Shown piece by piece: positions 1 through 64,000 of a stretch of 64,000 nucleotides of DNA. The notes under the pieces were generated by a model. The model ran no database searches. It saw nothing but the letters and a program-made list of their open reading frames with translations, and had not been told where the DNA came from. Each line of letters opens with the position of its first letter. Position 1 is the stretch's first letter. The stretch is from Saxibacter everestensis. GTDB lineage: Bacteria; Actinomycetota; Actinomycetes; Actinomycetales; Brevibacteriaceae. Where the stretch lies: assembly GCF_025787225.1 (NCBI RefSeq), contig NZ_CP090958.1, positions 3,582,550 to 3,646,549 of the forward strand, in the 5' to 3' direction. Both the position numbers and the translations under genes were made by a program.

Positions 1-1178
1 TGCAGGGGGCGACCGGCCTGGAAAAGGCCGAGAACGACTTGCTGGCCGGCACCGACGACGCGCTGTTCTACCAAACGATGTCAGACCTGTTCACCGGCGA
101 ACAGCCGGCTGGCGCGGCGGTCGAACTGACCATCAACGCCAAGGCGCAGAAAGCGGCCTGGGACGCCCTCGGCGGTCAGAAGGGCGCAGCGGTCGCCATT
201 GATCCTTCGACCGGGCAGATCCTGGCAATGGTCTCCAAGCCCGGCTTCGATCCGAACAAGATCGCGACCCATAACGGCGAGGACTCCAAGGCTGCCTACG
301 AGGCGCTGAGCACCGACGAGGACAAGCCGTACTTCAACCGCGCCATCGCCGGCAACCTGTATCCGCCGGGTTCGACATTCAAGCTTGTCACCGCTGCCAC
401 CGCGCTGGAGTCAGGTGACTTCAACACGAATTCCGAGCTGAACGGGTCCGCCGCCCTGGACCTGCCGCAAACGACCTCGGTGATCCGGAACTCCAACAAA
501 CGGGCCTGCGGGCCCAACGATAAGGTCTCGATGATGCAGGCACTCACTATCTCCTGCAACACCGCGTTCGCCCAGCTCGGCATGGACGTCGGCGCGGACA
601 AGCTCCGCGAGCAGGCACAGAAGTTCGGCTTCGAGACAGATCTGGACATTCCGTTGAACGTCTCGGAAAGCACTTTTCCTGATGATCCCAATGCCCCGCA
701 GACGGCGCAGAGCGCGATCGGCCAGTTCGATGTGCGTGCCACGCCATTGCAGATCGCGATGGTGTCCGCGGCAATCGCCAACAATGGCACCCTGATGAAG
801 CCGAACCTGGTCAAGCAGGTGACTACCCAGAAGTCACTGAGCGTGATCGAGAAGCCGAGCGCCTCGGAGCTGTCCAAGCCGATTTCCGAGGACACGGCCG
901 CCCAGCTCACCGAGATGATGCAGTCCGTGGTGAATTCCGGCACCGGACGCAGCGCGAAGATTCCCGGTATCGATGTCGCCGGCAAGACCGGCACCTCGCA
1001 GAACGTGGAGGGGGCTGCACCGCACGCCTGGTTCACGTCGTTCGCTCCGGCGAATGACCCAAAGGTCGCGGTGGCGGTCGTCGTCGAAAGTGGCGGTAAT
1101 GCCGGGAGCGACGCATCCGGAGCCCAGGTCGCCGGTCCAGTGGCCACAGCAATTACCAAGGCGGTGTTGAACAAATGA
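1..1178 (+). CDS. pbpA: Penicillin-binding protein A (class B transpeptidase), 5' truncated
   Basis: The reading frame is open from base 3, so the N-terminus lies outside the window. What remains is the penicillin-binding transpeptidase domain that cross-links peptidoglycan outside the membrane. The three active-site motifs are in order: STFK (in [13 protein letters not shown]), SCN (in [11 protein letters not shown]) and KTGTS. Actinobacterial PbpA is about 480-490 residues, so roughly 100 residues with the membrane anchor and dimerisation domain are missing. The stop TGA overlaps the ATG of the next kinase gene (ATGA), indicating translational coupling. The pbpA-pknA-pknB order is the conserved cell-shape operon, normally preceded by pstP and rodA. 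The identification is very secure. Confidence 0.95.
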
Positions 1179-2935
1179 GGCCAGCAAGTGGCGTAGTACT
1201 GGGCAACCGGTACAAGCTGACCGAAAGAATCGCCGTCGGCGGCATGGGCGAGGTGTGGAAGGGCGACGACGTCGTTCTTTCTCGAGTCGTCGCCGCCAAG
1301 ATCCTCAAAGAGGAATACACCGGCGACCCGAGCTTCCTCGAGCGTTTCCGCGCCGAAGCCCGCAATATGGGCGCCCTGTCGAACCCCGGGATCGCGGGCG
1401 TCTACGACTATGGCGAAGAGGACAATTCGCCGTACCTCGTGATGGAGTACGTGCCCGGCGAGCCGCTGTCCGCCATCCTCGATCGCGACCCGCAGCTAAG
1501 CGTCGACCGCACGCTGGATTACGTCTCGCAGGCTGCTCTCGCCTTGCACGCTGCCCATCAGGCCGGAGTCGTGCATCGCGACGTGAAGCCCGGAAACATC
1601 CTGATTACGCCGGATGAGCGGGTGAAGATCACCGACTTCGGCATTGCCCGGGTCACCGATCAGGTTCCGCTGACGAAGACCGGACAGGTGATGGGAACCG
1701 CGCAGTACCTGGCGCCGGAACAGGCCACCGGCAAGCCGGCGGCACCGTCATCGGACATCTATGCCCTCGGTGTCATCGCCTACGAGGCGCTAGTCGGGGA
1801 ACGTCCGTTCACCGGCGACAGCCAGGTCGCCATCGCGATGGCCCAGGTCAACGAAGCCCATCCGCCGCTGCCCGACTCCGTTCCGGAGCCGGTGCGACGC
1901 CTGGTGGACTGCCTGCTGGCCAAGAAGCCCACCGACCGTCCGCAAGAGGCCAGGAGTCTGGCCGCCGCCGCTGATGCGCTGCGACGAAACGATGTCGCCG
2001 CCGCGGAGTCAGCCGTGCCCGAGATGATCACGGATGGCGGTGCGACCCAGGCCACGACCGTGATGGACAGCGGTCCGACGCAGGCCACCACCGTCGTGCC
2101 CGCCGCTGCCTTCGGAGCCGGGGCTGCCGCCGGCGCTGCGGCAGGCGGCCGGCACACGCAGAATTTCGATGACGTCGTCGGAGCCGGCGGGGAATACGCG
2201 GCCTCCGACGTCTATGGCGACGGCGACCCAGACGCCGAGCAGGTCGACGAGAAGAAAAAGATGTCGAAGGGCAAGATCGCGGCCATCGTGATCGGCATCC
2301 TGCTGCTACTCGTACTGCTCGGCATCCTGCTTGCCAACACCGTTTTCAAGCCCACCGCCCCGCCGCCGACCGAGACATCGTCGGCGCCGACGACGGTGGT
2401 GACCAGGACCGAGACAACGGAAGAGGAATCGCCTTCGTCTCCGCCACCACCGCAGGAGACCACGGAGGAACCGGAGCAAACCGAGACTTCCGAGCCCGCG
2501 GATGAGACCGTCACCATTAACCCGGACGACTACATCGGCCGGGCCGGCGACGAGGTTGCCCAGGACCTGATCGCCAAGGGCCTTCAGGTCAGGCAGGTCC
2601 AGGTTGAGAGCGACCGGGACTTCGGTCTCGTGGATGGCATCCGCCCCGGAGGCGACGGCTACACCTTTACCGAGGGCGAAACCGTCACCGTCGAGGTATC
2701 ACGAGGCAATGAACCCGACCCGTCCGAAACCGAGACCTCCGAGCAGCCGACCACTCCGGAGGATACCGAGGGTGAGACGGATAACGATGACGGCGGCGAG
2801 GGCAACGGCAATGGCCGCGATAACAGCGGCCGGAATGGCAATGGCAACGGTGGTGGCGAGGGCTCGCTGAACGACACGACGGCTGAGAACACCGGAGCCG
2901 GCACCACGAACAATTCCCATTCGGAGAAACTATGA
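1175..2935 (+). CDS. pknA: Membrane Ser/Thr protein kinase with one PASTA-like domain (PknA position)
   Basis: This 586-residue Hanks-type kinase has a glycine loop (GGMGEV), ATP-binding Lys42, the catalytic HRDVKPGN loop near 134-141 and DFG near 154. An Ala-rich linker follows, then one membrane span near 366-388 ([17 protein letters not shown]). Outside the cell come a Thr/Glu/Pro-rich stretch, one PASTA-like unit (about 448-515) and a Gly/Asn-rich tail. Mycobacterial PknA lacks a PASTA domain, so the name rests on operon position, not on domain layout. It overlaps pbpA and pknB by 4 bp at each end. By family knowledge it phosphorylates division and wall-synthesis proteins. Confidence 0.9.
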
Positions 2936-4875
2936 ACGATCGTCGCGTACTAGCTGGACGCTACGAAATTCGATCCATCCTCGGCCGTGGAGGCATGGCC
3001 GAGGTTCACGAGGGGCTCGACACCAGGCTCGGCCGAACCGTCGCCATCAAGCTGTTGCGTTCCGACCTTGCCCGTGATCCGTCTTTCCAGGCTCGGTTAC
3101 GCCGTGAGGCACAATCTGCAGCTGCGCTGAATCACCCGACAATTGTCGCGGTCTACGATTCTGGCGAAGAGGTCGTTCACGAGGCCGGCGGCGAGGACAT
3201 CCACGTGCCGTTCATCGTGATGGAGTACGTCAAGGGCAAAACCCTGCGTGAAATCATCAAGCGCGAGGGCGGCGCGACGATCCGCGAGGCCCTGGATATT
3301 TCGGCAGGCGTGCTGTCTGCCCTGCAGTACAGCCACCGGGCGGGCATCGTGCACCGCGACATCAAACCGGCAAACGTCATGCTGACGCCGAATGGCGATG
3401 TGAAGGTGATGGACTTCGGCATCGCTCGCGCGCTGGCGGATTCCGGCGCCACGATGACACAGACCCAGGCGGTAGTCGGGACCGCTCAGTACCTTTCGCC
3501 CGAGCAGGCCCGTGGCGAGCTCGTCGATGCGCGAAGCGACCTTTATTCAGCCGGCTGCCTGATGTACGAGCTATTGACCGGGCAACCCCCGTTCACCGGT
3601 GATTCTCCCGTATCTGTCGCCTATCAGCACGTGCGGGAAGTTCCTGAGCCTCCCTCGTCGATCAATCCGGCGATCAACGAGGCATTGGACGCCGTCGTGA
3701 TGCACGCCCTGAAGAAAGAGCGGGACGAACGCTACCAGGATGCCGCGCAGTTCCGCGATGACGTGCTCGCTGCCCGGGACGGCCGTCCGCTGAGCCTTTC
3801 CGGCCCGGATGACGATGCCACCGTCGCCATGGGCGCGGCAGGCCTCGTCGGCGGGGCCGCGGGAGCTGCGGCTGCAGCCGGGGCGGCAGGAGCCACCCAG
3901 GCCTTCCCGCAGCAGCCGACCGCGGTCTATCCGATGCAAACAGCAAACGGCGCAAACGGCACCGCCGAGTCCGATCCGGCCGAGACAACCTTCGACCGGA
4001 TGATGTTGGGCGAGGCCGGAGCGAATCCCGGCGATGACGAGCCGCCCGTCGAGGAGAAAAAGAAGAAGACCCGCAAAACGGGCATGATCGTACTCGCCTG
4101 CGTGCTCATCGCCGCGCTGCTTGGCGCACTCGGCTACTGGCTGGTCGCGCTCAGCACGGCCGAGCCGGAGCCCGTGACATTTAAGCTCGACAACATGGTG
4201 AACGTTCCCGCCAGCCAGGCGGAACAAATCCTGGAAGGCAGAAGCCTCAAGGTCGTTCAGAAGGAACGCAACGATGACGAGGTGGTCGAAGGCAACGTGG
4301 CGGCCACCGACCCTGAGGCCGGTACGACCGTTGCCGAAGGATCGACAGTTACCCTCTTCGTGTCGACCGGCCCGGAAAGCATCGAAGTTCCGGACGTGAA
4401 CGGGCAGACCGAAACGTACGCCCGGCAACTGATCGCACAGGCTGGATTGACCGCGGGAAAGAACAATGAGGACTTCAGCCCGGATGTGGACAAGGGCAAC
4501 GTAATCCGCACCGACCCGAAGAAGGGCTCAAAGGTCGATCCGGACGAGCAGGTGGACCTGGTGCTGTCCAACGGCCAGATCGAGGTGCCCAACGTTACCG
4601 GCGAAGGTAGCAAGTCCGATGCCTGCAAGATCCTGGAATCCGATGACTACCAGCTGAAGTGCAAGACCAAGGACGTGGAAGACGAGAAGGCCGAAGAGGG
4701 CAGCGTAATCGGTCAGAGCACCGAAGGTGGCGAGGCCGTCGATCAGCACACCACGATCACCATCGAGATCGCTGTCAAGCCGGAACCGGAGCCAAGCCCT
4801 TCTGAGCCGGAACCGACACAGACGGAGACACCAACAATTCCGGTACCCACCCTCCCGGTGCCGCCCGAAGACTGA
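2932..4875 (+). CDS. pknB: PASTA-domain Ser/Thr protein kinase PknB
   Basis: This 647-residue kinase starts at an ATG overlapping the pknA stop. It has a glycine loop (GRGGMAEV), Lys40, the catalytic HRDIKPAN near 140-147 and DFGIAR. A lysine-rich juxtamembrane segment (EEKKKKTRK) precedes one membrane helix near 383-405. Outside are three PASTA units (about 412-477, 478-545 and 546-615) and a Pro/Glu/Thr-rich tail. PASTA domains bind muropeptides or lipid II and tune kinase activity to wall precursor supply. Likely substrates in this window are the CwlM-like protein at 49294-50451 and the MurJ-associated pseudokinase at 51987-54218. That link is inferred from Mycobacterium. Confidence 0.94.
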
Positions 4876-5104
4876 GGCGCTGTTCGCTGCTGATCGCGAG
4901 TCGGCTTGTCCGCCGGCTCCGGACGCTGAGTCTGCTATCCCCCTAGTCAGACGGCGATTTCACTGCTGTTATTGAGGGACTAATACAGCACGGCGCCCTT
5001 CGCTCAGGCCCGCCAAGACCGGACCGACGTTGTATAGTCGAAGGTCGCAGAACGCCCCGATGCAATCAGAGATCGCGTTCATTGGCCCGAGCCGTAAGGA
5101 CAAA

Positions 5105-7222
5105 ATGAGTAAAACCATCGATTCCGGATCTGCCGGGCCCACGTCGCCCTCCGCCAAGAACCCGTTGGCGAAGGCGTCGACACTAAACCGGACAGTCTTC
5201 TTCGGCTCGGCCACGGTCATCGTTGCGGTCGCGCTCTGGGCGATCATCTCACCATCGTCTGCCGACCTGGCGATCTCGGCAGCAGTTGGGTGGATCTCCG
5301 GCGGGTTCGGTTGGTACTACTTCCTGGCCGCGACAATCTTCGTCGTGTTCGTGGTTTTCATCGCGGTATCCCGATTCGGCCGGGTCAAGCTCGGTCCCGA
5401 ACAGTCCAAGCCGCAGTTCAGCATGTTCACCTGGGCCTCGATGCTCTTCGCCGCCGGTATCGGCATCGACCTGATGTTCTTCTCGGTATCCGAACCGGTG
5501 AGCCAGTATCTCGCGCCGCCCACCGGCGACGGCGAAAGTGTTGCCGCCGCGCGTCAGGCCGTGGTCTGGACCCTGTTCCACTACGGGATCACCGGATGGG
5601 CGATGTACGCACTGATGGGAATGGCCCTGGCCTACTTTGCTTACCGTCACAACCTTCCCCTGAGCATCCGTTCCGCGCTCTACCCCATCTTCGGCAAGCG
5701 GGTCTGGGGAAAGCTGGGTGACACTGTCGACATCGCCGCCGTCCTCGGAACCATCTTCGGTATCGCCACGTCGCTCGGCATCGGCGTCGTGCAGCTCAAC
5801 TACGGCCTCAGCTTCCTGCTGGACATCCCGGAGAACGTGGGCGTTCAGATTGCACTCATCGCGGTCGCTGTCATCATGGCGACAGTTTCGGTGGTCTCCG
5901 GTGTTGAGAAAGGCATTCGCAGACTCTCCGAGCTGAACGTGGTGCTTGCCATCGCGCTCATGCTGTTCATTCTGTTCAGTGGCAACACACTATTCCTGCT
6001 CAACGGCATCGTGATGAACATCGGCGACTACGTCGCCAACTTCACTGACATGACGATGAACACATTCGCATTCGATCAGCCCACGGAGTGGCTCAATAGC
6101 TGGACTCTGTTCTTCTGGGCCTGGTGGATCGCCTGGGCGCCGTTCGTCGGCCTGTTCCTGGCCCGAATTTCCCGCGGCCGCACAATACGCCAGTTCGTCG
6201 CCTGCGTACTGATCATTCCGTTCCTCTTCATCCTGATCTGGATCTCGATCTTCGGAAACAGTGCACTCGATATCGCGATGAACGGCGGCGCAGCGGGCAC
6301 CGCGTTCGGTGAAGTCGCCATGAACCAGCCTGAACGCGCCTTCTACTCGATGCTCGATCAATACCCCGGCGTGCCGTTCAGTGCATCCGTTGCCACATTC
6401 ACCGGACTGCTCTTCTATGTGACCTCTGCCGATTCAGGTGCCCTGGTGATGTCGAACTTCACTTCACGGCTGCGCTCGAACGCGGATGACGGCGCCAAGT
6501 GGTTGCGTATCTTTTGGGCTGCCGCTACCGGCCTGCTCACCCTGGGAATGCTCATCGTCGGTGGTGTGACCACCCTGCAGAACGCCACCATCATCATGGG
6601 CTTGCCGTTCTCCTTCGTCATGTTCTTCATCATGTACGGCCTATACAAGGCGCTGCGGATCGAAGGGCGAAAGCTCGATAGTCTGCGTGGCACTCTGCCG
6701 GGATCATTGTCCGAGCGCACAACACCATCCGACCGCAACAGCCAGCGCACCTGGCGCCAACGGCTGGCGCGGTCGATGTCCTACCCGGGCAAACGCCAGA
6801 CCGAGCGGTTTATCGACGATGTATGCCGGCCGGCCCTATCCGATGTTGCCGAAGAGTTGCGCGAGCAAGGTGCGGAAGTGAAGTACACCGAGGGTGTGCT
6901 CGAATCGTGTGGTCTGACCCACCTCGACCTCGCGGTTTCAATGGGCGACGAAGATGACTTTGCCTACAAACTGTGGCCCGGGGAGTTCGAAACGCCATCC
7001 TTCGCCACCCGAACCCAGCGCAGCGAAGACAAGTACTACCGCGTTGAGGTTTACCTGGCCGAAGGAACGCAAGGCTATGACATAACCGGCTACTCGAAGG
7101 AGCAGGTCATCGGCGACATCCTCGATCAGCACGAACGCCACCTGCACTTCCTGCATCTTGGCCGGGAATCCCAGTCGACGAGCGGTGCCGACGACGACCC
7201 CGAGGCCAGCCTCGAGCACTGA
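5105..7222 (+). CDS. betT: BCCT-family choline transporter, BetT-like, with cytoplasmic C-terminal domain
   Basis: The protein is a 705-residue symporter of the betaine/choline/carnitine family with about 12 hydrophobic helices. The BCCT signature FFWAWWIAWAPFVGLFLAR is present, followed by ISRGRTIRQFV. The segment AAGIGIDLMFFSVSEP matches proton-coupled BetT better than sodium-coupled BetP. After the last helix, about 170 residues form a soluble C-terminal domain as in E. coli BetT, implicated there in osmotic control. An in-frame ATG exists at 5030. I chose 5105 because AAGGAC lies just upstream and the protein then begins MSKTIDSG. It leads an operon with betB (30 bp gap) and choline oxidase, so choline import is the likely role. 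Confidence 0.88.
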   Translation: MSKTIDSGSAGPTSPSAKNPLAKASTLNRTVFFGSATVIVAVALWAIISPSSADLAISAAVGWISGGFGWYYFLAATIFVVFVVFIAVSRFGRVKLGPEQSKPQFSMFTWASMLFAAGIGIDLMFFSVSEPVSQYLAPPTGDGESVAAARQAVVWTLFHYGITGWAMYALMGMALAYFAYRHNLPLSIRSALYPIFGKRVWGKLGDTVDIAAVLGTIFGIATSLGIGVVQLNYGLSFLLDIPENVGVQIALIAVAVIMATVSVVSGVEKGIRRLSELNVVLAIALMLFILFSGNTLFLLNGIVMNIGDYVANFTDMTMNTFAFDQPTEWLNSWTLFFWAWWIAWAPFVGLFLARISRGRTIRQFVACVLIIPFLFILIWISIFGNSALDIAMNGGAAGTAFGEVAMNQPERAFYSMLDQYPGVPFSASVATFTGLLFYVTSADSGALVMSNFTSRLRSNADDGAKWLRIFWAAATGLLTLGMLIVGGVTTLQNATIIMGLPFSFVMFFIMYGLYKALRIEGRKLDSLRGTLPGSLSERTTPSDRNSQRTWRQRLARSMSYPGKRQTERFIDDVCRPALSDVAEELREQGAEVKYTEGVLESCGLTHLDLAVSMGDEDDFAYKLWPGEFETPSFATRTQRSEDKYYRVEVYLAEGTQGYDITGYSKEQVIGDILDQHERHLHFLHLGRESQSTSGADDDPEASLEH

Positions 7223-7252
7223 ATCTCCCAGTTCCACAAAGAAGGAGGAGCA

Positions 7253-8737
7253 ATGAGCTCACCAGCAAGTCTGTTCATCGATGGCGAGTGGGTGCCTGCG
7301 ACCGCAGGCGGAACCCGTGACATCCACTGCCCGGCGAACGGCGAGTTCGTCGCCACCGTCTCTGAGGCCGGGACCGAGGATGTCCACCGGGCGATTGCGG
7401 CGGCACGCCATGCGTTCGACGCGGGCAGCTGGTCTGCCACCCCGGGACCGGAGCGCGGCGACCTGCTATTGAAAGTCGCCGAGCTCCTGCGCGAGCGCAA
7501 GGATGAGTTTGCCCGCGCCGAATCACTGGATACCGGAAAGCGTTTTGTCGAAAGCCAAATCGACATGGACGACATCGCAAACTGCTTCAGCTACTTCGGC
7601 AAACTCGCCGGACAGGACGCCGGACGATTGGTGGATGCCGGCAGCAACGATGTGCTCAGCCGCATAGTTTACGAACCGGTCGGCGTCTGTGGACTGATCA
7701 CTCCGTGGAACTATCCGCTGCTACAGGCCGCCTGGAAGATCGCGCCTGCCCTGGCCGCCGGAAATACCTTCATGCTGAAACCCAGCGAACTCACCCCACA
7801 CACCGCCATTCTGACAATGGATCTGCTCACCCAGGCCGGCCTTCCCGCAGGTGTCGCGAACCTCGTGCTCGGCGCAGGCGCCGTCGCCGGGGCACCGCTC
7901 TCCGAACATCCTGATGTCGACCTGGTCTCCTTCACCGGTGGGCTCGCCAGTGGCAAGACGATCGCAGCGAGCGCAGCCGCCACCGTCAAGAAGGTCGCCC
8001 TGGAGCTCGGCGGCAAGAACCCGAATGTCGTTTTCGCCGATGCGGACTTCGAAGCAGCGCTGGACAACGCCCTCAACGCAGCTTTCGTGGACTCCGGTCA
8101 GGTCTGCTCGGCGGGCGCGCGACTGCTTGTCGAGGAATCCATCCACGACCGGTTCGTCGACGAACTCACCCGTCGGGCCAGCCAGATCCGGCTCGGCGGT
8201 CCGTTCGACGAACAGGCCGAAACGGGCCCGTTGATCTCTGCGGCACATCGGGACAAGGTCACGGCGTACGTCAAGCAGGCGATCGCGGAGGGCGCCGAAC
8301 TGCGTTGCGGCGGCGAGTGGGGCAAGGGAGAGCTGGAATCCGGCTACTACTACCTGCCCACCGTGCTGGACAACGTACGCCGGGGTAGCACACCGGTCGT
8401 CGAAGAGGGCTTCGGGCCGGTCGTCACCGTAGAGACCTTCCGCACCGAGGAGGAAGCCATCGAGATCGCCAACGACACGAACTACGGCCTCGCCGGCGCG
8501 GTCTGGAGTCAGGACGCCGGAAAGTGCCAGCGCGTCGCCGGCCGGCTGCGCCACGGCACGATCTGGATCAACGACTACCACCCATATCTGCCGCAGGCCG
8601 AGTGGGGCGGATTCGGCCAGTCCGGCGTCGGTCGCGAACTGGGCCCGTCGGGACTCGCGGAGTATCAGGAAGCGAAGCACATTTACCAGAACCTGCGCCC
8701 AGCGGTCACAAACTGGTTTCCCCCGCACGCAGACTAA
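7253..8737 (+). CDS. betB: Betaine aldehyde dehydrogenase
   Basis: This 494-residue NAD(P)-dependent aldehyde dehydrogenase oxidises betaine aldehyde to glycine betaine in the cytoplasm. It shows the ALDH signature LELGGKNPN with the general-base Glu, and the nucleophile Cys285 in SGQVCSAG. PWNYPLLQ and the C-terminal WINDYHPYLPQAEWGG match betaine aldehyde dehydrogenases. The ribosome binding site GGAGGAG lies 4 bp before the ATG. It sits between the choline transporter and choline oxidase, which fixes the substrate better than sequence alone would. Length is normal for the family. Confidence 0.93.
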   Translation: MSSPASLFIDGEWVPATAGGTRDIHCPANGEFVATVSEAGTEDVHRAIAAARHAFDAGSWSATPGPERGDLLLKVAELLRERKDEFARAESLDTGKRFVESQIDMDDIANCFSYFGKLAGQDAGRLVDAGSNDVLSRIVYEPVGVCGLITPWNYPLLQAAWKIAPALAAGNTFMLKPSELTPHTAILTMDLLTQAGLPAGVANLVLGAGAVAGAPLSEHPDVDLVSFTGGLASGKTIAASAAATVKKVALELGGKNPNVVFADADFEAALDNALNAAFVDSGQVCSAGARLLVEESIHDRFVDELTRRASQIRLGGPFDEQAETGPLISAAHRDKVTAYVKQAIAEGAELRCGGEWGKGELESGYYYLPTVLDNVRRGSTPVVEEGFGPVVTVETFRTEEEAIEIANDTNYGLAGAVWSQDAGKCQRVAGRLRHGTIWINDYHPYLPQAEWGGFGQSGVGRELGPSGLAEYQEAKHIYQNLRPAVTNWFPPHAD

Positions 8738-8779
8738 CCCGCGCATCCGTCCTGAACATGAGGAAAGGAAGAATTACCG

Positions 8780-10330
8780 ATGCCAGAAAACTATGACTAC
8801 GTGGTAATTGGCGGCGGCTCTGCAGGCGCCGCCGTGGCCGCCCGGCTGAGCGAGGACCCGGATGTCAGCGTTGCCCTGATCGAAGCCGGTCCATCGGACG
8901 TCGACGACGACGCCATCCTGCAGGTCAGCCGCTGGATGGAACTGCTGGAATCAGGTTACGACTGGGACTACCAGGTCGAGCCGCAGGAAAACGGAAACTC
9001 GTTCATGCGCCATGCACGTGCCAAGGTGCTTGGTGGCTGCTCCTCGCACAACTCCTGCATCGCCTTCTGGGCCCCCAGGGAAGACCTCGACGAGTGGGCG
9101 GCAATGGGTGCGGTCGGCTGGGAGGCGGAAAACTGCTTCCCGGTCTTCAAGCGACTGGAGAACAACGATCAGGCCGGCGATGACCACGGGCACGACGGTC
9201 CGGTCCACCTCCGGCAGGTACCGCCCGTGGACAACTGCGGTGTCGCCCTGCTCGATGCCTGCGAGTCGATCGGCATCCCGCGAGTGCAGTTCAACGACGG
9301 CAACACCATCACCAAGGGTGCCAACTTCTTTCAGATCAATGTCCGCGAGGACGGAGTGCGGTCATCATCGTCCGTCAGCTACCTCCATCCGATCCTGGAG
9401 AGGCCGAATTTCACCCTGCTCACCGGCATCCGGGCTAAAAAGCTGAATTTCGACGCTAACCAGCGCTGCACAGGCGTCGACGTGCTGGACCGGGACCTGT
9501 TTCACACCCGCACCATTGCAGCCAACCGCGAAGTCGTGCTCTCTGCCGGCGCCATCGATTCCCCGAAGTTGCTGATGCTTTCCGGAATCGGTCCGGCCGA
9601 GCACCTGCAGGAGATTGGCATCGACGTTCTGGTCGACTCGCCGGGTGTCGGCTCGAATCTTCAGGACCACCCCGAGGGCGTCATCCAGTGGGAAGCGAAG
9701 CAGCCGATGACGCAGATCTCCACGCAGTGGTGGGAAATCGGCATCTTCTCCACAACAGAGGAGGGGCTGGACCGACCGGACCTGATGTTCCATTACGGTT
9801 CGGTACCCTTCGACATGCACACTGTCCGGCAGGGATATCCATCCACGGAGAACGGTTTTTGCCTGACCCCTAATGTGACTCACGCCAGATCCCGCGGTAC
9901 CGTCCGCCTGCGCAGCATTGATTCCAGGGACAAGCCTAGGGTCGATCCGCGCTACTTCACCGATCCGCACGATATGCGCGTCATGGTTGCCGGAATCAAG
10001 CTGGCCAGGGAGATTGTGAGCCAGCCCGCGATGGCCGACTGGGCAGGCCAGGAGCTCTACCCCGGGCCGGAGGTGCAGTCGGATGAGGAGATCACAGACT
10101 ACATCCGCAAAACTCACAACACTGTGTATCACCCCGCTGGCAGCGTGCGGATGGGAGCTGCCGATGACTCCCATTCGCCGCTCGACCCGGAGCTGCGAGT
10201 CAAGGGAGTAACCGGTCTGCGGGTAGCGGATGCTTCGGTGATGCCGGAGCTGACGACTGTGAATCCGAACATCACGACGATGATGATCGGCGAGCGCTGT
10301 GCCGACTTCGTAAAGGCCGCCAGCAGCTGA
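8780..10330 (+). CDS. codA: Choline oxidase (FAD-dependent GMC oxidoreductase)
   Basis: This 516-residue GMC flavoprotein resembles Arthrobacter globiformis choline oxidase more than choline dehydrogenase BetA. The Rossmann motif GGGSAGAAVAARLSEDP is at the N-terminus. GGCSSHNSC carries His90 at the position that binds FAD covalently (His99 in A. globiformis) and Ser92 (Ser101). Glu299, Val449, His451 and Asn495 match the active-site residues Glu312, Val464, His466 and Asn510, from my memory of that enzyme. Choline oxidase performs both oxidations, choline to betaine aldehyde to betaine, reducing O2 to H2O2. With betB next door, the aldehyde intermediate can be cleared by either enzyme. RBS AGGAAAGG precedes the ATG. 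Confidence 0.9.
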   Translation: MPENYDYVVIGGGSAGAAVAARLSEDPDVSVALIEAGPSDVDDDAILQVSRWMELLESGYDWDYQVEPQENGNSFMRHARAKVLGGCSSHNSCIAFWAPREDLDEWAAMGAVGWEAENCFPVFKRLENNDQAGDDHGHDGPVHLRQVPPVDNCGVALLDACESIGIPRVQFNDGNTITKGANFFQINVREDGVRSSSSVSYLHPILERPNFTLLTGIRAKKLNFDANQRCTGVDVLDRDLFHTRTIAANREVVLSAGAIDSPKLLMLSGIGPAEHLQEIGIDVLVDSPGVGSNLQDHPEGVIQWEAKQPMTQISTQWWEIGIFSTTEEGLDRPDLMFHYGSVPFDMHTVRQGYPSTENGFCLTPNVTHARSRGTVRLRSIDSRDKPRVDPRYFTDPHDMRVMVAGIKLAREIVSQPAMADWAGQELYPGPEVQSDEEITDYIRKTHNTVYHPAGSVRMGAADDSHSPLDPELRVKGVTGLRVADASVMPELTTVNPNITTMMIGERCADFVKAASS

Positions 10331-10349
10331 CCCGGTCGATAGCGGGGGC

Positions 10350-10411
10350 GCGGGGGCTCGCCTTTTGCAGGGTCGGCGTAGCGGTTCGGCGACCTTCAGC
10401 AGCGAGCCCGC
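10350..10411. terminator. Hairpin between convergent codA and MFS gene
   Basis: GCGGGGGCTCGC (10350-10361) pairs with GCGAGCCCGC (10402-10411), leaving a two-base bulge. A smaller GGTCG/CGACC stem lies inside. It fills the short gap between two convergent genes, so a bidirectional terminator is likely. There is no long T run. Confidence 0.5.
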
Positions 10412-10426
10412 CGGCGGCCGTCGCGC

Positions 10427-11950
10427 TCAGAGGGTCGTTATCTGCGCACCCACCGGGGTGTCGGTGTCGCCGCCGGACCCCCTGGTTCGACCCAGGGACA
10501 AAGCCGCCAGGAGTGAGCTGAAAGCCAGCAGGCCAGCGCAGATCCACGCCGCAGCGTTGAACCCGTTGCTGAAAGCGGTGATGGCGTCAGAAACAATCGC
10601 CGGAGTGCCCTGGCTGATCGCGCCGGCCAGCGTTTCGCGTATCTGCTCTGAAGGTGCCCCGGACATTCCGAGTCGGTAAATGATGGCGCCTACACTTCCC
10701 AACACCGCCACCCCGAGGCTCACCCCCAGCTCCGTGCTCGTCTCGCTGAGGGCGGATGCCGCACCGGCCTTCTCCGGGGGAGCAGCACCCAGCACAAGAT
10801 TCGTACCCAGTGCAGTGACCGGTCCTCCTCCTGCGTAGACCAGAACGAAGCCAAGAACCGCGAGCGGCATGTCGGCATTGCCGTCGACCTGGGCAACGAC
10901 AACGTATCCCGCAGCCGATATCGCGAGGGCGGCGGACACCACAAGCCCTGGTGGGAACCGCCGTGCCAGGATCGGCGCTGCAAGCGAGGCGATAATCAAA
11001 GCCACTGCAGCGGGAAGGAGCAGCAGACCCGAGACTAGCGGCGATCGGCCGGCGACAAGCTGGAAGTACTGGGTCAGGAACAGGTAAATTCCGCCCACCG
11101 CAGCCGTACTGATGAAGAGTACGGCCAACGCCACCCTGAAGTACCGGTTCCCGAACAATCCGAGGTCCAGCAGCGGATTCGCAACCCGGTCCTGACGCCG
11201 AACAAAGGCAACGCCCAGCATGAGGCCAAGAACAACCGAACCTGCTGCAACCCAGGTGAGGCCATGGCTCGCCGCCTCCTTGATTCCGAAAGTGACGGCA
11301 AACATGGTGCCTATGGCCAGCAGGACGCTCGGCACGTCCGGGAGGCCCGCCGTCGCGTCTCGGAACTCGGGCAGCAGCGCAGGACCGGCAGCAATCAGCA
11401 GGATCATGACAGGCACGCCCAGTAGGAACACCGATCCCCACCAGAAGTGCTCCAGCATCGCGCCACCCACAATAGGCCCGAGGGCAATTCCAGCGGAGAA
11501 CATGGTAGCCCAGATGCCTATCGCAAGGCCACGCTGCTGACCATCACGGAACATGTTGCTGATGAGCGCCAACGTCGAGGGCATCAGCGTGGCACCGGCG
11601 ATACCCATGAGTGCGCGGCTGACAATCAGCATCTCCGCCGTGGTTGAAAAAGCCGCAGCCACTGACGCAGCGCCAAAAGCAACAGCGCCAATCAACAGAA
11701 GCTTGCGTCGTCCTATCCGGTCGCCGAGTGACCCCATGGTGACAAGAAGCCCTGCGATGACGAACCCGTAGATGTCGACAATCCATAGAAGCTGCGTACT
11801 GGTCGGCTCCAGCGCAGCGCTGATGTGGGGAACACCGAGGTGGAGCACAGTGATGTCAAGGGATAGCAGCAGCGTGGGCAGCGCAAGAACGGCGAGACCT
11901 GACCATTCCCTGACCCCTGCTGCCTTGGTTGCTTGTTGTGCGTTCGTCAT
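10427..11950 (-). CDS. MFS drug exporter, DHA2 (EmrB/QacA) type, 14 membrane helices
   Basis: This 507-residue integral membrane protein has about 14 hydrophobic segments. The typical DHA2 features are TVLHLGVPHIS in helix 1, the loop motif GSLGDRIGRRKLLLIG after helix 2, and the motif-C-like stretch MGIAGATLMPSTLALI. The family exports hydrophobic cations and antibiotics by proton antiport. The substrate cannot be read from sequence. It is transcribed divergently from an HxlR regulator, with two 12-bp operator-like palindromes between them, so induction through that regulator is likely. Length is normal. Confidence 0.88.
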   Translation of the reverse strand: MTNAQQATKAAGVREWSGLAVLALPTLLLSLDITVLHLGVPHISAALEPTSTQLLWIVDIYGFVIAGLLVTMGSLGDRIGRRKLLLIGAVAFGAASVAAAFSTTAEMLIVSRALMGIAGATLMPSTLALISNMFRDGQQRGLAIGIWATMFSAGIALGPIVGGAMLEHFWWGSVFLLGVPVMILLIAAGPALLPEFRDATAGLPDVPSVLLAIGTMFAVTFGIKEAASHGLTWVAAGSVVLGLMLGVAFVRRQDRVANPLLDLGLFGNRYFRVALAVLFISTAAVGGIYLFLTQYFQLVAGRSPLVSGLLLLPAAVALIIASLAAPILARRFPPGLVVSAALAISAAGYVVVAQVDGNADMPLAVLGFVLVYAGGGPVTALGTNLVLGAAPPEKAGAASALSETSTELGVSLGVAVLGSVGAIIYRLGMSGAPSEQIRETLAGAISQGTPAIVSDAITAFSNGFNAAAWICAGLLAFSSLLAALSLGRTRGSGGDTDTPVGAQITTL

Positions 11951-11983
11951 AGCCCTAGTCTTGAGGCATATGATCTACATGGG

Positions 11984-12009
11984 AAGTACCTACTTAAAAG
12001 TACGTACTT
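11984..12009. promoter_or_regulatory. Tandem palindromic operator for the HxlR regulator
   Basis: Two 12-bp sites lie head to tail: AAGTACCTACTT (11984-11995, near-perfect palindrome) and AAGTACGTACTT (11998-12009, perfect palindrome), with centres 14 bp apart. They lie between the divergent MFS and HxlR genes, 15 bp before the regulator ATG. HxlR dimers bind sites of this kind (YodB and HxlR boxes contain GTA-N-TAC-like cores), so binding by the adjacent regulator is a reasonable inference. Confidence 0.7.
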
Positions 12010-12024
12010 ACCTGAAAGGAAGTA

Positions 12025-12378
12025 ATGGACAGCACAGACTACGGGCCCTTCACTTGCGGACTCGATGCCGCAATGGACGTGGTGGGCGGAAAATGGAAGC
12101 CGTTGATCCTCTGGGAGTTGCATGAAAGTCCCCAACGGTTCAATGCGCTGCACCGCAATCTGGCACGCGTCTCGCAGAAGGTCCTGACGCAGCAGCTGCG
12201 TGAGCTTGAAGAGCACGGAGTAGTCAATCGCAGAAGCTTCAACGAGGTCCCGCCCCGCGTGGAGTACTCGCTTACACCCGCCGGCGTGCAGCTCTTGGCT
12301 GCGCTGGAGCCGCTGGGAGACTGGGCTGTCGGCCACATCGACACCATAACTGCTGTCCATTCAGCCCACGCGGGCTAA
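12025..12378 (+). CDS. HxlR-family winged-helix transcriptional regulator
   Basis: This 117-residue protein has the HxlR layout: a Cys near the N-terminus (Cys11, FTCGLDAAMDVVGGKWK), the ILWELHESPQRFNALHR helices, and the recognition region SQKVLTQQLRELEEHGVV followed by a wing (YSLTPAGVQLL). The N-terminal Cys is conserved in redox or electrophile-sensing members such as YodB and HypR, so quinone or thiol-stress sensing is possible but unproven. The start ATG has AAAGGAAG upstream. It is divergent from the MFS exporter and probably represses it and itself through the tandem palindromes. Confidence 0.87.
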   Translation: MDSTDYGPFTCGLDAAMDVVGGKWKPLILWELHESPQRFNALHRNLARVSQKVLTQQLRELEEHGVVNRRSFNEVPPRVEYSLTPAGVQLLAALEPLGDWAVGHIDTITAVHSAHAG

Positions 12379-12522
12379 AGCCGGGAACCTTTCGGGCAGA
12401 TCTGGCGGCTTCGACTTAGGCGGAACCCACCATAGCTGCACGATGGGTCGTGAAGGGGGTCGAAAGAGGAGAGGCCTAACCGCTGTGCGATGTTTCGCCG
12501 ACCGTCTGCCGGATAACAACCG

Positions 12523-13239
12523 TCAGGACACGGTGACCGATCCACGCACCAACGGCGTCATGCCCTCCGATGTCTGCACTGCCGTAGTCGACCCGGCGGT
12601 TTCCAACCAGTTGGCGAGCATCCGGTATCCGCCCTCGGTGAGAACCGACTCCGGGTGGAACTGCACACCATGCAGTGGCGCCCTGCGGTGCTGGATGCCC
12701 ATCACGACACCGCCCTCGGTGCGGGCCGTCACGATGAACTCGTCTTCATCAATGGTCTGGTCAACCACGGCCAGCGAGTGATACCGAGTTGCGGTGAACG
12801 GATTCGGCTGACCGGCGAACAGTCCGGCGTCCTCGTGCACGACCAGACTCGTCTTTCCGTGCATAAGCTCGGGAGAATGCGTCACGGTAGCGCCGTAAGC
12901 CTCGGCGATCGCCTGGTGGCCGAGGCACACGCCCATCAGCGTCAGCGACCTCGCAGCGCACAGCCGAATCAGGTCGGGACATATCCCGGAATCCGCCGGG
13001 ACGCCAGGTCCCGGTGAGAGCAGCACACCGTCGATGTCGGCGATGCTCGATTCGAGTTCATCGGGAGCGAAGACATCGTTTCGAACCACGGTCGTCCTGG
13101 CACCGAGTTGCTGCAGGTATCCGACCAGCGTGTACACGAAGCTGTCATAGTTATCGATCACCAGAATGCGCGGCCCGTCGGCAGACGACGATTCGCTCGC
13201 CTCGGCAAAATGGACGTCTGGTTGAGTTGTCTCGGCCAT
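12523..13239 (-). CDS. Glutamine amidotransferase, anthranilate/aminodeoxychorismate synthase component II
   Basis: This 238-residue class I amidotransferase releases ammonia from glutamine for chorismate amination. It has LVIDNYDSFVYTLVGYLQQLG, the nucleophile Cys in MGVCLGHQAIAEAYG, and the His/Glu of QFHPESVLTEGG. Members at this actinobacterial locus are named pabA or trpG, and sequence alone does not separate folate from tryptophan use. No chorismate-binding partner lies nearby. The ATG overlaps by one base the stop of the preceding 56-aa membrane protein gene, which in turn overlaps the sortase gene. The three form a coupled operon. Confidence 0.88.
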   Translation of the reverse strand: MAETTQPDVHFAEASESSSADGPRILVIDNYDSFVYTLVGYLQQLGARTTVVRNDVFAPDELESSIADIDGVLLSPGPGVPADSGICPDLIRLCAARSLTLMGVCLGHQAIAEAYGATVTHSPELMHGKTSLVVHEDAGLFAGQPNPFTATRYHSLAVVDQTIDEDEFIVTARTEGGVVMGIQHRRAPLHGVQFHPESVLTEGGYRMLANWLETAGSTTAVQTSEGMTPLVRGSVTVS

Positions 13240-13409
13240 CAGGAAGCTCCGGCGTCATCGAGCGTTGCATCGTTGAAGGGCATATAGGGCGCGATTTCCG
13301 GGAACACCCACTCCATCAGGGCGAGAGTCGCGGCCACGAAGAGAACCGCACAGAGCAGGACACGGACAGGCCAACGGCCCGGCAAATGGTTCCACAGCCA
13401 GGCGTACAT
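13239..13409 (-). CDS. 56-aa single-span membrane protein in the sortase operon
   Basis: Translating the minus strand gives a 56-residue protein starting MYAWLWNHLPGRWPVRV, with one hydrophobic segment (LLCAVLFVAATLALMEWVF) and ending with PYMPFNDATLDD. Its ATG overlaps the sortase stop and its stop overlaps the next ATG (TGATG at both ends), which is strong evidence that it is translated. Actinobacteria commonly carry a similar small protein with an N-terminal Trp/Pro pattern and a C-terminal PFND motif at this place. The function is unknown. A membrane partner of the class E sortase is only a guess from coupling. Confidence 0.82.
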   Translation of the reverse strand: MYAWLWNHLPGRWPVRVLLCAVLFVAATLALMEWVFPEIAPYMPFNDATLDDAGAS

Positions 13410-14656
13410 CAGCTGCCCTCCTTGTTGTTCTTCTTGTATGCCTTACTGTCCGCGATTGTGTCCGGCGGGCCATCTGCGGCAGGACGCCAGTCCGTCATCT
13501 CGGCGTAGGCAATGTAACGTTCCCGGGCGGAGAACATCGGATTGCATGCGGTCAGCGTCATGATCCGGTCCTTTGCCTTAACGTCAGGCATCGCTGGCAC
13601 GTCCTCGAGGACCTCCACCTTATCCGGGGTCACGATGTCGAAGTTCCTGAACGTGTAGGTGTAATAGCCTTCCTTGGTCTGCACGACGATATCGTCGCCG
13701 GGCCGGAACTCCGCAATCTGATTCAGCGGCTTGCCAAAGGTGACCCGATGGCCGGCGACGGCGAAATTGCCGACCTCGCCGGGGAGGGCGCTATCGGGGT
13801 ATCGGCCGAGGCCCATCCGGTTCAGCACCGGCTCCAGTGAAACGCCCTCCGCCATCGTGCGGTAGTAGTCGTCGCCGAAGCGGGGGATGTAGACGATGCC
13901 GAACGCCGTGTTTTCCGCCGGCACGTCACCTATCACGGGAGTGTCCGGATCTGACGGAGGTTTAGGCTCCTCACCACCGGACCAGTCGTCGGTCAGGTTG
14001 CGGGCAATTTCTTCGTTCTCCCGGTTAGCGTCGAGATCCGTCCAGACAAGCTGCCAGGCCACGAACATCAGGAGCACGACGCCCAGGGTTATGCAGAGTT
14101 CGCCGAAACCTCGGATGGTGCCACGCACGAAGCCAAGTGGCTCCGGCTGCCGCCTACCGGCTTTGGCTGGCGGTGGTCCAACGCCGGACCCGCCCGATCC
14201 CTGGTCCGAATAGTCGGACTCGCGCGGATCGTCGGAACGTGAGCCGCGGTCGTCTGTACCTGAGCCGTGGTCGGAAAACAGCTCAAGTAACGGCAGCTCA
14301 CCCGTGCCCGAGTCCTGCGCTGCCGGCGCGGTCTCGGGCGGATGCGCGGGGTAGCCAGGAGCCTGGCTGTCGGCTTCCTGATACTCGTCCATACGCGGTT
14401 GGGCCCTGACCCGTGAACTGGGCTCGACCGGATAGCCCTGTGGCGTATCGGTCGGAATCCGTTGCGAGGGCCCCCCGGCAGGCCTGGCTGACGGCGGCTG
14501 GGGCACGTCGTGCATCGGCCATTCGGGTGGCTGAGAATCGGATCCGGGCGGCGATTGCTCCGGTGCCGGGGAACTGGAATCGGCCTGACTAGCCAGCCGG
14601 GCCTTTTCCTGCTCGCGCAGCTGGCGACGTGTGGGGAACGCGTCCTGCTCCGTCAT
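13409..14656 (-). CDS. Class E sortase with long Pro-rich cytoplasmic N-terminus
   Basis: This 415-residue transpeptidase has about 180 disordered N-terminal residues rich in Pro, Gln, Ser and Asp. One membrane helix (ITLGVVLLMFVAWQLVW) follows, then an extracellular sortase fold. Catalytic residues are His303 (VAGHRVTF), Cys371 in MTLTACNP and an Arg in FSARERY. Class E sortases attach LAxTG-type proteins to the wall in high-GC Gram-positives. No LPxTG or LAxTG substrate is encoded in this window. The unusually long cytoplasmic tail may be a phosphorylation or scaffold region, since the kinase genes lie nearby, but that is inference. Confidence 0.9.
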   Translation of the reverse strand: MTEQDAFPTRRQLREQEKARLASQADSSSPAPEQSPPGSDSQPPEWPMHDVPQPPSARPAGGPSQRIPTDTPQGYPVEPSSRVRAQPRMDEYQEADSQAPGYPAHPPETAPAAQDSGTGELPLLELFSDHGSGTDDRGSRSDDPRESDYSDQGSGGSGVGPPPAKAGRRQPEPLGFVRGTIRGFGELCITLGVVLLMFVAWQLVWTDLDANRENEEIARNLTDDWSGGEEPKPPSDPDTPVIGDVPAENTAFGIVYIPRFGDDYYRTMAEGVSLEPVLNRMGLGRYPDSALPGEVGNFAVAGHRVTFGKPLNQIAEFRPGDDIVVQTKEGYYTYTFRNFDIVTPDKVEVLEDVPAMPDVKAKDRIMTLTACNPMFSARERYIAYAEMTDWRPAADGPPDTIADSKAYKKNNKEGS

Positions 14657-15388
14657 TTACCCGGCGACCTTCGCATAGCGCAATTCGAGTCCGCCTTCAT
14701 ACGGTTGCATTTTCAAATCGGAGTGATTCTGCACAGACCATCCAAGCCCTACCAGATCTACGTACTGCAGGTAGATGTCGATCTCCCGTGAAGCGTCCAG
14801 CGCGCTTCTCAGACTGCCCTGGCTGCCCACGGCGCTAATCTTATAGGGCGGTGAATATACCCGGCCATTCAGTCGTAGGGTATTGCCGACGCAACGCACG
14901 GCTGATGTCGTGATGAGTCGCTGGCCCTGAATCGAAACGGCCTCGGCCCCACCGGCCCACAAGGCGTTCACCACGGACTGCACATCCTGTTGATGAATGA
15001 CCAGATCATTGGGCGAGACACCGTCGGGCTGGGCGCGCTCACGCGGCGCATCATCCAGTGTGACGGTCAACCCGGGCCCGGAGGCGTCGCTCAACCCTGA
15101 CGCCGTCTCCAGCTCTGCCGACTGTTGCTGCGCGGTGGCGACGTCATCATCGCGGACGGCTTCCTTCGCAGTCAGTGCGTCGACTTCCGCCTGCAGATCG
15201 CCTATCTCAGCGCTGAGTTCATTGGCCTGCTGGGACTGGCCGCGGATGAGGTCGGCGAAATCGGTATCCTCTGATCGCAGCTCGGTTCCGGCGGAAAGCC
15301 TGATGCTGGTGACCAACATCAGGCCACAGAGGACGAGGACCGACATCACTCCGAGGCGCGATGCAGGAAGCTTCCAGAGTTTTGCCAC
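14657..15388 (-). CDS. DUF881 family membrane-anchored protein
   Basis: This 243-residue protein has an N-terminal signal-anchor (RLGVMSVLVLCGLMLVTSI). A coiled-coil-like segment with heptads (about 45-95, QANELSAEIGDLQAEVDAL) leads to the DUF881 domain (GPGLTVTLDDA, then NDLVIHQQDVQSVVNALWAGGAEAVSI in two parts). The family is common in Firmicutes and Actinobacteria, often near division genes, and its function is unknown. It is divergent from crgA (79 bp gap) and lies directly upstream of the sortase gene, with no gap between its stop and the sortase start, so an operon with sortase is likely. Confidence 0.87.
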   Translation of the reverse strand: MAKLWKLPASRLGVMSVLVLCGLMLVTSIRLSAGTELRSEDTDFADLIRGQSQQANELSAEIGDLQAEVDALTAKEAVRDDDVATAQQQSAELETASGLSDASGPGLTVTLDDAPRERAQPDGVSPNDLVIHQQDVQSVVNALWAGGAEAVSIQGQRLITTSAVRCVGNTLRLNGRVYSPPYKISAVGSQGSLRSALDASREIDIYLQYVDLVGLGWSVQNHSDLKMQPYEGGLELRYAKVAG

Positions 15389-15466
15389 CCGCTCCCTTTC
15401 GCTCGATTGCCCTTTTGCCAGTAGAATCAGGGGAAGTCCGTTTACGTACAGTGTGAGGAGTCGGAC

Positions 15467-15712
15467 GTGCCTGAGTCCAAAACGAGGAAGAAGTCAGCGT
15501 ATACAGCGCCGACCGCCTCCACGTCTACCAAGCCTAACGCCCGGTGGTTCCTGCCGGTAATGCTCGGCATCCTGTTACTCGGACTCGCCTGGATCATTAC
15601 CTTCTACGTTTCACAGGGCGCCTTCCCGGTCGAAAGCTGGGGTAACTGGAACCTGCTGGCCGGCTTCGCCATCATTATCGTTGGCTTTGGCATGTCCACC
15701 CGCTGGCGGTAA
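15467..15712 (+). CDS. crgA: Cell division protein CrgA
   Basis: This 81-residue membrane protein has two helices: RWFLPVMLGILLLGLAWIITFYV and WNLLAGFAIIIVGFGMST. The preceding tail is basic, and the motif between and after the helices (FPVESWGNWN, STRWR end) is typical. CrgA recruits PBPs and FtsZ-linked proteins at the division site in Streptomyces and Mycobacterium. The start is a GTG with GTGAGGAG upstream. The gene is monocistronic and followed by a strong hairpin. Its nearness to pbpA and pknA/B fits the conserved cell-growth cluster. Confidence 0.93.
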   Translation: MPESKTRKKSAYTAPTASTSTKPNARWFLPVMLGILLLGLAWIITFYVSQGAFPVESWGNWNLLAGFAIIIVGFGMSTRWR

Positions 15713-15740
15713 CGACCTGGAGCGGCAGTAAAGACGATCT

Positions 15741-15789
15741 AAGTAGGGGCCTCGCGCAGTGACCAGTTCACAGAGCGAGGCCCCTACTT
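15741..15789. terminator. Strong bidirectional hairpin after crgA
   Basis: AAGTAGGGGCCTCGC (15741-15755) and GCGAGGCCCCTACTT (15775-15789) are perfect 15-bp inverted repeats around a 19-nt loop. It sits between convergent crgA and the ABC permease gene, so it can stop transcription from both sides. Confidence 0.82.
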
Positions 15790-15827
15790 CTTTGCTGCAC
15801 CGGCGCTTTGGCCGGCAACACGCATCG

Positions 15828-16643
15828 CTAGCTGCGCAGCCGCCGATAGGCACGGGCAGTCATGGGAATGAACACCAGCGTGATCACCAGCGGCCAGGCC
15901 ACGGCGAGCAGGACGGCGTTTTCCGCGGCCCAGCTACCGTCGGATCCGGTGGGGTTGCCGAAGAGCTGCCGCGCCGCCAGCGCCGTGGCCGAGATCGGGT
16001 TCCACTCCGCGACCGGAGCGAGCCAGGCCGGCATGGTTGCCGGCGCAACGAAGACGTTGGACAAGAAGCCGATCGGCCAGACAAGCACCTGCACCGCCAT
16101 CGTGGCGCCCTCTCCACGCAGGACCAACCCGAGGAAGATCCCGACCCACAACAAGGCGAAGCGGAGCCATAGCAGCAGGACGATGGCGAGCGCCGCCCCG
16201 CCCGGGCCGCCGGTGACCTGCCAGCCGATCAACAGGCCACCGACAAGCAGCACGGTCAGTTCGAGCACCGAGTTCGCCATGTCGGCCCCGGCACGCCCCA
16301 GTGCGACGGCGGCGCTGCTCATCGGCATCGATCGGAATCGGTCCGTGATCCCCTTCCGCGCGTCGGCCGCAACGGCGGACATTGTGGCCTCCAGCCCGAA
16401 CATCATCGCAAGCGCGAACATGCCGGGCAGCAGGAAGCTGATGTACCCGCCGCCGCCGGGAACCTCGATCGCGCCGCCGAATAGAAAGCCGAACATCAGC
16501 AGCAACATGATGGAGAACATCAGGCCGAAGATCGGAGTCCAAGGCTGCCGCACCCAGTGCAGCAGGTCCCGTTGAGTGATGATCCAGCCCTGGCGGAGCG
16601 TGGCCAGCGGCCGGGATCCGTCGATTGTGCGTGCTGTCATCAC
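15828..16643 (-). CDS. ABC-2 type permease, DrrB-like
   Basis: This 271-residue membrane protein has about six helices and the ABC-2 permease pattern (RDLLHWVRQPWTPIFGLMFSIMLL in two parts, then FGFLFGG, and PIGFLSNVFVAPATMPAWL with the following WNPIS). The PxxxLSNVFVxxxxMP stretch is typical of daunorubicin-resistance permease DrrB and its relatives. Its ATG overlaps the ATPase stop by 4 bp (ATGA), so the two are co-translated. It should form the membrane half of an exporter. The substrate is unknown. Confidence 0.88.
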   Translation of the reverse strand: MMTARTIDGSRPLATLRQGWIITQRDLLHWVRQPWTPIFGLMFSIMLLLMFGFLFGGAIEVPGGGGYISFLLPGMFALAMMFGLEATMSAVAADARKGITDRFRSMPMSSAAVALGRAGADMANSVLELTVLLVGGLLIGWQVTGGPGGAALAIVLLLWLRFALLWVGIFLGLVLRGEGATMAVQVLVWPIGFLSNVFVAPATMPAWLAPVAEWNPISATALAARQLFGNPTGSDGSWAAENAVLLAVAWPLVITLVFIPMTARAYRRLRS

Positions 16644-17599
16644 CGTGTCTCCTTGTCCGTCAGCTTGTCCGTCAGCGCGAGGAAGACCTCGTCGAGCGTT
16701 GGCCGGCGCAGTAAAACGTCCTCCGGTTGGACATGCTGCGCATCCAGAACACGCACCACGGCCGCCAGCGCCGCGGTACCGGAGGGAACCTCGACGGTGA
16801 GCGTGCGGGACTCCGTGTCGATCGAGACCGGAGAGCTCAGCCCACCCGACATCGCCGCGGCGGTCCGCTCCAGCTGTTCGCTGTCCGCCAGCGCTATCAC
16901 CACCCGATCGCCGCCCAGCTGCTTCTTGAGCACCTCGGGCGGGTCGTCGGCAACCACCTTCCCGTGGTTCATCACAGAGATCCGATCGGCGAGTTGGTCG
17001 GCCTCGTCAAGGTACTGCGTGGTCAGCAGGACTGTAGTTCCACTGGCGGCCACGGCTCGGATGCTGGCCCAGACCTCGTTGCGCGCCCGGGGGTCCAGGC
17101 CGGTCGTGGGTTCGTCCAGGAAGAGCACCGCAGCCGCCAGGATCAGGCCGACGGCGATGTCGAGCCTGCGGCGCATCCCGCCGGAGTAGGTGGACACTGG
17201 CCGACCCGACGCATCCGTGAGGTCGAACGTCTCCAGTAGCTCGTCGGCGCGGCGCTGGGCGTCCCGCTTCCCCAGGTCGAGCAGCCGACCGAACATCACC
17301 AGGTTCTCCCGCCCGGTCAGGACCTCGTCGAGGGCGGCGCTCTGCCCGACCAGCCCGATGTTCCGGCGCACCTGCGGCGCCTCCGTTCGCACGTCGTGCC
17401 CGGCAACCGTGGCGCGTCCCCCGTCGAGCTCGATCAGGGTGGTGAGCGCCTTCACGCCAGTACTCTTCCCGGCGCCGTTCGGGCCGAGCAGGCCATGAAT
17501 GGACCCCGCGCGGATGGCGAGATCGAAGCCGTCCAGCGCCTGCACGTCGCCGTATCTTTTTTGCAGACCGAGCGCGTCCACGGCATAGGAGGGTGACAT
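16640..17599 (-). CDS. ABC transporter ATPase, DrrA-like
   Basis: This 319-residue protein has a single ABC domain: Walker A GPNGAGKST, signature YSGGMRRRLD and Walker B VLFLDEPTTGLDP, with the switch His replaced by Gln in LLTTQYLDEADQLADRI, as in DrrA-type ATPases. The C-terminal 80 residues form the DrrA-specific extension ending with LRRPTLDEVFLALT. The family powers export of anthracyclines, lipids or other hydrophobic compounds. It is divergent from a TetR regulator 76 bp away, which probably represses it. Confidence 0.9.
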   Translation of the reverse strand: MSPSYAVDALGLQKRYGDVQALDGFDLAIRAGSIHGLLGPNGAGKSTGVKALTTLIELDGGRATVAGHDVRTEAPQVRRNIGLVGQSAALDEVLTGRENLVMFGRLLDLGKRDAQRRADELLETFDLTDASGRPVSTYSGGMRRRLDIAVGLILAAAVLFLDEPTTGLDPRARNEVWASIRAVAASGTTVLLTTQYLDEADQLADRISVMNHGKVVADDPPEVLKKQLGGDRVVIALADSEQLERTAAAMSGGLSSPVSIDTESRTLTVEVPSGTAALAAVVRVLDAQHVQPEDVLLRRPTLDEVFLALTDKLTDKETR

Positions 17600-17608
17600 G
17601 ATTCTCCT

Positions 17609-17665
17609 TACTTCGTAGCCCTTACGGAATTAGAGGATACGGATCATCGTACACCGAACGAAGTA
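17609..17665. promoter_or_regulatory. Inverted repeat between ABC exporter and TetR gene
   Basis: TACTTCGT (17609-17616) and ACGAAGTA (17658-17665) are perfect 8-bp inverted repeats, one near each divergent start. TACG-N6-CGTA (17638-17651) lies between them. These are candidate TetR half-sites. Half-sites 41 bp apart would be unusual for one dimer. Confidence 0.4.
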
Positions 17666-17675
17666 GACTTGAAAG

Positions 17676-18443
17676 ATGCCAGACGACGCCACGCTTCCCG
17701 AGCAGACCGACCGCACCCTGACCCTGCTATGGCGCAAGCTGCTCGGGGGCCGTCAGGGCTCGCGCGGACCAAAGCAAAAGGTGTCGGTCGATGAGATAGT
17801 AACGGCGGCAATCGCGATTGCGGACGCCGAAGGCCTTGACACGTTTTCCATGCGCAAGGTTGCCGAGGAACTTCGGCTGGGGGTCATGACGCTCTACACC
17901 TACGTCCCGGGCAGGGCTGAGTTGATCGGCTTGATGGTCGATCAGGTAATCGGTGAGCAGACCCTGTCGCCACACCAAGGCTCCGTTCGAGAGCGCCTAA
18001 CGGCGATCGCCCGGCTGGACTGGGATGAGTTCCACCGGCATCCGTGGCTGCTGCAGGCGAACCTGGCCCGGCCGTGGATCGGACCGCACATCTCAGACCG
18101 ATACGAATGGCAGCTGGCAGCGATCGAGGGGATCGGCCTGGGCGACATCGACATGGACCAGATCGTCACACTGGTCACCGGTTTCGCCGCTACCGCCGCC
18201 AGGGCCGACATCGACGCACGTCGCACTCAGGAACAGTCCGGCATCTCGGATCGTCAGTGGTGGGAGATCAACAGCCCGATCCTGGAGCGGATAATGGCGG
18301 GCACGCATTACCCGATCTCCGGACGGGTGGGCCAGAGCGCCGGCGAGGCTTATGACGCGGTCAGCGACCCAGAGCTGTCCTTCAGGTTCGGGCTCGAACG
18401 AATTCTCGACGGCATCGAGCTTTTCATCGATCGAAAGCGCTAG
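17676..18443 (+). CDS. TetR-family regulator (TetR/AcrR with TetR_C-like ligand domain)
   Basis: This 255-residue regulator carries the helix-turn-helix near residues 40-80 (VSVDEIVTAAIAIADAEGL, then FSMRKVAEELRLGVMTLYTYV in two parts). The long C-terminal ligand domain, with WQLAAIEGIGLGDIDMDQIV, resembles the tetracycline-repressor-type C-terminal family that usually controls adjacent exporters. It is divergent from the DrrAB-like exporter with a 76-bp shared control region, so it is its probable repressor. The ligand cannot be read from sequence. Confidence 0.86.
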   Translation: MPDDATLPEQTDRTLTLLWRKLLGGRQGSRGPKQKVSVDEIVTAAIAIADAEGLDTFSMRKVAEELRLGVMTLYTYVPGRAELIGLMVDQVIGEQTLSPHQGSVRERLTAIARLDWDEFHRHPWLLQANLARPWIGPHISDRYEWQLAAIEGIGLGDIDMDQIVTLVTGFAATAARADIDARRTQEQSGISDRQWWEINSPILERIMAGTHYPISGRVGQSAGEAYDAVSDPELSFRFGLERILDGIELFIDRKR

Positions 18444-18526
18444 CGGAAGACGGTGCCAAGCCGGTGTGACGCTACGCCCCCCGGGCGGCATGTCCCGGAG
18501 TGCCGGTCCGAAACCCGGGCCAAAAG

Positions 18527-18590
18527 TTATTCACAGCTGTGGAATTACATGTGTGTAACTTCTCCCCATGTGGACGAATCCTGTGGATAA
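18527..18590. promoter_or_regulatory. DnaA-box cluster outside oriC
   Basis: TTATTCACA (18527-18535) is a good DnaA box and TGTGGATAA (18582-18590) is a perfect one on the other strand. Weaker TGTGGA sequences at 18539-18544 and 18569-18574 lie between them. This 64-bp non-coding stretch is in the gap between a TetR gene and the rhomboid gene (convergent) and lies 19 kb from oriC. It could titrate DnaA or act as a DnaA-reactivating or timing site. Confidence 0.6.
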
Positions 18591-18601
18591 CTCGGAAGAA
18601 G

Positions 18602-19501
18602 TTATAGGCCGAGGATCAGCGGGGCGGTGACTGGAACCAGGGCGGTCTTCGCCGCTATCGCCGCGCCGAGCAGGAGGAACACCGCGGCGATTCCGCCGAT
18701 CTGGAAGGCGGTGCGGTTTTTCCGCGGAGCGTAGGCGAGCACCGCCGCGGCCAAGGCACCGGTGATCAGGCCGCCCAGGTGGGCCTGCCAGGCTATCCCC
18801 GGGACCACAAATCCGATCACGGCGTTGATCGCGATCAGCACCAGGATCTGCCTAACCGGTCCGCCGAGTCTGCGCTGAATGACGAACATTGCGCCGAACA
18901 ACCCGAAAATCGCTCCGGATGCGCCGACCACAGGCTGATACCACGAGCCGGCGACGTTCGGGTCGGCCAGCGCCATCACGCCGACTGAGCCGCCTATCGC
19001 GCTGACCAGGTAGAGGATGAGGAAACGCCAACGTCCCAGCGCAGGTTCCAGGTATTGACCGAACAGCCATAGACCGTACATGTTGAGGCCAACGTGCAGA
19101 ATGAAGCCGGTGGAGTGCACCAGCGACACCGTCAGCAACCGCCAGGGCTCGACCAAGGTCAACGCCGGCGCGTACAACAGGCGATCGGTGATATCGATGC
19201 CCGGAATGAACTGCAGCAGGAACACGGCGAGCGTGATCGCGATGATGCTCAGGGTGACAATCGGACGGCCCTGGCGCACCTGCGCGCCGAAGACGGTCTT
19301 CGCCTCGCGAGAGTGCGCGGCTTGCTCCGCGACGCAACTCACGCACAGGATGCCGACCGCTGCCGGCCGCTGGCACTCGGGGCAGGTCGGGCGTTCGCAC
19401 CGTTGGCAGCGAACGTAGGAAATCCGGTCAGTATGACGAGGGCACACCGGCGGATTGGCCTCCGCGGGTGTGCCCTGTGACCCATAGGGCCCTGAGGTCA
19501 T
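18602..19501 (-). CDS. Rhomboid family intramembrane serine protease with N-terminal zinc finger
   Basis: This 299-residue protein begins with a Cys/His-rich B-box-like zinc finger (CPRH, CQRC, CPEC, CVSC at about 20-58). Six or seven membrane helices follow. The catalytic Ser is in GASGAIFGLFG (about residue 196) and the partner His in AHLGGLITG. The conserved HVGLNMYGLW of helix 2 and its His are present. Rhomboids cleave membrane proteins inside the bilayer. The ATG overlaps the cyclophilin stop by 4 bp, so the two are co-translated, a conserved arrangement in Actinobacteria. The natural substrate is unknown. Confidence 0.92.
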   Translation of the reverse strand: MTSGPYGSQGTPAEANPPVCPRHTDRISYVRCQRCERPTCPECQRPAAVGILCVSCVAEQAAHSREAKTVFGAQVRQGRPIVTLSIIAITLAVFLLQFIPGIDITDRLLYAPALTLVEPWRLLTVSLVHSTGFILHVGLNMYGLWLFGQYLEPALGRWRFLILYLVSAIGGSVGVMALADPNVAGSWYQPVVGASGAIFGLFGAMFVIQRRLGGPVRQILVLIAINAVIGFVVPGIAWQAHLGGLITGALAAAVLAYAPRKNRTAFQIGGIAAVFLLLGAAIAAKTALVPVTAPLILGL

Positions 19502-20043
19502 GCAGCGTCCTCGATGTCGACACTGATCAGTCGCACGTCTTCCACCGGGCGGTCGCCGGCCCCGGTCTTGACGTCGTTGAGCTCGTCAACGATCTTGCGC
19601 GACTCATCGTCGCTCACACCGCCGAAGATGGTGTGCTTGCCCTGCAGCCATTCGGTCGGGCCGGTGGTGATGAAGAACTGCGAGCCGTTGGTGCCGTGGC
19701 CCATCTGCTTGCCGGCATTCGCCATCGCGAAAACGTAGGGCTCGGTGAAGCCAAGTTCCGGGTGGATCTCGTCGTCGAAAACGTAACCCGGTCCGCCGCG
19801 CCCGTCCCCGTTTGGGCAGCCGCCCTGGATCATGAAGTTCGGGATGATCCGGTGGAAGATCATGTTCTCGTAGAACTTGTCAGTGGTCGGCGTCCCGGTC
19901 TGCGGGTTGACCCATTCTTTCTCGCCCTTCGCCAGCTCGACGAAGTTCCGAACGGTCTTCGGCGCATGGTTGCCATAGAGGTCAACCTTGATGTCGCCGT
20001 GGTTGGTGTGCAAGATTGCGGTTTGCGTCGCTTGTGCAGTCAT
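19498..20043 (-). CDS. ppiA: Cyclophilin-type peptidyl-prolyl cis-trans isomerase
   Basis: This 181-residue cytoplasmic cyclophilin catalyses proline isomerisation during folding. Family motifs are FHRIIPNFMIQGG with the catalytic Arg, GPGYVFDDE, MANAGKQMGHGTNGSQFFIT and WLQGKHTIFG. No signal peptide is seen. The gene is followed, with a 4-bp overlap, by the rhomboid protease gene, and it lies divergent from the membrane protein at 20237. Length and motifs are normal. Confidence 0.95.
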   Translation of the reverse strand: MTAQATQTAILHTNHGDIKVDLYGNHAPKTVRNFVELAKGEKEWVNPQTGTPTTDKFYENMIFHRIIPNFMIQGGCPNGDGRGGPGYVFDDEIHPELGFTEPYVFAMANAGKQMGHGTNGSQFFITTGPTEWLQGKHTIFGGVSDDESRKIVDELNDVKTGAGDRPVEDVRLISVDIEDAA

Positions 20044-20236
20044 TGTTCAATTTTCGCATACGCCAACCGTGAACACACTTCGATCGCATAGACTTCGGTC
20101 TTCATCTCGTCCCGCTTCTGGGGCGAAATGGCGGGAATTGACCTCGCGGAACCAGACTTTTCGCTACCCCGTTGTACCGCTAGAGTGCATAACAGGCAGG
20201 ATGGTTACCACAAGCACCACCACGATGGAGGTTGGC

Positions 20237-21133
20237 ATGTCAAAGAAAAAAGTCAAGACTTTAGAAGCTGAGGCACGTAAGCAGCAGGCACGCATCCAGG
20301 ACCGCCTGGACGGAACCGTCGATAGCGCGCGGGAAACGGCTCGTGGTGTCAAGGAATGGGCGGCTCCCCGCCTGGAGAAGGGCGTTAAGGCAGCCGCTCC
20401 GCGGGTCGAGGCCGGCATCGCCTACGCCGCCCCCCGGATTCAGGATGTTGTAGATCGGTCCGGGCCGAGGATCGAAGCAGCCGGACAGAAAATTACGGGC
20501 GACTACCTTCCGCGGCTTTCCGAAAAGGTCGGCACGGCGGCAGCTGCGGCCGGAACAGCCGTCTCGCGATTCACCATCCCCGAACAGCTCGAACTCGTCG
20601 CCGCCAACCTCACTGGCGACAGCAAGGCGATCAAGAAGGCCCAGAAGGCTGTCGCCAAGGCTGGCAAGCGGCTCGAGAAGAAGACCTCCCGTTCCGGCGG
20701 CAAGGGTAAGTGGGTGTGGTTCAGCCTGATCGCAGGTGGCATCGCCGCGGCTGTCGTGGCCTGGAAGAAGTCACAGCCGGTCGAAGACCCCTGGTCGACG
20801 CCGCTGAGCAACCGTCCCGCGGATGCCCGGCCGGTGAGTTCAACCGGCACGTCCCCTGCCGATAAGGCAAAGCAGGCTGCCGAAGCGGCCAAGGACGCAG
20901 CAGGAAACGCTGCTGACAAGGTCAAGGAGACCGCGGCAGCCGCCAAGGACAAGCTCAGCGAGGCCGGTAGCCCGTCCAAGCACAAGGCCGGTGAGACGAT
21001 CGACGACTCGGCTGACACTTCAGCAGTGAAGCCTAATACGGCGACGAGCGCGCCGAAAGAGGCTTCCATTCCGGCGACGAACAAGAACGCGACCACGGTG
21101 ACGAACATCGCGGGTGACAAGGGTAAGAAGTAA
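20237..21133 (+). CDS. Repeat-rich single-span membrane protein of unknown function
   Basis: The likely start is the ATG at 20237 with ATGGAGG upstream, giving 298 residues. The N-terminal half has imperfect repeats of about 15-18 residues built on APR-x-E/Q-x-G/V (AAPRLEKGVKA, AAPRVEAGIAY, AAPRIQDVVD, SGPRIEAAGQK), probably amphipathic helices. A single hydrophobic helix follows a basic stretch (WVWFSLIAGGIAAAVVAW). The C-terminal third is Ala/Lys/Asp-rich with LEA-like repeats (AKQAAEAAKDAAGNAADKVK). Related proteins occur beside ppiA in Actinobacteria, but no function is known to me. It could be a membrane-anchored stress or scaffold protein. Confidence 0.8.
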   Translation: MSKKKVKTLEAEARKQQARIQDRLDGTVDSARETARGVKEWAAPRLEKGVKAAAPRVEAGIAYAAPRIQDVVDRSGPRIEAAGQKITGDYLPRLSEKVGTAAAAAGTAVSRFTIPEQLELVAANLTGDSKAIKKAQKAVAKAGKRLEKKTSRSGGKGKWVWFSLIAGGIAAAVVAWKKSQPVEDPWSTPLSNRPADARPVSSTGTSPADKAKQAAEAAKDAAGNAADKVKETAAAAKDKLSEAGSPSKHKAGETIDDSADTSAVKPNTATSAPKEASIPATNKNATTVTNIAGDKGKK

Positions 21134-21146
21134 CCTTTCACAACAC

Positions 21147-21188
21147 CTGAGGCGGGATCGGCGATTCAGTTCGCCGGTCCCGCCTCAG
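21147..21188 (+). terminator. Long hairpin after the repeat-rich membrane protein gene
   Basis: CTGAGGCGGGA (21147-21157) pairs with TCCCGCCTCAG (21178-21188). The inner CGGCGA/TCGCCG continues the stem with one mismatch. It lies 13 bp after the stop codon, the expected place for an intrinsic terminator. Confidence 0.75.
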
Positions 21189-21201
21189 CTGTTTCTCGGC
21201 T

Positions 21202-21246
21202 CAGTGCTTCCGTGTGCAGTGCTTCCGGGTTCAGTGCTTCCGGGGT
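21202..21246. repeat. Three tandem 15-bp repeats
   Basis: The unit CAGTGCTTCCG followed by four variable bases is repeated at 21202, 21217 and 21232. It is non-coding and lies right after the terminator, at the left edge of the accessory zone. A stabilised slippage array or regulator binding sites are possible; nothing else is visible. Confidence 0.75.
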
Positions 21247-21295
21247 GGGTCGATCAAATCGTTACGGCGACTGCGGCTGCGATTGCGATTGCCGA

Positions 21296-21390
21296 CGACA
21301 ATTGCTGAGGCTGGCCCGAAAACGCTGCTGAAATCAGTCCAGACGGTGAGATCCCTTGGGTTACTGGCCGGTCAGCCTCAGCAATTGTCG
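21296..21390. repeat. 95-bp element with perfect 18-bp terminal inverted repeats
   Basis: CGACAATTGCTGAGGCTG (21296-21313) and CAGCCTCAGCAATTGTCG (21373-21390) are perfect 18-bp inverted repeats around 59 bp of unique DNA. No reading frame fits inside. It could be a miniature inverted-repeat element or a large hairpin that ends transcription of the toxin gene. No clear target-site duplication flanks it. It lies 49 bp from the PIN toxin stop codon. Confidence 0.7.
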
Positions 21391-21439
21391 ACAGCCCCCG
21401 AAAGGGAACAAAGCCAACAGGAGATCAGGTTGTTCGCGG

Positions 21440-21991
21440 CTACCGACGGAGTGCCGATGCTGTCTCGATGAGGTCCAGATCCTCTAGCCTGTCCAGTATG
21501 TCGCCAACATCCAAAGGGGGTGACTTCGTGGAATCTGCGATGCGTGAGACAGCGGTATGTAGTGTCAGCGAGTCCAGATGAAACTGGTCAATAAGGAACG
21601 CGTCAGGATGTTTGGCCTCAAGGCCCCATATGTCTAGTGCGCTCTGCGGAAAGTCTCTTAGGTTATACGTCACGATGATCTGGGAGTGTGACTTGACTGC
21701 AGCAGCAACGACATGCCTGTCATCCGGATCGGGAAGATCAAACAGTCGTTCCAACGCGCTGTAGTCGGACACCAAGCAGTCTCGGACAGACTCACACATA
21801 AGACGGCGTGTTCGGTCCAACCTACTGCTGTCGAGGTCCGGACGGTTCAATTTAAGACTTCGAAATGTCTCATCTAGTATCTCGTCAGTCCAACGTGCCT
21901 GCACCAAGCCGGCCTGCGCGACCCGAATCAACAGGTCGCGCAGCACGTTTGGATACAGGACGTTAGCGTCGTAGATTACGTTGAACGACAC
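21440..21991 (-). CDS. PIN-domain toxin (PIN_3/VapC-like ribonuclease)
   Basis: This 183-residue protein starts with a GTG directly after the antitoxin stop (TAAGTG, no gap). The PIN fold acids are visible: Asp8 in IYDANVLYP, Glu/Asp in RWTDEILDE, Asp residues in DLPDPDDRHVVAAA and Asp in VTYNLRDFP. PIN toxins cleave RNA using Mg2+ and are held inactive by the partner antitoxin. The antitoxin-first order and tight spacing are typical of type II toxin-antitoxin loci. The exact RNA target is unknown. The GC-poorer and slightly different codon use compared with neighbours suggests transfer. Confidence 0.86.
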   Translation of the reverse strand: MSFNVIYDANVLYPNVLRDLLIRVAQAGLVQARWTDEILDETFRSLKLNRPDLDSSRLDRTRRLMCESVRDCLVSDYSALERLFDLPDPDDRHVVAAAVKSHSQIIVTYNLRDFPQSALDIWGLEAKHPDAFLIDQFHLDSLTLHTAVSRIADSTKSPPLDVGDILDRLEDLDLIETASALRR

Positions 21992-22447
21992 TTACAGAAG
22001 ACCCATCTCCTGACTCAATGCCGTTAGTTCATCGGCGGCATCCCGCCGCTTAGAGTCATCCGCGCGGAGATACTTCCGCAACGAATCTGCGCGTACGCGT
22101 CTGTGCGTTCCCACCATTTTGAAATCTATCTTGCCTTGCTGGAGGAGCTTGATCAGATGCGGACGCGATACATTTAGCATGTTCGCAGCTTGCTGCGTCG
22201 TCAGCTCAGCATGACTAGGTACTATCGTTACACCTTCGCCGGCAGCCATCTTCGCAAGAACTCGCATCATCATCTCAACGGCCCCTTTTGGAACTGTGAC
22301 ATGTTCGCCACCCTCGACGGCGAGATCTATCGGGCCTTCATCATCGGAGTGACGGTTGTAGAACTCACGGAGTCTAACCAGCGCGTCTCGAGCAATCTCG
22401 GAATCATTGTTCTGCGGGAACACCGGGGAAGCGGACTGCGAAGCCAT
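21992..22447 (-). CDS. Excisionase-type HTH antitoxin partner of the PIN toxin
   Basis: With the ATG at 22447 (AGAAGGA upstream) the protein has 151 residues. An in-frame GTG or ATG further upstream would add a hydrophobic stretch that looks like translated promoter DNA, so I reject it. The C-terminal part holds a MerR/excisionase-like helix-turn-helix (LTTQQAANMLNVSRPHLIKL) with a wing (VGTHRRVRADSLRKYLR). The N-terminal part probably binds and blocks the toxin. It likely represses its own promoter through the ATAAACGCA repeats 29 bp upstream. An excisionase-like domain as the antitoxin is a known but less common variant. Confidence 0.82.
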   Translation of the reverse strand: MASQSASPVFPQNNDSEIARDALVRLREFYNRHSDDEGPIDLAVEGGEHVTVPKGAVEMMMRVLAKMAAGEGVTIVPSHAELTTQQAANMLNVSRPHLIKLLQQGKIDFKMVGTHRRVRADSLRKYLRADDSKRRDAADELTALSQEMGLL

Positions 22448-22811
22448 GGTTGCACCGAATCCTTCTCTTATTGTGATAAACGCAATAAACGCAATAATAC
22501 CTAGCGAAACTGAAAGTGCAATGAGAGGCCGACTGCGAGCCGGGAGGAGTGCAGTAGGTGCTCGTGCAAAATCAGGTGAGTCACGCTCCCCGGTGCATCC
22601 ACCCGGTCCTCTCGGCCATGCAGCCGATTCAGCTGTCACCCCGATACAGGCGCCAGGGCTTCTACTCGCCAGGGGCGATCATTGCGCGCAACGCGACCGC
22701 ACGGTGCCCGACCAGAAGGTACGCCTGGCATCAGGCACCTGCTAGTGTCTGCCCCGCGAAGCGAATCCGTGCTGACAAGGACAAACGCGGCGGCCCCCCA
22801 ACTCGTTCCGG
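22448..22811. other. Non-coding gap with antitoxin promoter region
   Basis: 364 bp between the antitoxin and MarR genes. The left end holds two direct ATAAACGCA repeats and the likely antitoxin promoter. The remainder has no convincing gene, RNA or hairpin that I can see. Confidence 0.5.
22476..22493. promoter_or_regulatory. Two direct ATAAACGCA repeats, candidate antitoxin operator
   Basis: ATAAACGCA occurs at 22476-22484 and 22485-22493 and is followed by ATAAT. Read on the minus strand this is a T-rich TATTGCGTTTATTGCGTTTAT stretch just upstream of the antitoxin RBS. It is a plausible autoregulatory site and overlaps the expected promoter. Confidence 0.55.
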
Positions 22812-23288
22812 TCAGTCATCACCAAACCAGCGGATCAGTTGTTCGAAGGCGGGAGCATCGCCTCGAACCTTCCGGAGTACATCGGTGGTAGTCAGCAGGT
22901 CTGCCTCGCCGACGCTGTCCGCGTACGCCTGGGCCAGCGAAACCAGGATCTCCCCGGAACATGCGAGAGCGTTCGTTCCCCGTTCGGTCAGGCTCACGAC
23001 CCGCGCCCGACGATCTGCGCGATTGACTGTCCGCCGGACGTATCCCAATTCCTCAAGCTTCGCGACCGTCTTAGCCATCGCCTGCTTGCTGACTCCCACG
23101 CTTGCTGCCATCTCGTTAACCTGACTGCCGGAGTCCGCGATCGTCTGCATGGCGACGGCGTGCACAGGCCTCAGGTCGGGGTGGCCCGCATTGGCGAGCT
23201 CGCGGTGCAGTTCATCAATCATTCGCCGGAATGCGCCCAGCAGCAGGAACGGCAGCTCGTAACCCGTGCGAGAGGGGATCATGGTCAT
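22812..23288 (-). CDS. MarR-family transcriptional regulator
   Basis: The ATG at 23288 has AGGAG a few bases upstream, giving 158 residues. The winged helix is visible: VNEMAASVGVSKQAMAKTVAKL as HTH and recognition helix, then RRTVNRADRRARVVSLTERG as the wing with the conserved DRRAR. MarR proteins bind palindromes as dimers and often respond to phenolics or oxidants. It is divergent from a CMD/AhpD-like gene and an AGTT-based palindrome lies between them, so control of that gene is likely. Confidence 0.87.
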   Translation of the reverse strand: MTMIPSRTGYELPFLLLGAFRRMIDELHRELANAGHPDLRPVHAVAMQTIADSGSQVNEMAASVGVSKQAMAKTVAKLEELGYVRRTVNRADRRARVVSLTERGTNALACSGEILVSLAQAYADSVGEADLLTTTDVLRKVRGDAPAFEQLIRWFGDD

Positions 23289-23394
23289 GCTCCTATCAAG
23301 CCAGCCGGTGCGAGTTACCGCGAGCACCATAACCCAGATTGTGCCAAACGCTGGAAAGGCGACAGGGGTTGACTTCGGGCCGACGGCGGCTCAG

Positions 23395-23410
23395 AGTTAA
23401 CTAGTCAACT
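23395..23410. promoter_or_regulatory. Palindrome in the MarR/CMD intergenic region
   Basis: AGTTAACTAGTCAACT (23395-23410) is a 16-bp palindrome with one mismatched pair. It lies 24 bp before the CMD gene start and within the shared control region. MarR dimers bind sites of this length, so binding by the adjacent regulator is likely. A CAAC-N3-GTTG repeat adjoins it. Confidence 0.6.
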
Positions 23411-23433
23411 CGGTTGTCTAATTAGGAGTCTCC

Positions 23434-23994
23434 ATGTCCACTGCCGCTGTCTTCACCCCGTACACATCCGAGAACGCGCCCGAGCAGGCTCGGGGTCGTG
23501 TCCAGGCCGCCGAGAAGAGCTTTGGCTTCGTGCCAAGGCCGGTTGGCCTGATGGCCGAATCACCCGAACTGCTCGAGGGCTTCCTCACCCTGAATGGCAT
23601 CTTCAACAAGTGCTCGCTGAGCCGGCTTGAACGCGAGGTGCTGATTCTCACCATCGCTACTCGCGTTGAATGCCACTACTGCGTGGCGATGCACTCGGCG
23701 ATGCTGGCCAAGTCCGGGACCGATCCCGAGCTGATTTCGGCACTGCGGAAGGCCGCGCCGCTATCCGATGGGCGACTGGAGGCGATGCGCCAGTTCACCC
23801 TGCAGGTAATGGACAAAAATGGGGATGTCTCCGATCAGGAGCTGGCCGCATTCCTCGGCGCCGGATATACCTCGCGCTCCGCACTCGACGTCGTCCTAGG
23901 GCTGGGCACCTACACGCTGTCCACGGCAGCCAACCGGATGACCCGGGCCGAGCTGGACCCGCCGTTTGAAGCATTCACGTGGCACCAGCACTGA
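23434..23994 (+). CDS. Carboxymuconolactone decarboxylase/AhpD-like protein
   Basis: This 186-residue protein has the CMD fold with the AhpD-type redox motif ECHYCVAMHSAM (CxxC plus His). Such proteins are often peroxidase-like, reducing peroxides with thiols. The preceding helix (LSRLEREVLILTIATRV) is typical. It is divergent from a MarR regulator with a palindrome between, so it is probably induced by oxidants or phenolic compounds. The GGAG-like AGGAGTC lies just before the ATG. The physiological substrate is unknown. Confidence 0.88.
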   Translation: MSTAAVFTPYTSENAPEQARGRVQAAEKSFGFVPRPVGLMAESPELLEGFLTLNGIFNKCSLSRLEREVLILTIATRVECHYCVAMHSAMLAKSGTDPELISALRKAAPLSDGRLEAMRQFTLQVMDKNGDVSDQELAAFLGAGYTSRSALDVVLGLGTYTLSTAANRMTRAELDPPFEAFTWHQH

Positions 23995-24066
23995 GCCGTA
24001 CAGCTTGTGCCGGATCGATGAGCTGATCGAAGGTGCGGCTACCCGACGGGGAGGGCACCGAATGGG

Positions 24067-24651
24067 TCAGCCTTGCTCGCTGTCGCTGAGTTGTTCGACG
24101 AAACGTTCGAGCCGTCGAGCGCGGGTCTGGTCATTGGGTGCGGTCATCAACTGATGCAGTATCGCGTAACGCTCCTGCCCACCGAGTGCTGTAAATCGTT
24201 GCCACGCCCCGGCTCTGGCCTCGAGCGCCGCAACCAGATCATCGGGAACCGCAGCTGACGCCGCTCCCGCGTAGGCACGGTCCCACCGGCCGTCGCCTTC
24301 GGCCGCTTCGACCTCGCTCAGCCCCCGCGCACGCATCCGCCCCTGCTCAAGTAACCGGGCGACATGGTCCACGTTCCGCTTCGACCACATCGAGCGGGCA
24401 CGCCGCGGCGTGAAACGCTGGCGAAACGTCGTCTCGTCGTGGCTCTTGCGCTGGCCATCAATCCAGCCACTGCACAGGGCTTCCTCCAGCGCCTCGGCGT
24501 ACGTCAATGATGTCGGGGTAACCACGCCCTTCTTCGCCAAGCGCAACCAGATGCCGTCCGAGACGCCCTCGTGATCGTCAAGCCACTCCCGCCACGCTGC
24601 CGCATCAGCGACGACGAGTACCTCGGGTTCGCTTTGCTCCGCAAATTCCAT
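24067..24651 (-). CDS. YdeI/OmpD-associated family protein
   Basis: From the ATG at 24651 the protein has 194 residues; a GTG at 24702 would add a poorly conserved extension. It begins with PEVLVVADAAAWREWLDDH and has the conserved GIWLRLAKKG, ALCSGWIDGQ and RRARSMWSKRNVDHVARL stretches of this family. The C-terminal half holds a helical YdeI-like domain (VPDDLVAALEARAGAWQRF). E. coli YdeI is linked to protection from polymyxin and bacteriocins through periplasmic effects, but many homologues are cytoplasmic and uncharacterised. No operon partner is seen. Confidence 0.82.
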   Translation of the reverse strand: MEFAEQSEPEVLVVADAAAWREWLDDHEGVSDGIWLRLAKKGVVTPTSLTYAEALEEALCSGWIDGQRKSHDETTFRQRFTPRRARSMWSKRNVDHVARLLEQGRMRARGLSEVEAAEGDGRWDRAYAGAASAAVPDDLVAALEARAGAWQRFTALGGQERYAILHQLMTAPNDQTRARRLERFVEQLSDSEQG

Positions 24652-24842
24652 ATCCCTATGCTCCCAGCTACCACCGACTATCCCGACGTGCCTGGAGTCC
24701 ACGGGCGGCGCGACTCCGAGATGCGTGGCGATTGGATCGTATGCGTGCCAAGTGCTCTTCCACGCAATGATGCGAACGACCCGTGGCCGGCTTCATCTCC
24801 GATTTCTTCCCGAGAGAGATGCGAGTGGATTAGAGTGCGAGC

Positions 24843-25229
24843 ATGACCGAGAGCGACCGAGCGCAGCCCCGGCTGAAGGATGTCCCCAGTTCCTTCGCCC
24901 AGTGGGCGGGCCTCGTCCTTGGCATCATCGCATTCTGCGTCGGGGTGTGGCTCCTGATCCTCGGCGATATGGCACCTGGCTGGATACTGGTGATTGTCGC
25001 ATTCATTTTTGCGGTCGGCGCCTTTGTGCTGGCTCCAGCAATGCGTCTCCGGCACCGCTACGTTGCAGACTACGGGGGTACCACCGCCACACTGTCGTCA
25101 CTCGAGGATGTCGATGAAGTGCGGCGTCTCCGCGACGAGGACGGACTCATCAATGCGGCCCGGCTCGTCAAGCGCCATCACCCTGCCGTGCCGTTGAAGG
25201 ACCTTGTCGAGTGGCTGCGCGCGCTCTAG
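24843..25229 (+). CDS. Two-span membrane protein with small C-terminal helical domain
   Basis: This 128-residue protein of unknown function has two adjoining membrane helices (AGLVLGIIAFCVGVWLLIL and WILVIVAFIFAVGAFVLAP). After a basic-aromatic linker comes a soluble tail (DVDEVRRLRDEDGLINAAR, then LVKRHHPAVPLKDLVEWL). That tail loosely resembles the ribosomal L7/L12-like C-terminal repeats seen in some actinobacterial membrane proteins. The match is weak and I give no function. The gene stands alone after the YdeI-like gene, which points the other way. Confidence 0.7.
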   Translation: MTESDRAQPRLKDVPSSFAQWAGLVLGIIAFCVGVWLLILGDMAPGWILVIVAFIFAVGAFVLAPAMRLRHRYVADYGGTTATLSSLEDVDEVRRLRDEDGLINAARLVKRHHPAVPLKDLVEWLRAL

Positions 25230-25555
25230 CTGGGCAAAGCTCGAAAGAAGCAGCTAGTATCGTTCGCCTCGCCTGTCGACCGGCCATCAACGGAGAGTCG
25301 TCGGAATAACGGCACGGGCAGCACGTCCCGCGCCGCGTAGAACCAAACAGGTCTGGCCTGTCGTTGCCACAGAAGAGGGGGACTCGATCCCCTACTGCTC
25401 GCTAGCGCTCACAGCGGGGGCCCACCTAAGGGGTTCGAACCGCTCTACCCAATATCGCCGAAAGGGACCCCGTTCACGTGGCCTTCGTGGCCCACGGTGT
25501 GGCGCGTGGTGGCAGTTCGGTCGGTAGCTAGCTAGGCTCAGCTGGGAGGTGTTCG
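25230..25555. other. Non-coding gap carrying direct repeat copy A
   Basis: 326 bp without a gene. It contains the 77-bp repeat described at 25377-25453 and the RBS GGGAGG before the GTG at 25556. The rest, including 25230-25376, shows no tRNA or conserved structure I can recognise. Confidence 0.55.
25377..25453. repeat. Direct repeat copy A (77 bp), left edge of cassette
   Basis: This stretch matches 27018-27094 at 74 of 77 bases in the same orientation. It starts with GGGGGACTCGATCCCC, a T-arm-like hairpin, and ends with GGTTCGAACCGCTCTACCC. The two copies flank the two coupled genes at 25556-26928. Confidence 0.85.
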
Positions 25556-26596
25556 GTGTATACACACATTGAGGGCGAGGCATCGGCGGTCCTGACCACG
25601 CCAACGTCTGGGCCAGCTGCCGGTGACGGGATACACGTCGAGTTCCAGGGCTGGCTCGGTGACGACCTGCTCGACCTGGCCGGCCACTGGATTGTCACCG
25701 GGCGACTGGCGGATGCGTTGCGCGCTTCACCACTGACCGGCTTCCGGTTGGAGCCGGTTCACGTCTCCTGGAATCCCCAATGGGATCTGATGCTCCACGA
25801 GCACGAACTGCCCGACCGATGGGAGCGACTAGTCCCCATCGGGTCGCGCAGCGACGGTGACGATTATGTAAACGAAATGAGTGCAGGCGGACTACTGGTC
25901 AGCGAGCCAGCCCTCGAACTGTTGCGCTCTTTACATCTCGAGCAGGCCGTCCTCACGCCGGTGACGGCACCCCCGTTGACCGAGACAAAGGAAACTGAGC
26001 GGCTCCGCAGGGCGAGAGCACTCCACGACGAGGCTCGCGCCAGAGCCGACGAGGAGCGAGCCCAACGGCAATCAGCTCAGGCGTCAGCCGACCGGGACCG
26101 GGATCGGAGGCTCGCCGAGGCACTGCAACGGCACCAGGCCGAATACGAAGCGTCCCCCGTACCTACCGGTGCTGTGGACCTGATCCGTGCGGCCCTCGGG
26201 CATCCGATCGATGATGACCGCGTGGCGCGCGTACTCGCACTCACCGCCCTACCCCTCGAGGTCGAGACCTTTCGCGAGGGCAAGAGCCGACGGCACGAGA
26301 TGCACAAGTCGCCTCGCGAGGGATTCGATGCCCGCTTCCTCAATGACAAGCTCGTCCGCGTTGTGATCCACCCCAGCGCAGACAGCGAGCTGTCAAGGAC
26401 GCTGATCGACGGCATCGACCTCTCCAGGGCCACACCCTGCGACGTCGTCGCGCTGCTCGGCGCACCCAGCGAGGCGCGATGGAAGGCACGCGGCACCCAG
26501 GTTTACGCCTACGGTCGCGACAAGATCATCTTCGGAAGCCTTGGTGACCAAATGGACTCGGTCGTTCTGATGCGGGCCCGGCGCACCGCCAGATGA
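25556..26596 (+). CDS. Unknown two-domain protein with central coiled coil; possible immunity-like N-terminus
   Basis: A GTG with GGGAGG six bases upstream starts this 346-residue protein. The N-terminal domain (about 20-140) has alternating hydrophobic strands and the pattern LTGFRLEPV, LPDRWERLVPI, GGLLVSEPALELLRSLHLE. This recalls the DUF1629/Imm11-type immunity fold, but only weakly. Residues about 145-200 are a charged coiled coil (ARALHDEARARADEERAQRQ). The C-terminal domain (about 205-346) has AALGHPID, FLNDKLVRVVIHPS and DVVALLGAPSE. I recognise no catalytic motif. It overlaps the next gene by ATGA. The pair lies between 77-bp direct repeats, suggesting a mobile or duplicated unit. 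Confidence 0.78.
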   Translation: MYTHIEGEASAVLTTPTSGPAAGDGIHVEFQGWLGDDLLDLAGHWIVTGRLADALRASPLTGFRLEPVHVSWNPQWDLMLHEHELPDRWERLVPIGSRSDGDDYVNEMSAGGLLVSEPALELLRSLHLEQAVLTPVTAPPLTETKETERLRRARALHDEARARADEERAQRQSAQASADRDRDRRLAEALQRHQAEYEASPVPTGAVDLIRAALGHPIDDDRVARVLALTALPLEVETFREGKSRRHEMHKSPREGFDARFLNDKLVRVVIHPSADSELSRTLIDGIDLSRATPCDVVALLGAPSEARWKARGTQVYAYGRDKIIFGSLGDQMDSVVLMRARRTAR

Positions 26597-26928
26597 GACT
26601 CGGCAGCAGCGAACACTATGGCTGGGAGCGGCCCCGCACGGTACGGCTGGTCCACGTCTATGACGGAGCCGACCTAGCAGGTGAGTTCGCACGCCTTCGT
26701 GTGCCGAGCGGCGCGAAAGGCGGTCCACTCGAAATCATGGCCCGGCGCCGCGCAGGCCGGCGCACGCCCTACAGGACGCCAGAGCATGGGGAACGATTAG
26801 AGATTGAAGCGTGGGAGCTAAGTCCGGATGAGTGGGCCGAACTCGATCTCAGTGAGGAGGTTGGAGACTCCAGGCCCTGGCGCCCTCACAAACCCAACCC
26901 TGATCTCTGGCTGTGGGTGGAGTCGTAA
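26593..26928 (+). CDS. Small unknown protein coupled to the cassette protein
   Basis: This 111-residue protein starts with an ATG overlapping the preceding stop (ATGA), so it is co-translated. It is rich in Arg, Glu and Trp and has no membrane helix or known motif. The C-terminal WELSPDEWAELDLSEEVGD and DLWLWVES parts are acidic-aromatic. A small acidic partner protein next to a larger one resembles immunity or antitoxin arrangements. That is inference from position only. Confidence 0.65.
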   Translation: MRLGSSEHYGWERPRTVRLVHVYDGADLAGEFARLRVPSGAKGGPLEIMARRRAGRRTPYRTPEHGERLEIEAWELSPDEWAELDLSEEVGDSRPWRPHKPNPDLWLWVES

Positions 26929-26983
26929 ACAGCGTTCAGCACGACCACGGCTATCCTCGCTGAGACTACCGCGTTGAGCGGGG

Positions 26984-26999
26984 GGGTTCGAGCCGCTCT
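26984..26999. repeat. Partial third copy of the repeat core
   Basis: GGGTTCGAGCCGCTCT at 26984-26999 recurs exactly at 27072-27087, and with one change at 25431-25446. It lies between the cassette and copy B. Confidence 0.6.
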
Positions 27000-27017
27000 C
27001 CTCGGTAAGTGGGAGAA

Positions 27018-27094
27018 GGGGGACTCGATCCCCTACTGCTCGCTGGCGCTCACAGCGGGGGCCCACCTAAAGGGTTCGAGCCGCTCTACCCAAT
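27018..27094. repeat. Direct repeat copy B (77 bp), right edge of cassette
   Basis: It is 74/77 identical to copy A and has the same orientation. It ends 52 bp before the tRNA-Ala gene. Its left end resembles the tRNA-Ala 3' end read on the minus strand (GGAGAAGGGGGACTCGATCC against GGAGGTAAGGGGACTCGAACC). Confidence 0.85.
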
Positions 27095-27146
27095 AAATAG
27101 AAGAAGAGCCAAGGCGATACTGCTGCCCTGACCCTTCTCCCATCGG

Positions 27147-27219
27147 TGGAGGTAAGGGGACTCGAACCCCTAACCCCCTGCTTGCAAAGCAGGTGCGCTA
27201 CCAATTGCGCCATACCCCC
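27147..27219 (-). tRNA. tRNA-Ala (anticodon TGC)
   Basis: The minus strand folds as a 73-nt cloverleaf. The acceptor GGGGGTA pairs with TACCTCC (one G-T pair), the D-arm is GGCGCAATTGGTAGCGC, the anticodon loop is TTTGCAA with TGC, and the T-arm is AGGGGTTCGAGTCCCCT. The 3' end is A followed by CCG, so CCA is not fully encoded and needs the CCA-adding enzyme at 58919. It follows gyrA and tRNA-Ile, the conserved order. Confidence 0.97.
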
Positions 27220-27229
27220 GAAGGTACTG

Positions 27230-27352
27230 CTATTCTACCGTGTCAGTCGCATCCGCCCACAATGCGTGATCCACCCGATGTGCCTTGCGTTTCTGCCAGA
27301 CAACCGTAAGACCGACGACCGCAAGCGACGCCACAAGAGCTAGTTTCTTCAT
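27230..27352 (-). CDS. DLW-39 family micro-protein
   Basis: A 40-residue protein lies between tRNA-Ile and tRNA-Ala, starting MKKLALVASLAVVGLTVVWQ and ending DHALWADATDTVE. Actinobacteria commonly have a DLW-39 protein of 39-40 residues exactly here. The hydrophobic N-terminus could be a membrane anchor, and the acidic tail with a Leu-Trp pair (ALW replaces DLW) is the family mark. GGAG lies 7 bp before the ATG. The function is unknown. Confidence 0.85.
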   Translation of the reverse strand: MKKLALVASLAVVGLTVVWQKRKAHRVDHALWADATDTVE

Positions 27353-27383
27353 GGTTTTCTCCAACTAGATAGAAGATCAACCG

Positions 27384-27457
27384 TGGGCCTAACTGGACTT
27401 GAACCAGTGACCTCTTCCTTATCAGGGAAGCGCTCTAACCGTCTGAGCTATAGGCCC
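27384..27457 (-). tRNA. tRNA-Ile (anticodon GAT)
   Basis: A 74-nt cloverleaf: acceptor GGGCCTA pairs with TAGGCCC, D-arm TAGCTCAGACGGTTAGAGC, anticodon loop CTGATAA with GAT, and T-arm CTGGTTCAAGTCCAG. The CCA end is not encoded. It lies between the DUF3566 gene and DLW-39, the conserved gyrA-ileT-alaT order. Confidence 0.97.
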
Positions 27458-27547
27458 GAAGTGCGGGATGACCCGAGGAAAAACTCTACCTAATCCTCGT
27501 CGTGATTACCAATCGGAGACCGGTCATCGATCATCCCCAAGCACACA

Positions 27548-28195
27548 CTATTCGTCGGTCAGCGTCAGGGCGAAGCCACCGACCAAGGTGGAGCCAAGGT
27601 TGTAGATGAACGCCACCAGCGTCGACAAGGCGGTAATCAGGATGACATCGACAATCGCAATCACCGTCGCAATGGAGACCACCCGGCTCAGGGCGAACGC
27701 CTCGACCACGTTGATCGGGTTCTCACTGCCGGCAATCTCCGCGAGGGTGCTGCCGATCTTGTCGAAAACTCCGGTCGCATCCAGCACCAGCCACAACACG
27801 ATCGCCGCGACGACGATCGCGATGCCGATGCCGACCGACATCAGGAACGACAGCTTCATAACGGACCACGGGTCGACCCGGCTGACGGTGAGCCGGATCT
27901 TCCGGGGACCGGTCGACTTCGTCTTCGTCTCCACGCCTAAACCTCCGACCGAAGCTTTTGCCGTCCCTGGACGCTGTGAGTTCTGTGGCGGAGCAGGCGC
28001 TTTGGTGCGTTGCGGGGCACTCTTCGATCCCGGCTTCCCGTTGACCGCCTGGCTGAGCTGATTCTCAGCCTGGCTGGCGCGAGCGGCTGCGGTCGACTGC
28101 TTGGCCTTCGGCAGCTGGGCAGTTGCCGGCTTGGCAGGGCCACGCTGGTTGGTGGTGCCAGCGGCCGGTCGCGATGCACCAGATGGCTTACTCAC
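27548..28195 (-). CDS. DUF3566 transmembrane protein
   Basis: This 215-residue protein starts with a GTG overlapping the gyrA stop (GTGA), so it is translationally coupled to gyrase A. The first 95 residues are Ala/Pro/Lys/Gln-rich and disordered. Then comes the DUF3566 domain: [20 protein letters not shown], a first helix ([17 protein letters not shown]), a loop and a second helix ([20 protein letters not shown]). Its place after gyrA is conserved in Actinobacteria (Rv0007 in M. tuberculosis). The function is unknown. Confidence 0.9.
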
Positions 28196-30900
28196 TGGCT
28201 TCCTCCGTCAATTGGTGTCTCATTGTTCGTTCCGGCGTCCGATTCGACAGTTTGGTCACCGTTCTCCACCGTGTCGTCAACCGGGCTATCTGCAGACGCT
28301 ATCGCATCCGGGCTCAGGTTCCCGCCTTCGTCGTCGCCGTTTTCGCTGTCAATCGCCTGAGTCTCAATTTCAGCGGCCACCACGTTGTCGGCTCCGCGTG
28401 CGACGGCGATAATCCGGTCATTCTTGTCCGGCTTGGCAAAGACGACGCCCATGGTGTCACGTCCCTTGGCAGGAACTTCAGTCACCGCAGATCGCACTAC
28501 CTTACCGCGTTCCATCACCACGAGCACTTCGTCGTCCTCCGACACGATCAGCCCACCGACCAGATCGCCTCGCTGCTCGACAAGCTTGGCGACCTTGATT
28601 CCCAGTCCGCCACGCCCCTGGACGCGATATTCGCTGACCGGAGTGCGCTTGGCGAATCCGCCTTCGGTGACGACAAACACAAACGAATCGTCGGTGACCA
28701 CGTCGAGGGCGAGCAGTTCGTCGCCATCCCGGAATTTCATCCCGGTGACACCCGATGTCGCACGACCCATCGGCCGCAGTGCGCCATCCGAGGCGGTGAA
28801 CCGAACCGACTGTCCCTTCCGGGATACCAGAAGCACATCATCCGTCTCCGAGACCAAACGTGCCGAAACCAATTCGTCCGGGCTGCCGTCGGCGGTTTCG
28901 CGCAGATTGATCGCGATAACCCCGCCGGTACGGTTCGAGTCGTATTCGGTCAGCCGGGTCTTCTTGACCAAACCTGCCTTCGTGGCCAGAACGAGGTACG
29001 GCGACTGCTGATAGTCGGTGAGCGCCAGCACCTGGGCAATTTCCTCGCCGGGCTGGAACGCCAGCAGGTTCGCAACATGCTGGCCCTTCGACTCCCGGCT
29101 ACCATCGGGCAGTTCATATGCCTTGGCCCGGTAGACCCGCCCCTTGTTGGTGAAGAACAACAGCCAGTGGTGCGTAGTGGTTACAAAGAAGTGCTCCACC
29201 AGGTCGGTCCCGCGCAGGCTGGCACCCTTGATTCCCTTGCCACCGCGATGCTGCTGCCGGTAGTTGTCGCTGCGCGTCCGCTTGGCGTATCCACCCCGGG
29301 TGATCGTGACGACGACCTGCTCCTGCGGAATCAGATCCTCCATCGACACGTCGCCGTCGTAGCCGAGCAGGATCTCGCTTCGCCGGTCGTCGCCATAGCG
29401 GTCGACGATTTCCTGCAGTTCCTCGCTGACGATCTCGCGCTGCCGGCCAGGAGTTGCCAGAATGTGGTTGTACTCAGCGATCAGTTTTTCAATCTTGCCG
29501 GCTTCTTCCTGGATCTTCATCCGTTCCAGAGCGGCAAGTCGGCGAAGCTGCAGATCGAGGATGGCGTTCGCCTGGATTTCATCGACGGCGAGCAGTTCCA
29601 TCAGTCCGCTGCGTGCCTCTTCCGAACTCGGCGAGCGGCGGATCAGGGCGATGACCTCGTCGAGCGCGTCCAGGGCCCTGAGGTAACCACGCAAGATGTG
29701 CGCGCGTTCTTCGGCCTTGCGCAGCCGGAACCGGGTACGCCGCACGATGACAATGATCTGGTGTTCGACCCACAGCTTCAGGAAAGCATCCAAGCTGAGC
29801 GTGCGCGGAACGTTGTCGACGAGCGCCAGCATGTTCGCGGAGAAGTTCTCCTGTAGCTGGGTGTGCTTGTACAAGTTATTCAGAACAACCTTGGCAACAG
29901 CGTCGCGCTTGAGCACGATTACCAGCCGCTGGCCGGTACGTCCCGAGGTTTCATCCCGCAGATCTGCAATGCCGGCAACCTTGCCGTCCTTGACGTAATC
30001 CGCAATCTTCGCGGCCAGGGCGTCCGGATTCACCTGGTAAGGCAGCTCGGTGACGACGAGGCAGGTACGCCCCTGGATTTCCTCCACGTTCACGACGGCC
30101 CGCTGGGTGATCGAACCACGCCCGGTCCGGTAGGCATCTTCAATTCCCCGGCGGCCCAGGATCAGCGCGCCGGAAGGGAAATCCGGGCCTTTGACGATGG
30201 TCAGAAGTTCTTCAAGCGTTTCGGACTTTGTCGCATCCGGGTTGGCCAGGATCCACTGCGCGCCTGCCGCAACCTCGCGCAGGTTGTGCGGCGGAATGTT
30301 CGTCGCCATACCGACGGCAATACCGGCAGACCCGTTGACCAGCAGGTTGGGGAAGCGGCTCGGCAGGTAGACCGGTTCCTGGTTGCGGCCGTCGTAATTG
30401 TCCTGGAAATCGACGGTGTCTTCTTCAATGTCCCGCACCATTTCCATCGCCAGCGGCGCCATCTTGCACTCGGTGTACCGCGGCGCGGCGGCCGAGTCGT
30501 TGCCTGCCCCGCCGAAGTTTCCCTGGCCGTCGATCAACGGGTAGCGCATCGACCACGGCTGCACGAGACGCACCATGGCGTCATAGATCGCCGTGTCGCC
30601 ATGCGGATGGTATTGGCCCATTACGTCACCGACGACGCGGGAACATTTGTTGAACGAGCGTTCCGGCCTGTAGCCACCATCGAACATTGCGTACAGCACC
30701 CGTCGGTGCACCGGCTTCATACCGTCCCGAACGTCCGGTAGCGCGCGGCCGACGATAACGCTCATCGCATAGTCAAGGTACGACCGCTGCATCTCCAGCT
30801 GCAGGTCGACCTGGTCGACCCGATCCGTCGCCGCTATCACACCGTCAGCCGAGCCCGGCACGGTCTCTTCGGTGCCCTCAGGTGGGGTTTGCTCGCTCAC
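28192..30900 (-). CDS. gyrA: DNA gyrase subunit A
   Basis: This 902-residue subunit cuts and rejoins DNA in the gyrase A2B2 tetramer, introducing negative supercoils. It shows the active-site Tyr in APRYTECKM, the QRDR region [15 protein letters not shown] (Thr at the E. coli Ser83 position), the GyrA box HRGGKG and the C-terminal beta-pinwheel. The C-terminal 60 residues are acidic and disordered, as in other Actinobacteria. It lies 67 bp downstream of gyrB and overlaps the DUF3566 gene. Confidence 0.98.
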
Positions 30901-30967
30901 ACGATCCTCTTCTTAAAGTGCTGGTTTGTTGAAATGGCGTTGCTGGCCCATGGACGGGCCTGGCAGA

Positions 30968-33094
<2,127 letters not shown>

Positions 33095-33266
33095 TTAAAG
33101 TCACCAAATGAACCTGTTCCATCCTACCTAATGGATCAGCTCAATGCGTCCTCTGCGGCCCGGAAACCCAGATTTCTGACGTTTTGGGACCTATTGACGG
33201 ACTGGATCGTGCACGGAGGGCGTTCATCGCCTCTCTGCGGCGATTAGCCGGATGCGACTTCGCCGA

Positions 33267-33947
33267 TCAACCGTAGGTGTCGCGAGGTCCCCTGGTGTTG
33301 TGCACCCGATACCTTCCACGTTTCCAACTGGGCGCCGCTGGGCCCTGAATTTTCACCTGCTCCACGACACCATCCCCGAGTTCCTCGGCAAGGCGCTTCA
33401 GCAACGCCGGCACCATGAGCCGCAACTGGGTAGCCCAGGCGGTTGAATCGGCAGCCACAATCAGGACCTGTTTATCGAAGGAAACCGGCTTGCTGTGCTC
33501 GGCAACCTGCCGGCCAACGATTTCCGGCCATCGCCCCATCACCGAACCGACATTGACAGATGTCGACCAGCCACGCTCGGCGATCAGTCGCTGCATAATG
33601 CCCTGCATCGCCTGCGGATCCCGCTCGTCCGGTCCCGGACCGGATCTGCCGGGAATAGTCCTCCCATAGTTCCGGGAAATCTTCTTGCCTGCCCGGCCCG
33701 GACGCAGACCCTTTTCCTTGGCCGCGGCACGTGCCCGATTCAGCGCCAGACTGGCAGGGTCCGCCTCAATCTCGGCGATAGGTTCCGTAGGCAACTTGGG
33801 TCCGGCAACCTTCGGCCATGACTGCGACTCGGACTCTGGCGGCTCGGACGCCGGCGAACCGGACGTCGGCGAACCGGCTCGAGACGAATCCGCCTCCGCG
33901 CTCGGATCGGATTTTTTCCTGCCTCGCCGTCCAAATGTGTCACTCAC
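33267..33947 (-). CDS. dciA: DUF721/DciA family replication protein
   Basis: This 226-residue protein has a disordered Ser/Pro-rich N-terminus (about 1-70). The C-terminal DUF721 (KH-like) domain has [37 protein letters not shown] and a Gly/Lys tail. DciA loads DnaB helicase in bacteria lacking DnaC. The GTG start overlaps the recF stop (GTGA). The gene lies between recF and gyrB, the usual actinobacterial position. Confidence 0.9.
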
Positions 33948-35122
33948 GGGCCGACAGCTCCGTACTGAACCTGAACCCGTTCACCGGCAAGCACAGCCGG
34001 AATGTCGTCCTCGACGGCTGCCGTGATCAGGACCTGCTCGGCAGTCGCCACCATGCCGGCGAGCCGGGCCCGCCGGTGCACATCCAACTCTGCAAACACG
34101 TCGTCCAGGATCAGAACCGGCCAGTTCTCCTTGCCGAAGGCATCGGCCTTGTGCAATTCAAAACTTGCCAGCCGAAGGGCGAGCGCATATGACCAGGACT
34201 CACCATGACTTGCGTACCCCTTGGCCGGGATGTTCCCGAGCTGAAGTTCCAGATCGTCCCGGTGCGGTCCAAAGAGTGAGTTGCCGCGATCGATCTCCTG
34301 TTGCCGGCCAAGCCTGTATGCCTCCGCCAGTTCCACGGCGAGATATTCAGCAGTCTGCGTAGCTTCTGCCGGTGGATCGCCAGGGTTGGAACCTGCCTGA
34401 TCAGCCGGCCCGCTCTCAGTACTTTTCCTATACCGGATATCTGTAAGCCGGCGCTGCGGAGCCGACTCGCCGGATACGTGGGCGTAGGCGGAAGCGACAT
34501 GCGGCCGTAGTTCGTCGACGAGACGGAGTCTTCCGGCCAGTAACTGGGCGCCGGCCTGGGATAGGTGGTGATCCCAAACGTCGAGTGTTGCTGACTTCGA
34601 TTCCGAGCTGCCGCCAATCCGCGCGCTCTTCAATAGTGCGTTTCGCTGTTTGAGCACCCGCTCGTAGTCGCTGCGTACAGCGGCGAACCTCGGCGACCGC
34701 GCGACGAGTAGATCATCGAGAAAACGGCGTCGCTCACCGGGATCACCTTTGACGAGTGCAAGGTCCTCGGGCGCGAACAAGACCGTGGTCAACATGCCTA
34801 ACAACTCACGTGGCTTAACCACATTCCGGTTGATCCGGGCCTTATTACTTCCCTTGACGTTGATCTGAACTTCAAGGACAGCCGTCCTTTCACCCCGGAA
34901 CACCTGCGCCCGAATAATGGCTGCCTCTTGTTCAGCTCGCACTAGCGGCACATCCGAAGACACTCGGTGCGAGCCCAGCGTCGCCAGATACCCGATAGCC
35001 TCGACCAGATTGGTTTTGCCGAGACCATTTGCTCCGACGAAAATTGTCGTGCCGGGCGCGAGCTTCAGATCGACGGCGGAATAGGACCGGAAATCACCCA
35101 GCGCGAGTTGTGAAACATACAT
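33944..35122 (-). CDS. recF: DNA replication and repair protein RecF
   Basis: This 392-residue SMC-like ATPase helps load RecA at single-strand gaps. It has Walker [15 protein letters not shown], the signature-like [19 protein letters not shown] and Walker [14 protein letters not shown]. The Arg-rich arm [19 protein letters not shown] is typical. It lies 42 bp after gnd and overlaps dciA, in the conserved dnaN-gnd-recF-dciA order. Length is normal. Confidence 0.96.
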
Positions 35123-35164
35123 CGCACGTCGTCATCCCTTCACTAATCCCAATCGTGTGCGAAC

Positions 35165-36049
35165 CTATTCGGCGGGTTTTACCGCGTGGCCACCGAACTG
35201 ATGACGCAGCGCCGCGACGGCGCGCATAGCGGGAGAGTCGTCCTGCCGGGAGGCGAACCGGGCAAAGATCGCCGCTGTAATCGCGGGAGCGGGAACAGCG
35301 CTGTCCAGAGCTTCGATCACGGTCCAGCGCCCTTCGCCCGAGTCTTCCACGTAGCCGGCGATGTCGTCGAGGCCCGGATCTTCCTCAAGTGCCTTGACCA
35401 GCAGGTCCAACAGCCAGGATCGAACAACGGTTCCGTGGGTCCAGGCCTTCAGGGTTCCGGTGACATCCTTGACGATGTCCTTGGAATCAAGCAGTTCGAA
35501 ACCTTCGGCATAGGCCTGCATCAGACCATACTCGATGCCGTTATGCACCATCTTCGCGTAGTGGCCGGCACCAACATCTCCGGCGTGCACGAAGCCGAGT
35601 TCCCGCGGACCTTCAGGACGCAGCACATCGAATACCGGCATCAGTCGCTGCACTGTTTCTGCTTCGCCGCCGACCATCAGTCCGTAACCGTTATCCAGAC
35701 CCCAAATGCCGCCGGAGACACCCACATCGATGAAGTCGATGCCCAGTTCAGCCAGGCGCTCGGCGTGCTTGGCATCATCGGTGAACCGTGAGTTGCCGCC
35801 ATCGATCACCAAATCACCCTGATCGAGCTTCTCCCCGAGTTCCTCGATCACCGAGGACGTGACATTTCCGGCCGGAACCATTACCCAGATCGCCCGTGGG
35901 CCTTCAAGGCGCTCGATCAGCTGATCGAGCGACGACACATCGCTGATCTCCGGATCTTGGTCGTATCCAATGACCTCAATGCCGCCCTTTTTCAGGCGCT
36001 CCCGCATATTGAAGCCCATTTTTCCAAGGCCAATCAGTCCCAGCTGCAT
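35165..36049 (-). CDS. gnd: 6-phosphogluconate dehydrogenase (decarboxylating), short form
   Basis: From the ATG at 36049 (GAGGAGATTGAAA upstream) the protein has 294 residues; an upstream in-frame start at 36079 is less likely. It shows GLIGLGKMGFNMRERL for NAD(P), WVMVPAG, GNSRFTDD, GVSGGIWGLDNGYGLMVGG, and the catalytic Lys in AGHYAKMVHNGIEYG. The short form is usually NAD-dependent and differs from the 470-residue pentose-phosphate enzyme. It lies between dnaN and recF, typical for several Micrococcales. Confidence 0.92.
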   Translation of the reverse strand: MQLGLIGLGKMGFNMRERLKKGGIEVIGYDQDPEISDVSSLDQLIERLEGPRAIWVMVPAGNVTSSVIEELGEKLDQGDLVIDGGNSRFTDDAKHAERLAELGIDFIDVGVSGGIWGLDNGYGLMVGGEAETVQRLMPVFDVLRPEGPRELGFVHAGDVGAGHYAKMVHNGIEYGLMQAYAEGFELLDSKDIVKDVTGTLKAWTHGTVVRSWLLDLLVKALEEDPGLDDIAGYVEDSGEGRWTVIEALDSAVPAPAITAAIFARFASRQDDSPAMRAVAALRHQFGGHAVKPAE

Positions 36050-36155
36050 TTTCAATCTCCTCGAAAGGTCGTCGGTCACATCCTTGGGACACTTTAAGTG
36101 GATTGCGGTTTGCCACCCGCAGGCATCACGCCGGCGAATGAAACCCGGATATAAC

Positions 36156-37274
36156 TCAGATCCGGATCGGCATGATCAGGTAGCGATACCCAATGTCATC
36201 CTCGCCTTCGGCTGCCTTCTGGCCTGAGATCACCACCGGTTTCATCGGGGTGGTGAAGGAGAACCGAACGAAGTCGGCGCCAAGGGCACCGAGTCCTTCG
36301 ATGATGAAAGAGGGGTTGAATCCGACCGAGATATCCTCGCCGTGCAAGGTGGATTCCACCGCTTCCGAGGCCTGGGCATCATCGCCCGCCCCCGCTTCCA
36401 GAGTCAGATTTCCCTGCGAGAACTTGAACCGGATCGGCGTATTCCGCTCGGCTACCAGGGCCACCCGTCGAACCGCTTCGAGTAGCTGCGCTGTCGCAAC
36501 GACGGCGAAGATCGGCACCGACTCAGGGAAGAGTGAGCGAACCTTCGGGTAGTCACCGTCGACCAGAAGCGATGTGGACTGGCGTCCGGCAGAGGAAAAT
36601 CCGATCAGTTCCCGTCCACCGTTTTCGCTCAGTGCGACGGTGACGTCCCCGCCGAGTGTCTTCGCGACATCAGACAGCGTGCGTCCTCGGACCAAGGCGA
36701 CGGCAGACAGATCGGGACGTGAAGGACGCCAGGTGAGTTCCCTAACCGCGAGCCGGTAGCGATCAGTTGCCAACAGCGTCATCTTTTCGCCCTCGATCTC
36801 AACCCGGACGCCGGTGAGAATCGGCAGCGTGTCATCCCGGCTGGTTGCCATGGTGACCTGGCTGACTGCTTCTGCGAACACGGCACTATCGACGATGCCG
36901 GATGCAGCGGGGAGTTCCGGCAGGGCGGGGTATTCATCGACCGGCATGGTCATCAGGGTGAAGTGGCTCGAACCACAAGTGACTTCGACCTTGCTGCCAT
37001 TGGTTTCCAGCTCGACCGGAGCCGAAGGCAGGCTCTTGGAGATGTCGGCCAGCAACCGGCCAGAGACCAGGACTTTGCCTGCCTCACTGACTTCGGCAGC
37101 CAACTCGACCTTGGCAGAAACCTCGTAGTCGAAGCTTGCCAGTGTCACAGTTCCCTGCACGTCTGCCTCGAGCATGAGACCAGACAGCACTGGCATTGGG
37201 GGCCTCTGCGGCAAGGACCGTGCAGCCCAGGTAACAGCTTCTGCGAGCACATCACGGTCAACGCGCAGCTTCAC
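36156..37274 (-). CDS. dnaN: DNA polymerase III beta subunit (sliding clamp)
   Basis: This 372-residue clamp has the threefold DNA-clamp domain pattern. It begins MKLRVDRDVLAEAVTWAARS and ends YRYLIMPIRI, with LLVDGDYPKVRSLFP in the middle. It encircles DNA and tethers the replicative polymerase. It lies directly after oriC, 450 bp from dnaA, and before gnd. Length and ends are normal. Confidence 0.97.
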   Translation of the reverse strand: MKLRVDRDVLAEAVTWAARSLPQRPPMPVLSGLMLEADVQGTVTLASFDYEVSAKVELAAEVSEAGKVLVSGRLLADISKSLPSAPVELETNGSKVEVTCGSSHFTLMTMPVDEYPALPELPAASGIVDSAVFAEAVSQVTMATSRDDTLPILTGVRVEIEGEKMTLLATDRYRLAVRELTWRPSRPDLSAVALVRGRTLSDVAKTLGGDVTVALSENGGRELIGFSSAGRQSTSLLVDGDYPKVRSLFPESVPIFAVVATAQLLEAVRRVALVAERNTPIRFKFSQGNLTLEAGAGDDAQASEAVESTLHGEDISVGFNPSFIIEGLGALGADFVRFSFTTPMKPVVISGQKAAEGEDDIGYRYLIMPIRI

Positions 37275-37724
37275 GTTTTTCCTCTTCTCGGATTTCTTTG
37301 ACTTTCAGGTTTGGGATGGCTGGTCTGGAGCCACACTACTTGCATGACTGTAGCCGTTGGGAAGCGCTAGATAAAAGTGTCTCACCGGCAGACTCTTGTA
37401 GTTCAGCCCACGCTCAATGCCGGGGGAGAGCAGCTCGGCGTAACTTGTGCGTTGTGAATAACAAATCTATAGCTAGGTCGTAGTTGTAATAGCACTTGTG
37501 GATTCTGTGGACGGAGCTTCAAGATCCGCATTCTCCCGGGGAAAAAACCGCTATCCAGCTGTGTTGATGAGGGCGTGGATGGTGGCAGGACACCGCGGTG
37601 GTGGCTGTGGATGACCACTGCTCCGCCCACAACCGTCCACCGGCTGTTAGCTCGCTGTCCATAGCGGGGAGCTATCTATCCAGAGGATACCCACAGAGTT
37701 ATCCACACATGTGAACAGTTGGGT
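37275..37724. other. oriC: Chromosomal replication origin oriC between dnaN and dnaA
   Basis: The 450-bp non-coding gap between dnaA and dnaN is the usual actinobacterial origin site. DnaA boxes: TGTGAATAA at 37453-37461, TGTGGATTC at 37497-37505, TGTGGACGG at 37506-37514, TGTGGATGA at 37606-37614, ATACCCACA at 37687-37695 and the perfect TTATCCACA at 37699-37707. Several others match at 6-7 of 9 bases. The stretch 37441-37500, with AACAAATCTATAGC, is the most AT-rich part and is a candidate unwinding region. Confidence 0.85.
37699..37707 (+). promoter_or_regulatory. Perfect DnaA box in oriC
   Basis: TTATCCACA matches the consensus exactly and lies 18 bp from the dnaA stop codon. It is the strongest box in the origin. 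Confidence 0.85.
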
Positions 37725-39179
37725 TTAGGCCTTATGTTGTTGTTTGATGCGGTTGGTTAATTCGGTGACTTGAGTAAAAATGGCCCTGCGTTCAGCCATC
37801 TGGTCCCTGATCTTCTTGTTCGCGTGCATCACCGTGGTGTGATCCCGGCCGCCGAATTCCTGGCCGATCTTCGGCAGGGACAAATCGGTGAGTTCACGGC
37901 AGAGGTACATCGCAATCTGCCGGGCGGTCGTAAGTGTCCTGGATCTTGACGCCCCGCAGAGGTCATCGAGGGTGAGGCTGAAATAGGCCGCGGTCTGCCC
38001 CATGATCGCGGTCGCGGTGATCTCAGGGGTGTTCTCATCCGAGATCAGGTCCTTGAGCACTATTTCTGCCAATGAAACGTCGACCTGTTGTCGGTTGAGG
38101 TTGGCGAAAGCGGTAACCCGGATCAAGGCGCCTTCGAGCTCCCGGATGTTCGAAGAGATCCGGCTGGCGATGTATTCGAGCACCTCCGGGGGAACGTCGA
38201 GACGCTCAGCGGCTGCCTTCTTACGGAGGATGGCGATCCGGGTTTCGAGGTCCGGCGGTTGCACGTCAGTGAGCAGACCCCATTCGAAGCGTGACCTGAG
38301 CCGCTCTTCGAACCCCTGCAGCTGCTTGGGTGGCAGATCCGAGGTGATGACGACCTGTTTCTCTTCGTTGTGCAACGCGTTGAAGGTGTGAAAGAACTCT
38401 TCGATGGTTGCGTCTTTGCCCTGTAGGAACTGGATATCGTCGATCATCAGAATGTCGACTTCCCGGTAGCGGCGCTGGAAGGCCGGCCGAAGGGCCGCAG
38501 ACGTCTTGTTGTCACCGATGGTGTTGATGAAGTCGTTGACGAATTCTTCGGAGTTCACATACCGGACCCGGATGCCGGGATACAACGTCATTGCGTAGTG
38601 GCCGATCGCATGCAGCAGGTGTGTTTTACCGAGACCTGATTCTCCGTAGATGAAGAGCGGGTTGTACGCCTTGGCCGGCGCCTCCGCGACGGCGACAGCT
38701 GCCGCGTTCGCAAAGCGGTTGGATGCCCCGATAACGAATGTGTCGAAGGTGTACTTGTTGTTCAGCCGGGTGGGTGTCGCCGCAGGATCGGTGCTTTGGG
38801 TCGATTCCTGCCGGATCCTTGATGGCGGTAGCTGTACTTCGGACTGTTCCGGCCTGGTCGGCCTTGCCGGTTCTGGCTCAGATGCGGGCAACTCGTCTGC
38901 ATCGAGGCCGGGTTCGACGGCGATGGCGAAAGAAACCGGAAAGCCGAGTTCCTCGGAGAATGCCGAACCGAGGTGGTCGCGGAGCTGGCGTTCCAGGGTC
39001 GACTTGGTGAGTTCGTTCTGAGCCAGCAGAACGACCATTTCCCGTCCGACCAGCCCGCGGGGTTTCGCGTTGGACAGGAATCCCTTTTGCTGGCGGGAAA
39101 TACTGTCATCGGCAAGAAGCCGGGTGAGGACATTTGACCAGACCTTGGGCAGGTCGATCGATTCGTCGTCTGCTGGCAT
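37725..39179 (-). CDS. dnaA: Chromosomal replication initiator DnaA
   Basis: The ATG at 39179 gives 484 residues starting [20 protein letters not shown]; upstream in-frame codons belong to the control region. Domain I (about 1-90) is followed by a linker, then the AAA+ domain with Walker [16 protein letters not shown], Walker [16 protein letters not shown] and [20 protein letters not shown]. Domain IV has the DnaA signature [15 protein letters not shown]. It opens oriC and its own upstream region carries DnaA boxes, so it is autoregulated. Confidence 0.97.
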
Positions 39180-39539
39180 GTGGTTCACTCTCGGAAGTCG
39201 ATGAGGTACGGGATCATGTCCACACAGTTTTCCACAGTTTGTGTATAACGCCAGTTCGATACAGGTCGGCTGGCTATCCACCTCTGTGGAAAGTTCTGTG
39301 GAGTGTGTAGGCTGGTTCGAAGAGCCGCGGAGTTTGCCCGGCGCTATTTGACCCGATACCTGTCCGCCCCGTACCGTTGTTAGGTCTGTGCGGATTGGTT
39401 TTTTCGCATGGACCGGTGCGGTCAGATGCCTGCTTGCGTAGAGATTCGTGGAGATTGTGGCGTGGTGATTGACTCGTACGACCAGCAGTATTACCGATGA
39501 CCTCGGCCTCACGGCCAATCGAAAAAGCGGAGTTACACA
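39180..39539. promoter_or_regulatory. dnaA/rpmH divergent control region with DnaA boxes
   Basis: This 360-bp gap between the divergent dnaA and rpmH genes holds TTTTCCACA (39228-39236, 8 of 9), CTATCCACC (39274-39282) and TGTGGAAAG (39285-39293). They suit DnaA autoregulation. On the plus strand, TTGACT at 39469-39474 could be a -35 for rpmH with TACCGA near 39492. No other gene is visible. Confidence 0.6.
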
Positions 39540-39677
39540 GTGAGCAAGCGGACTTTCCAGCCCAACAATCGCCGTCGCGCCAAGACGCACGGCTTCCGTC
39601 TTCGGATGAGGACTCGCGCCGGCCGCGCCATCCTGGCCGCACGTCGTCGCAAGGGTCGCACCGAACTTTCTGCATAA
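39540..39677 (+). CDS. rpmH: Ribosomal protein L34
   Basis: This 45-residue basic protein starts with GTG (GCGGAG upstream) and reads [20 protein letters not shown], then [20 protein letters not shown], ending TELSA. It is part of the large ribosomal subunit. Its divergent position next to dnaA and before rnpA is conserved in most bacteria. Confidence 0.97.
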
Positions 39678-39686
39678 GTTCGAAAG

Positions 39687-40067
39687 GTGCTCCCGCGAGA
39701 ACACCGTTTGAGGCGCAGCCAGGACTTCTCACTTGTTTTCCGGAAGGGAAAGCGGTTTGGAGCCAAGCGCCTTGTCGTGCATCTGTATATCGACACCGAG
39801 ACCCACGCCGAGCGCGTGGGCTTCGTTGTATCAAAGGCCGTTGGGAACGCCGTCGCCCGCAATCTCGTTAAACGTAGATTGCGGGCGATAGTAGCCAGAC
39901 ATCGTGATCAACTACCTGGAGGAGCAATGTTGGTTATCCGTGCCCTTCCGGGCGCTGCGGATGCGGCATTCGGTGATCTCGAGGTCGAGGTTCTCGGCGG
40001 CCTCAAGCGGTTCGGGCGGATCCAGTCGGAATCGGGAAGTTCGGCCAACGCAGAGGACCGGCAGTGA
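39687..40067 (+). CDS. rnpA: Ribonuclease P protein component
   Basis: This 126-residue basic protein binds RNase P RNA for tRNA 5' processing. It begins [20 protein letters not shown] and has the RNR motif [11 protein letters not shown]. It starts with GTG 9 bp after rpmH and its stop overlaps the yidD start (GTGA). Length and position are normal. Confidence 0.95.
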
Positions 40068-40477
40068 TCAATCGACTGCTTCGGGCGCCGAGGTACCCTT
40101 TCGTCTGGTTGCTGATGGCATACCGCACGGTGATATCTCCGCTCTACGGCAACGTATGCCGGTACTACCCGTCCTGCTCGGCCTATGCGCTCGACGCGTT
40201 TGCCGTGCATGGAGTGTTTAAAGGATTTTTCATGACAGCGTGGCGTCTGCTGCGGTGCAATCCCTGGAGCAAGGGTGGCGTCGACCACGTCCACGGCTCC
40301 GAGGCAGAGCTGGTGTCCAGACGGATCGCGGCCGCATCCGGCGAACCAGGCTTACAGCCTGCCGATCCCGGAGAAATTCGGGCTTCGGCGATGTGCCGGA
40401 ACGACCATAAGGACTCCAAGAGGATGTCCTTTTCACCCCTGACCGTTCGCCCGCCGTACGGCACTAGGAGTATTTGA
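40064..40477 (+). CDS. yidD: Membrane protein insertion efficiency factor YidD
   Basis: This 137-residue protein has the YidD core: YRTVISPLYGNVCRYYPSCS, the three Cys motif, and FFMTAWRLLRCNPWSKGGVD. YidD assists insertion of membrane proteins by YidC. The C-terminal 50 residues beyond GVDHVHG are an unconserved tail, longer than usual (about 80 residues is typical). It overlaps rnpA by 4 bp and yidC by 1 bp (TGATG). Confidence 0.93.
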   Translation: MINRLLRAPRYPFVWLLMAYRTVISPLYGNVCRYYPSCSAYALDAFAVHGVFKGFFMTAWRLLRCNPWSKGGVDHVHGSEAELVSRRIAAASGEPGLQPADPGEIRASAMCRNDHKDSKRMSFSPLTVRPPYGTRSI

Positions 40478-41583
40478 TGGAATGGCTCGACACAATTCTC
40501 TTCCCGATCAAGTGGGTAGTGGCATACATACTGTTCTTCTTCCACGAGGGACTGAAGTATGTTGGCATGGACGCCGCTTCCGGGTGGACCTGGTCGCTGT
40601 CCATCGTGGGTCTTGTGCTCGTAATCCGGATCGTGCTGATCCCGCTGTTCGTTCGCCAGATCAAGGCCCAGCGGGCTATGCAGCTCGTCCAGCCAGAGGT
40701 GCAGAAGCTGCAGGCCAAATACAAGGGAAAGACTGACTCCTTCTCCCGGCAGGCAATGGCTCAGGAGCAGATGGCGCTGTTCAAGAAACACGGCACAAGC
40801 CCCTTCTCGTCCTGTCTGCCGATCCTGGCCCAGATGCCGATCTTCTTCTCGTTGTTCCGGGTACTGCACACATTGCCCGATATCGCCACGGGCAAGCTGG
40901 ATCCACTCGGCCCGATCACGGCTGATATCGCTGGACAAATTGAGAGCTCGACCATCTTCGGCGCTCAGCTGTCCGCAACCTTCCTGAGCAGCCCTGACCT
41001 CAACGTGAAGATCCTGACCGTCATCATGATCCTGCTGATGTCTGCATCGCAGTTCATCACGCAGAAGCAGATCATGGCGAAGAACATGTCTGAAGCCGCA
41101 ATGAACAACCCGTTCATGAAGCAGCAGAAGATGATGCTCTACCTATTCCCGATCGTATTCGCGGTGGGTGGCGTCAACTTCCCGGTCGGTGTGCTCATCT
41201 ACTGGCTGGTTTCAAACCTGTGGACCATGGGTCAGCAGTTCTACGTAATTCAGCGGATGCCATCGCCCGGTTCTCCCGCCGAGAAGGCACTTATGGAGCG
41301 CCGGGTGAAGAAGGGCAAGTCTCCGCTGCCGGGCATGAAAAAGCTCGAAGCCGATGACGAGCCTGAGCAGCCCCGGGGACAGCGTCAGCAGCCGGTGCGA
41401 AAAGATCGGGTAAAGCCGAAAACGGCGCCGACTACTCCGAACCAGAGCAGACCAAGCGCGGACAAGCCCGGTCAAAAGGCGCCTAACCAGAACAAAGCGC
41501 CGCAAAATAAGCCAAAAGGCAATCAGTCCAAGCCGACGAGCTCGCCCAAGAAGCAGAATAAGCCTCAGAAGGAGTCCCCATGA
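40477..41583 (+). CDS. yidC: Membrane protein insertase YidC
   Basis: The ATG at 40477 follows AGGAG and overlaps the yidD stop; the protein has 368 residues. It has an N-terminal helix (WVVAYILFFFHEGLKYVG) and the conserved core (GWTWSLSIVGLVLVIRI, PLFVRQIKAQRAM, FSSCLPILAQMPIFFSLFRVL in two parts, and FPVGVLIYWLVSNLWTMGQQ). The C-terminal 90 residues are Lys/Gln/Pro-rich and probably bind ribosomes. It inserts proteins into the membrane alone or with Sec. Confidence 0.95.
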   Translation: MEWLDTILFPIKWVVAYILFFFHEGLKYVGMDAASGWTWSLSIVGLVLVIRIVLIPLFVRQIKAQRAMQLVQPEVQKLQAKYKGKTDSFSRQAMAQEQMALFKKHGTSPFSSCLPILAQMPIFFSLFRVLHTLPDIATGKLDPLGPITADIAGQIESSTIFGAQLSATFLSSPDLNVKILTVIMILLMSASQFITQKQIMAKNMSEAAMNNPFMKQQKMMLYLFPIVFAVGGVNFPVGVLIYWLVSNLWTMGQQFYVIQRMPSPGSPAEKALMERRVKKGKSPLPGMKKLEADDEPEQPRGQRQQPVRKDRVKPKTAPTTPNQSRPSADKPGQKAPNQNKAPQNKPKGNQSKPTSSPKKQNKPQKESP

Positions 41584-42140
41584 CAGATTCAGCATTGGCA
41601 GAACCAGGCAAGCCCTCGGCAGCGGAGCTGGAACCAGACGTCGAACCAGACGCGGTGGATGGCGAGACGACTGCGGCGACTCTTGAGGAAGAGGGCGAGA
41701 TCGCGGCTGATTACCTTGAGGAACTGCTCGACATTGCCGATATCGATGGCGATATCGATATTGATGTCGTCGGGGGCCGAGCCCAGGTAGCGATTGTGTC
41801 CGAAGAGCAGAACTCTGATCTTTCCCGGTTGGTCGGACGTTCGGGTGAAGTTGTCGACGCGTTGCAGGAGCTGACCCGGCTAACGGTGCAAACCACAACC
41901 GGAGAACGCAGCCGTCTGATGTTGGATGTCGCCGGCTTCCGGCAGGAGCAGAAGACTCAGCTGGAAACGATAGCGAACAAGGCGATTGCCGATGTCCAGG
42001 CGGGAGCCGAGTCGGTAGCCTGTCGGCCGATGAATGCCTTTGAACGAAAAGTAGTTCACGATGCGGTCGCCGATGCCGGGCTTCGGAGCGAATCAGATGG
42101 CCAGGGCGACAATCGACACGTCGTGGTCTACCCTGCCTGA
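41580..42140 (+). CDS. jag: Jag/KhpB RNA-binding protein (KH and R3H domains)
   Basis: This 186-residue protein overlaps yidC (ATGA). An acidic N-terminus precedes a KH-like domain with LSRLVGRSGEVVDALQELTR and an R3H domain with MNAFERKVVHDAVADAG. Jag/KhpB binds RNA and in Firmicutes helps control cell division and shape with KhpA. It is conserved after yidC in Gram-positives. The C-terminal end overlaps the rsmG start. Confidence 0.93.
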   Translation: MTDSALAEPGKPSAAELEPDVEPDAVDGETTAATLEEEGEIAADYLEELLDIADIDGDIDIDVVGGRAQVAIVSEEQNSDLSRLVGRSGEVVDALQELTRLTVQTTTGERSRLMLDVAGFRQEQKTQLETIANKAIADVQAGAESVACRPMNAFERKVVHDAVADAGLRSESDGQGDNRHVVVYPA

Positions 42141-42816
42141 CGTGGACGCTGCAGAGCTCCAAGGTGAGCCGACAGTAGCCGGCGAAGTCTATCGTGATGC
42201 GATATCAACTGCGCGTGAGTATGCCAGTCATCTGTCGACCACCGGCGTCGAGTGGGGACTTATCGGTCCACGGGAGGTACCCCGGCTATGGGACCGGCAC
42301 ATTCTGAACTGCGCTGTTGTCGCAGACCTGGTCGATGCGGATGACACAGTAGTGGACGTGGGCTCGGGGGCCGGTCTGCCTGGGATTGCGATGGCGATCC
42401 GTAGGCCGGATACCGCATTCACCTTGGTAGAGCCACTCGCTCGACGGGTGCAGTGGCTGGAGATGGTTGTGGCCGATCTCGGCTTGCACAACGTCGAAGT
42501 CGTCCGTGCCCGATCGGAAGAGCTTGCAGGAACGCGACGATTCTCAGTCGCCACGGCACGTGCCGTCGCCGCCCTGTCCGGGCTGGTGCCATGGACGCTT
42601 CCGTTACTTGGCCCCCGCGGCCGGCTATTGGCGATCAAGGGTCAGGCTGCCGAAGAAGAGATTCGTAAGGCAGGACAGGCGTTACGGTCATTCGGCGCAT
42701 CGGAGAAAAAGATTGTTACTGTTGGCGCGGGACTGCTTGAGGTACCCACTCGGGTGGTTGAGGTCATCGTCGGGCAGAATGGTGGCAAGGTTCCTGGTTC
42801 ATTAAGAAAAGGGTGA
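42097..42816 (+). CDS. rsmG: 16S rRNA (guanine527-N7)-methyltransferase RsmG
   Basis: I choose the ATG at 42097 because GGAG lies 10 bp upstream; it overlaps jag by 44 bp. A GTG at 42142, right after the jag stop, is an alternative. The protein is about 239 residues. It has the SAM site VVDVGSGAGLPGIAMA, LVEPLARRVQWLE and VATARAVAALSGLVPW. It methylates G527 of 16S rRNA; loss gives low-level streptomycin resistance in other bacteria. The stop overlaps the parA start. Confidence 0.93.
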   Translation: MARATIDTSWSTLPDVDAAELQGEPTVAGEVYRDAISTAREYASHLSTTGVEWGLIGPREVPRLWDRHILNCAVVADLVDADDTVVDVGSGAGLPGIAMAIRRPDTAFTLVEPLARRVQWLEMVVADLGLHNVEVVRARSEELAGTRRFSVATARAVAALSGLVPWTLPLLGPRGRLLAIKGQAAEEEIRKAGQALRSFGASEKKIVTVGAGLLEVPTRVVEVIVGQNGGKVPGSLRKG

Positions 42817-44036
42817 AGGTGCGCGGTTCAGTTGGATGGCCCGGTGATCGGGCAGTTGTGAGTCCGGCCCCTCTTGGCTGGACCCGGCCTCGATCGGAAG
42901 CAGTGGCAGTCCCGGCAGAGACCGTTCATCCGGAAGATGTTTCACGTGAAACATCCGCGGCTGAAGTAGCTGCTTCGGTGAAGATGCCAGAGCGCGCGAC
43001 CGTCCCGACGGGCAACTCACCGACCAGCTCCGCGGAACCGGCGGCAGCTACCGGCTCAACAAAAGCACGCGAAACTATGGCAGAAGCCGAACCGGCCAAC
43101 TTCCCAGCACGGGATTTACACTCAATCGGAGAGAGCTCCTTGCCTGATCTAGATGAAACCACGCCGTTAGGTGCCGAAATCGCCCGGGACAACCGGAGAC
43201 TGCGTCGGTTACAAGGCAGCAGCTTTCCGCGGCCGGTGAACACGAGGATCTTCACCGTTGCGAATCAAAAGGGTGGCGTCGGAAAGACCACAACGACCGT
43301 GAACATCGCTGCGGGACTGGCGAAGGCCGGATTGCGGGTACTGGTAATCGACATCGATCCCCAGGGGAACGCGTCCACTGCGCTTGGCGTCCCACATCAC
43401 GCCGAGGTCGACAGCGTCTACGACGTGGTAATCAACGATTATGAACTAAAGGACGTCGTCCAGGATTGTCCGGATCTGTCGAACCTCCGCTGCGCCCCGG
43501 CGACCATCCACCTGGCTGGCGCCGAGATCGAGCTGGTTTCCCTGGTGGCCAGGGAACAGCGATTGGCGCGTGCGTTGAACCGCTACTTGCGAGAATGCGA
43601 AGAGCAGGATGAGCGTGTCGATTACGTTTTCATTGACTGCCCGCCTAGCCTGGGATTGCTTACGGTCAACGCGTTCGTTGCCGCCGGCGAAGTCCTTATT
43701 CCAATTCAGTGCGAGTACTACGCGTTGGAGGGCTTAAGCCAATTGCTGTCGAATATTGAATTGATTCAGAAGCACTTGAACCCGGAGCTCGCGGTATCGA
43801 CGATCCTGCTGACCATGTTCGACGGGCGAACGAATCTCGCGTCGCAGGTCGCCGAGGACGTCAGGGAGCATTTTCCCGAGCAAGTGTTGAATGCCGCTAT
43901 TCCGCGCTCGGTGCGCATCTCCGAGGCGCCCAGCTACGGGCAGACGGTGATCACCTACGATCAGGCATCCAGCGGCGCGCTGTCATATCTTGAAGCCGCA
44001 GAAGAGATCGCAGAAAGAGGCGCGAAGAGTGAGTGA
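42813..44036 (+). CDS. parA: Chromosome partitioning ATPase ParA
   Basis: The GTG start overlaps the rsmG stop (GTGA), giving 407 residues. About 140 residues of disordered N-terminus precede the P-loop ATPase (NQKGGVGKTTTTVNIAAGL, IDIDPQGNASTALG, FIDCPPSLGLLTVNAF). The N-terminal extension includes DVSRETS, the translation of an embedded parS site. M. tuberculosis ParA also has such an extension. ParA moves ParB-parS complexes apart. The start of the conserved domain is sure, the exact N-terminus less so. Confidence 0.94.
   Translation: MKVRGSVGWPGDRAVVSPAPLGWTRPRSEAVAVPAETVHPEDVSRETSAAEVAASVKMPERATVPTGNSPTSSAEPAAATGSTKARETMAEAEPANFPARDLHSIGESSLPDLDETTPLGAEIARDNRRLRRLQGSSFPRPVNTRIFTVANQKGGVGKTTTTVNIAAGLAKAGLRVLVIDIDPQGNASTALGVPHHAEVDSVYDVVINDYELKDVVQDCPDLSNLRCAPATIHLAGAEIELVSLVAREQRLARALNRYLRECEEQDERVDYVFIDCPPSLGLLTVNAFVAAGEVLIPIQCEYYALEGLSQLLSNIELIQKHLNPELAVSTILLTMFDGRTNLASQVAEDVREHFPEQVLNAAIPRSVRISEAPSYGQTVITYDQASSGALSYLEAAEEIAERGAKSE
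42938..42953. promoter_or_regulatory. parS: parS site 1, inside parA
   Basis: TGTTTCACGTGAAACA is a perfect parS consensus (16-bp palindrome); GA and TC flanks extend the palindrome to 20 bp. It is in frame with parA and reads V-S-R-E-T. It is the loading site for ParB. Confidence 0.95.
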
Positions 44037-45045
44037 AAAGAGAAAGGCCCTCGGGAAGGGCCTGGGCGCGCTGATTCCAGCTGGCGCTCCGAAGGACCGG
44101 CCGTCGGATATGTTCTTCGGCTCGTCGAATGGGGACGGAGCGAGTCGCAAGGCGGTCGCCGGATCGTCTAACGGGCATTCAGACGATGTTTCACGTGAAA
44201 CATCGGACGCGGACCTGGTTGCAGTTCCCGGGGCCGAGTTCGCAGAGCTGAATGTCTCGGACATTGTCCCGAACCCGCGCCAGCCTCGGCAGGTGTTCGG
44301 GGAAGACGCGCTCAGTGAGTTGGTGCACTCGATCAAGGAGATCGGCGTGCTGCAGCCAATTGTGGTTCGGCCAAGTGCCGCCAGTGAGACAAAGTACGAA
44401 CTGATTATGGGTGAGCGCCGATGGCGCGCCACGGTGGCGGCGGGGTTGGAGACGATCCCGGCGATAATCCGCGAGACCGACGACGAGAACCTGCTCCGTG
44501 ATGCTCTGCTGGAGAACTTGCACCGCAGCGAGCTGAATCCCTTGGAAGAGGCAGCGGCATACCAGCAGTTACTGGATGACTTCGGTTGTACTCAGGCCGA
44601 GTTGTCCGAGCGGATCGGCCGTTCCAGGCCGCAGATCAGCAACACCCTGCGGCTCATGAAGCTGCCGCCACTGGTTCAGCGTCGAGTTGCGGCTGGTGTA
44701 CTGTCCTCGGGCCATGCCCGTGCGCTGCTCGGTCTCGCCGATGGTGCGGCGATGGAGGTTCTGGCCCAGCGAATCGTCGCTGAGGGCCTATCCGTGAGGG
44801 CGACCGAGGAAGAAGTGCTGCTGGCGTCCAGAGAGGAACCGGCTCGGCGAAACAAACCCAGAGCTGGCACCCGTCATCCTGAGCTGGATGACCTGGCTGT
44901 GCGGCTCGGTGACCGGCTGGATACCAGGGTCCAGATCAGCCTTGGCGCGAAGAAGGGCAAGCTGAGTGTGGAGTTCGCCAGCATGGACGACCTGCATCGG
45001 ATACTGGACGAGCTGAGCCTGCAGGCTGCGGCCAGCGCGGAGTAG
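44029..45045 (+). CDS. parB: Chromosome partitioning protein ParB
   Basis: The GTG at 44029 (AGAGG upstream) overlaps parA by 8 bp and gives 338 residues starting VSEKRKALGKGLGALIP, which is the conserved ParA-stimulating N-terminus. The CTPase/clamp domain has GERRWRATVAAG and LLENLHRSELNPLEEAAAYQ. The HTH has TQAELSERIGRSRPQISNTL. The C-terminal dimer domain follows. ParB binds parS and spreads. Its own gene carries a parS site. Confidence 0.95.
   Translation: MSEKRKALGKGLGALIPAGAPKDRPSDMFFGSSNGDGASRKAVAGSSNGHSDDVSRETSDADLVAVPGAEFAELNVSDIVPNPRQPRQVFGEDALSELVHSIKEIGVLQPIVVRPSAASETKYELIMGERRWRATVAAGLETIPAIIRETDDENLLRDALLENLHRSELNPLEEAAAYQQLLDDFGCTQAELSERIGRSRPQISNTLRLMKLPPLVQRRVAAGVLSSGHARALLGLADGAAMEVLAQRIVAEGLSVRATEEEVLLASREEPARRNKPRAGTRHPELDDLAVRLGDRLDTRVQISLGAKKGKLSVEFASMDDLHRILDELSLQAAASAE
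44187..44202. promoter_or_regulatory. parS: parS site 2, inside parB
   Basis: TGTTTCACGTGAAACA again, with CGA/TCG flanks making a perfect 22-bp palindrome (44184-44205). It is in frame with parB and reads V-S-R-E-T. Confidence 0.95.
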
Positions 45046-45067
45046 GTATCCCGCCGTGATGCGGCTA

Positions 45068-45120
45068 ACCCGAGGAGGGCCGGAATGCGTCTGCATTCTG
45101 GCCCTATCGCTTGCTCGGGT
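45068..45120 (+). terminator. Two-tier hairpin after parB
   Basis: AGGGCCGGAATGC (45076-45088) pairs with GCATTCTGGCCCT (45093-45105) with one mismatch, inside an outer ACCCGAG (45068-45074)/CTCGGGT (45114-45120). It lies between the convergent parB and ligase genes and can act in both directions. Confidence 0.75.
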
Positions 45121-45138
45121 GCCGTGCGGTCCGGAGGT

Positions 45139-46119
45139 TCAGGAACGGACGCTAGTCGCCAGCACGGTGTCCACCAGCTGGCGATACACCGGAGCCAATA
45201 CCTGAGTGGGAGACGAAGCAGGCTCGCTGTTTTGCAGAATTGCCCGCGGAAGGATGGAGGTCTCGGTCATTCCAGGGGCGGTGTCCGCCTCCAGGAACCA
45301 GGCCCGGCCGTCCGTATCCACGATGAAGTCGATTCGGGCGATATGGCGCAGATCCAGCGCCCGGAATGCAGCGAGTGCGGCTAACGCTACCGTGGACAAT
45401 GTTTCACGTGAAACACGGGCCGGAATATGAAACCGGCTGGCCCCGGCAGTGTAGCGGGCATCGTAGTCATAAGAACCGCCGACTGCCTCGATCTCGACGG
45501 CCGGCAAGGTGGCCGGGCCGTCGCCGAGGTCAAGCACGCCGACCGAAATTTCGGTTCCTGACACGGCCGGTTCGATCAGGGCAGCTTCGCCGTAGCCAAA
45601 ACAGGTAACCATTGCCGGTGTGAGCTCGAGATCGGACGTCACCAGGGTAAAACCCTGCGACGAACCTGCCATCACCGGCTTCACACTAAGTGGAAGCGGC
45701 ATTGCCGACGTCAAGGCTCCAAGGATCGCCGTCGCACCGAGCTCTCGGAAGCTGCTCTTCGGCAGCACAACATCGGGCAGTACAGCGACCCCGGCAGCCT
45801 CGACCGCATTCTTGGCCAAGCTCTTATTCCAACTCAGCGCGGCTGATCTAGGTTTTGAACCGATGTAAGGCAAACGCAGTAGATTGAGCAGATCAGCGAT
45901 AGTACCGTCTTCACCCATTACGCCGTGCAGGGTTGGCCAGACCAGGTCGGGTTTCGAGTCGCGAAGGTGTTCGAGCATACCGGTCTCCACGTCGATCGTC
46001 TCGACGTGCGCACCGGTGTGCCGAAGGGCGTCGGCAATCCGGCGGCCGGAGCGCTGCGAGACTTCCCGTTCATGGGACGATCCCCCGGCGATGATCACGA
46101 CATGCGGTTCAGCAGGCAT
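45139..46119 (-). CDS. D-alanine-D-alanine ligase-like ATP-grasp protein
   Basis: From the ATG at 46119 the protein has 326 residues, starting MPAEPHVVIIAGGSSHEREV. It has the Ddl features LVWPTLHGVMGEDGTIADLL, the Ser-loop SVKPVMAGSSQG and the ATP-grasp C-terminus FLEADTAPGMTETSILPRA. The usual E-V/I-N-T Mg2+ motif reads E-A-D-T, so the Asn ligand is Asp here. That, and its position after parB next to an aminotransferase, make a divergent substrate possible. A parS site lies inside it. Confidence 0.82.
   Translation of the reverse strand: MPAEPHVVIIAGGSSHEREVSQRSGRRIADALRHTGAHVETIDVETGMLEHLRDSKPDLVWPTLHGVMGEDGTIADLLNLLRLPYIGSKPRSAALSWNKSLAKNAVEAAGVAVLPDVVLPKSSFRELGATAILGALTSAMPLPLSVKPVMAGSSQGFTLVTSDLELTPAMVTCFGYGEAALIEPAVSGTEISVGVLDLGDGPATLPAVEIEAVGGSYDYDARYTAGASRFHIPARVSRETLSTVALAALAAFRALDLRHIARIDFIVDTDGRAWFLEADTAPGMTETSILPRAILQNSEPASSPTQVLAPVYRQLVDTVLATSVRS
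45400..45415. promoter_or_regulatory. parS: parS site 3, inside the Ddl-like gene
   Basis: TGTTTCACGTGAAACA lies within the minus-strand ligase gene and reads V-S-R-E-T in its frame (ARVSRETLST). It is the third perfect site within 2.5 kb. Confidence 0.95.
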
Positions 46120-46144
46120 GGTGCCCTTTCGGTTAGGCAGTCGA

Positions 46145-47410
46145 TCAACCGGCAATAATCGGGACTTCGCCCGTGAAGGTGGTTAGCATCTCCTGCTCGG
46201 CGTCAATCACTGTTGCCAGGCGGCGTACCCCTTCCCGAATCCGATCCGGAGTAGGTCCACTGTACGCCAGCCGCAGGTGGCCGGAGCCCCTGCCATCCGC
46301 GAAGAATCCGGTGCCCGGTGTATAGGCCACTCGCTCAGAAACAGCTCGGGGCAGCATGAGCTTGGAGTTCATCCCGGTCGGCAGTGTCATCCAGACAAAG
46401 AACCCTCCAGCTGGCCGCGTCCACCTTGCCTGCGGTACGAAGTCTGCAAGGGCCTGCAATAGTGCGTCGCGCCGTTCACGATACAGTTCGCGGAACACCT
46501 TTATCTGGCCGTCCCAGTCGTTGTTTGCCAGGTAGGTTGAGACCACGAGCTGGTTGAACATGCTGGGACTGAGAACTGTTGATTCACTGGCTGAAACCAG
46601 CTTCTCGCGGATCGCGGGGGGAGCGGCAGCCCAACCGACTCGGAGGCCCGAGGCAAGGGTCTTCGAGAATGAGCCGAGATAGATTACGCCGTCTTCGTCG
46701 TGCGAGCGTAGCGCCGGCAACGGCTCCGAGTCGAACGAAATCAGCCCGTACGGATTGTCTTCGATAACCAGCAGCTTATGTCGGCGGGCTATTTCGAGAA
46801 TCTGAATCCGGCGTGGCCCGCTCAGTGTGACACCCGAAGGATTCTGAAAGTTCGGAATCAGGTAGAGCAGTTTTGGCCGCCGTCGCTCAACGGCCAATCG
46901 GCGCAGAGTTTCTTCCAGCTGCTCGGGAATGAGGCCGTCGTCGTCCATCTCGACATGCACTACATCCGCTTGGTAAGAGGTGAAGGTGCCGAGGGCGCCA
47001 ACGTAGCTCGGCCCTTCTGCGACGACGACATCTCCCGGATCGAGAAAGACCTTGCTGACCAGGTCGAGCGCCTGCTGGGATCCGGTGGTCACGACGAGAT
47101 CGTCGGGATGGGCGACTATGCCTTCGCGCTCCATCACCAGCGAAATTTGTTCCCGCAGTTCCTCGGTCCCTTGCCCGGTGCCGTACTGCAGCGCTTCCGC
47201 GCCACGCTCCCGGACGAGCCGAGCGCACAGTTCGGCAATATCGTCGAGTGGCAGGGCGCTCACATAGGGAGATCCACCCCCCAGGTTGACTACATCCGGT
47301 CGGGAGGCAACGCTGAACAACGCGCGTACCTCCGATGACACCAAACCGACTGCGCGTGCCGCGTATGAGCCAGCCCAGGGATCAAGCTGAGTGCCGTCAT
47401 TTGGTGCCAC
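46145..47410 (-). CDS. PLP-dependent aminotransferase (class I/II)
   Basis: This 421-residue fold-type I enzyme starts with GTG, AGGAGG 8 bp upstream. It has LGGGSPYVSALPLDDI, QYGTGQGTEELREQI, VTTGSQQALDLVSKV, YLIPNFQNPSGVTLS and the PLP Lys in GSFSKTLASGLRVGW. This pattern is that of MocR/LysN-like 2-aminoadipate and multi-substrate aminotransferases, but no GntR domain is fused. The substrate is unknown. It is 25 bp upstream of the Ddl-like gene, so they may be an operon. Confidence 0.88.
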   Translation of the reverse strand: MAPNDGTQLDPWAGSYAARAVGLVSSEVRALFSVASRPDVVNLGGGSPYVSALPLDDIAELCARLVRERGAEALQYGTGQGTEELREQISLVMEREGIVAHPDDLVVTTGSQQALDLVSKVFLDPGDVVVAEGPSYVGALGTFTSYQADVVHVEMDDDGLIPEQLEETLRRLAVERRRPKLLYLIPNFQNPSGVTLSGPRRIQILEIARRHKLLVIEDNPYGLISFDSEPLPALRSHDEDGVIYLGSFSKTLASGLRVGWAAAPPAIREKLVSASESTVLSPSMFNQLVVSTYLANNDWDGQIKVFRELYRERRDALLQALADFVPQARWTRPAGGFFVWMTLPTGMNSKLMLPRAVSERVAYTPGTGFFADGRGSGHLRLAYSGPTPDRIREGVRRLATVIDAEQEMLTTFTGEVPIIAG

Positions 47411-47628
47411 CGATCCAACCTCCTATGGGAATACCCCAGAACACAACATATCGACCGTAACATGCCAAAAGGTTGAAAGTCGCAACCAGCCGCGAAAACT
47501 AGGACGTATTAAAGGTATGGAATGACGACCAAACCCTTTGTGCGGGCCTAAAAACAAGGCGCGGCAGCTCCCGGGTTGGGGTGTGATTCGCATCGGTAAT
47601 GTGTGCAATTGGCCGCGAACGACAGCGT

Positions 47629-48078
47629 TCAACCAGTCGGCGACGACCCTCCGGGGATAGCGGCGCGTTGCGATGCACAGATGGGCTCACGGGTTTCATT
47701 GACGCCCACAACGCGCGCGTGCCACCAGAGGATTAAGGGGACCACCACAAGCTCAAGGACCATGCTGGCAACGAACACCGGGTTGGGCCATCCCACGACG
47801 AAGACCGAGAGGAGCCGGGCCAATCCGCCGATGAAAGCTAGGGCGAGCATCGTCCGCGTCACATCCCTTCGTTCACGGAGGCGGAATATCGACCACCACA
47901 AGGCAGCGCCGGCTCCGAGCCAGAACACGTTGACGAAGCGGTACTCGCTGTCCACGCTGGAAGACGTCGACGAGCCACCCGGTGCCAACGCTGGGCCGAG
48001 AATGATCCCGTACAGCCCCGAGCAGACCGCGACCGCGCCGAGCACCGCAAGGACGATGATTAGCGCACGCTGCTGCAT
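47629..48078 (-). CDS. DUF4345 four-helix membrane protein
   Basis: This 149-residue protein has four membrane helices (ALIIVLAVLGAVAVCSGLYG, FVNVFWLGAGAALWW, LALAFIGGLARLLSVFVVGW, FVASMVLELVVVPLILWW). The VDSEYRFVNVFWLGAG segment is typical of DUF4345. The function is unknown. It is divergent from a TetR regulator 50 bp away, with an inverted repeat between them, so it is probably that regulator's target. Confidence 0.8.
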   Translation of the reverse strand: MQQRALIIVLAVLGAVAVCSGLYGIILGPALAPGGSSTSSSVDSEYRFVNVFWLGAGAALWWSIFRLRERRDVTRTMLALAFIGGLARLLSVFVVGWPNPVFVASMVLELVVVPLILWWHARVVGVNETREPICASQRAAIPGGSSPTG

Positions 48079-48105
48079 GATGTTCCGTTTCTTGCCATGT
48101 CTTAT

Positions 48106-48121
48106 GAGAGTGATTACTCTC
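48106..48121. promoter_or_regulatory. Inverted repeat between DUF4345 and TetR genes
   Basis: GAGAGT-GATT-ACTCTC (48106-48121) is a perfect 6-bp inverted repeat with a 4-bp spacer, just before the TetR start (48129) and within the shared promoter region. TetR dimers bind sites of this kind. Confidence 0.65.
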
Positions 48122-48128
48122 TCACTTT

Positions 48129-48728
48129 ATGGGAACAAGACGAGACACGCTAGTCGCTGCCGCCATGCACCTGTTCGCTGAGCGCGGCTATGACGGCACG
48201 TCGGTGGCGGACATCCAGATCGCCGCCGGGCTGACCGGTGGATCGGGTGCCCTCTACAAGCACTTCACCAGCAAGGACGCCGTACTCGAAGCCGGGGTTG
48301 ACGCCTATCTCGAATCCCTGGCCGAGAACAGCAGCACAACTGTCCGCGAGCTACCGCCCGATCTCAGAGAGGCTTTGCAGGTCATCGCATCGAGCGTGAT
48401 CGAATCGATGACCGCGGACAAGGCAATCCTTCGCGTGTTCCTTCGCGACCTCGGTCACCACCCAGACCTCGTGGAGCGACTCTGGAATGGTGTGTTATCG
48501 AACGTCTACACGGAGATGGCCGACTGGATCAGGGGCCAGGTGGCAGGCGGAGTGTCCAGCGTGTCGGATCCGGATGCTGTCGCGACGGTACTGATCAGTG
48601 CTCTGACCCAGTGGCCTATCCTCTACGCCCTCATCGAGAAGACCCCAGGCAATTTCGAGCGTTCGGCATTCGTCTCGGCGTGGGTGGACACCGCCATCCG
48701 CGTCCTTCAGACACCGTCCGTGCACTGA
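48129..48728 (+). CDS. TetR-family transcriptional regulator
   Basis: This 199-residue protein has the TetR helix-turn-helix in the first 50 residues (LVAAAMHLFAERGYDGTSVA, then GGSGALYKHFTSKDAVLEAG). The ligand domain follows. It is divergent from the DUF4345 gene, with a GAGAGT inverted repeat between, and likely represses it and itself. The ATG at 48129 lies 8 bp from the operator, leaving no classical RBS. The mRNA may be leaderless. Confidence 0.87.
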   Translation: MGTRRDTLVAAAMHLFAERGYDGTSVADIQIAAGLTGGSGALYKHFTSKDAVLEAGVDAYLESLAENSSTTVRELPPDLREALQVIASSVIESMTADKAILRVFLRDLGHHPDLVERLWNGVLSNVYTEMADWIRGQVAGGVSSVSDPDAVATVLISALTQWPILYALIEKTPGNFERSAFVSAWVDTAIRVLQTPSVH

Positions 48729-48853
48729 CCGTCTTCCGGCTGCGCACTCGCGACCGTGAACAACCTTCTGAGCAGCAACATCTAGTCGGCCTGCGGGTCT
48801 ACCGCTTCTTGCCGCCGATGCCGGGCACAGAGTCCACAGGTTAGAGTGCAGTG

Positions 48854-49291
48854 ATGAGCGGCGAAGCGCACGGCAGAGGGATGCGGCGACCCATGCTGTT
48901 CGCCACTGGCCTACTGGTGACGGCGGCAGGCCTGGCCGTTCACCTGCTCGGATCCGGTACCGCGGCAGGTTTGGTCGCCGATGGGTTGTACGCCGTCCTG
49001 GTCTATCTGATTCTGGCCTTCGCCTGGCCACGGGCCGCGATTCTTCGGGTCGGGTCGGTCGCCCTTCTGGCCTGTGTGCTGATCGAACTGGCTCAGCTCT
49101 CCCTCCTGCCCGCAGCGCTTGCCTCGTGGTGGGCACCGTTTCGGCTTGTGCTTGGCACGACATTTTCAGCTGTCGATCTCGTGGCCTATGCGGGTGGAGT
49201 ACTGGCGGCCCTGGGCGGCGACGCTGGAGCGGCACGGCTGGCAAGGCGTCGCAGCGGCAAAGCGGACGAACAACAGCTCATCGCCCACTGA
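48854..49291 (+). CDS. DUF2809 membrane protein
   Basis: This 145-residue protein has about four membrane helices (FATGLLVTAAGLAVHLL, LYAVLVYLILAFAWPRAAIL, SVALLACVLIELAQLSL and DLVAYAGGVLAALGG). The LYAVLVYLI and CVLIELAQL motifs are typical of DUF2809, a family of unknown function. A GTG one codon upstream (48851) is also possible. It converges with the cwlM gene, with only 2 bp between the two ends. Confidence 0.8.
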   Translation: MSGEAHGRGMRRPMLFATGLLVTAAGLAVHLLGSGTAAGLVADGLYAVLVYLILAFAWPRAAILRVGSVALLACVLIELAQLSLLPAALASWWAPFRLVLGTTFSAVDLVAYAGGVLAALGGDAGAARLARRRSGKADEQQLIAH

Positions 49292-49293
49292 GG

Positions 49294-50451
49294 CTACTTA
49301 CGCCGGGTGTAGGCAAGCACCTCATCGACGCGGAGCGTCCCGGTGGGGCGATCATCATCTTCGGGTAGGTACAGCCGCTGGATGGCAGCGAGAACGGCTT
49401 CGGCAACGGTGTCGCGGAAGGCAGGGTCGGCAAGCCGACGCGCGTCGCCTGGATTGGAGAGGTAGCCGACCGCCAGCTGGACCGCCGGCATCGGAACCCT
49501 GCGCAGCACATCCCAGGACCGGGCGTGCGAGCGGCAGTCGAGCAGATCGGTGCGGGCGATCACTTCGCGCTGGATCAGCCCGGCCAGCGAGGCGCCGATC
49601 GGTGAAGCATCCGCGGCGTCGTTGTCCTTGCCGTAGTAGAACGTGGCGAAGCCGTTCGGCTCGGCACTCGGACTCGCATCGCAGCGGATGGAGAGGTAGA
49701 TGTCTGCGACGACGTCTTCGGATAACGCCGCGGACATCGCACTCGCATCGGTAGTGGCAATTGCGGCGGCGCCGACGGCAGAGAGTCGACCCTCCAACCG
49801 ACGGGCGACGTCGGCGGCAACGTTGGATTCCAGCAGTCCGTTGCCTGCGCTCGGCTTTTCGCCGCCGGACTCGATGACGATCACTTTGCCGGCCAGCGAA
49901 GAGCCGGCACTCACCACGCGTTCGGCCTCGTGCATCGCGAATGGATTTCCGCCGGTAACTGCACGCCCCAGCTTCGAGATTCCGCGAAGCGTGGCCGGCC
50001 CGCAGACGCCGTCCGCCGTAAGTCCCAGCCCACGTTGCAGCTCGCGCAAGGCAGCTTCCGTTTCCACGCCGAGCATTCCGTCCACCTGCCCGGTGAACAC
50101 GCCGAGGTCACGGAGTCGCTTTTGCAGGGATACCACGTCATCCCCTTGCAGGATGCGAACCGGATCGAAGCGCAGAATCCGGTCGCCAAGCGCCCAGTGT
50201 GCGCTGTCCAACGCGCGTACCGTTTGCGGCCCGATCACGCCGTCGACGAGCAGCCCCCGGTCCTGCTGGAAGGCGCGCACGGCCGCGTCGACGTGATCAT
50301 CGAACAGCTCTGGGTTGTCGACATCGGCCGGGGAAAGGTGCGATATCTGCGACCCGGAACGAATCAGCTGCTCGCGAATCGAGGGCAGCGCCGAACTGCG
50401 GTCTCCGCGCCGCAGGATGAGTGCGATGGGACGTTCGGCGTTGGTGCGCAT
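49294..50451 (-). CDS. cwlM: CwlM-like cytoplasmic pseudo-amidase with two peptidoglycan-binding domains
   Basis: This 385-residue protein has no signal peptide. Two PG_binding_1 domains (about 15-80 and 90-155: DVVSLQKRLRDLGVFTGQVD) precede an Amidase_3 fold. Every expected zinc or catalytic residue I can place is altered: VIVIESGGEKP replaces the DPGHGG His, LSIRCDASP has Arg for the second His, and AVQLAVGYLSN lacks the catalytic Glu; the Glu in LLESNVAAD remains. In Mycobacterium, CwlM is a PknB-phosphorylated activator of MurA. The C-terminal DRPTGTLRVDE offers Thr targets. The locus trxB-trxA-cwlM is conserved. Confidence 0.9.
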   Translation of the reverse strand: MRTNAERPIALILRRGDRSSALPSIREQLIRSGSQISHLSPADVDNPELFDDHVDAAVRAFQQDRGLLVDGVIGPQTVRALDSAHWALGDRILRFDPVRILQGDDVVSLQKRLRDLGVFTGQVDGMLGVETEAALRELQRGLGLTADGVCGPATLRGISKLGRAVTGGNPFAMHEAERVVSAGSSLAGKVIVIESGGEKPSAGNGLLESNVAADVARRLEGRLSAVGAAAIATTDASAMSAALSEDVVADIYLSIRCDASPSAEPNGFATFYYGKDNDAADASPIGASLAGLIQREVIARTDLLDCRSHARSWDVLRRVPMPAVQLAVGYLSNPGDARRLADPAFRDTVAEAVLAAIQRLYLPEDDDRPTGTLRVDEVLAYTRRK

Positions 50452-50513
50452 TGGATCGGTCTTTCCACGGAAGTTCGGCCATCACCGCCGGGCAGAGCCG
50501 GCCCAGGCGAGGA

Positions 50514-50834
50514 CTAAGCGATGAACTCGGTGAGTTCGGACAACAGGGCTGGCTTCGGTCGCGCGCCGATGATCGTCTTGACCACCTCGCCCTTGTTGAA
50601 GACGTACAGCGCCGGGATCGACGTGATTCCGTACTTGGCGGCGGTCTGCATGTTCTCGTCCGTGTTGACCTTGACGACATGCAGCTTCTCGGCGTTCTCG
50701 ACACCGATTTCATCGACCACGGGGCTGACCTGGCGGCAGGGGCCGCACCATGGTGCCCAGAAGTCGACCAGGACGGGCTTGTCGGACTGCAGAACCTCGG
50801 CGTCGAAGGTGCTGTCGGTAACTTCCTGAGACAT
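50514..50834 (-). CDS. trxA: Thioredoxin
   Basis: From the ATG at 50834 (AGGAAA upstream) the protein has 106 residues, starting MSQEVTDSTFD. It has the active site WAPWCGPCRQ, the cis-Pro of TSIPALYVF and normal length. It reduces disulfides in the cytoplasm and is recharged by TrxB, encoded just upstream at 50891. It precedes cwlM. Confidence 0.96.
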   Translation of the reverse strand: MSQEVTDSTFDAEVLQSDKPVLVDFWAPWCGPCRQVSPVVDEIGVENAEKLHVVKVNTDENMQTAAKYGITSIPALYVFNKGEVVKTIIGARPKPALLSELTEFIA

Positions 50835-50890
50835 AATCGCTTTCCTTACTTTTGGTGGAGTTATCTTGTCTAGTCGTAACCCGGCTGAGG

Positions 50891-51847
50891 CTAGACGAGC
50901 GAAGCCAGGTAGTGTTCCGCGTCGAGTGCGGCGACGCATCCCGAACCCGCGGCCGTGACGGCCTGCCGGTAAACCGGGTCGATGACGTCGCCGGCAGCGA
51001 AAACGCCGGGCAGCCCGGTCTTCGAGCTGCGACCCTCGACGGAAAGATAGCCGTCGTCGCGCAGCGTGAGCTGATCCGCGAATATCGAAACTCGGGGATC
51101 GGAACCAATTGCCACAAACATTCCGGTAGCGTCCAGCGTGGACAGCTCGCCGGTCAGCGTGTTGCGTACTCCGAGGCCCTCGACCTTCGACTGACCATGG
51201 ATCTCGGCGACTTCGTGGTCGAACAGGAACTCGATCTTTTCATCGGCGAAGGCACGATCCTGCATGACCTTCGAGGCGCGCAGTTCGCTCCGGCGGTGAA
51301 TCACCGTGACCTTGGAAGCGAACTTGGTCAGGAACGTTGCCTCTTCAAGGGCGGAGTCGCCGCCGCCCACCACGACGATGTTCTGGTCGCGGAAGAAGAA
51401 GCCGTCGCAGGTGGCGCACCAGCTGACGCCGTGGCCGGAAAGCTCCTTTTCACGAGGCAGTCCGAGTTCGCGGTACGCCGAGCCGGTCGAGAGGATAACG
51501 GAACGGGCACGCACGGTGGTGCCGAGCGCGGTGGTGATCGTCTTGACCGAGTCATCGAGGGTCAACTCGCTGACGTCGTCATAGATCACCTCGGCGCCGA
51601 ACTTCTCCGCCTGTTCGCGCATGTTTTCCATCAGGTCGGGGCCCATAATGCCCTTAGGGAAACCGGGGAAGTTCTCGACATCGGTGGTGTTCATCAACTC
51701 GCCACCGGCGGTCACCGAGCCGGCGATGACCAGTGGCTTGAGGTTGGCACGCGCGGTGTAGATCGCGGCCGTGTATCCCGCAGGGCCGGATCCGACGATG
51801 ACCACGTCGTGAATGATGGCGCTGGCATCTGTTGCGTTGTCGGTCAC
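50891..51847 (-). CDS. trxB: Thioredoxin reductase
   Basis: This 318-residue flavoenzyme has the FAD site GSGPAGYTAAIYTARA, the redox-active WCATCDGFF and the NADPH site VVGGGDSALEEA. It passes electrons from NADPH to thioredoxin. It starts with ATG or the adjacent GTG and precedes trxA by 56 bp. In many relatives sigM and rsmA lie between it and the MurJ gene, but not here. Confidence 0.96.
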   Translation of the reverse strand: MTDNATDASAIIHDVVIVGSGPAGYTAAIYTARANLKPLVIAGSVTAGGELMNTTDVENFPGFPKGIMGPDLMENMREQAEKFGAEVIYDDVSELTLDDSVKTITTALGTTVRARSVILSTGSAYRELGLPREKELSGHGVSWCATCDGFFFRDQNIVVVGGGDSALEEATFLTKFASKVTVIHRRSELRASKVMQDRAFADEKIEFLFDHEVAEIHGQSKVEGLGVRNTLTGELSTLDATGMFVAIGSDPRVSIFADQLTLRDDGYLSVEGRSSKTGLPGVFAAGDVIDPVYRQAVTAAGSGCVAALDAEHYLASLV

Positions 51848-51986
51848 TAAACTTCCTTAGGTTTGTGCTCTTGCGCTGATCGGTGTCGGCGTAAGCTGCC
51901 TTGTAATACTCTCAACTGTGCTGGTGCGTTTTGTGTTCCCGGCCGGTGCGCTAAACGGCAAGACTGTGAGCAATCTGACGTCGGTG

Positions 51987-54218
51987 TCAGCCCACGCCGA
52001 TCGGCTCGACTTCGGAGATCTCGGCGCTGTAGCCGCCCTCTGACTTGCCTAGCTTTGTGATCCACACAATCAGGTGCTCGGTTTCGATCGGCTCGTCGAA
52101 TTCAATCTCGACGGTGCCATCCTTGAACTTACCCTTGCCGACGACCTCCGATCCCTTGTATTCGCCGTCATCCGAGGCCCGGATCTCGAAGGATCCGCTC
52201 TTGGTATTGGATTTCAGCTTGACCGCGCTGACCTTGGTCTTCTCCTCAAGGGACAGAGACAGGCCCAGGCCCTTCTTGAGACCGCCGAACTCCGCCGAGC
52301 TGTACGTCTCGGTGCTCCAGGCCCCCTTCTTATCCAGCAGCACGCTCTTGGCCCGTTCCTCGTACTCCTTGCCGTCGCCACCGGGGTCGATCGAGGTTGC
52401 CTTCTTGAACACGGGCGAGGTCTTCTCCGGCTCGGCCTTGTCTTCGTCAGGCTCCTTCGTTTCAGCGGGTTTCGCCGTCGGTGATGCTGTCGGTGACTGC
52501 GCCGTCGGTTCCTCGTCCCCGCCGATGGAGGAGAGGTTGATCAACGCGATGACGACACCGACTATCACGAGCGCGCCAACAACCAGGGCACCGATCCTGG
52601 AGGGAGCGAGGCGTCTCGGCTTACCGCCCTCGCTCATTGCGGCGGAACTCGGTTTCCCGGGAACTCCATCGCCGGAGCCGACTGACCGCGCGCCGACAGC
52701 GGGGAGCACCGAGGTGGTCTCTTCCGGTCCCAATCCTGCGGTGAGCGCTGCTTTTGCCGCGGCGGCCCGTGCCGGGTTGCCCGATTTCACCGCACGCTTG
52801 ATCGGGTTGGTATCAGGACTGACCGGCTGGCCGTTCTTCGCGCCCTTACCCTTTGCCGGTGCCACCGGAGGCGCAACTGGCTGAGCGGGAGTCTTGCCGC
52901 GTGCTTGAGATCCGGCCGGCCTTGCGGCGGACGGTGCAGCTGTCTTTGCGGCATTAGTCGCGGCCGACGGTGCAGCCGATTTGGATTGCGGCCTGGCGGG
53001 ACGAGGGGTGACAGCGGGGGCCGGGGCGTCAGGTGGAACGCCGCTGTCGTCCTCGGCCTGGTAGAAACCACCGGGTTCGGTCGAGTGGTAGCTCGGGCCG
53101 GAGGCTAGCGGGAAGCGGGACGGCGACCGCATGGCGAGGGCATCATCCAGGTCCTCGGCATCGGCGCCCTGATCGGCGGCAATACCGGCTGCTAGCCCCT
53201 TGGCGCCGGGCCGCGAGGTGAAGCCGGATACCCGATCCCCGGTTTTACTCGCCGCGTTCCGGATGATCGCGCTGATCTGCGCCGGAGTTTGTTTGGGCGG
53301 CGGCTCGGCCAGACCCGCAGCCTCAGCCTTGGCTGCCTCCTCAGCGGCGACGTACAGGCCAGGAATCTCCTCGATCGGGTTCGGCCTGAACGGGACGCCG
53401 GCGGCGGCGATGCCCTTTGAGAAGACGGCTTCCAGCTCATCGTTCTGCCAAGGCCCCAGATAACTGGCTACCTCGGCCGGCGTACGCGGACCGTCCTCGA
53501 CACGGCCGAAAACGGCGGCGGCAAGACTGTCGATGTCATTCGGGATGCCTGGGGTCACATCACCTGGCGGGGCGATGGCGTCCCCTTGCACCGGAGCCGC
53601 TTCGAGGCCGTCGATGCCTTGTTCGGCGGGCCAGTAGCCGGTACACGCGGCATAGAGCAGTGAGACCAGGCTCAGCGCGTCCTGCTGCCTGGCAGGGGCG
53701 CCTTCCAGCGCGTCGCCATCGGCCGCGGCGGTATCGATGCCGATGCCCCGCACGTACACCCGGCCCTTGTCGTCGATATCGACATTGGACGGCCGGAGCC
53801 GGCCATGGTGCAGGCCCCGGGATGAGGAACTTGCCAGCGTTTCGGCGACCTCGCCGACGAGGGCGCGTGCCTGCTCCGGCCTGAGCGGGCCGTGGGACAG
53901 GATGTCGGAAAGTGGCCGGCCACCGGTTTCCTCAACCACGACATAGGTCAGCTCACCTTCCGACCCGACATCGAGGATGCGAGGGCTACGTGGCTCGCTC
54001 AGCAAAGCGACTCGCCTGGCGGCGTCCAGAATGTCTGCGCTTTGTGCTGCCTCTGCGGTGTAAAGGCGTACCGGACGGTCCAGAATGCCGTCGATGGCGG
54101 TGGAAACGTTGCCGCGGGCCGGGTCCTCACTGATCCAGGGATGTTCGATTTCGGAGATGACGTAACGCCCACCAATAATCGAGCCCCGTGTGATGCCAGC
54201 CAGGGCAATCACCTCCAT
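51987..54218 (-). CDS. Membrane pseudokinase with extracellular discoidin-like domain (MurJ partner)
   Basis: This 743-residue protein has a kinase-like N-terminus (about 10-250) that lacks catalysis: HRD is replaced by HGRLRPSN and DFG by RGIGID, and the glycine loop is degenerate. An Ala/Pro-rich linker (about 280-530) leads to one membrane helix near 540-562 (IGALVVGALVIVGVVIALI). The C-terminal 150 residues are an extracellular beta-sandwich with SGSFEIRASDDGEYKG, as in discoidin domains. In Mycobacterium the same parts are fused to MurJ (MviN) and bind FhaA after PknB phosphorylation; here they are a separate gene right after murJ. Confidence 0.85.
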   Translation of the reverse strand: MEVIALAGITRGSIIGGRYVISEIEHPWISEDPARGNVSTAIDGILDRPVRLYTAEAAQSADILDAARRVALLSEPRSPRILDVGSEGELTYVVVEETGGRPLSDILSHGPLRPEQARALVGEVAETLASSSSRGLHHGRLRPSNVDIDDKGRVYVRGIGIDTAAADGDALEGAPARQQDALSLVSLLYAACTGYWPAEQGIDGLEAAPVQGDAIAPPGDVTPGIPNDIDSLAAAVFGRVEDGPRTPAEVASYLGPWQNDELEAVFSKGIAAAGVPFRPNPIEEIPGLYVAAEEAAKAEAAGLAEPPPKQTPAQISAIIRNAASKTGDRVSGFTSRPGAKGLAAGIAADQGADAEDLDDALAMRSPSRFPLASGPSYHSTEPGGFYQAEDDSGVPPDAPAPAVTPRPARPQSKSAAPSAATNAAKTAAPSAARPAGSQARGKTPAQPVAPPVAPAKGKGAKNGQPVSPDTNPIKRAVKSGNPARAAAAKAALTAGLGPEETTSVLPAVGARSVGSGDGVPGKPSSAAMSEGGKPRRLAPSRIGALVVGALVIVGVVIALINLSSIGGDEEPTAQSPTASPTAKPAETKEPDEDKAEPEKTSPVFKKATSIDPGGDGKEYEERAKSVLLDKKGAWSTETYSSAEFGGLKKGLGLSLSLEEKTKVSAVKLKSNTKSGSFEIRASDDGEYKGSEVVGKGKFKDGTVEIEFDEPIETEHLIVWITKLGKSEGGYSAEISEVEPIGVG

Positions 54219-54274
54219 AGTTTTATTTTGCTGCCGGTCACTGTCTTGAATAACGCAGGTACAACGCTTCTAGC

Positions 54275-55909
54275 CTAACGAACTTGACGGCCGCGACGGC
54301 CCACAACAGCTGCGAGTACGTCACGGACTTCGCTGACCCGGAAGACGTGGCAGAAAACGAAGTACACGATTGCCATCACGGTTCCGACGATGAGGACTGT
54401 GACGAACGATCCCGCCCGCCCGCTCCAGGAGAATTCGGCGAGCGGCCAGAGGGAGAGGACGCCGGCTGCCGACGACAAGACCGCAGCGAAGGCCAGTTTG
54501 ACGTGGGCGGAGAGAATTCGGTCGCCGTCGATGGAGCCCAGCCGGCGGCGCAGCTGTCCGGCGGCAAGCACCGCGCCAATCGTATTGGCGAGGCTCATCG
54601 CCAGCCCGATGCCGACGACGATCCATTGCTTAGGCAGTGTTGCCGAGGCCAGCACACCGGCAGCGGTCAGCACGACGACCGGGATTTGTACCAGGAAAGG
54701 CGTCCGGGCGTCTTCGAAGGCATAGAAGACCCGTTGGATCAGATAGTTGGCGCTAAACGGCACGAGTCCCAGGACCATGGCGACGATGACCATCCCGATG
54801 GACGCGCCCTGTTCCCTGGTGCCGCCGGCGAGGATCAGCCCCACCTGCCCGGCGAGCACCAGGAGCGCCGCCGTGGCAAAGACGTTGACCACGGCCACCG
54901 TTCGCAGTCCGGCCGAAAAATTCCGCCGGACCGCGTCGAGGTCCCCGCTCGCCGCGTCGTGGCTCATCGGCGTGAACAGCGCCGTCGCGATGGACACCGC
55001 CGCCAGGGAATGCGGGAGCATGAATACCAGGAAACCCAGGGTGTACGCCGCATTGGACGCCGAGGACTCGCCGGATTGGGATGTCGCCGACGACGCGACC
55101 TGAGAGGTGACGATGAAGCCGATCTGGCCGATGAGCACGGCGGCGAACGTCCACCCCGCAACCTTTGATGCTCTGCTCAGACCGACGCCGCGGAAGCCGA
55201 ATCTCGGCATGAAACGGAACCCGGAGCGCATCAGCGGCCAGATCAGGATCAGGGCCTGCGCCACGACGCCGAGGGTCGCGGTGCCGGCGATCAGCGAGAT
55301 CTTTCCGTCGTCCCAGCTGCCAACCGGGTGCTGGCCCTGGTCACCGCGGCCGAACAGCGCGATGAAGGCGACAAGGCCGGCGATCGACACGATGTTGTTG
55401 ATCACCGGTGCCCACATGTATGGACCGAAGGAGCCCTTGGCGTTGAGCACCTGCCCGAGCAGCGTGTACAAGCCGTAGAAGAAGACCTGCGGAATGCACC
55501 AGTAGGCGAATGCGGTGGCCAGCGCAATTTGATCCTGGCTCCAGCCGGAGCTTGCGTAGACCCTGACCATGAGCCCGGAGAGCGCGGTCAGAATCAATGT
55601 GACTATGAGCAGGCCGGAAATCGAAAGGGTAAGCAGCCGGTCGGTGTAGTTCTTGCCGCCATCAGACTGTTTGGACGCCCGGACGATCTGCGGTACCAGT
55701 ACGGCATTGAGCACGCCACCGGCGATCAGCATGTAGATGTTGTTCGGGATCTTGTTAGCGACATCGAAGGCGTCCGCCGAGCCGCCGATCGTCGAGCCGA
55801 TGGCGGCGGCGAGAACGATCGCCTTAACGAAGCCGAGTATTCGCGACACCAGGGTGCCTGCGGTCATGATCAGTGATGAGCGGCCGAAACTTGCTGTCTT
55901 ACCACTCAC
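54275..55909 (-). CDS. murJ: Lipid II flippase MurJ
   Basis: This 544-residue protein has about 14 membrane helices of the MOP superfamily. It shows GTLVSRILGFVKAIVLAAAI, NKIPNNIYMLIAGGVLNAVLVP in two parts, and FVFMLPHSLAAVSIATALF-like helices (LGFLVFMLPHSLAAVS). It flips lipid-linked peptidoglycan precursor across the membrane. The GTG start overlaps the DUF6049 stop (GTGA). Unlike Mycobacterium MviN it lacks a fused pseudokinase, which is encoded downstream. Confidence 0.93.
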   Translation of the reverse strand: MSGKTASFGRSSLIMTAGTLVSRILGFVKAIVLAAAIGSTIGGSADAFDVANKIPNNIYMLIAGGVLNAVLVPQIVRASKQSDGGKNYTDRLLTLSISGLLIVTLILTALSGLMVRVYASSGWSQDQIALATAFAYWCIPQVFFYGLYTLLGQVLNAKGSFGPYMWAPVINNIVSIAGLVAFIALFGRGDQGQHPVGSWDDGKISLIAGTATLGVVAQALILIWPLMRSGFRFMPRFGFRGVGLSRASKVAGWTFAAVLIGQIGFIVTSQVASSATSQSGESSASNAAYTLGFLVFMLPHSLAAVSIATALFTPMSHDAASGDLDAVRRNFSAGLRTVAVVNVFATAALLVLAGQVGLILAGGTREQGASIGMVIVAMVLGLVPFSANYLIQRVFYAFEDARTPFLVQIPVVVLTAAGVLASATLPKQWIVVGIGLAMSLANTIGAVLAAGQLRRRLGSIDGDRILSAHVKLAFAAVLSSAAGVLSLWPLAEFSWSGRAGSFVTVLIVGTVMAIVYFVFCHVFRVSEVRDVLAAVVGRRGRQVR

Positions 55910-58245
55910 TCGTTGTCCTTGCGTTCTGCGATGATCTTCAGTTCTGCCGTGTCGAGCCGTTTCTCGGACTCGGCGACCGCGGCCGCGAGCTGGGTTTCGG
56001 GAACCTTGCGCCGTCCGCCCATAACCGTCTTCGTGATGCCGGCGATCAAAACGATGGCGAGCAAACCGCCGACGATTGCGGTGCCGATGTTCTCCCAGTC
56101 GGCGCGCACCCGCACAGTCTGTTCCGCCGGCCCGGCCACCACCTTCCCGGTTTGCGACAGAACCGAGATCCAGACCTTGACATCACCGTTCGCCACTCCG
56201 CGCACCGGAACAGTGACCCTGGCCGAACCGCCCGGCTGGATCGCCATCGTCTGGGATGTCCCGCCCCGTAACTGGCCGGTCTGGGCCTCCAGCGCCACCT
56301 TGATGTTCGCTTCGCGATCGGAACCGTTCTCCACCTGAATTGGAATCTCGGTCTTGTCTCCGGTGATCAGGGTGACTGTGCTGCCCGTGACCGCCCGGAT
56401 ACTGCCAGCTGCCTTCGCTGTCGCGGTCGAGAACTCTGTCACCTTGGCCGGCCACTCCGGATTGCCGACCCAGTGTGTCGCACTGAATCCCAGCAGCCGG
56501 CGCCTGAATTCGGTGTCCGCGGCGACCGGATCATCGAGCGCGGAGTTGTAGTTGCTGACTTCGTCCCGGATCTCGGACAGGTCATTCAGGGTGGATACCG
56601 GCAGCGATTTGCCGTCGGCCGAACTGTCGTAGCTTCCGCTGACCTCCGCGTTGAGATCTGTCAGGTCGTCGATGCCTTGCGTCTCGATCCATGGCGCATC
56701 CTCAAGCGTGGTGACAAGCTGCCGGATCACCGCCGGATCGGCGGAGAATCCACGAGGAGCCGCCATCAGCACGCTGCGCGAATCTGATGTTCTTTCGTTG
56801 GAGATGGCCGCGGTTTCGGCGGCAATCCGGGAAATCTGCTGGGCGGGGGTCACGGGTGACTGGTGTTGAGCGGAGTCGCCCCTGGGTGCGTCTGGGTCAA
56901 GCTGGCCGAGCAGGTCGGACAGTGTCGTGTCGGTGATCAACGAGTCGATGTTCCGGCCCGGAATGTCTATCGAGGCACGACCGGTAGGAGTGAAACTCTC
57001 TGGGGACTGCTGCTGCTCATCGCTGACGATCACATTCTGATATCCGGCCTTTCTCAGGGATACCAGGGTCTCGGTGTCGGCGGTGCCCGGCGACGGCCAC
57101 GCCACGTCGCTCCTGATGCCCGGGAAGACATCCTTGAGGCTGTCGCCTTCGTTTGCGGCCGGTTTGAGAATGTCCGCGAGTCGGCTGTGCGAGAGCGCGC
57201 GCAGGTCGGGGTCCGCCCAGGGCGTGGCAATCAATGATCGGTTCTTGCTCTGTTCGAGAAACGTCGTATACCAGCGGCGTAGCTGGGGCAGGTCTTCGAC
57301 GGCGGATTCGCCGGCTGCCTGCTCGGAGGCTTCGGCCGAGGGACTTTGCGGTGCCTCGCCATCCTCGGTTTGGCCGGCCTGCTCTGCCTCGGCGAGCCGT
57401 TGCTGGATCGAGCGAATCAGCTGCGGATCAATCGACCAGGTGACATCTGAGGCTCCGGTGCCATCGAGGAGATTCTGCAGCGGGCCGTCCGGGCCGGCGG
57501 CCGCCTCGAGGCTGTCGGCACTCAGCAGGCCGTCCGATTCGACTTCTGTAGGCCCGGCAACCGGAAGGAGTGTGGTGATCTTGCTGGGCACAAGATTCGG
57601 ATCCGGGTACCAGGTGGTGAATCCCGGGGCGTAGCTGCGCAACCCCTGATCCGAACCGGGATCGCCACTCAGCTGCACGGCAATGCCTCTCGGCCCCCAG
57701 CTGGAATCCGGGTTGAAGGTAGGGAGTCCGAGCTTGTCGGCGTCAATGCTGAACCGGAAGTCGTGCGTTGAGTGGGCCTTGATCTTGTCAGGAACCTCAG
57801 GCGTCCCCTTTTCCGGCTTCTTCTCATCCTTCTCAGGCTTGGGATGCGATGAGGCGATGATCGAACCGGCCGAGCCTTCGGCAGCCCAGTCGGCCAACTG
57901 GTCCCGGCTGCGCAGCAGATCCTTCTTCATCAACAGGCGTAGGCGCGGCTTGTCCAGGTCACTGTCGCTGTTGTTGACGATCCGGCCGGAAACCTCCAGC
58001 TTCGTGTCCGGATTGATTCCGGCACTGACCGAACCGAGTTCGAGGTAGCTCGTGGCCGGTTTGGTGGCGGTGGGTTGCGCGGCGGTGTTGTTGGTCTGGG
58101 TGGCCGGGGTAGTCGCGGTTCTGGTCGGCGCGGTTGTCCCGGCCTGGGCAGAGGAAAGGGCGGGAACGCCAGCGAAAGTGAGCGCACTGCCGATGATCAG
58201 CAGCAGGAACATCCGGACCATCCGCTGCGGGCGCGTTGGGTTCAC
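55906..58245 (-). CDS. DUF6049 secreted membrane-anchored protein
   Basis: This 779-residue protein has a signal peptide (VRMFLLLIIGSALTFAGVPA), a Thr-rich linker, a large extracellular body and a C-terminal membrane helix (GTAIVGGLLAIVLIAGIT) followed by a short basic tail. It corresponds to Rv3909 in M. tuberculosis, always upstream of the murJ gene. The function is unknown; a role with lipid II flipping or wall assembly is inferred from that conserved neighbour. It starts with GTG overlapping the NUDIX stop. Confidence 0.85.
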   Translation of the reverse strand: MNPTRPQRMVRMFLLLIIGSALTFAGVPALSSAQAGTTAPTRTATTPATQTNNTAAQPTATKPATSYLELGSVSAGINPDTKLEVSGRIVNNSDSDLDKPRLRLLMKKDLLRSRDQLADWAAEGSAGSIIASSHPKPEKDEKKPEKGTPEVPDKIKAHSTHDFRFSIDADKLGLPTFNPDSSWGPRGIAVQLSGDPGSDQGLRSYAPGFTTWYPDPNLVPSKITTLLPVAGPTEVESDGLLSADSLEAAAGPDGPLQNLLDGTGASDVTWSIDPQLIRSIQQRLAEAEQAGQTEDGEAPQSPSAEASEQAAGESAVEDLPQLRRWYTTFLEQSKNRSLIATPWADPDLRALSHSRLADILKPAANEGDSLKDVFPGIRSDVAWPSPGTADTETLVSLRKAGYQNVIVSDEQQQSPESFTPTGRASIDIPGRNIDSLITDTTLSDLLGQLDPDAPRGDSAQHQSPVTPAQQISRIAAETAAISNERTSDSRSVLMAAPRGFSADPAVIRQLVTTLEDAPWIETQGIDDLTDLNAEVSGSYDSSADGKSLPVSTLNDLSEIRDEVSNYNSALDDPVAADTEFRRRLLGFSATHWVGNPEWPAKVTEFSTATAKAAGSIRAVTGSTVTLITGDKTEIPIQVENGSDREANIKVALEAQTGQLRGGTSQTMAIQPGGSARVTVPVRGVANGDVKVWISVLSQTGKVVAGPAEQTVRVRADWENIGTAIVGGLLAIVLIAGITKTVMGGRRKVPETQLAAAVAESEKRLDTAELKIIAERKDNE

Positions 58246-58727
58246 TGAAGTCCTGCCAGCTGGGATTTTGCCGCCAGCACCATCCGGCGCTCGTTGGCGA
58301 AGGACAGTCGCGCGGGGAGCTCGTCCATCGGGATCCAGGCGACATCGATCGCTTCCGCGTCGGGGTCATTCTCTATCGTCAGCCGGCCACCGGTGGCGCG
58401 CAGCAGATAATGGTGCACCACTTTATGGATCCGGAAGCCCGCCACCGAGAACCAGTAGTCAACGCTCCCAAGGTTGCCGACGATGTCTCCGGTGATCCCG
58501 GTCTCTTCGGCGATTTCGCGCACCGCCGCCTCGGCAGCTGACTCCTTGCCTTCCAGGTGGCCCTTGGGCAGACACCACTCGATCCGGCCGGCCCGATTGA
58601 AGCGCGCGATCACCGCGACGGTGTGCTGCGGCGAGCTGAAGTCTACGACTATGCCACCGGCGGAGGTTTCCTCCACGGTTGGTACGCGGGAACGTTGCGG
58701 TCCCGGCTTCGGCAATGGGGCAGACAT
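58242..58727 (-). CDS. NUDIX hydrolase (MutT4-like)
   Basis: From the ATG at 58727 it has 161 residues, starting MSAPLPKPGPQRSRV. The NUDIX box GHLEGKESAAEAAVREIAEE plus TG is complete. The family hydrolyses nucleoside diphosphate-linked compounds and can clean oxidised nucleotides; M. tuberculosis MutT4 (Rv3908) is in the same place. It overlaps the DUF6049 gene by 4 bp and diverges from the CCA-adding enzyme gene. Confidence 0.88.
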   Translation of the reverse strand: MSAPLPKPGPQRSRVPTVEETSAGGIVVDFSSPQHTVAVIARFNRAGRIEWCLPKGHLEGKESAAEAAVREIAEETGITGDIVGNLGSVDYWFSVAGFRIHKVVHHYLLRATGGRLTIENDPDAEAIDVAWIPMDELPARLSFANERRMVLAAKSQLAGLQ

Positions 58728-58918
58728 TCTTTTACTGTAAACGGCTTGCCTGAGTGAATGCAGGATCGAAGTACCGTGGCGATGCATTTGTAGTAACTTG
58801 GCCGCCCCCAACAGGGGCATTACGGTAGATGCAGACAGGTTCCGCCCTGGGTAGCAGCCGCCCAAGGCTGCGAGAGAGACAAGATCCGGAGTGCACCATT
58901 TCTGACGATAGCGCGCCG

Positions 58919-60376
58919 ATGGCCGTGCCCGACCCCAAGCTCGCGCAATCGCGTCTCGCCGACCGGCTCCTGGAGCTCGATCCCGTCGTCGGAGAGCTTG
59001 GCCGCCGGTACGCCGCCGCCGGGTTTGAACTCGCCCTTGTCGGCGGCTCGGTCCGGGATGCATTCCTCGGCCGGAAGGTTCCCGATCTCGACCTGACAAC
59101 CGATGCGCGGCCGGACGAGACGCTGTCCGTCATCAAGGGCTGGGCCGATACCCACTGGGACATCGGCCGGGAGTTCGGCACGATCGGCCTGCGCAAGGGC
59201 GACGACATCATCGAAATCACGACGTACCGGGCAGAGGCCTACGAGCCCGATTCGCGGAAACCGACCGTGGCATTCGGTAACAGTCTTGAAGGAGACCTCT
59301 CCCGCCGTGACTTCACCATCGGTGCGATGGCGGTTCGGCTGCCGGATCTGACCTTTGTCGATCCGCATGGCGGGTTTGACGACCTGACCAGTGGCGTCAT
59401 CCGCACGCCAGGAACGGCCGAGAGTTCGTTCTCGGATGACCCGCTGCGGATGATGCGCGCGGCCCGATTCTCCGCGCAGCTCGGCTTTGAGCTGCATCCG
59501 GACGTGCTCGCTGCCATCTCCGCCATGAGTGGGCGGATCGAGATCATCTCCGCCGAGCGAGTGCGAGAAGAACTGGTCAAGCTGATCTGCGCGAAGGGCG
59601 CCCGCCGCGGCATCGAGGTGCTGGTCGACACCGGACTGGCCGACCGGGTCCTGCCGGAGGTGTCGGCGCTCAGGCTGGAACGGGATGAGCACCATCGGCA
59701 CAAGGATGTCTATCAGCACTCGCTGACCGTGCTCGATCAGGCGATCGGTTACGAAAGCACCGCCGAGGCGAAGACCGACCCGGGCGCCATCGTCGGGCCG
59801 GATTTTGTGCTGCGTTTCGCCGCGCTGATGCACGATGTGGGGAAGCCGGCCACCCGACGGTTCGAGCCAGGCGGTGCGGTGACCTTCCACCATCACGATG
59901 TGGTCGGGGCAAAGCTGACCGCGAAGCGGATGAAGGCGCTCCGATTCGATAAGGAAACCACCAAGGCGGTCGCCCGGCTGGTCGAGCTGCACCTGCGGTT
60001 CTATGGCTACGGTGACGCCGGCTGGTCGGATTCCGCCGTGCGACGTTACGTGACCGACGCGGGGCCGCTGCTGAGCCGGCTGCACGCGCTGACCCGATCC
60101 GATGTGACGACCCGGAACCGCCGGAAGGCCGAGCGGCTGGCCTTCGCCTATGACGACCTGGAGCAGCGGATCGTGCTGCTGAAGGAGCGCGAGGAACTCG
60201 ACGCCGTCCGTCCGGACCTGGATGGCCGGCAGATCATGGAGCTACTGGATGTTCCACCCGGCCCGGTGGTCGGCCAGGCATATAAGTACCTGTTGAGCCT
60301 GAGGATGGAGCACGGGCCGCTGGGCGAAGACGCCGCCGCGGACCGGCTCCGGGAGTGGTGGGCGACCCAGGGGTGA
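58919..60376 (+). CDS. cca: CCA tRNA nucleotidyltransferase (PcnA/Cca)
   Basis: The ATG at 58919 gives 485 residues. It has the nucleotidyltransferase motif LVGGSVRDAFLGRKVPDLDL with the DxD pair, RRDFTIGAMA, PLRMMRAARFSAQLGFEL, and an HD domain (LMHDVGKPATR, HHHDVVGAKL). It adds CCA to tRNA 3' ends; both tRNAs here lack encoded CCA. No RBS lies before this ATG. An ATT codon at 58898 preceded by GGAG is a possible rare start. Upstream in-frame sequence otherwise seems non-coding. Confidence 0.9.
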   Translation: MAVPDPKLAQSRLADRLLELDPVVGELGRRYAAAGFELALVGGSVRDAFLGRKVPDLDLTTDARPDETLSVIKGWADTHWDIGREFGTIGLRKGDDIIEITTYRAEAYEPDSRKPTVAFGNSLEGDLSRRDFTIGAMAVRLPDLTFVDPHGGFDDLTSGVIRTPGTAESSFSDDPLRMMRAARFSAQLGFELHPDVLAAISAMSGRIEIISAERVREELVKLICAKGARRGIEVLVDTGLADRVLPEVSALRLERDEHHRHKDVYQHSLTVLDQAIGYESTAEAKTDPGAIVGPDFVLRFAALMHDVGKPATRRFEPGGAVTFHHHDVVGAKLTAKRMKALRFDKETTKAVARLVELHLRFYGYGDAGWSDSAVRRYVTDAGPLLSRLHALTRSDVTTRNRRKAERLAFAYDDLEQRIVLLKEREELDAVRPDLDGRQIMELLDVPPGPVVGQAYKYLLSLRMEHGPLGEDAAADRLREWWATQG

Positions 60377-60377
60377 G

Positions 60378-60409
60378 CCGTCCCTGACTGACCCCGTCCC
60401 TGACTGACC
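60378..60409. repeat. Tandem 16-bp repeat after cca
   Basis: CCGTCCCTGACTGACC occurs twice in tandem (60378-60393, 60394-60409), directly after the cca stop codon. A recent slippage duplication is likely. Confidence 0.8.
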
Positions 60410-60459
60410 CCGGGCTTACCCTGCTGCGGCTGGCCCGGTCATCCGGCGTGCGGGGTCAG
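60404..60459 (+). terminator. Candidate terminator hairpin after cca
   Basis: CTGACCCCG (60404-60412) pairs with CGGGGTCAG (60451-60459), with a GC-rich interior. It lies 28 bp after the cca stop. The loop is long and no T run follows. Confidence 0.45.
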
Positions 60460-60620
60460 CGTCTGGATGAGGAGCGAATCGCAGCCCGTCCTTTGGCGAG
60501 GGTCGGCACGAGATGTTTGCGCCAAGGGTAGGAGTCGGTATTGCCCGCGCTGAGCGGCGGCACAACGGAGTCGATAGCCTTAGCAGCACTATCCTTCCGA
60601 CGCGCTGTGAGGAGACCACG

Positions 60621-62378
60621 ATGAGCGTGACTGACGAGTTCCGGGCTGCTCGGGATGCCCTGGTTGCAAACCGACAGGACTATGACAAGGCGGTCGCCGA
60701 GTTCAGCTGGCCAGAGTTCGAGGAGTTCAACTTCGCCCTGGACTGGTTCGACCAGATAGCCGTCGATAACGACTCACCTGCGCTGTGGATCGTCGAACAG
60801 GACGGCAGCGAGACGAAGCGCAGCTTCGCCGAGCTCTCTTCCCGGTCGAATCAGGTAGCAAACTGGATGCGGGCAGCTGGCGTCTCACGGGGCGACCGGA
60901 TCGTCGTGATGCTCGGTAACCAGGTCGAGCTCTGGGAGACAATGCTGGCCGGCACCAAGCTCGGCGCCGTGCTGATACCCACGACAACTATGCTCGGCCC
61001 TGCCGACCTCAGCGACCGGATTTCCCGTGGCAAGGCGAAGTTCGCCGTTGTCGGAGCCCCGGACGCGGGAAAATTCGACGACGTTCCCGGTGACTACTCG
61101 TTGATCGTGGTGGGCGCGGACACCGTACCGTCCGGCGCGCACAACTACGCGGACGCCGATAGCGCCTCCCTGGAGTTCACGCCGGATGCGGCCACCAGGG
61201 CGGATGACGCGCTGTTGCTGTACTTCACCTCGGGAACCACGGCCCAGGCGAAACTCGTCGAACACACCCACGTCTCGTATCCGGTCGGCCATCTTTCAAC
61301 CATGTACTGGATTGGGCTCGAGCCGGGTGACGTTCACTTGAATGTGGCCTCGCCGGGCTGGGCCAAGCATGCCTGGTCGAACTTCTTCACCCCGTGGATC
61401 GCCGAGGCCTGCGTATTCCTCTACAACTATGAGCGGTTCGACGCCTCCGCGCTGATGACCCAGATGGAACGCGCCGGAGTGACGAGTTTCTGTGCGCCGC
61501 CCACCGTGTGGCGGATGCTGATCCAGGCGGATCTCAGTCAGCTCGGCACGCCGCCGCAGAAGGTGGTCGGCGCAGGTGAACCGCTCAACCCCGAGGTGAT
61601 CGAGCGGGTGCAGCAGGCGTGGGGCGTCACCATCCGGGATGGCTTCGGCCAGACCGAGACAACTGTGCAGATCGCGAATTCCCCCGGCCAGCAGGTCAAA
61701 GCTGGATCGATGGGACGGCCGATGCCCGGATATCCGGTGGTGCTGGTGGATCCGGCCACAGGCGAAGTCGGCGACGAGGGCGAGATCTGCCTCGATCTGA
61801 GCAAGCGGCCACTCGGGTTGATGGTCGGCTATCACGATGCCCCGGAGCTGACCCAGCGATCGATGCGCGATGGTTTCTACCACACCGGGGATGTCGCCGC
61901 CCGGGATTCGCAAGGCTACATCACCTATGTAGGCCGGGCCGACGACGTTTTCAAGGCCTCGGACTACCGGCTCTCGCCGTTCGAGTTGGAAAGCGTGCTG
62001 ATCGAACACGAGGCCGTTGCCGAGGCGGCCGTGGTCCCGTCGCCGGATCCGGTGCGACTGGCTGTGCCGAAGGCGTATGTCGTGCTGGCAAACGGCTTCG
62101 AGCCGACGGCAGATACCGCGCGCAAGATCCTTGGGTTCTGCCGGGAGAACCTGGCTGCGTACAAGCGGATTCGACGCCTGGAGTTCGCCGAGCTGCCGAA
62201 GACAATTTCCGGAAAGATTCGCCGGGTGGAACTGCGGGCCCGCGAGCACGAATTGCATGCACCGCCGGTTGAGGAACCCGTCTCCTCGATCGGACCCGAC
62301 GGCGGAGCGGAGCCTGCGGTCGGCGAGGGCTTCGGCCACGAGTTCTCCGACTCGGACTTTCCCGAACTGAAGGGCTAA
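60621..62378 (+). CDS. Acyl-CoA synthetase, AMP-binding (medium-chain/aryl type)
   Basis: The ATG at 60621 (TGAGGAGACCACG upstream) gives 585 residues. It has the AMP-binding loop LLYFTSGTTAQAKLVEHTH, VGAGEPLNPEV, GFGQTETT, GFYHTGD and the catalytic Lys in KTISGKIRRVELR. The family activates carboxylic acids with ATP to acyl-AMP then acyl-CoA. The layout resembles medium-chain (ACSM-like) and benzoate-type ligases. A 35-residue acidic tail is unusual. No other fatty acid gene is near, so the substrate is open. Confidence 0.88.
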   Translation: MSVTDEFRAARDALVANRQDYDKAVAEFSWPEFEEFNFALDWFDQIAVDNDSPALWIVEQDGSETKRSFAELSSRSNQVANWMRAAGVSRGDRIVVMLGNQVELWETMLAGTKLGAVLIPTTTMLGPADLSDRISRGKAKFAVVGAPDAGKFDDVPGDYSLIVVGADTVPSGAHNYADADSASLEFTPDAATRADDALLLYFTSGTTAQAKLVEHTHVSYPVGHLSTMYWIGLEPGDVHLNVASPGWAKHAWSNFFTPWIAEACVFLYNYERFDASALMTQMERAGVTSFCAPPTVWRMLIQADLSQLGTPPQKVVGAGEPLNPEVIERVQQAWGVTIRDGFGQTETTVQIANSPGQQVKAGSMGRPMPGYPVVLVDPATGEVGDEGEICLDLSKRPLGLMVGYHDAPELTQRSMRDGFYHTGDVAARDSQGYITYVGRADDVFKASDYRLSPFELESVLIEHEAVAEAAVVPSPDPVRLAVPKAYVVLANGFEPTADTARKILGFCRENLAAYKRIRRLEFAELPKTISGKIRRVELRAREHELHAPPVEEPVSSIGPDGGAEPAVGEGFGHEFSDSDFPELKG

Positions 62379-62439
62379 GCAGCGCCGGCCTTGGCCCGAG
62401 GGCCCAGCGAGGACGCGAACATTGTGTGGCCTCCCCGGC

Positions 62440-62507
62440 AAGAACGCGGACTTGATGCAGGACCGCGCCTGAATTCAGGCGCTATCCTGCACAGCGCTCG
62501 CGTTCTT
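62440..62507 (+). terminator. Nested triple hairpin after the acyl-CoA synthetase gene
   Basis: Three nested stems: AAGAACGCG (62440-62448)/CGCGTTCTT (62499-62507), TGCAGGA (62456-62462)/TCCTGCA (62485-62491), and the perfect palindrome GCGCCTGAATTCAGGCGC (62465-62482). It is 61 bp after the stop and could be a terminator or a structured RNA. Confidence 0.6.
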
Positions 62508-62540
62508 CCTGGGGCGACGGCGGGCGGCACGCATTAGCCA

Positions 62541-62567
62541 TGTCACAAACTATGCCGTGGCCGTGTC
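62541..62567 (+). promoter_or_regulatory. Candidate ECF41 promoter before the CMD gene
   Basis: TGTCACA (62541-62547) equals the ECF41 -35 motif known from Bacillus and Rhodobacter. CGTGTC (62562-62567) lies at about -10 distance and resembles the CGTC element. The predicted transcript would begin about 40 bp before the CMD ATG, and an ECF41 gene follows that gene. Confidence 0.6.
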
Positions 62568-62617
62568 TACTCGGCATAGGCCGTCCATCCCGGATGGCAC
62601 GTGAACAGGAGACGGCA

Positions 62618-63169
62618 ATGCCACGAGTATCGATAAGCCATCCGCGAACGGCGAAGGTCCGACTGCTGGAATGGTTCAGTTCCCGCAAGTACGGAGCCGT
62701 CCTCCAGCCATTGCAGGTCTCGATGCATAACTCCAGGGTGCTGACCACGATGATCGTCACCGAACTGACCGTCGGCCGATGGAGATCTTTGACGCCAACC
62801 CAGACGGCGCTGGCGACGATGGTGTCAGCGGGTGACATTGGCTGTAGCTGGTGCATGGATTTCGGCGTCTGGGAACATCTCAATCAGGGCGTTGACCCGG
62901 TTAAACTCCGTGAGGTGCCAAATTGGCGAGAGTCGGCTGTCTACACTGATGCCGAGCGCCGGGTGATGGAATACGCGAGTGCCATGACGCAGAGTCCGCC
63001 CACGGTCACCGATGAGATGGTCTCTCGCCTGCAGGCTGAGCTGAGCGAAGCTCAGGTTGTCGAGCTGACCGCGCTGATCGCGCTGGAGAATCAGCGCTCG
63101 AGGTTTAATTTTGCAATGGGATTAACAAGCCAGGGTTTCAAGGCAAGCTGCGATCTGGCGGACAGGTGA
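62618..63169 (+). CDS. Carboxymuconolactone decarboxylase family protein linked to ECF41
   Basis: The ATG at 62618 (AGGAGACGGCA upstream) gives 183 residues. The CMD domain has LTPTQTALATMVSAGDIGCS and the CxxC pair of GCSWCMDFGVW, then helices NQRSRFNFAMGLTSQGFK. The family forms trimers or hexamers and works in peroxide or aromatic metabolism. CMD genes are among the standard neighbours (COE group) of ECF41 sigma factors. The sigma gene starts 4 bp after this stop, so they are one operon. Confidence 0.85.
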   Translation: MPRVSISHPRTAKVRLLEWFSSRKYGAVLQPLQVSMHNSRVLTTMIVTELTVGRWRSLTPTQTALATMVSAGDIGCSWCMDFGVWEHLNQGVDPVKLREVPNWRESAVYTDAERRVMEYASAMTQSPPTVTDEMVSRLQAELSEAQVVELTALIALENQRSRFNFAMGLTSQGFKASCDLADR

Positions 63170-63173
63170 TGAG

Positions 63174-64000
63174 ATGACCCACGAAGCGGCCGAGTTCGAC
63201 GACGACAGGACCGACACCGCCGGGAACAACGCGACCGACACCGGCGGAACCCGCCGGCACGTGGAGCTCTTCGCCGCCCACCGTGGCGACCTGGTAGGCG
63301 CCGCTTATCGGGTGCTGGGCAGCGTGCATGATGCCGAAGACGTTGTGCAGGATGCGTGGCTGCGATGGTCCGGCGTCGACATTGACACGGTGCGGATGCC
63401 GCGAGCCTACCTCCTGCAGACCGTGACCCGGCTGGCACTGAATCGGGTGCGCGACCAAGCCCGCCGGCGTGAGGAATACATCGGGCCATGGCTGCCGGAG
63501 CCCGCCGTCGCGGCCGAGGCAGAACATCAGGTGGAACTCGCCGACGACGTGTCGATGGCTTTGCTGGTGGTGCTCGCGGCGCTATCGCCGGCGGAACGCG
63601 CGGCATTTGTGCTGAAGGAGGTCTTCGGCCTCCCATACGGCGACATTGCAGAGGCGTTGGATCGTAGTGAAAGTGCGGTGCGACAGCTCGCCCATCGGGC
63701 GAAGAACCACGTCCATGAGCGGGCGCCGCGGTATCCGGTCAGTCCGAAGACACACCACGAGGTGACGGTCCGATTTCTCGAAGCCGTGCAGAACGGTTCG
63801 GTCGATGAGCTGTTGAGCCTGATGGCGCCGGACGTCACCCTGATCACCGATGGCGGCGGCATCCGCAAGGCGGCACTTCGTCCGTTGCTCGGCGCAGACA
63901 ACATCATCCGGTGGCTGTTCGGCGTGTTGGCAAAGCCGGATGTCGCCGATCTGGAGATGTCGCTGGGCCACGTCAATGGCCAAAGCGCCGTCGTCGCCCA
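63174..64000 (+). CDS. ECF41 sigma factor (SigJ-like), 3' truncated by window end
   Basis: This frame runs off the window and has 275 visible residues. Sigma region 2 (AAYRVLGSVHDAEDVVQDAW) and region 4 (LSPAERAAFVLKEVFGLPYG, then DIAEALDRSESAVRQLAHR) are intact. The ECF41 marks are present: WLPEP at 106-110 and the SnoaL-like C-terminal domain with DGGG at 226-229. The C-terminal domain acts as a built-in regulator in this group, replacing an anti-sigma factor. RBS AGGTGATGAG precedes the ATG. Confidence 0.9.
   Translation, partial: MTHEAAEFDDDRTDTAGNNATDTGGTRRHVELFAAHRGDLVGAAYRVLGSVHDAEDVVQDAWLRWSGVDIDTVRMPRAYLLQTVTRLALNRVRDQARRREEYIGPWLPEPAVAAEAEHQVELADDVSMALLVVLAALSPAERAAFVLKEVFGLPYGDIAEALDRSESAVRQLAHRAKNHVHERAPRYPVSPKTHHEVTVRFLEAVQNGSVDELLSLMAPDVTLITDGGGIRKAALRPLLGADNIIRWLFGVLAKPDVADLEMSLGHVNGQSAVVA

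Follow-up and report, generated by a model that had tools for sequence, protein, structure and literature searches.

What is the two-gene segment that lies beside tRNA-Ala(TGC) in Saxibacter everestensis, and how did it come to be there? The window, i.e. the whole 64,000-nt stretch of DNA analysed, had been described before in a sequence-only reading as containing two coupled genes between 77-bp direct repeats (74/77 identical), with the right copy 52 bp from tRNA-Ala and no integrase present. The core of these repeats is contained in a pair of 79-nt copies at 25376–25454 and 27017–27095, which have 96% identity, the same orientation and a spacing of 1641; such a repeat is far above chance expectation. 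The tRNA-Ala gene was found where expected (27145–27219), its 3′ end pointing toward the cassette, but the right repeat copy is 49 bp away rather than 52 bp. The two genes are coupled as described, the start of gene 2 overlapping the stop of gene 1 by ATGA, and no tyrosine recombinase gene is present in the window. The features are given below in window coordinates; the bit scores of the repeat units come from a covariance model that was built from nine of the 10 copies in the genome, whose scores are therefore not independent, while the tenth (612216) was detected with it.

25376–25454, minus strand: tRNA-distal repeat unit with the palindromic core at 25382–25426 (covariance model R2, 61.9 bits)
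25556–26596, plus strand: gene 1, 346 aa, with an N-terminal domain weakly similar to Imm11 (PF07791), a long predicted helix and a C-terminal domain
26593–26928, plus strand: gene 2, 111 aa, no recognised family
26983–26999, minus strand: partial short-arm copy AGAGCGGCTCGAACCCC just past the proximal unit (17 nt, 94%)
27017–27095, minus strand: tRNA-proximal repeat unit with the palindromic core at 27023–27067 (covariance model R2, 65.4 bits)
27145–27219, minus strand: tRNA-Ala(TGC), the anchor (ARAGORN; RF00005, 72.8 bits)
27383–27457, minus strand: tRNA-Ile(GAT), in the conserved gyrA-DUF3566-tRNA-Ile-tRNA-Ala block (ARAGORN, RF00005, synteny in relatives)

In the tRNA-proximal unit a T-arm-like copy of the tRNA end, TCGAGTCCCC, comes after the core on the minus strand. 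The target tRNA-Ala(TGC) itself is intact, as seen from its RF00005 score of 72.8 bits and from a 3′ end that is the same as in many relatives. The codon GC of the cassette genes is ordinary (GC3 0.74 for gene 1 and 0.67 for gene 2, compared with 0.75 for gyrA). On the outer side, the distal repeat is adjoined by genes for an OmdA/YdeI-type protein (PF13376; 24067–24702, minus strand) and for a 128-aa probable membrane protein (24843–25229, plus strand).

A whole-genome DNA search revealed five more places with the repeat beyond the window. The covariance model search, on which the genome-wide copy statements are based, returned 10 copies of the repeat core at seven loci. These are tRNA-Ala(TGC) (two copies), tRNA-Val(TAC), tRNA-Ala(GGC), tmRNA, tRNA-Pro(CGG), tRNA-Gly(CCC) and a displaced tRNA-Ala(CGC) 3′ end with three copies in tandem. 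All 10 follow a tRNA gene, a tmRNA gene or the displaced tRNA 3′ end, in a single orientation, with ~12–130 nt between unit and tRNA. The tRNA loci were also read one by one, and neither this nor the model search showed a core copy away from tRNA-type loci in this genome, in which seven of 47 tRNA/tmRNA loci are carriers. The tie to tRNA proposed for the window is real and general. In contrast to the sequence-only reading, the repeat is not specific to the cassette and belongs to a family of tRNA 3′-end repeats; copies in non-coding positions elsewhere, which that reading would have counted against a cassette, do occur, and this objection applies in part, yet the architecture there is the same.

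Read in the direction of the tRNA, this architecture comprises a terminator-like hairpin (at most loci), a short arm, e.g. GGGTAGAGCGGCTCGAACCC, the core GGGCCCCCGCTGCGAGCGCCAGCGAGCAGTAGGGG and a stretch resembling a gene end. At several loci the hairpin, as read from the sequence, is separate and stands between tRNA and unit. Several units are ~100 nt long and hold no gene remains, and behind tRNA-Val the short arm is repeated. Other repeats were seen at tRNA genes of this genome. The tRNA-Lys TTT locus (L018, genome 342.2 kb) shows half a unit, with the short arm GCGGTAGAGCGGCTCGAACCC after a terminator-like hairpin and the core missing. Repeats of the TGTGATGAGTCGSGACATCG type begin directly behind several tRNA-Leu and tRNA-Ser genes (L051, L047, L053, L056, L050); the one in L051 adjoins a transposase-like ORF that reads as IS481-type, and in L051 and L050 a 13-nt tRNA-end copy recurs downstream, after AACTACACA.

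The stretch that follows the core was analysed by comparing the 25 nt downstream of each core with 46 tRNA/tmRNA 3′ ends. For six of the 10 units (tRNA-Val, tmRNA, tRNA-Gly and the three at tRNA-Ala(CGC)) the neighbouring gene was the unique best match among the 46, and for three more, including both window copies, it was tied best. Only the tRNA-Ala(GGC) unit failed, its own tRNA not being the best match. When 46 tRNA ends were permuted against 46 downstream regions, p was 1e-4. Direct repeats holding the target 3′ end are clear at tRNA-Ala(CGC), tRNA-Val and tRNA-Ala(GGC), the last with a 70-nt copy, and weak in the window, where the copied end amounts to 10 nt of the T-arm and is tied with other tRNAs. 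With a copy this short, the window alone would not reveal the gene-end rule. A T54-to-A mutation in the copied tRNA ends was considered but abandoned, the A being better taken for the final base of the core (GTAGGGGA).

The core is ~35 nt long, ends in GTAGGGG, with the GTAG partly within the stem, and has CCCC/GGGG arms in nearly all of the 14 cores. Pairing holds for 95.8% of cells in the alignment, with two-sided change in two pairs; folding of the core was no better than that of shuffled DNA. The palindrome is thus moderately supported. No Rfam family matched the unit.

Genes accompany the units at three loci: the window pair, a MntA-HepT pair and an HTH gene with a nucleotidyltransferase gene. 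Behind the displaced tRNA-Ala(CGC) 3′ end, three core units form an array (L059 6010–7275, genome about 611.0–612.3 kb), with a copy of that end after every unit, and between units 2 and 3 lies the pair of MntA-type nucleotidyltransferase and HepT (PF01909, PF01934). At tRNA-Ala(GGC) (L058 6430–8145, genome about 1986.4–1988.1 kb) a 1.56-kb insert contains a core unit, the HTH gene and a DUF6036 nucleotidyltransferase gene, and is closed downstream by the 70-nt copy of the tRNA (90% identity). This nucleotidyltransferase gene looks frameshifted.

Behind the tRNA-Ala(CGC) gene at 563.8 kb lies a tyrosine integrase gene, and the copy of the tRNA 3′ end at ~611.0 kb stands directly before the array. 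The segment from 563756 to about 611030, with the tRNA and the integrase gene on one side and the tRNA 3′-end copy on the far side, is probably an integrated island of 47 kb. Four PF00589 matches were found in the genome: two Xer-like (putative, named from position and score), the island integrase at 564 kb and one fragment. The island integrase is the only one near arrays, and none of the four is a cassette-specific tyrosine recombinase.

The gyrA-DUF3566-tRNA-Ile-tRNA-Ala block is kept in about 25 relatives, none of which has the repeat or the genes behind tRNA-Ala. This absence fits acquisition in the present genome, which is the sole member of its genus in the sample, the compared relatives being distant. 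In line with the sequence-only reading, the relatives compared have neither the repeats nor the genes at this locus; a genome with one repeat and no genes, which that reading had looked to as a sign of gain or loss, was not seen among them. No exact empty site was seen, the relatives being too distant to show one, and no circle was seen. The core was absent from the sampled relatives and the phylum sample; matches in three distant genomes of the phylum were rejected, having no tRNA near and a coding-like context. Nor was the core found in the viral contigs, phages and plasmids searched.

A scan of 84,980 species genomes with the exact core pattern returned four loci, one of which (L080) was rejected as a chance match. 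An Aeromicrobium MAG has the core behind tRNA-Val, and 22/22 nt after it match the MAG's own tRNA-Val end, which differs from the one in S. everestensis. In Nakamurella aerolata it lies behind tmRNA, and 17/18 nt of the own tmRNA end follow a second, variant core. A Nanopelagicales MAG gave seven covariance-model matches, the two weakest of them near threshold. At its tmRNA copy, 10 nt of the end are copied before the contig ends. Two of its cores stand behind protein genes (L135 1420–1620, L136 1370–1600) with the gene end repeated after the core, so that the target need not be a tRNA: a prs-like gene shows the order gene end, core, gene-end copy (27/28 nt) and partial core, while in the second case, which is one of the two matches near threshold, the end is repeated as GGTCGAGCGCTGA. 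Three further cores lie inside coding sequence (L129, L132, L133), in genes that were read as DUF222/HNH-type.

The proteins encoded in the window were searched individually. Gene 1 matches Imm11 (PF07791) over residues 36–72 (37 aligned) with 19.7 bits and E 5.8e-4, under the gathering score of 22.1. It is very rare, with two relatives, in genomes G050 and G511. The G050 relative (36% over 217 aa) has an in-frame stop and no tRNA within the 18 kb searched. The G511 homologue (L127 7669–8358) comprises the N-terminal domain only and lies near a gene (L127 8827–10107) that reads as a WXG-like secreted toxin, the C-terminus of which had no match in Pfam. Gene 1 was absent from the phages and plasmids searched, and gene 2 had no relatives among 99 genomes. 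For either protein nothing useful was obtained in PADLOC, NCBIfam or PDB sequence searches, and the AlphaFold2 models were poor (mean pLDDT 50 and 39.5). Gene 1 thus resembles Imm11 in its weak profile match and in the secreted-toxin-like neighbour of its homologue, and differs in scoring below the gathering score, in its extra helical and C-terminal parts and in a cassette without a toxin gene beside it. On these grounds gene 1 probably encodes an immunity-type protein. The resemblance to immunity folds suggested before persists as a sub-threshold match and a toxin-like neighbour, and not as a profile match above the gathering score. The earlier idea of a defence or toxin-immunity cassette gains from the two other unit copies that border toxin-antitoxin-type pairs, the function of the window proteins being inferred.

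Several known systems share part of this arrangement. CIMEs and accreted tRNA 3′-end islands have repeats derived from the target 3′ end, an intact target, no integrase of their own, being mobilised in trans or in cis, tandem accretion and toxin-antitoxin cargo (PMC5704250). Most of this finds a counterpart here, with cargo of the toxin-antitoxin type, and no tyrosine recombinase lies in the window; in contrast to CIMEs, the units measure 0.1–1.6 kb, one core stands behind seven tRNA/tmRNA genes, and there is no recognisable larger precursor. The additive flexible genomic island that Ca. Methylopumilus carries at tRNA-Lys varies from 330 bp to 42 kb in size and is marked by recurrent copies of the final 20 nt of the tRNA gene (PMC10872708). 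Recurring tRNA-end copies are common to both, but that island uses one tRNA and no palindromic core was reported for it, whereas here many tRNAs are involved and a conserved core precedes each copy. A Tycheposon is defined as a tRNA element of 4–200 kb with a tyrosine recombinase (PMC10872708), unlike the 1.6-kb segment and its window without such a gene. CALINs, integron cassette arrays without integrase (PMC11389934), likewise have small cassettes between palindromic sites, toxin-antitoxin-type cargo and no integrase nearby, but lack the CCCC/GGGG arms, the anchor at a tRNA end and the target-end copy after each site. An identity with integron attC sites was rejected on the same feature, the CCCC/GGGG arms read in nearly all of the 14 cores. 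The boxes at the foot of the attC palindrome are RYYYAAC and GTTRRRY, from which these arms differ. GTAG REPs are 20–40-nt palindromes that have GTAG at one end and are located mostly downstream of genes, sometimes inside them (PMC3733652). The core is like them in length, in the GTAG near its end, though this lies partly within the stem, and in both kinds of position, and unlike them in its 10 copies only, all at tRNA-type ends here, in the target-end copy after the core and in its cargo.

The architecture, its recurrence at seven loci, the agreement of most copies with the gene beside them, the cargo at three loci and the absence in relatives are established. We read the combination of an intact target with a copy of its end, small inserts with toxin-antitoxin-type cargo, and tandem copies as the trace of tRNA-directed site-specific accretion. 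The two-gene segment would then be an att-like cassette, non-autonomous and accreted at the tRNA-Ala(TGC) 3′ end, with immunity- or toxin-antitoxin-type cargo, an explanation that we prefer while holding it to be evenly poised between right and wrong. Each unit would consist of cargo or nothing, a short arm with the palindromic core ending in GTAGGGG, and a copy of the target 3′ end. A recombinase acting in trans may link the att-like stretch downstream of the core with a tRNA or tmRNA gene at its 3′ end; the target gene would stay intact with the unit behind it, and the gene-end copy would come to lie on the far side of the core. Short arrays could then arise through further events of this kind or through recombination among the copies, and cargo of the toxin-antitoxin or immunity type might be retained because its loss is costly. 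The gene-end rule seen with other tRNA-type sequences in Aeromicrobium and Nakamurella and the rarity of gene 1 also speak for this. Points against it are the short, tied copy in the window, the mismatch at tRNA-Ala(GGC), a genome in which no cassette-specific tyrosine recombinase was found, the usual restriction of an integrase to one tRNA end as against seven here, the failure to see an exact empty site or a circle, and the Nanopelagicales cores in coding sequence.

These last cores are among the reasons to consider, as the main rival, that the core is a palindrome similar to GTAG-tagged REPs or to MITEs which inserts or is retained at gene 3′ ends, where replication slippage or short recombination duplicated the gene end together with the core, genes being trapped later by chance or by homologous recombination. 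With ~35 nt and a terminal GTAG, the core has the size and tag of GTAG REPs (PMC3733652). The prs-like gene, with its 27/28-nt end copy and partial core, resembles a tandem duplication, which the partial arm at 26983–26999 and the repeated arm behind tRNA-Val would also fit. However, REPs are high-copy, as opposed to just 10 copies, all at tRNA-type ends here; the cargo at three loci is of a single functional kind; slippage leaves unexplained how a 70-nt tRNA copy came to close the 1.56-kb insert; and the core folds no better than shuffles. We consider this origin unlikely, though deserving of serious attention.

A different history would make the units what decay has left of the ends of larger elements integrated at tRNA genes, either prophages or integrative conjugative elements, in which deletions spared att sites and a few toxin-antitoxin or immunity genes. 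The tRNA-Ala(CGC) gene with its tyrosine integrase and the 3′-end copy before the array are as expected of an integrated island, the nucleotidyltransferase at tRNA-Ala(GGC) with its apparent frameshift would suit decay, and accretion of CIMEs through decay and repeated integration is documented (PMC5704250). Yet a single shared core at seven targets is not expected from unrelated islands, several ~100-nt units lack gene remains, and searches of viral contigs, phages and plasmids gave no core, which leaves decay distinctly improbable in our estimate. That the unit might instead have a function in the tRNA trailer, as RNA or as DNA, such as that of a terminator or processing signal, with genes between two copies by chance, would account for a constant orientation ~12–130 nt behind tRNA genes. 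It would hardly account for units at only 7/47 tRNA/tmRNA loci and for relatives that have the same tRNAs without them, for unremarkable folding and no Rfam family, or for a distinct terminator-like hairpin between tRNA and unit at several loci, and we regard it as very improbable indeed.

Accretion at the tRNA end, the reading we prefer, keeps from the sequence-only reading the repeat, the tie to tRNA and the type of cargo, and departs from it in the repeat not being specific to one cassette. What is unusual here is that one core serves many targets and that no dedicated tyrosine recombinase was found. An ordinary integrase uses one tRNA end, whereas the core occurs at seven targets. One quite unlikely extension would be a form of gene capture in Actinomycetota that is integron-like but unrelated to integrons. 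Its anchors would be tRNA, tmRNA and some protein-gene 3′ ends and its site the palindrome ending in GTAGGGG; one recombinase might serve many targets because the units carry the copy of the target end, and the arrays would gather toxin-antitoxin and immunity cassettes.

Mobile DNA of bacteria classically lands at tRNA ends, normally with one integrase per tRNA. A single short core behind seven tRNA/tmRNA genes, usually followed by the gene's own end and bordering toxin-antitoxin- or immunity-type pairs, does not fit this picture directly. If the units move, they would be among the smallest tRNA-targeted cassettes, and the core would provide a sequence handle for locating similar arrays and their recombinase. 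The arrangement suggests a small gene-collecting system built on tRNA ends.

Follow-up and report, generated by a model that had tools for sequence, protein, structure and literature searches.

CwlM of Saxibacter everestensis, a pseudo-amidase with an erased zinc site and a probable PknB-controlled role in peptidoglycan precursor supply

The cwlM orthologue of the actinomycete Saxibacter everestensis encodes a protein of 385 aa that is, with good support, catalytically dead and under selection for a non-catalytic role. It lies at 49294..50451 on the minus strand of the window (the whole analysed stretch of 64,000 nucleotides) and was identified by its open reading frame and Pfam domains. The protein is probably a cytoplasmic pseudo-amidase with an erased zinc site that serves as a PknB-controlled switch for the supply of peptidoglycan precursors.

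CwlM has the domain order typical of its family, namely two peptidoglycan-binding domains followed by Amidase_3 and a TGT tail at the end. Pfam scores were 94.9 bits for PG_binding_1 (in two stretches) and 87.6 bits for Amidase_3 (cut-off 27). The first peptidoglycan-binding-like domain comprises approximately residues 14-84 (50200..50412, minus strand), with approximate boundaries drawn from the two PG_binding_1 stretches and the helices of an AlphaFold2 model. The second was placed by PG_binding_1 at residues 102-156 (49984..50148, minus strand), and the degenerate Amidase_3 domain by Pfam, AlphaFold2 and Foldseek at residues 186-360 (49372..49896, minus strand). It is the sole full-length CwlM of the genome. 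Another Amidase_3 protein of S. everestensis, which looks like a secreted lipoprotein, served as control and carries the motifs DPGHN...SIHAN...VECG intact.

The preliminary description, made from the sequence, had called the amidase fold intact, and the structural comparison agrees with this. The AlphaFold2 model reached a mean pLDDT of 91.8 and a pTM of 0.87, and the top PDB matches found with Foldseek were amidases, namely LytH (7tj4), AmiC2 (5emi) and zinc-bound Rv3717 (4m6i) with a TM-score of 0.82 each. No signal peptide or membrane segment was apparent as judged from hydropathy alone, with 19-residue maxima of 1.25 overall and 0.05 close to the N-terminus. This absence had been taken as support for a regulatory role. 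The absence itself holds by hydropathy, but all CwlM homologues examined by Boutte 2016 (PMC4946905) lack a signal peptide, including those with an intact site, and therefore it does not discriminate a regulator from an enzyme.

Catalytic residues were assigned from an alignment of approx. 190 homologues. In most of the class the canonical columns for His1, Glu, His2 and the catalytic Glu read H-E-H-E. S. everestensis CwlM has G197 (codon 49861..49863), E208 (49828..49830), R256 (49684..49686) and A327 (49471..49473) in these positions, all on the minus strand. Two of the three zinc ligands (G197 and R256) and the catalytic Glu (A327) are replaced, and the site is not that of an active Amidase_3 enzyme. 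The loss of both His residues and of the catalytic Glu had been described correctly before, while the retained ligand Glu E208 had been overlooked, so that three of the four residues are lost and not all. Likewise, DPGHGG had been matched with ESGGEKP, but the alignment pairs it with ESGGEK and the slot of His1 is taken by the second Gly. An alignment slip at His1 could be ruled out, since in the AlphaFold2 model ESGG directly follows amidase strand 1 (residues 190-195) and the next helix (208-225) starts with E208, which is the layout of the canonical site. H309 (49525..49527, minus strand) is the sole His of the amidase domain according to the sequence and, by its conservation, a residue of the CwlM family. 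It was found in 60/60 members of the family of S. everestensis, here coded f1 (other families, genera and loci bear codes with f, g and L), and in 98% of the intact CwlM proteins. A zinc site with two His is impossible with one His in the domain, and H309 is not a stand-in ligand because intact CwlM conserves it too. A classical site with ligands that have only moved within the domain is thus ruled out.

Within f1, cwlM is retained with an intact reading frame in 60 out of 60 genomes. None of the 60 members has His1, His2 or an acidic residue (E/D) at the catalytic position; the ligand Glu in the E208 column is kept in 47. T370 and G371 of the tail are present in all of them. In the large genus of f1, dN/dS was 0.038 for the dead amidase domain (median of 187 pairs), 0.043 for the peptidoglycan-binding part and 0.032 for the tail. 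R218, R222, S283, G286, E296, R300, H309, G329 and D336 are conserved at or near 100% in dead and intact CwlM alike. Low dN/dS together with these invariant residues argues that the amidase domain is maintained for something other than catalysis. Numerous genomes in the order, from f5, f85, f88 and other families, contained no full-length match of CwlM grade. By gene content, CwlM appears to be dispensable in large parts of the order; the gene can be lost, yet f1 keeps it.

Two readings would deny CwlM such a non-catalytic role. CwlM could still be an active amidase with other metal ligands at a migrated site, as E208 and H309 are present and M. tuberculosis CwlM, whose ligands are degenerate, was once reported to have amidase activity (Deng 2005, as cited in PMC4946905). 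A migrated zinc site was rejected due to the one His in the domain; in addition, H309 is an old family residue that also occurs in intact CwlM, the catalytic acid is missing, and the substrate lies outside the cell while the protein has no export signal. This makes residual catalysis highly improbable. Given the fact that three of four catalytic residues are gone, the product of a decaying pseudogene without function was considered as well. This is contradicted by the full-length reading frame retained in 60/60 genomes and by dN/dS values of 0.04, as well as by the invariant T370-G371, the invariant CwlM-specific residues and the conserved linkage to trxA. Decay was therefore rejected and has next to no probability.

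The zinc site would have been lost once, in the ancestor of f1, and apart from the mycobacteria. Within the order, the families nearest to f1 (f3, f6, f4 and f84) have intact H-E-H-E or H-E-H-D sites. In a quick-search tree of 135 rows with masked ligand columns, f1 formed a clade (SH-aLRT 99) within an order clade (100) of mostly H-E-H-E families. Since the sister families keep H-E-H-E, the loss in f1 is independent of the mycobacterial one, and on the sequences compared a separate origin of the two is well supported. By parsimony, His2 was lost separately in seven lineages of the class, namely f1, f8 (mycobacteria and kin), f10, part of f110, one member of f117, f91/g271 and f91/g277, a figure that is approximate because of the quick-search tree and the parsimony count. 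The acidic catalytic residue was lost in only three, i.e. f1, f91/g277 and one f101 member. Distant matches at phylum level (f12-f68), which are perhaps not true CwlM, were excluded from the count. The group f8/g13 was taken as Mycobacterium because its residues agree exactly with the numbering of M. tuberculosis CwlM (T42, T43, T94, D117, S171, R176-L180, E217, M237, D339, T382, T384 and T386). The loss is graded in f110, a family with genomes of 1.2-1.9 Mb (e.g. L155, L160, L161), and ranges from the intact site of L156 to S-D-A-D in L161.

In S. everestensis, cwlM is located downstream of trxB-trxA. trxA (50514..50834, minus strand like cwlM, by Pfam) is its immediate upstream neighbour and is preceded by the thioredoxin reductase gene trxB (50891..51847, minus strand, by reading frame and sequence features). 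trxA adjoins cwlM in 31/31 f1 loci and in 20/20 mycobacteria-like loci tested. The window also contains pknA (1175..2935, plus strand) and pknB (2932..4875, plus strand), both assigned by Pfam; PknB has a kinase and PASTA domains and is likely the CwlM kinase. The genes for FhaA, FhaB, PstP and RodA are found upstream of PknA-PknB, in the window and its upstream flank (FhaA by Pfam). PknB, PstP, FhaA, MurA and MurJ are all encoded in the genome. The purely regulatory role proposed in the preliminary description is backed by the reading frame kept in 60/60 genomes, purifying selection, the phospho-Thr positions, synteny and the nearby genes for PknA, PknB, FhaA and PstP. The genes directly past pknB (5030-10330) encode a BCCT-type transporter and proteins resembling betaine aldehyde dehydrogenase and choline oxidase, likely a glycine betaine (osmoprotection) cluster. 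Between parB and the cwlM-trx cluster, there are genes for a D-Ala-D-Ala-ligase-like protein and a PLP aminotransferase (45139-47410).

Mycobacterial CwlM is cytoplasmic, its tail is phosphorylated by PknB and the phosphorylated protein activates MurA (PMC4946905) and binds FhaA (PMC6180346). Even after removal of all four zinc residues, CwlM of M. smegmatis still complements (PMC4946905). In S. everestensis the C-terminal phosphorylation motif (PTG/TGT) is present as RPTGT at residues 368-372. The codons of T370-G-T372 (49336..49344, minus strand) align with the M. tuberculosis PknB phosphosites T382 and T384 (PMC6180346, PMC4946905), while the third phosphosite, T386, corresponds to Arg. By analogy with mycobacteria, we infer phosphorylation, FhaA binding and an effect on MurA or MurJ. 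The amidase fold would be kept as a folded platform, and PknB would phosphorylate the C-terminal tail at T370 and perhaps T372. The FHA domain of FhaA would read the phosphorylated tail, PstP would undo the modification, and the phosphorylation state may pick the partner in early peptidoglycan synthesis, either MurA or the MurJ/pseudokinase module. The tail together with the genes for FhaA, FhaB, PstP, RodA, PknA and PknB makes the FhaA arm plausible. Counted against this switch were the unconserved MurA contact, the absent MurJ linker, the replacement of T386 by Arg and the old activity report (Deng 2005, as cited in PMC4946905).

At the predicted contact with MurA, S. everestensis differs from mycobacteria. 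For mycobacteria, a contact of CwlM E178/E179 with MurA R346/R355 was proposed; its effects in vivo were mild and binding was undetectable (PMC12723410). In the alignment, HEAER at residues 174-178 (49918..49932, minus strand) replaces mycobacterial REEEL, the predicted MurA contact (PMC12723410), with A176 at the position of M. tuberculosis E178 and E177 at that of E179. MurA of S. everestensis has Arg at the R346 equivalent and Ser at the R355 equivalent. Across 40 genomes, compared for an interface that is itself predicted, the contact was not found in f1, where E178 was kept in 0/7, E179 in 1/7, R346 in 4/7 and R355 in 0/7 members. E178 was replaced in all seven, by a basic residue in six. 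R355 of MurA was kept in 27/33 genomes of other families, and in most of the class E178 is likewise unconserved. As the seven members share ancestry, the change counts as one or few events. The main MurA (at L081) has Asp at the catalytic position (GGDAIGSRG) like the mycobacterial type, and equivalents of R346, D348, H350 and S368 are present. A second MurA-like protein (L083:1492-2808; C1:924812-926089 in the organism's own genome) has Cys at the catalytic position (GGCRIGDRP). Two MurA-like proteins were seen in several genomes of the order, too.

The MurJ arm is, from the gene structures, absent in its mycobacterial form. Unphosphorylated mycobacterial CwlM binds the intracellular linker of MurJ (PMC6180346), which in M. 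tuberculosis extends from E541 to F680, in a MurJ that also has a fused pseudokinase. MurJ of S. everestensis (54275..55909, minus strand, Pfam MurJ) stops at 544 aa without an intracellular domain, and the region for this contact is lacking. Next to it, a stand-alone protein (51987..54218, minus strand) was recognised by kinase similarity as a homologue of the pseudokinase portion found in the intracellular domain of MurJ. It matches residues 723-953 of the fused MurJ in one genome (G781), and its kinase-like part starts near the N-terminus. Two neighbouring genes encode MurJ and the pseudokinase in S. everestensis and in the further genomes of the order that were tested, while the MurJ frame continues for at least 500 residues (fused) in mycobacterial and f107 genomes.

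Concerning the step that CwlM controls, the preliminary description had it act on MurA as shown for mycobacteria, and left aside the arms via FhaA and MurJ. In the strict form of this reading, phospho-CwlM would stimulate MurA via the REEEL helix. The catalytic Asp of MurA with the equivalents of R346, D348, H350 and S368 and the E177 still present in the CwlM helix speak for this. However, R355 is gone in 7/7 and R346 in 3/7 f1 members, CwlM E178 is replaced in 7/7 and E179 in 6/7, E178 is unconserved in most of the class, and even the mycobacterial contact has a mild effect in vivo, with binding not detected (PMC12723410). With the predicted contact altered on both partners in f1, the claim finds weak support; on the sequences the MurA arm in its mycobacterial form is doubtful, and the contact was probably remodelled within f1. 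Somewhat less likely again, and taken as a whole, is the following combination: the zinc site was shed at least seven times in the class because the real job of CwlM is cytoplasmic precursor sensing or holding a complex together, and the f1 contact to MurA was rebuilt, the charges of CwlM and MurA both being altered, so that CwlM would act at a different step or interface than in mycobacteria. The dead cleft might also bind a putative cytoplasmic precursor or recycled muropeptide, and binding instead of catalysis would tune the switch. S283, G286, E296, R300 and H309 are invariant after the loss of the zinc site and the peptidoglycan-binding domains are conserved, but the invariant residues may equally be structural or belong to a protein contact, and such ligand sensing is considered unlikely.

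The PknB-controlled pseudo-amidase proposed here resembles mycobacterial CwlM (Rv3915/MSMEG_6935) in domain order, cytoplasmic location, the lack of an export signal, degenerate His ligands, the phospho-Thr tail (T382/T384 = T370/T372) and the trxA neighbour, and is 46-48% identical to it along almost its entire length. It differs from it in reading G-E-R-A, where mycobacteria have R-E-R-D (14/14 genomes surveyed), and has lost the acidic catalytic residue too; REEEL, MurA R355, the MurJ intracellular domain and T386 are all not kept. The H-E-H-E CwlM of sister families in the order (e.g. L003 with 56% identity) shares the architecture, tail motif and trxA linkage but, unlike S. everestensis CwlM, has all four zinc and catalytic residues. 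Secreted Amidase_3 enzymes (Rv3717/Ami1, LytH, AmiC2, CwlV) have the same fold (TM ∼0.8), but they are exported zinc enzymes, whereas S. everestensis CwlM is devoid of both His ligands and an export signal. Inactive hydrolase regulators of the EnvC type likewise use a dead hydrolase domain as regulator, a parallel already drawn in PMC4946905; EnvC is, however, extracytoplasmic, activates amidases and belongs to a different fold family. The degenerate zinc residues, cytoplasmic location and phosphorylation motif of CwlM were described by Boutte 2016, whose survey of 97 homologues noted both intact and degenerate sites (PMC4946905). For the names tried, a literature search found no paper that treats CwlM in the f1 group. 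What is new is that the loss goes further in f1, that separate losses are counted explicitly, that the dead domain is under purifying selection and that the MurA contact has changed.

These results caution against carrying the CwlM-MurA contact of mycobacteria over to other actinomycetes. Lineages like f1 are natural replicates of the four-residue zinc-site removal in M. smegmatis, as they carry nearly the same change, and the small-genome lineage f110 is a natural series for the order of zinc-site loss. With its intact site, the sister family offers a clean comparison for the question whether an intact cytoplasmic CwlM catalyses at all.
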